A model generated the notes under the pieces. It was not told the DNA's origin. It worked only from the letters and a program-made list of their open reading frames with translations, and searched no databases. Source: Deltaproteobacteria bacterium (GTDB lineage Bacteria; JAUYMQ01). Taken from it: 15,853 nucleotides of DNA. Shown piece after piece: positions 1 through 15,853 of this stretch. Location of the stretch: NCBI GenBank assembly GCA_030698575.1, contig JAUYMQ010000114.1:1-15853 (forward strand). The letters are read 5' to 3'. Positions within the stretch are counted from its first letter, which is position 1. Every line of letters starts with the position of its first letter. Position numbers and translations under genes: made by a program.

Positions 1-1
1 G

Positions 2-1222
2 GGCCCCGACGGAATCTGCGAAGCGGCGGCGGGCGCCGACGAGACGCAGGTGATTCCGGTCGGACAGGGAACCCCCGACTCGATTTGCGTGTCGGCCGGC
101 GCCGACGCCACCCTCGACACCGCCGCGCCATCCGGCGACGACGTCGTCGATGTGCCCAACAACCGGATCACCTCCGGCCCCGACGGTGTCTGCGACACCA
201 CGGCGGACATGAACGACGTGCAAAGCCTCCCCGTGGGGCAGGGGACGCCGAACAGCGTCTGCATCACCGCCGACAACCCCCTCGTCCGCAATCGCAACGT
301 GCGGATCCAGAACCTCGGCATCCGCTCTCCATCGGGTTTTGATGGAATCCATGTCGATCGCAGCGATTTCGTCGAGATCAACGCCATCATCATCGACGGA
401 ACGCTCGGGCCGCCGGGCCTGCCGGCCACGGGGCGGCACGGGGTCTTCGTGGATGCGCGATCCGTGAAGCCGGTGGTCAAGGCGTCGACGGCGCGCTTCC
501 TGAGCGGGTCCGGATTCCTGAACCAGGGCCCGGGCGCGGAGGTGAGCACCTCCCTGGCCGAGTTCAACTTCGGCTTCGGCTTCCTGCAGCAGCTCACCTC
601 GGGGGGGGCGGCGAGCAACGCGCTCTACAATGGCAACACCGCTCTGGCGAACACTTCGGGAGGCTTCGGTACCGGGGGGATCACCAACATATTTCAACGC
701 TGCTTGGCGTTCCAGAACACCGGGCCGGGATTCGTGCTGGGAGGTGTTGGGCACATCCTGTTCCAGGTCAATTCGTCGGGAAACTCGATCGGGGTTGAGG
801 GACGAGGCGTGGGGCTCCGGATCCGGAGTAGCCAGATCTCCAGCAATCTGGATGCCGGAATCCTCTTGCTGATGCAGGGGGACGATACCGCCGTGGGGAG
901 CGAGGTGTACGGCAACACTATCTTCGGCAACCGCAACGTCGGCGTCCGGATCAACGTGCCCGGCGTCGTGATGCGACGCAATCAGATCGGTCCGCGCAAG
1001 CTCAGCCTGCCCGTGCCGCAGGACGTGGGCGTCCTCCTCCAGTCGGGGGCCGAGGGCACCCTTCTGGAGCTGAACAAGCTGCAGAACAACTTCGACACCG
1101 ACGGCAACGTCTGCCCGCCCGCGGGTACCGCCTGCGATCTCGTGAATGGGGGCATGAACAACGCGGGAAGGCTGAACACCTTCAATGACGGCTACGTGCC
1201 GCCGCCGGGATTCGTCGACTGA
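2..1222 (+). CDS. Secreted-type right-handed beta-helix repeat protein, 5' end outside window
   Basis: The frame is open from base 2, so the gene starts upstream; the GTG at 50 lies inside a repeat and is not a credible start. At least 406 residues are present. The N-terminal part has a Cys-containing repeat: GPDGICE at base 2 and GPDGVCD at base 176, each followed by a PVGQGTPxSxC segment, a period of 58 residues (174 bp). The rest, from about base 290, is rich in short Gly/Asn turns such as NSSGNS, ISSNLDAG, YGNTIFGNRNVGV and MRRNQIG, the pattern of right-handed parallel beta-helix (NosD/pectate-lyase-like) coils. No catalytic residues can be assigned. Such proteins are usually secreted or surface-attached and bind or cleave polysaccharide; that role is inference. 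The end has two Cys (CPPAGTAC) and no obvious sorting signal. It is convergent with the gene ending at 1265. Confidence 0.8.
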   Translation, partial: GPDGICEAAAGADETQVIPVGQGTPDSICVSAGADATLDTAAPSGDDVVDVPNNRITSGPDGVCDTTADMNDVQSLPVGQGTPNSVCITADNPLVRNRNVRIQNLGIRSPSGFDGIHVDRSDFVEINAIIIDGTLGPPGLPATGRHGVFVDARSVKPVVKASTARFLSGSGFLNQGPGAEVSTSLAEFNFGFGFLQQLTSGGAASNALYNGNTALANTSGGFGTGGITNIFQRCLAFQNTGPGFVLGGVGHILFQVNSSGNSIGVEGRGVGLRIRSSQISSNLDAGILLLMQGDDTAVGSEVYGNTIFGNRNVGVRINVPGVVMRRNQIGPRKLSLPVPQDVGVLLQSGAEGTLLELNKLQNNFDTDGNVCPPAGTACDLVNGGMNNAGRLNTFNDGYVPPPGFVD

Positions 1223-1264
1223 GGCCGGTTTAGGGAGGAACGGATGGCGCCGCGCCGCCTTCGC

Positions 1265-2338
1265 TCAATTCCCGAGAGCGGCCGCCATGCGGATGGTCCC
1301 GCACCAGTAGGCGGCCGAGGCGACGATCTCGAGGATCGCCTCATCGCTGAAACCCGCCGCGCGGATCTCGTCGAATTCGGCATCGGTGAGGCGGTAGGAT
1401 GCGCGGGCCACGCTTCGCGCGAGCTTTTCGGCCCGATCCCACGCCGCGCTGTGGCCCGCCGCCCGATCTCTCCCGGTGCTCGCCGCGCCGAAGCCCGGGA
1501 AGCCCTCCTCATCAGCGACCGCCGATTCGATGAGCGGAACCCAGGCGGGCGCCATCGCCCCGGGCCGCGCGATGACGCCGAGCCAGGACGCTTCGGCTTC
1601 GAGAATCTCCGGGCAGGCCTCGAAGCGGCGGAGGAAGGGAGGCAGCGGCGCTCCGAGCGCGTTCCTGTAATCCGCTTCAAGCAGCGCCAGCGTCTCGGCG
1701 GCGGGGCGCGCCACCACAGGCTTGGGCGTGAAGTCGACACGCGCGCGCGTGAGCCGGCTGGCCATCGCCCGGCCAATGCGCTGTCCAAGCTCGAAGCGCA
1801 TGAGCGGTGCGGGGAGGTCGGGAAGGACCCCGAGGGCGTTGACTACGAGGTTCACCCGGGTGAAGTAGCCGGTTATGGCGACCGCTTCGAGAAACTCACA
1901 CTCACCGCCCACCGAACGGGTTGCCGCGGCAACAAGGGGCGGGGCGACCATCTTCGGCCTCTGGACCACTTCCTCGACGAATTGCCAGAGATCACCGAGC
2001 GGGCTCTGCGCCTCGCCGGACAGCTCCTGCCCGAGGGTTTCGATCTGCGCCTCGGACATGCCAATCGCCTTCAGAAACATGGTGTGCGCCCCGACGCAGT
2101 AGGGGCAGGCGTTCGCGCGCGAGGTTTGCACGGCGACCGTCTCCTTCGTCCGCCGTGGCATCTTGCCCGACTGGATGGTGGCCACGTGCCCCTTCCAGAT
2201 GGCGCGGAGCAGCGGCGGGCTAAGACTGAATGCCTGAAAGACGTTCGGAATGAGCGGGAAGGCGGTCAGGATGAGGCGGTAGAGCTCCTGGATCTCGCCC
2301 TTCGCCTCACGCGGGCCGACGGTTTTGATTCTTGCCAT
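1265..2338 (-). CDS. Two-domain AhpD/carboxymuconolactone decarboxylase-like protein
   Basis: 357 residues, about twice a single AhpD-like domain. The first half carries the peroxidase-type active site CPYCVGAH (C78, C81, H85) in the usual helical context, followed by GMSEAQIE, typical of the AhpD-like superfamily (alkylhydroperoxidase or peroxidase-related activity). The second half (about 215-357) ends with an AhpD-like helical tail (RLTDAEFDEIRAAGFSDEAIL, then AYWCGTIRMAAALG) but has no CxxC; the corresponding stretch reads GAASTGRDRAAGHSAAW. It probably detoxifies peroxides or acts as a thiol-dependent redox protein; the substrate is unknown. The ATG at 2338 follows queG by 12 bases, and the queG stop overlaps its Shine-Dalgarno (TGAGGAGA, 7 bases before ATG), so the two genes are translationally linked. 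Confidence 0.85.
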   Translation of the reverse strand: MARIKTVGPREAKGEIQELYRLILTAFPLIPNVFQAFSLSPPLLRAIWKGHVATIQSGKMPRRTKETVAVQTSRANACPYCVGAHTMFLKAIGMSEAQIETLGQELSGEAQSPLGDLWQFVEEVVQRPKMVAPPLVAAATRSVGGECEFLEAVAITGYFTRVNLVVNALGVLPDLPAPLMRFELGQRIGRAMASRLTRARVDFTPKPVVARPAAETLALLEADYRNALGAPLPPFLRRFEACPEILEAEASWLGVIARPGAMAPAWVPLIESAVADEEGFPGFGAASTGRDRAAGHSAAWDRAEKLARSVARASYRLTDAEFDEIRAAGFSDEAILEIVASAAYWCGTIRMAAALGN

Positions 2339-2350
2339 GGGCAGGTCTCC

Positions 2351-3487
2351 TCAGAAACGATGCGAGAAACCGGGCGGCGGCTTCTCGCCGCTCGCCCCGT
2401 TTCCCGCGACGTCTCGCAGGCGGTCGAGCGCCCAGCGCGCGTGCCGGCTCACCACCGCGTCGGGATCTTCAGCAAGGCGGGCCAGGGCGCGCTCGAAGCG
2501 CCGTTCGCCGGAGTTTCCCATAGCGATCGCGATATTGCGAAGCCAGCCTGCGCGCTCCGCCCGGCGCATGGCGGTTCCCTGTATGAAGCCTTCGTAGTCA
2601 GACTGAATGCGCTCGAGCAGCGCCCCCAGTTCCGGCGCCTCGGCGCCCGGCCGGGGCTCGAAATCCTCGATGCCGCCTGCGGGCGCGTCGCTGTTCCAGG
2701 GGCAGACGTCCTGGCAAATGTCGCAACCGTAGACGTGCGTTCCCATCCCGGCCCGAAGCGCGGGGTCGATTTCGCCGTGATGTTCGATGGTCAGATAGGC
2801 GATGCAACGCCGCGCGTCGAGCTGGTAGGGCGCCACGATGGCACCGGTCGGGCAGGCATCGATGCAGCGCCGGCAGGTCCCGCAGTGATCCGGTTCCCGC
2901 CGATCGGGAACCAGCGGGGCATCGGTGACAATCTCGCCGAGAAAGAGGAAGCTTCCGGCCCTCCGATCGATGACGCAGGTGTTCTTGCCGATCCAGCCGA
3001 CGCCCGCGTGCGCCGCGGCGACGTGCTCCAGCACGGGGCCCGTATCGACCCGCGTGGCGCATAGCGTGCCCGGGCGCAGCCGCTGAAGCGCGCGGGCGAG
3101 CCTCCTGACCCGCTTCTCCATGACGCGGTGGTAGTCGCGTCCCCAGGCGTAGCGCGAAATCCAGCCGCGTGACCGTTCACGCGGCGCGGTCGAAAGAGGG
3201 CGGGCGGTCTGGTAAGACATGGCCACGCAGAGAACGGATCGTGCCCCGGGCAGGAGCCGCCGTACGTCCATCCTTGTCTCCCGGCTGCGGCCCATCCAGT
3301 CCATCGTGCCGGCCTGTCCTCGCGCAAGCCAGTCGAGTAGCGATGCTGACTCGGGCCAGACCTCCGCGCGCGCGATGCCTGCGCGGGTGAAGCCGAGGGC
3401 GCGCGCTTTTTCCTTGATGAGCGCGGTGAGCGCGGCGTCCTCCCGCGCAGACGCCTTGCCGGGGTTCGATGCGTGTGTCGCCTCCAT
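2351..3487 (-). CDS. queG: Epoxyqueuosine reductase QueG
   Basis: 378 residues, the normal QueG length. QueG reduces epoxyqueuosine to queuosine at tRNA position 34, using cobalamin and two [4Fe-4S] clusters, in the cytoplasm. Visible features are the VDTGPVLEH segment with the conserved Asp (D148), the first cluster CGTCRRCIDACP (C202, C205, C208, C212), a further Cys at 228 (RRCIAYLTIEHHG), and the second cluster CDICQDVCPWN (C255, C258, C262). The C-terminal tail RAGWLRNIAIAMGNSG resembles the HEAT-like end found in many QueG proteins. The ATG at 3487 is preceded by an in-frame TAA at 3499-3497, so no longer start is possible. There is no good Shine-Dalgarno; a TAACGT hexamer sits 6 bases before the ATG. 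It is first in a two-gene operon with the AhpD-like gene. No other queuosine gene is in the window. Confidence 0.96.
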   Translation of the reverse strand: MEATHASNPGKASAREDAALTALIKEKARALGFTRAGIARAEVWPESASLLDWLARGQAGTMDWMGRSRETRMDVRRLLPGARSVLCVAMSYQTARPLSTAPRERSRGWISRYAWGRDYHRVMEKRVRRLARALQRLRPGTLCATRVDTGPVLEHVAAAHAGVGWIGKNTCVIDRRAGSFLFLGEIVTDAPLVPDRREPDHCGTCRRCIDACPTGAIVAPYQLDARRCIAYLTIEHHGEIDPALRAGMGTHVYGCDICQDVCPWNSDAPAGGIEDFEPRPGAEAPELGALLERIQSDYEGFIQGTAMRRAERAGWLRNIAIAMGNSGERRFERALARLAEDPDAVVSRHARWALDRLRDVAGNGASGEKPPPGFSHRF

Positions 3488-3491
3488 GCCA

Positions 3492-3499
3492 CCACGTTA
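3492..3499 (-). promoter_or_regulatory. Possible -10-like motif TAACGTGG ahead of queG
   Basis: On the minus strand this reads TAACGTGG, followed by four bases and then the queG ATG. The same 8-mer at the same distance precedes the divergent oxidoreductase gene at 3669. No -35 resembling TTGACA is visible 16 to 19 bases upstream here, so promoter function is uncertain. A weak GAGG lies about 12 bases from the ATG as an alternative ribosome site. Confidence 0.35.
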
Positions 3500-3550
3500 C
3501 CTCATGGCCAGTCGCGCCCGCCAGGGCGGCCGGGAAAGAAGCGTGCACGC

Positions 3551-3597
3551 AGGGGATTGCTTCGTCGCTGTCGCTCCTCGCAATGACATGCGAGGAG
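3551..3597. repeat. Palindromic dispersed-type repeat (REP-like) with hairpin
   Basis: The segment around ATTGCTTCGTCGCTGTCGCT contains a perfect 9-bp inverted repeat, CTCCTCGCA (3574-3582) and TGCGAGGAG (3589-3597), with a 6-base loop, plus ATTGC (3556-3560) against GCAAT (3580-3584). Very similar sequences are, from memory, dispersed through many unrelated bacterial genomes as intergenic repeats; copy number here cannot be checked from one window. It lies between the divergent queG and oxidoreductase promoters. There is no T-run, so it is not an intrinsic terminator. Confidence 0.65.
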
Positions 3598-3624
3598 TGG
3601 TGCAATGACATGCGAGGAGTAGTG
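3581..3624. repeat. 22-bp tandem duplication (two copies, one mismatch)
   Basis: Copies at 3581-3602 and 3603-3624 (CAATGACATGCGAGGAGTRGTG) differ at one position. Each carries the right arm TGCGAGGAG of the neighbouring hairpin, so the single left arm at 3574-3582 could pair with either copy. It sits directly upstream of the promoter for the isoprenoid cassette. Confidence 0.85.
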
Positions 3625-3632
3625 CAGCCTAC

Positions 3633-3662
3633 TTGACAGTTTTCACGCGCTTCTCCTAACGT
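3633..3662 (+). promoter_or_regulatory. Sigma70-like promoter for the isoprenoid cassette, predicted leaderless
   Basis: TTGACA at 3633-3638 is a perfect -35; after an 18-base spacer comes TAACGT at 3657-3662 as the -10. The ATG at 3669 is six bases after the -10, where transcription would be expected to begin. No Shine-Dalgarno lies in reach. Inference: the mRNA starts at or within a base or two of the ATG. Confidence 0.6.
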
Positions 3663-3668
3663 GGATTG

Positions 3669-5294
3669 ATGTCCCCGAGCAGCGAGTCCTCCAGCGCCGG
3701 TCCCGCCGGCCTCCTCCCGGAAGCGGCCGACGTGGTCGTCGTCGGGGCCGGTGTCGCCGGGCTCTTCGCGGCCCATTTCCTGGCCCGCGCGGGGCTGCGG
3801 CCGCTCGTTCTCGAGCAGAGCTACCACGCCGGCGGCTGTCTGAACGGCTTCACCCGCAAGGGATTCACATTCGACGCCGGCGACCAGTCTTTCGAGGAAC
3901 TGGGCATCGTCTTCCCCCTGCTCGCCGATCTCGATCTCCTCGACCGCTTCCAGTTTCGCCGATCGAACTACCGACTCGTCGCGCCCGGGATGGACGCGGT
4001 GATCGATTCCATCGACACGCTGGAGCGGGCCTTTCTCGGCGCCTTTCCGCGGGACCCCACGGGCGTCCGGTCGCTCTTCCGGGCGCTCCGTGAGGCCGAA
4101 GCGCTCCTGATCCCGCTTCTTGGCGCGTCCGGGCCGCTCTACCGCAGCGGTGCGAGGCGCGGCGCTGCGCTGGCCCGGGCGGGGCTGCACGTAGCCCGCC
4201 ACGGCGGGCGCCTGCGCGAAATGATGAACACGGGCGCGCGCGAGCTGGCCTCCGCGCACATCGAGGATCGGGAGCTGCGGAGCTTCGTCTCGCGCATCGG
4301 CTACAAGAACATGTCCTGGGCTGTGCTCGCCGGTTTCCTTCATTGCTGGGTGCATGACTACTGGTATCCGCAGGGGGGGCTCCAGGCTTTCTGCGACGGC
4401 CTGGTCGACGCGCTCCGGGAGCGGGGCGGCGAGGTTTGCTTCAAGACGCCGGTTGCTCGCGTCCTCGTCGCCGACGGGCGTGTCGAGGGCGTGGAGACGG
4501 CGCGGGGCGAGCGCATCGCCACGAGGCGGGTTGTCGCCTGCGGCGACATGAAGCGCCTTTACGGTGATCTGCTTCCGCCCGAGGCGCTGCCTGCGGCCGC
4601 GCGGGAGGAGGTCGCCCGGGGGGATCTTTCCGAGGCGCTCACGAGCGTTTACCTGGGCGTCGACGCCTCACCGGAACAGCTCTCCCCCATCCTCAAGACG
4701 CAGCACGTCTTCTACTTTCCGGAGTTGCGCATTCACGACCCAGAGGAGACGGCCGACGCCGGCCTTCACCGGGGCGCGTGGCTCGAAGTGAGCTGCCCGA
4801 CGCTTGCCGATCCATCTCTCGCGCCGCCGGGCAAGAGCGTCATCGTCCTGCAGACCATGGCCCCGGCCGCCTGGCTCGGCCGCTGGGGGCGCGAGGGGCG
4901 GGCCACGAAGGAGGTTTACCGCGCGATGAAGGACCGGGTGGCTGAGGAGATGATCGCCACGGCCGAGGGGCTTGTCCCCGATCTTTCCGGAAAGATTCTT
5001 TTCCGTGACGTGGGCACGCCGCTTTCGGCCGAGCGCTTCACCTTCAACGCCGCCGGCGCCACCGGCGGCTGGACCTTCGACCCCAATCGCAGCCTTCTGC
5101 GCGATCGCTACACACTGATCACCACGCCGATCGAGGGGCTGCAGACCGCCGGCCACTACGCGCTCTGGCCCGGCGGGGTGCCCTCCGCGGCGCTGTCCGC
5201 CCGCATCGCCGCGCTGCTCGCGTCGCGCCCGGCCCTGGCTGCCGTGGCGCGCCTGGCTGAGCGCGGAGCGGCGCGCATCGCGAAGCGGCGATGA
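3669..5294 (+). CDS. CrtI/CrtISO-family FAD-dependent oxidoreductase (phytoene-desaturase-like)
   Basis: 541 residues. After about 20 N-terminal residues comes the dinucleotide-binding fold VVVVGAGVAGL (GxGxxG at 26-31), with the ribose-binding acidic residue at E49, then HAGGCLNGFTRKGFTFDAG, typical of the CrtI/CrtISO/COG1233 family. The middle YPQGGLQAFCDGLVDAL and the C-terminal TAGHYALWPGGVPSAALS match the family's second FAD-contact region. Known members desaturate or isomerise carotenoids or saturate retinol; the exact reaction here cannot be read from the sequence. The ATG at 3669 was chosen over the TTG at 3666 because of the promoter spacing. Its TGA overlaps the ATG of the next gene (ATGA), so it is translationally coupled to the synthase, which supports an isoprenoid role. 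No transmembrane segment is obvious. Confidence 0.88.
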   Translation: MSPSSESSSAGPAGLLPEAADVVVVGAGVAGLFAAHFLARAGLRPLVLEQSYHAGGCLNGFTRKGFTFDAGDQSFEELGIVFPLLADLDLLDRFQFRRSNYRLVAPGMDAVIDSIDTLERAFLGAFPRDPTGVRSLFRALREAEALLIPLLGASGPLYRSGARRGAALARAGLHVARHGGRLREMMNTGARELASAHIEDRELRSFVSRIGYKNMSWAVLAGFLHCWVHDYWYPQGGLQAFCDGLVDALRERGGEVCFKTPVARVLVADGRVEGVETARGERIATRRVVACGDMKRLYGDLLPPEALPAAAREEVARGDLSEALTSVYLGVDASPEQLSPILKTQHVFYFPELRIHDPEETADAGLHRGAWLEVSCPTLADPSLAPPGKSVIVLQTMAPAAWLGRWGREGRATKEVYRAMKDRVAEEMIATAEGLVPDLSGKILFRDVGTPLSAERFTFNAAGATGGWTFDPNRSLLRDRYTLITTPIEGLQTAGHYALWPGGVPSAALSARIAALLASRPALAAVARLAERGAARIAKRR

Positions 5295-6220
5295 AAACCA
5301 TCGAGAAAACCCTCGACCGGGAAGCGACGCTCCACGCCCGGGCCGTCACGCGATTCCACGGCAAAACCTTCTATTTCGCCTCGCTCTTCCTGCCCGGGGA
5401 GATCCGTCACGCCATCTGGGCGCTCTACGCCTACACCCGGCGCCTCGACGATCTGGTGGATGAGAGCCCCGTGCCCGAGGTTGCAAGCGTTCAGCTCCGG
5501 CGGATCGACCGCTCGCTTTCCGCTCGCCTGGCCCGTCCCGGATCGAACCTTACCTACCTGGCGCTCACGCGCGCTGTCTCGCGCTTCGGCGTGCCTCACT
5601 TCTACTTCCACTCGCTTGCGGCGGGCCTCCGGATGGATCTCGAGCATGCGCCCTACGAGCGGTGGCGGGATCTCTATCGCTACTGCTGGCGCGTGGCGAG
5701 CGTCGTGGGCTTGATGGTCGCGCGAACCTTCGGGCGTTCCGATCCGGCCACCTTCCGGCGCGTAGTGGATTGCGGGATTGCGATGCAGCTCACGAACATC
5801 CTGCGTGACGTGGGCGAGGATCTCGAACGCGGCCGGATCTATCTGCCGAGGGAGGACATGGCGCGTTTCGGCGTCACGCCGGACATGCTCGCGAAACGGG
5901 AAGTGACCGAGCCGGTGAGAAAGCTCCTTGCCTTCGAGATCGCGCGAGCCAGGCGATACTACGAATCGGGGGCAGTGGTGCTCGGGCACGTGCGGGGGCG
6001 GGTGCGCGTGACCGCCACGCTCGCCCTCAGGCTCTACGCCCGGATTCTCGACAAGATCGAGGAGAACGGTTACGATGTTTTCACCCGCCGGGCTAGCGTC
6101 TCTCTTTCGGGAAAGCTGCTCGCCGCGCCACGCGTGCTCCTAGTTGCGTGGCTTCCGGCGGGCGGATCACAACCGGCCGTGCCACCCGTCAACATCGATT
6201 CCGGGCAGACCCATGAGTGA
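5291..6220 (+). CDS. Squalene/phytoene synthase family protein
   Basis: 309 residues, normal for the family. It condenses two prenyl diphosphates head to head (two GGPP to phytoene, or two FPP to presqualene diphosphate, squalene or diapophytoene). The first Asp-rich motif is RRLDDLVDE (D53, D57) and the second is QLTNILRDVGEDLERGRIYLP (D173, D177), both needed for Mg-diphosphate binding. The next residues, REDMARFGV, are also standard. It starts in an ATGA overlap with the FAD oxidoreductase and overlaps the phosphatase gene by 8 bases, so three genes form one unit. Only one synthase is present, unlike the HpnC/HpnD pair of hopanoid clusters, which favours a carotenoid-type product, but substrate length cannot be decided from sequence. 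The C-terminal 30 residues (about 280-309) look unstructured. Confidence 0.93.
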   Translation: MKTIEKTLDREATLHARAVTRFHGKTFYFASLFLPGEIRHAIWALYAYTRRLDDLVDESPVPEVASVQLRRIDRSLSARLARPGSNLTYLALTRAVSRFGVPHFYFHSLAAGLRMDLEHAPYERWRDLYRYCWRVASVVGLMVARTFGRSDPATFRRVVDCGIAMQLTNILRDVGEDLERGRIYLPREDMARFGVTPDMLAKREVTEPVRKLLAFEIARARRYYESGAVVLGHVRGRVRVTATLALRLYARILDKIEENGYDVFTRRASVSLSGKLLAAPRVLLVAWLPAGGSQPAVPPVNIDSGQTHE

Positions 6221-6875
6221 TCGAGTTCCATCCGTTACGGGTGATCTCCCCAAGTTCGCCCTTCGCATCGTGCCCCGTAGCGAGATCACCCGGGTTCATC
6301 TCGTCAGGCACGGCGTGGTGAGCGACGAGTGGCGCGACCGGGTCTACGGACAACTCGACGCGCCCCTGTCGGAGAAGGGCCTGGCGCAGGCAGAGGCGCT
6401 CTCGGCGCGGATGGCGTCAACGCCCCTAGACTTCATCTACGCGAGCGATCTCTGCCGCGCCCTCGACACGGCGCGCGCGATCGCCCGGCCGCATGCGCTC
6501 GAGGTCAGCGCCGTGCCGGCCTTCCGCGAAGCTTCCTATGGCCACTGGCAGGGGCGGCGCTGGATGGACATTCTTTCCGAGGACGCCGACGAGGTTCGCG
6601 CCATCTATGCCGACTTCGGCGGCGCCAGGATGAAGGATGGCGAAAGCCTTGCGGAACTCGGCCAGCGCGTGATGCCCGCTTTCCGGGAGATCGTGGAACG
6701 ACATCGCGGGGAAAGTGTAGCTATTGCGAGCCATGGCGGGGTCATCCGCGTGATCCTGGCGGATGCGCTCCGGATGGAGCTGGCGGCAACCGCGCGCATC
6801 GAGCAGTTCAACTGCTCTCTGAACGTGCTCGATTACGGGCCCGAGGGTGTGCGCGTCCGGCTGGTGAATGGATAG
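6213..6875 (+). CDS. Histidine phosphatase family protein (phosphoglycerate-mutase fold)
   Basis: 220 residues. Catalytic residues are visible: LVRHG (R32, H33, G34, phosphohistidine), the acid/base Glu in FREASYGHWQG (E106), and the second His in IASHGGVIRV (H174). The YGQLDAPLSEKG and YASDLCRALDTA segments are typical of CobC/GpmB-like phosphatases. The ATG at 6213 (CATGAGTGA) overlaps the synthase stop by 8 bases and fixes the start, because the protein then begins close to the conserved core. The substrate is unknown; placement suggests a prenyl phosphate or a sugar phosphate of the same pathway, but these enzymes are promiscuous and this is inference. It converges on the next minus-strand gene with a 24-base gap and no clear terminator hairpin. 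Confidence 0.9.
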   Translation: MSDRVPSVTGDLPKFALRIVPRSEITRVHLVRHGVVSDEWRDRVYGQLDAPLSEKGLAQAEALSARMASTPLDFIYASDLCRALDTARAIARPHALEVSAVPAFREASYGHWQGRRWMDILSEDADEVRAIYADFGGARMKDGESLAELGQRVMPAFREIVERHRGESVAIASHGGVIRVILADALRMELAATARIEQFNCSLNVLDYGPEGVRVRLVNG

Positions 6876-6899
6876 GAAAACAACAGCACGGGATGATTA

Positions 6900-7586
6900 T
6901 CAGAGGGGCGATAGAACGGGAGGACCCAGATCGTCGACGCCCAGGGCGGCGCGCATGGCTTGCTCGAGGAGAATGAGCCGGTCATTGCCGAAGTACATGT
7001 CCTCGCCGAGGAAGAACGTGGGCGATCCGAAAACGCCGAGGTCCATCGCCTCCTGCGTGAGGGCGCGAAGCTTCTCCTTGGTCTCGGCGCAGCCGGTCCA
7101 TTCGCTGAAGGCCGCCCCATCGAGCCCCGTCTCTTCGGCGATCCCCCGCAGCACCCCGTCATCGGCGATGTCCCTGTCCTCGGCCCAGTAAGCGCGAAAA
7201 ACGCGGTGCGAGTAAGGCGATACGACTCCCTGATCGATGGCCATGAGCGCTCCTCTCAGCGCCTTCACGGAGTTCACCGGAAAGATCGACGGGAAGCGAA
7301 AAGGCACGCCGTAGTAACGCGCCCAGTCCGTCATGTCCTTTGCCCCGTAGCGGGCCTTGGCCGGCGTGGCCCTTGCCTCGTAGACGCTCTGGTTGATCGC
7401 GTTGAAGATCCCGCCTACGAGGATCGGCTTCCAGAGAATCCCGTAACCGTTCCGCTCGGAGAGGCTCTCGATTCGCGTGGAGGCGAGATAGGTGTAGGGG
7501 CTCGAATAGTCGTAGTACCAGGTGATCCGGTGGGCCTCCCGATCGCTGCCGCGGGCCGGTTTCGGGCGTGCATCTTCAGCGGGCAT
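6900..7586 (-). CDS. DsbA-fold 2-hydroxychromene-2-carboxylate isomerase-like protein
   Basis: 228 residues from the ATG at 7586, which follows GAGGAGG with a 4-base gap. The active-site segment DYSSPYTYLAS has Ser (S28, S29) where thioredoxins have Cys, the hallmark of the glutathione-dependent HCCA isomerase/kappa-GST branch; the cis-Pro loop FGSPTF (P189) and YFGNDRL follow as in that family. Known members isomerise 2-hydroxychromene-2-carboxylate in naphthalene breakdown, but many relatives act on unknown aromatic or conjugated substrates. There are no neighbouring naphthalene genes, so the substrate is not established. A weak promoter is possible at 7649-7678 (minus strand TCGACG, 18 bases, TATGCT), giving a leader of about 55 to 60 bases. 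Confidence 0.85.
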   Translation of the reverse strand: MPAEDARPKPARGSDREAHRITWYYDYSSPYTYLASTRIESLSERNGYGILWKPILVGGIFNAINQSVYEARATPAKARYGAKDMTDWARYYGVPFRFPSIFPVNSVKALRGALMAIDQGVVSPYSHRVFRAYWAEDRDIADDGVLRGIAEETGLDGAAFSEWTGCAETKEKLRALTQEAMDLGVFGSPTFFLGEDMYFGNDRLILLEQAMRAALGVDDLGPPVLSPL

Positions 7587-7614
7587 GGGGCCTCCTCGGG
7601 GGCCGGTTCGGGAC

Positions 7615-7637
7615 GCCGGACGGCTCGCCTGTCCGGC
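7615..7637 (-). other. Inverted repeat in the leader of the HCCA-isomerase-like gene
   Basis: GCCGGAC (7615-7621) and GTCCGGC (7631-7637) form a perfect 7-bp stem with a 9-base loop. It lies between the weak candidate promoter and the Shine-Dalgarno of the minus-strand gene, so it could be an operator or leader hairpin, or just high-GC coincidence. No T-run follows on either strand. Confidence 0.35.
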
Positions 7638-7688
7638 CGCGCCCATCGAGCATAACCGAGGCGGCGGTGCGGCGTCGAGGGGGGTTCC

Positions 7689-7718
7689 TTGACACCTCGA
7701 AAAACGCTCCGATACAGT
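7689..7718 (+). promoter_or_regulatory. Sigma70-like promoter, predicted leaderless
   Basis: TTGACA at 7689-7694, an 18-base spacer, and TACAGT at 7713-7718 (GATACA at 7711-7716 is an alternative -10). The ATG at 7726 starts 7 bases after the -10, and the intervening bases are C-rich with no Shine-Dalgarno. The arrangement matches that at 3633-3669. Confidence 0.6.
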
Positions 7719-7725
7719 CACCCCC

Positions 7726-8385
7726 ATGAAGACGCCGACCGCCAGGCGCAAGCCATCTGCCATGCGCAAGCCATCTGCCATGCGCAAGTCGTTTGCGCAG
7801 CACGAGCCGTATGAAGGAGGCGCGACGCCCCGGGAATCGGGCACGGAAATCCTGTCCGACGGCGTCCTCCTCATTCTCAAGTTCGTTGAGTCCCACCTGA
7901 GCGGGACCGAGCTCGGGCTTCTGAAGGAGCTGAAGCCCGGCGAGTACATTCCGCTCGAGACGCTCCAGCCGTTTTGGGAATTGCTCACAAAAAGGAGTCC
8001 GGACGAGGTGCGGGTGGCGATCAAGGGGATGGTCTATCGCAACAAGCGGATCCTGGCGGAAACAGGCGCAAGATCCCCCGCGGATGCGCTGCGGTTCTCG
8101 AACGTTCTCTACCAGACATTCAATCGCGGTCCCCGCCTCGGCGGCCGGGAAGTCGTGGCCGAGGGGGATAACAAAATCATCGTCGACGATTCGACCTGGC
8201 CCGGGTGCGGCACCTCCGAGTGGTTCATCGAGGCCTATGTCCGCGCCTTCGGGGCCCGGGCGGTCCGGATCGAACATCTCAAGCCCTGCCGGCTCCGGGG
8301 TGAGCGGCAGTGCCGGTACCGGGTCCGCTGGGCAGGCGTCAGGCAGGCCCGGGATCAAGAAGGCCCGGCATCACCCAGACCCTGA
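7726..8385 (+). CDS. Unknown protein, V4R/DUF2378-like C-terminal half
   Basis: 219 residues; no function can be assigned. The N-terminus is basic with an RKPSAM repeat (residues 8-19) encoded by an 18-bp DNA tandem repeat. The middle (about 38-120) is helical, with ESHLSGTELGLLKELKPGEY, and the last part (about 150-202) has STWPGCGTSEWFIEAYVRAFG followed by CRLRGERQCRYRVRW. This C-x7-C-ending pattern recalls V4R (4-vinyl reductase) and the myxobacterial DUF2378 group, which are ligand-sensing or small-molecule-binding domains; this match is by eye only. The ATG at 7726 is favoured by the promoter; ATGs at 7762 and 7780, inside the repeat, are possible alternative starts. It probably opens a transcription unit with fabL, 25 bases downstream, but has no clear metabolic link to it. 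Confidence 0.6.
   Translation: MKTPTARRKPSAMRKPSAMRKSFAQHEPYEGGATPRESGTEILSDGVLLILKFVESHLSGTELGLLKELKPGEYIPLETLQPFWELLTKRSPDEVRVAIKGMVYRNKRILAETGARSPADALRFSNVLYQTFNRGPRLGGREVVAEGDNKIIVDDSTWPGCGTSEWFIEAYVRAFGARAVRIEHLKPCRLRGERQCRYRVRWAGVRQARDQEGPASPRP
7747..7788 (+). repeat. 18-bp in-frame tandem repeat (2.3 copies)
   Basis: CGCAAGCCATCTGCCATG occurs at 7747-7764 and 7765-7782, identical, then a partial CGCAAG at 7783-7788. It encodes RKPSAM twice, each unit ending in an in-frame ATG. Perfect identity suggests recent slippage. Confidence 0.95.
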
Positions 8386-8410
8386 TGAATCGCGACCCCG
8401 TGGAGGACCG

Positions 8411-9169
8411 ATGACGAATTCCCTGCCGCTCGAGGAGAAGGTGGCCCTCATCACCGGTTCATCCCGGGGAATCGGCCGCGCCATGGCCCTCAAGTTCGCA
8501 AGCTGGGGGGCGCACGTGGTGATCAACTATCAGCAGGACGAGCGCTCGGCGCAGGAGGTGGCCGACCAGGTCACGGCGATGGGGCGGAGGGCAATCCTTT
8601 GCAAGGCGAGCGTTCGCGAGGTGAAGGCGCTCGAGCGGCTTTTTGACGAGGTGAAGGCCCAGTTCGGCGCCCTCGACATCTTCGTGTCAAACGCCGCGAC
8701 GGGAGCGCTTCAACCGGCGGTCGAGCTGTCGAAGGAGGCCTGGAAGCTCACGCTCGAGACGAACGCCCGGGCCTTTTTCCTGGGAGCAAAGCTTGCGCAG
8801 CCGCTCATGACGCGCGGTGGCACAATCGTGGCCCTCTCGAGCCTCGGCTCGCACCGATACATCCCGGGCTACACCGTGGTTGGCGCCTCGAAAGCCGCGC
8901 TCGAGAGCCTGGTGCGGAGTTTTGCCGTGGAGTTCGCCCCTTTCGGCATCCGCGTGAACTGCGTTTCGGGCGGGCTTGTGGATACGGACGCATTGAGCCA
9001 CTTCCCCGCAGCCGAGCAGATGATCAAGACGGTCAAGGAGCGCACTCCGCTCGGCAGAATCGGGCATCCCGAGGATCTCGCCGACGTGGTGAGCCTGCTC
9101 TGCACAGACGAGGCGCGCTGGGTGACCGGCCAGGTTCTCATTGCGGATGGAGGCTACTCGCTCCTGTAG
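8411..9169 (+). CDS. fabL: FabL-type enoyl-ACP reductase (SDR family)
   Basis: 252 residues. The cofactor fold TGSSRGIG (15-22) and the NAA motif (94-96) are those of SDR enzymes. The active site is YTVVGASK, Tyr154 and Lys161 separated by six residues, the Y-x6-K spacing of enoyl-ACP reductases rather than the usual Y-x3-K of classical SDRs. Flanking segments VSGGLVDTDALSHFP and ADGGYSLL match the Bacillus FabL pattern as remembered. Expected role: reduction of trans-2-enoyl-ACP with NADPH in the last step of fatty acid elongation. The ATG at 8411 follows GGAGG by 4 bases. The region just downstream carries a terminator-like hairpin. Confidence is high for SDR and good for the FabL subgroup. 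Confidence 0.85.
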   Translation: MTNSLPLEEKVALITGSSRGIGRAMALKFASWGAHVVINYQQDERSAQEVADQVTAMGRRAILCKASVREVKALERLFDEVKAQFGALDIFVSNAATGALQPAVELSKEAWKLTLETNARAFFLGAKLAQPLMTRGGTIVALSSLGSHRYIPGYTVVGASKAALESLVRSFAVEFAPFGIRVNCVSGGLVDTDALSHFPAAEQMIKTVKERTPLGRIGHPEDLADVVSLLCTDEARWVTGQVLIADGGYSLL

Positions 9170-9187
9170 GCGCGACTGAAATCACCG

Positions 9188-9213
9188 GGCGGGCGCGGCC
9201 CGCCATTTTGTTT
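9188..9213 (+). terminator. Terminator-like hairpin abutting the DUF4438 ribosome site
   Basis: GGCGGGC (9188-9194), a three-base loop, and GCCCGCC (9198-9204) form a perfect 7-bp GC stem followed by ATTTTGTTT (9205-9213). This has the form of an intrinsic terminator after fabL, but the T-run is broken by one G, and the DUF4438 ATG is only 10 bases further on. It may therefore be an attenuator or leader element. Confidence 0.6.
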
Positions 9214-9222
9214 GGGGGAGTC

Positions 9223-10140
9223 ATGCTTCGGACCAATGTCGACAAGCTTGTGATGATGGCAGTCCAGGGGCGGGTCGCCGCATCCATGCGGTTCGAGCCC
9301 TTCGAGGTGGACGCCGAGGGGCGCGGGCACTCGCTTCCCAGCGTTGGCGGCATCACCTACAACGTCAAGGTAGGGGATCCGGCCTTCGGCTGGGCCGGGG
9401 ACCACATCGAGCCGGCGGTCTCCGCCCTGATCGACGAAGAGAAGCGCTCCAGCCGCCTCAATCAGGCGTTCAACTTCCTCGCGTGCGTGGGCAACGAGGC
9501 GCGGGTACTCGGCGGAGACGCCAAGGGCGCGCGAGGAATCGTAACGGGGCACCATGGGGGGGTGGAGCACGTGCTGATTGACTTCGACGATGCCGCGCTC
9601 GAGAAAATGGCTGTCGCCGACAAGATTCTCATCCGCGCCTGGGGGCAGGGCCTGACGCTCACGGACTTCCCCCAGGTGAAAATCTACAATCTCGATCCAG
9701 GCGTTCTGCAGAAGATGGGCATTTCGGTTAAAAAGGGAATTCTCGAGATCCCGGTGGTTGCCAAAGTTCCCGCCGCACTCATGGGATCGGGCATCGGGCA
9801 CCCTGATCCCGGGACCGGTGACTATGACATCACGACCCAGGACCCCGGAATGGTGAAGAAGTACGGCCTCGATAAACTCCGGCTCGGCGATATCGTTGCG
9901 ATCACGGACGCCGACAACACCTACGGCCGCCACTACTTTACCGGTGCGGTCACGATCGCCGCCGTCGTTCACTCCGACTCGCATCTGTCCGGGCACGGGC
10001 CGGGCGTGACGACGCTCATCTCGGCCCGCAAGGGGCTCCGCCCCGTCATCGACCGCAGCGCGAACCTGGCAAACCTGCTCGGGATCGGGCGGCACCGGGC
10101 TCGCGACCGCGGCGCTTCACGCCGGCGGCGCGCCTCCTGA
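9223..10140 (+). CDS. DUF4438 family protein
   Basis: 305 residues. It matches, from memory, the Thermotoga TM1086 type: MLRTNVDKL at the start, then GGITYNVKVGDPAFGWAGDHIEP, CVGNEARVLGGDAKGARGIVTGHHGG, ADKILIRAWGQG, AKVPAALMGSGIG and GHGPGV near the end. The many conserved Gly/His/Asp motifs suggest a ligand- or metal-binding site, but no reaction is known for the family. The ATG at 9223 is favoured over the upstream TTG at 9208 because family members begin MLRTN and a G-rich ribosome site lies immediately before it. The tail after about residue 288 (RHRARDRGASRRRRAS) is strongly basic and probably disordered. The next gene follows 18 bases downstream. Confidence 0.88.
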   Translation: MLRTNVDKLVMMAVQGRVAASMRFEPFEVDAEGRGHSLPSVGGITYNVKVGDPAFGWAGDHIEPAVSALIDEEKRSSRLNQAFNFLACVGNEARVLGGDAKGARGIVTGHHGGVEHVLIDFDDAALEKMAVADKILIRAWGQGLTLTDFPQVKIYNLDPGVLQKMGISVKKGILEIPVVAKVPAALMGSGIGHPDPGTGDYDITTQDPGMVKKYGLDKLRLGDIVAITDADNTYGRHYFTGAVTIAAVVHSDSHLSGHGPGVTTLISARKGLRPVIDRSANLANLLGIGRHRARDRGASRRRRAS

Positions 10141-10158
10141 CTGGAAGGCGGACCGGCC

Positions 10159-10761
10159 ATGCGAGTAGCCATTTTTGTCTTTCCCGAATTGACCGAGCTG
10201 GATGCGATCGGTGTCTTCGATCCGCTGGCGCGCGTTTCGGCCATGGGGATCGATGGCAACTGCACCGTCAAGCTGGTTGGCACCGAGGAAGTCGTGACGG
10301 GACATTTTGGCGCCTCGCTCCAGGTTGGCGCGGTCTTTCCCCGCCTCGACCGATTCGATCTTCTCGTTATTCCGGGGGGCTTCGGGACACGCGCACTCCA
10401 GAAGGAAATCAAGGTCATCGAGTATCTGCGATCCTGGGGCTCCGTGAAGCCGGTGGCCACCGTTTGCACGGGGGCCCTGCTGGCGGCTGCGGCTGGATTT
10501 CTGCGGGGAAAGCGGGCGACCACTCACCGGGCTGCATTCGAGGAACTGGCGGCCTATGGCGTGGAGGTGGCCGATGAGCGAATTGTGGAGGACGGTCGCG
10601 TGATCTCGGCCGGCGGGGTGACCTCCGCCCTCGACCTGGGCCTGTACCTGGTCGAGAAGCACTGGGGGGCCGACGCGAGGCGTCGCATCGCCGCCCAGAT
10701 GGAATACACGGACAACGGTCCAAGGCCCGCGCCGGCGCCTTCCCAGGATCCGGCGAACTGA
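10159..10761 (+). CDS. DJ-1/PfpI family protein, isonitrile-hydratase-like
   Basis: 200 residues. The fold shows DJ-1/PfpI hallmarks: MRVAIFVFPELTELDAIGVF at the start, LLVIPGGFGTRAL (68-80), the nucleophile elbow ATVCTGALLAAAAGFL with C103, then RATTHRAAFEEL and VISAGGVTSALDLGLYLVE. The TGALL/ATTH/AGGVTSALD combination is that of the isonitrile hydratase (InhA) and GATase1-like regulator group, but no AraC DNA-binding domain follows, so it is probably an enzyme or a redox-protective protein. Substrate unknown. The ATG is 18 bases after the previous stop with an AGGCGGA-like ribosome site. Confidence 0.85.
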   Translation: MRVAIFVFPELTELDAIGVFDPLARVSAMGIDGNCTVKLVGTEEVVTGHFGASLQVGAVFPRLDRFDLLVIPGGFGTRALQKEIKVIEYLRSWGSVKPVATVCTGALLAAAAGFLRGKRATTHRAAFEELAAYGVEVADERIVEDGRVISAGGVTSALDLGLYLVEKHWGADARRRIAAQMEYTDNGPRPAPAPSQDPAN

Positions 10762-10824
10762 TCGCGCCCTGCGGCCGACCCGGCAGGGGGCCGGCTGCGG
10801 GGTTCGGGATCAAAGGAGTGAGGC

Positions 10825-11625
10825 ATGAGCGAAGTAGCGAAAACGGCCTTCGAGGACCTCCTCTACGAGAAAAAGGGAGGCGTCGCGCGCATCACGATCA
10901 ACAGGCCGGAGCGGCGCAACGCGTTCCGGGCCAGAACGGTCGACGAGCTGATCGCCGCTTTTCAGAATGCCTGGGACGATCGCACCGTCGGCGTGGTGGT
11001 GCTGACCGGGGCAGGCGACCGGGCTTTCTGCTCGGGAGGTGACCAGAAGGAGCGTGAAGGGTCCGACTACGGGGGAATGCGGGGCGGCGCGGTGGAACTC
11101 CTCCATGCCATGATTCGCAATATCCCGAAGCCCGTGATCGCGGCGGTCAACGGATTCGCAATCGGCGGGGGGCACGTGCTGCAGGTCCTGTGCGATCTGA
11201 CGATCGCGAGCGAGACGGCGGTCCTCGGCCAGGTCGGCCCCCGGGTTGGGAGCGTGGATCCGGGTTATGGAACGGCCTATCTGTCGCGGATCGTGGGGGA
11301 GAAGAAGGCGCGGGAGATCTGGATGCTCTGCCGCCAGTACACGGCCCGGGAGGCTCTGGACATGGGGCTGGTGAACCGCGTCGTACCTCCCGGGGAACTC
11401 GACGCCGAGGTCGACACCTGGTGCCGCGAGCTGCTCGAGAAGAGCCCCACCGCCCTCGCGCTGGTCAAGTCTTCCATGAACGCGGATACCGAAGCCATCG
11501 CGGGCATCGGGAAGCTCGGCTTCCAGGCCCTGCATCTCTTCTACGGCACCGAGGAGGCGGCCGAGGGGAAGAACGCTTTCGTCGAGAAGCGGCCCGTAGA
11601 TTTTTCCAGGTTCCGTGGAAACTGA
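10825..11625 (+). CDS. Crotonase of the MenB/BadI type
   Basis: 266 residues. Crotonase motifs are CSGGDQ (69-74), the oxyanion GGGH (114-117), and GQVGPRVGSVDPGYG with catalytic Asp145, plus Y240 in FYGTEE. Residues shared with naphthoate synthase MenB: GHVL, LCRQYTAREALDMGLVNRVVP. Residues shared with 2-ketocyclohexanecarboxyl-CoA hydrolase BadI: FEDLLYE, GSVDPGYGTAYLSRIVGEKKAREIW (MenB has GSFDGG), and SPTALALVKSSMN. The Gly of the VGP segment fits the bicarbonate-type MenB. It probably performs an acyl-CoA ring closure or opening, either 1,4-dihydroxy-2-naphthoyl-CoA formation or alicyclic ring cleavage; no other men or bad genes are here, so the choice is open. The ATG follows AAGGAG by 6 to 7 bases. 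Confidence 0.85.
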   Translation: MSEVAKTAFEDLLYEKKGGVARITINRPERRNAFRARTVDELIAAFQNAWDDRTVGVVVLTGAGDRAFCSGGDQKEREGSDYGGMRGGAVELLHAMIRNIPKPVIAAVNGFAIGGGHVLQVLCDLTIASETAVLGQVGPRVGSVDPGYGTAYLSRIVGEKKAREIWMLCRQYTAREALDMGLVNRVVPPGELDAEVDTWCRELLEKSPTALALVKSSMNADTEAIAGIGKLGFQALHLFYGTEEAAEGKNAFVEKRPVDFSRFRGN

Positions 11626-11764
11626 CCTGGCTCGCCGGAAGCGGCCGTGAGATCGGGTTCCGCGTGGGGGGTGAATATGCCAGGACCCGCGCGCGTCGAG
11701 CCCCTGGCTGCGCTCACGGATGGGCGCGAGCTCGCCGAGGCGGCAACAGTTTCCGGCCCCCTTA

Positions 11765-11785
11765 TTGACCGGAATGCCGGGTCAA
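11765..11785. promoter_or_regulatory. Palindrome overlapping the -35 of the exported-protein gene
   Basis: TTGACC (11765-11770) and GGTCAA (11780-11785) are perfect inverted arms; extending inward gives TTGACCGG against CCGGGTCAA with one bulged base around AATG. It coincides with a -35-like TTGACC and could be an operator for a dimeric regulator. No regulator gene is adjacent. Confidence 0.45.
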
Positions 11786-11793
11786 GGTAAAAA
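11765..11793 (+). promoter_or_regulatory. Sigma70-like promoter for the exported-protein gene
   Basis: TTGACC at 11765-11770, a 17-base spacer, TAAAAA at 11788-11793. The predicted start near 11800 leaves a leader of about 70 bases, with AGGAGG at 11858-11863 before the GTG at 11873. The rest of the space back to 11626 shows no further gene. Confidence 0.45.
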
Positions 11794-11872
11794 TAGCAGG
11801 CCCTTAGCGGCCCGGGCGGCGCTCGATCTTCGGCAGACGATGCGGCCGGCTCCGGATAGGAGGATAGAACCG

Positions 11873-12421
11873 GTGAAGAAATCGACTCGGATTCCCATGG
11901 CAATCATCGTTAGCCTCATCCTGGCCGTCTCTGCGGTTGTGGTTGAGCCAGAGACGGCGGTGGCAGGGGACAAAGGGATCATTTTCGGACGGCTCAATGA
12001 CAAGGTGATGGGTGACAGCTGGAACGGCGAAGGCGAGCTCGTTGTCGTCGTGGGCGACGACGAGAAGAACCAGAAGAAGTTCAAGATGTGCAAGGACGGC
12101 TACGTCGCCGCCGAGGTCGATGCCGGCCTTGTCAAGCTGAGCACCATCGATAACAAGAAGGAAAAGGACAAGGAGAAGCGGGAGGCGTTCCTCAACCAGC
12201 CCATACTGAAGGTCGCTTCGGGGCAGGCGGTGTACTGGGGAGACGTTAAAATCGGCTTCGACTATGGTTCGCTCACCTTCCGTTCGGAAGACAAGCTGGA
12301 TGCGGCGAAGGCCGCCGTCGTGGCTTGTCTGACAGAAATGGGGGAGACGGAACTCGCAGGCAAGATGGGGGCCGCTGCGGCAGACAAGCAGTTTGTCTTC
12401 ATCGGGATGGCCGATCGCTGA
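11873..12421 (+). CDS. Small exported protein of unknown family
   Basis: 182 residues from the GTG at 11873, which is preceded by AGGAGG with a 9-base spacer and opens a clear signal peptide: MKKSTR, a hydrophobic core IPMAIIVSLILAVSAVVV, then AVA before GD, a likely signal peptidase I site after residue 31. Earlier in-frame starts would put about 50 charged residues ahead of the signal and are rejected. The mature part of about 151 residues has FGRLNDKVMGDSWNGEGELVVVV, a Lys-rich stretch DNKKEKDKEKREAF (about 93-106), two Cys (C73, C152) that could pair, and no lipobox. No family is recognised. Its own promoter, the overlapping palindrome and the strong terminator at its end suggest a free-standing, regulated gene acting in the periplasm or outside the cell. 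Confidence 0.8.
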   Translation: MKKSTRIPMAIIVSLILAVSAVVVEPETAVAGDKGIIFGRLNDKVMGDSWNGEGELVVVVGDDEKNQKKFKMCKDGYVAAEVDAGLVKLSTIDNKKEKDKEKREAFLNQPILKVASGQAVYWGDVKIGFDYGSLTFRSEDKLDAAKAAVVACLTEMGETELAGKMGAAAADKQFVFIGMADR

Positions 12422-12474
12422 CAGGACGTCACCGGCGTCGTGCGACGGAAACGAGCAACGGCGTTGAGAAACGA

Positions 12475-12505
12475 GGCCCCCGCCATGCGGCGGGGGCCTT
12501 TTTTT
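12475..12505 (+). terminator. Strong rho-independent terminator
   Basis: GGCCCCCGCC (12475-12484) pairs perfectly with GGCGGGGGCC (12489-12498) across a 4-base loop and is followed by seven T (12499-12505). It ends the exported-protein gene. It lies between two convergent genes and, read on the minus strand, the stem is followed by TCGTTTCTC, so it may also work weakly for the ATPase gene. Confidence 0.93.
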
Positions 12506-12506
12506 A

Positions 12507-14225
12507 TCAGGCGTCCTGCTGAACCGGGGGCGGCCGGCGCACCCGGAACTGGCGCAGGCGGTTGAGGGCGGCGGCGATGTCGATCGCGCGGGGGAGCGCG
12601 AGATCTCCCACGGGGAAGGGGGTCAGCACGTCGAGCCCCCGACGCTCGATCTCGCCGGCGGTGGCCTCGACGGCCTGCCTGATCGAATCCGAGCTGCGGA
12701 GATGTTTCACCGCCATCAAGTGAATCGCCCAACCAATGGCACGCGTCTGCGGCGCCTCTTCGAGCTGCTCCAGCGCCGACAGATCGACGACTTCCTTCCC
12801 GTACAGGAGCGTGTTCCGCCCACGGACATCGATGCGCACCTCCCGCCGTCCCTTCTCGGGGCGAAGGCTTCCGGGATCGGGGCAGCGGGGCGTGACGCCG
12901 CCGAAGCCCCGGTGGGCCCGCGGCTGGCGCCCGGTGGGGAGGACCCTGGCCACCTCGGCGGCGCGCGCCGTCACATCCTCGGCGCGGAAGCCGTCCATGA
13001 GAATCACGCGGTCGGCCAGATCCAGGTAGTCGCCGGAACCTCCCATCACCAGGATGCTGCTCACGCCCCGTCCCTCGAACAGCGGCCGCACCCTGTCCAC
13101 GAAGGGCGTGATGGGCTCGATCTCATCGGGAACGAGCGCCTGCATGCGCGCGTCACGCACCATGAAATTGGTCGCGCAGGTATCCTCGTCAAGAAGCAGC
13201 AGGCGCGAGCCCATCTCGATCGACTCGAGGATCGATGCCGCCTGGCTGGTCGATCCGCTGGCGTTCTGCGTCGAAAAATCGGCAGTGTCGTCGACGCCGG
13301 GCACCACGCCAAGAAAGGGGGAAAGGTCCACACCCGCGATGCTGCGGTTGCTCTCCGCCCGCACCTTCACGGCGTCGCGGAGCGTGACTACAAGCTCCCG
13401 CCCGTCGCCGGGAATGTGATCGCTCACGCCGCGGGCGATGGCGTTCAGCAGCGTAGTCTTCCCGTGGAACCCGCCTCCGACGATGAGCGTTACCCCGCGG
13501 GAGATCCCCATGCCGCGGACGGATCTCCCGCCCGGAAGCGGGATCTCGACCGCGAGCGAGGCGGGTGACTGAAAAGGGACGGCCCCGGCGACCAGCGGGC
13601 GGTCGTCCACGCCACTGCGGCGGGGGAGAATGGCGTTGTTCGCCACGAATGCGACGAGGCCCCGATCCTCGAGGGCGGCGCGCAGCGCCAGGCGGTCGTC
13701 GGCGGAGCGAATCCACGCCTCGAGTGCCTCGGGGGCGTGGGCCTTCGCCAGAAGAGAGGACTCCAGTGCCTCGGGAAGGCGATCGCAGAGCAGCGCCGTC
13801 GCCTCACGCCCCAGAATACGGCGCCCTTTCGCGGGGAGTCCCAGCGTAAGGCGCGCCTCCAGGGTGTCCTCTTCGAGCATAACGGCCGTGCGGGGGATGA
13901 TGGTCTGCGCTCCGGCGCTCATGGAGAAGGTGCCCCTGGCGCCCTCCTTCCCTCCCTTGCCCACCCCCAGAGCTTCGGCAAGCCGGCGGGCGAGGAGGTC
14001 GGCCAGCGCTACCCGCCGGGCCGGTTTGTCGCGGAGCGCCGCCGGGAAGTCCGCTACCCGCCCCTGGATCTGGACCCGTAGCCTGGTGGGAGGGGCGAAG
14101 GGATCGGGCTGGACGTGCTCGATGAACAGTTTGAAAAACGCCCCGCGGTAGTGGCCCTGGATGTCCTCGTAGGCCTTGTAGCCACGGCCGTCTATCCGCT
14201 TGAGTGTCGCCCGCAGTCGATCCAC
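12507..14225 (-). CDS. ABC-class P-loop ATPase, COG3044/PF09818 type
   Basis: 572 residues. The start MDRLRATLKRIDGRGYKAYEDIQGHY and the layout match the 'predicted ATPase of the ABC class' family. Walker A is VGGGFHGKTTLL (250-260), a signature-like ASGSTSQAASILE (322-334) comes next, Walker B is LLLLDEDTCATNFM (D346, E347), and VMGGSGDYLDLADRVILMDG (393-412) is the switch region. There are no membrane segments, so it is not a transporter. The trypanosome member MRB1590 binds RNA as a ring-shaped dimer; bacterial members are uncharacterised, so an RNA- or nucleic-acid-linked role is inference. The start is a GTG at 14225 with an AAAGGGA ribosome site; the ATG at 14232 is out of frame. Transcription is divergent from the lyase gene. 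Confidence 0.88.
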   Translation of the reverse strand: MDRLRATLKRIDGRGYKAYEDIQGHYRGAFFKLFIEHVQPDPFAPPTRLRVQIQGRVADFPAALRDKPARRVALADLLARRLAEALGVGKGGKEGARGTFSMSAGAQTIIPRTAVMLEEDTLEARLTLGLPAKGRRILGREATALLCDRLPEALESSLLAKAHAPEALEAWIRSADDRLALRAALEDRGLVAFVANNAILPRRSGVDDRPLVAGAVPFQSPASLAVEIPLPGGRSVRGMGISRGVTLIVGGGFHGKTTLLNAIARGVSDHIPGDGRELVVTLRDAVKVRAESNRSIAGVDLSPFLGVVPGVDDTADFSTQNASGSTSQAASILESIEMGSRLLLLDEDTCATNFMVRDARMQALVPDEIEPITPFVDRVRPLFEGRGVSSILVMGGSGDYLDLADRVILMDGFRAEDVTARAAEVARVLPTGRQPRAHRGFGGVTPRCPDPGSLRPEKGRREVRIDVRGRNTLLYGKEVVDLSALEQLEEAPQTRAIGWAIHLMAVKHLRSSDSIRQAVEATAGEIERRGLDVLTPFPVGDLALPRAIDIAAALNRLRQFRVRRPPPVQQDA

Positions 14226-14282
14226 CGGCCATCCCTTTCTTCGCGCGTTCGTTCCAGGGCAGCAGGGGCGTGCCCGGCGCGA

Positions 14283-14311
14283 AACCTAGCCCTCCCGAGC
14301 CGGGGTGTCAA
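14283..14311 (-). promoter_or_regulatory. Sigma70-like promoter for the ABC-class ATPase gene
   Basis: On the minus strand: TTGACA at 14311-14306, a 17-base spacer, TAGGTT at 14288-14283. The predicted start near 14276 gives a leader of about 50 bases containing the AAAGGGA ribosome site, in contrast to the divergent lyase promoter. Confidence 0.5.
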
Positions 14312-14350
14312 AGCGCCAGGATCCCCGCCGGAACGGGCCGCGTTGCGTGA

Positions 14351-14378
14351 TTGAAAAGTAAGCCCGCGGGTGGATAAT
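14351..14378 (+). promoter_or_regulatory. Sigma70-like promoter for the aspartase/fumarase-type gene, predicted leaderless
   Basis: TTGAAA at 14351-14356, a 16-base spacer, GATAAT at 14373-14378. The ATG at 14385 follows after 6 bases, at the expected start of transcription. A GGTGGA about 10 bases before the ATG could instead act as a ribosome site if transcription began further upstream. Confidence 0.6.
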
Positions 14379-14384
14379 GGGGCC

Positions 14385-15853
14385 ATGGCACGCGCCACCC
14401 GATCCCATCCCCGCCCCCTCCGCCGAGAACGGGACAGCCTTGGCACCGTCATGGTACCCCGCGATGCGTACTATGGCGCGCAAACCGCGCGGGCCGTTTC
14501 GAACTTTCCGATCAGCGGCCTCAGGGCGCACACGGAGCTCATCCGGGCCTACGCCCGTGTGAAGCTGGCTGCTGCGGAGGTCAATCGCCAGCTGGGGCTG
14601 CTACCCGCCGGCATTGCCCGGAAGATCGGGCGCGCCGCCCGCGAAGTGATTGATGGACGGCACGACGATCAGTTCGTCGTCGACGTCTTCCAGGCGGGGG
14701 CGGGGACCTCCTTTCATATGAATGTGAACGAAGTCATCGCGAACCGTGCCGCCGAGTTGCTCAAGCTTCCCAGGGGGGATTACGCGCGAATTCACCCGAA
14801 CGATCACGTTAACCTCGGGCAGTCGACGAACGATACTTTCCCGACCGCCATGCGCATGGCTTCCCGGTCGCTGCTCGAAGCGTTGCTGGGCGAGATCGAC
14901 CTCCTGGCCCTTTCGCTGCGCCGCAAGGGTCGGGAGTTCGATCGCGTGCTCAAGTCCGGCCGTACGCATCTGCAGGATGCGGTGCCCGTGCGGCTCGGCC
15001 AGGAGTTCACCGCCTACGGTGAAGCGGTGGCGCGGGCCGGTCGCATGCTCCGTCGAGCGGCCGGGGAGCTCGAGGAACTGCCCATCGGGGGAACCGCCAC
15101 GGGCACGGGGCTCAACGCCGACCCACGGTACAGGGCACGGGTGGTGGCGGCTCTCTCGGCCCTCACCGGTTTCAGGTTCAGGTCCTGCGCCGATCTCCGG
15201 GAAGGAATGCAGAGCCAGCAGGCGATGGCTCATCTGAGCGGCGCCCTCCGGAATCTGGCGCTCGAGCTTGGGCGCATCGCAAACGATCTCCGCCTTCTTT
15301 CCTCGGGACCCTTTACCGGGCTCTCGGAGATTCGCCTGCCCCCGGTCCAGCCGGGTAGCTCGATCATGCCGGGCAAGGTGAATCCCGTGATGGCCGAGAT
15401 GCTCAACATGGTGTGCTTCCAGGTCATGGGCAACGATCTCACGATGGCGATGGCCGTTCAGGCCGGGCAGCTCGAACTGAACGTGATGATGCCGATCATG
15501 GCGCACAGCGCGCTCCAGTCGATGGAGATCCTCAAGAACGGCTGCCGGGAGTTCCGCCTGCGCTGCGTCGACGGCATCGAGGCGGATGCAGAGACGTGCC
15601 TCGAGTACGCAATGCGCAGCGCCGGGCTCGCCGCGGCGCTGAACCCGGCGATTGGCTATGCTGCGGCCGCGGAGGTGGCCAGGGAGGCAGCCGCAACAGG
15701 TCGCTCTATCGCGGAGGTGGTTCGAGTACGGGGGATCCTGAAAGAAGAAACCCTCTTGCAGGTCCTCGATCCGCTTGGCATGACCGAACCGGGAATCCCC
15801 GGCCGGCGGAAAATGGGAGCGAAGGGCGCCGCGAGAAGAAAGCGAAGGACCTA
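14385..15853 (+). CDS. aspA: Aspartate ammonia-lyase (aspartase/fumarase superfamily), runs to window edge
   Basis: 489 residues are visible from the ATG at 14385; the last two bases are TA, so a stop codon could complete one base beyond the window. It reversibly removes ammonia from aspartate to give fumarate, or hydrates fumarate if a fumarase. Superfamily motifs: AGAGTSFHMNVNEVIANRAAELL, HPNDHVNLGQSTND with S147-T148-N149, GRTHLQDAVP (T194, H195), and the signature GSSIMPGKVNP with catalytic S325 and K331. Features favouring aspartase over FumC are the Thr in STND (FumC usually SSND), QAGQLELNVMMPI (FumC usually GNFELNV), and a C-terminus close to that of Bacillus AnsB as remembered (ALNPAIGYAAAAEVAREA). 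The last residues are unusually basic (GRRKMGAKGAARRKRRT). No partner transporter is seen. Confidence 0.85.
   Translation, partial: MARATRSHPRPLRRERDSLGTVMVPRDAYYGAQTARAVSNFPISGLRAHTELIRAYARVKLAAAEVNRQLGLLPAGIARKIGRAAREVIDGRHDDQFVVDVFQAGAGTSFHMNVNEVIANRAAELLKLPRGDYARIHPNDHVNLGQSTNDTFPTAMRMASRSLLEALLGEIDLLALSLRRKGREFDRVLKSGRTHLQDAVPVRLGQEFTAYGEAVARAGRMLRRAAGELEELPIGGTATGTGLNADPRYRARVVAALSALTGFRFRSCADLREGMQSQQAMAHLSGALRNLALELGRIANDLRLLSSGPFTGLSEIRLPPVQPGSSIMPGKVNPVMAEMLNMVCFQVMGNDLTMAMAVQAGQLELNVMMPIMAHSALQSMEILKNGCREFRLRCVDGIEADAETCLEYAMRSAGLAAALNPAIGYAAAAEVAREAAATGRSIAEVVRVRGILKEETLLQVLDPLGMTEPGIPGRRKMGAKGAARRKRRT

Follow-up and report, generated by a model that had tools for sequence, protein, structure and literature searches.

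Putative leaderless genes with promoter-adjacent ATG start codons as a minor class in a deltaproteobacterial genome

Leaderless genes in bacteria and in the present genome

According to predictions summarised in PMC9581028, 21.6% of bacterial species make use of leaderless transcription, which accounts for up to 40% of transcripts. Zheng et al. 2011 (PMC3160421) detected, in 207 of 953 bacterial genomes, a TA-like -10 element some 10 bp ahead of the start, a feature taken to indicate leaderless genes. These TA-led genes have no Shine-Dalgarno (SD) sequence, the element takes the form TAnnnT in high-GC genomes, and the signal covers at least 20% of genes in Actinobacteria and Deinococcus-Thermus (PMC3160421). 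In Deinococcus-Thermus a TANNNT-type -10 element is common, its usual position being 6-7 bp ahead of the ORF (Zhong et al. 2025, PMC12340547). In mycobacteria, leaderless genes exist alongside leadered ones, with the start codon at the 5' end of the transcript and no SD (Shell et al. 2015, PMC4633059), and ATG or GTG at +1 is both necessary and sufficient (PMC4633059).

The arrangement described below is thus already known, and the genome studied here (an uncultured Deltaproteobacteria bacterium, assembly GCA_030698575.1) is a new occurrence of it. Promoter-adjacent start codons, backed by a distance peak and by control comparisons, are documented in the sole member of its phylum among the genomes compared, none of which is closer to it than the same domain. 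The genome resembles those with TA-led genes in having the -10 element near the start and no SD, but the share is only about 1.5-2% of the genes that head transcription units (TUs). With Deinococcus-Thermus it has in common a TANNNT-type -10 element at 6-7 bp; the Deinococcus signal is visible with TANNNT alone, whereas the excess in the present genome is seen only when a -35 element is also required, both estimates being noisy. Unlike the leaderless genes of mycobacteria, those considered here show enrichment for ATG only and not for GTG.

Three promoter-ATG layouts in one contig

The window analysed, 15,853 nt in length, is an entire contig (C8) of a 4.13-Mb assembly of 653 contigs, with 65% G+C in the sample used below. 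An initial annotation had described three forward-strand layouts in which a -35 and a -10 hexamer lead directly to an ATG, and direct reading of the letters confirmed them at all coordinates. At site 1 (3633..3662), the -35 hexamer TTGACA (3633-3638) is followed by an 18-nt spacer, the -10 hexamer TAACGT (3657-3662) and, after 6 nt, the ATG at 3669 of a gene for a CrtI/CrtISO-like FAD oxidoreductase (3669..5294, forward strand); the next gene on the same strand (5291-6220) belongs to the squalene/phytoene-synthase family. Site 2 (7689..7718) likewise has TTGACA (7689-7694) and an 18-nt spacer, here with TACAGT (7713-7718) 7 nt before the ATG at 7726 of a forward-strand gene (7726..8385) for a 219-aa protein that gave no match in Pfam, NCBIfam or PDB. 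At site 3 (14351..14378), TTGAAA (14351-14356), a 16-nt spacer and GATAAT (14373-14378) stand 6 nt before the ATG at 14385 of an aspartate ammonia-lyase-type gene (14385..15853, forward strand), which runs off the contig end and whose homologues in named genomes, about 60% identical, are too distant to test promoter conservation. Points against the promoter reading are the 18-nt spacer at two of the three sites and the -10 hexamer of site 1, which matches only three of the six consensus bases. Judging from gene order, each of the three genes heads a divergent gene pair and would be the first in its TU.

A strict scan of both strands of the window for TTGANA-16..18-[TG]ANNNT-6..7-ATG returned three matches, which are exactly sites 1-3, while the same layout occurred on average 0.01 times, and at most once, in 400 dinucleotide-shuffled versions. 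A stricter scan for promoters found four sites in the window (1.2 expected), sites 2 and 3 among them. The initial annotation had noted the lack of a usable SD at the first two genes; an SD core (GGAG, GAGG or AGGA) is in fact absent upstream of all three ATGs (3669, 7726 and 14385).

Each of the promoters contains an in-frame stop codon: TAA at 3657 is part of the -10 hexamer of site 1 itself, and TGA at 7690 and TGA at 14352 lie inside the -35 hexamers of sites 2 and 3, which rules out a translation start ahead of any of these promoters. The remaining alternative starts are TTG 3666, adjoining the ATG at site 1, the downstream ATG 7762 and ATG 7780 at site 2, neither of which is preceded by an SD core, and the upstream GTG 14370 at site 3, the sole one between the hexamers. 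The gene starts were taken from a home-made gene finder, and the start codons at the three sites are well constrained. In the opening codons of the gene at 7726, reading by eye revealed a tandem repeat of CGCAAGCCATCTGCCATG (7747-7782), which creates two further in-frame ATGs.

With -10-to-ATG distances of 6, 7 and 6 nt, promoters read by the housekeeping (sigma70-type) sigma factor would place the transcription start at the start codon or 1-2 bases ahead of it, and because of this the mRNAs of the three genes would lack a 5' untranslated region or have a minimal one. By analogy with established work on leaderless mRNAs, from which both the exact transcription start and SD-independent initiation are drawn, translation presumably begins at the AUG that forms the 5' end, with no SD pairing by the ribosome. 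In the rest of the genome, SD sites are used alike at TU heads and inside operons. We consider it likely, on sequence grounds, that sites 1-3 are leaderless or near-leaderless sigma70-type promoters, representing a small, ATG-specific minority class in a mostly SD-led genome.

Promoter-to-ATG distances across the genome

In the whole genome, the pattern TTGAC-17..19-TANNNT-0..30-ATG gave 68 matches, compared to 14 for the reversed pattern. At distances of 4-10 nt before the ATG there were 32 matches against 11.6 expected from the matches at 11-30 nt (p ~6e-7), and 27 remained at these distances (p ~7e-5) after removal of the two matches in the window and of a repeat family on C120. When GTG was used in place of ATG, the same whole-genome pattern showed no excess (12 vs. 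12.3 expected). The genome-wide scan of -10-to-start distances that had been proposed along with the three layouts thus yielded a peak that is real and specific to ATG. The ratio of matches at 4-10 nt to matches at 14-20 nt equals 3.2, which ranks third from the top among 59 genomes; for the 58 others the median is 1.19. Two of the other genomes, G029 (115:34) and G040 (114:54), also have strong ratios and may represent lineages with substantial leaderless initiation.

Three matches on C120, at a distance of 5-6 nt, were rejected as leaderless since the ATG opens a non-coding frame; reading of the DNA suggests that the genes start further downstream. On the reverse strand of L261 (7060-8320), each of three similar genes is preceded by a nearly identical TTGACTCGGCCGCCG(A/C)GCCGAGCGTANNNT promoter, with a largely palindromic spacer and a misleading ATG that lies 5-6 nt past the -10 hexamer and opens a non-coding frame.

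A gene-based test was made on a 955-kb sample comprising 120 stretches, in which a codon-usage gene finder called 742 genes. Of 48 strong promoters located before TU-head or contig-edge genes, 9 stand at 4-9 nt from a plausible start (6 of them outside the window), none at 10-23 nt and 39 beyond, while a reversed-consensus control produced three promoters in all over the 955 kb. Such a bimodal distribution is expected of a leaderless class together with a leadered class that has room for a ribosome site. When the window is left out, however, the peak at 6-8 nt in the sample is made up of only 8 genes (about 2 expected).

Independent cases with well-fixed starts include three genes. An IlvE-like aminotransferase gene has TATAAT 8 nt before the ATG, an in-frame stop at -9 and homology from residue 2; a Rieske protein gene has a distance of 6 nt, an in-frame stop at -24 and a Pfam match from residue 2; and a PaaX-like regulator gene shows the layout TTGACA-18-GATAAT-7-ATG, in which the TGA of the -35 hexamer closes the frame. 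An SD core is absent in all 15 of the 15 candidates at 6-8 nt, although this is only partly independent evidence because the -10 hexamer occupies part of the SD region.

One idea, speculative and quite improbable, is that this isolated lineage has retained a small set of leaderless genes that depends on complete -35/-10 promoters and on ATG, in contrast to Deinococcus with its TANNNT-led form and to mycobacteria, where either ATG or GTG serves, and that housekeeping genes such as the IlvE- and PlsX-like ones belong to this set. If so, selection favouring SD-independent expression of certain genes could lie behind it.

Share among transcription-unit heads and competing readings

The excess of genes with a promoter at 6 to 8 nt amounts to about 1.5-2% of 378 TU heads (1.6% with a stricter and 2.2% with a looser threshold, with errors of about 1%), and it is near zero at TU heads when TANNNT alone is searched and no -35 element is required. 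The same code applied to 250 kb of Deinococcus deserti plasmid P2 returned 13.8%, with an error of about 4%, and for 250 kb of Cupriavidus pHG1 a negative value. The share in the present genome lies below that of the Deinococcus and Actinobacteria type, where the leaderless signal is found in at least 20% of genes.

In this genome, 59% of the TU heads have an SD site, as do 60% of the internal genes, with upstream controls at 20-22%, so that SD sites are no scarcer at heads than inside operons; in a 50-kb stretch of D. radiodurans MP1, which holds few genes, they precede 18% of heads vs. 61% of internal genes. The pooled upstream nucleotide profile of the 119 TU-head genes lacking an SD contains no -10 signal. 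A search of the assembly for 16S rRNA, which would give the anti-SD tail and the placement of the organism, found none. A contrast between leaderless heads and SD-led internal genes is not a property of this genome, since SD sites are equally frequent at both, the excess is about 1.5-2% and the pooled profile lacks a -10 signal. For annotation of the genome, TU-head starts that lack an SD should be compared with -10 sites 6-8 nt upstream.

The window itself contains leadered TU heads. On the reverse strand, a promoter TTGACA-17-TAGGTT (14283..14311) lies 57 nt upstream of the GTG start of the TU-head gene 12507-14225, an ordinary leader, and the TU head at 7586, also on the reverse strand, has the SD GAGGAGG. 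Among the genes that had been cited as operon-internal with normal ribosome sites, those at 2338 (reverse strand) and 10825 have good SDs and the former is operon-internal, but the gene at 11873 is not clearly internal. It begins 247 nt past the preceding gene, and the forward-strand region 11765..11873 holds a promoter-like TTGACC-18-AAAAAT (11765-11794) and the SD AGGAGG before the GTG at 11873. This gene is likely a TU head that has both a leader and an SD, and for that reason counts against the generalisation rather than for it. An imperfect palindrome, TTGACCGGAATGCCGGGTCAA (11765-11785), overlaps its possible -35 hexamer and could be an operator.

The leaderless reading of the three sites made in the initial annotation is well supported by promoter position, the lack of SD, frame closure and the ATG-specific peak, as far as sequence can tell. 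Its extension to the lineage, according to which leaderless initiation is routine for TU-head genes, so that most heads would have a -10 element about 6-7 nt before the start, is very unlikely to hold, even though three clear cases occur among roughly seven TU heads of one window and the genome-wide peak is at the right distance. Against it stand the size of the excess among the 378 TU heads, the equal use of SD at heads and internal genes (59% vs. 60%, unlike the D. radiodurans stretch), the absence of a -10 signal from the pooled SD-less heads, the 39 of 48 strong promoters that are at least 24 nt upstream of their genes, and the leadered heads of the same window. Striking as the three examples are, they come from a single window and do not amount to a rule for the lineage.

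Another explanation is that the promoters are real while at least one start is misassigned, the true one being the downstream ATG at 7762 or 7780, which would give site 2 a short SD-less leader, or the upstream GTG at 14370, with transcription of the site 3 gene starting elsewhere. At sites 2 and 3 the opening codons do carry a weak coding signal, and alternative start codons are present, but none of these has an SD core or a promoter match of its own, site 1 offers no comparable alternative, and misassigned starts would not produce an ATG-specific genome-wide peak at 4-10 nt; we regard this explanation as unlikely. Chance resemblance of the three layouts might be suspected from the degeneracy of -10 hexamers and from the lack of enrichment of TANNNT alone at these distances, yet it is extremely improbable given three observed layouts against 0.01 expected in the window and 68 vs. 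14 matches genome-wide. Leaderless or near-leaderless promoters, confined to a minority of genes, are the reading retained here.

The region upstream of site 1 has features of its own. A dispersed repeat (GATTGCTTCGTCGCTGTCGCTCCTCGCAATGACATGCGAGGAG...) with 66 matches in the genome occupies 3552-3623, directly upstream of the site 1 promoter and between two divergent genes, and includes two direct copies of 22 nt at 3580-3623. The divergent QueG-like gene has TAACGT-6-ATG at its start (3487..3499, reverse strand), so that -10 hexamer and distance are those of site 1 but on the opposite strand, with no recognisable -35 element. It is a possible fourth case, and such -10-only cases were left uncounted because TANNNT without a -35 element shows no excess in this genome.
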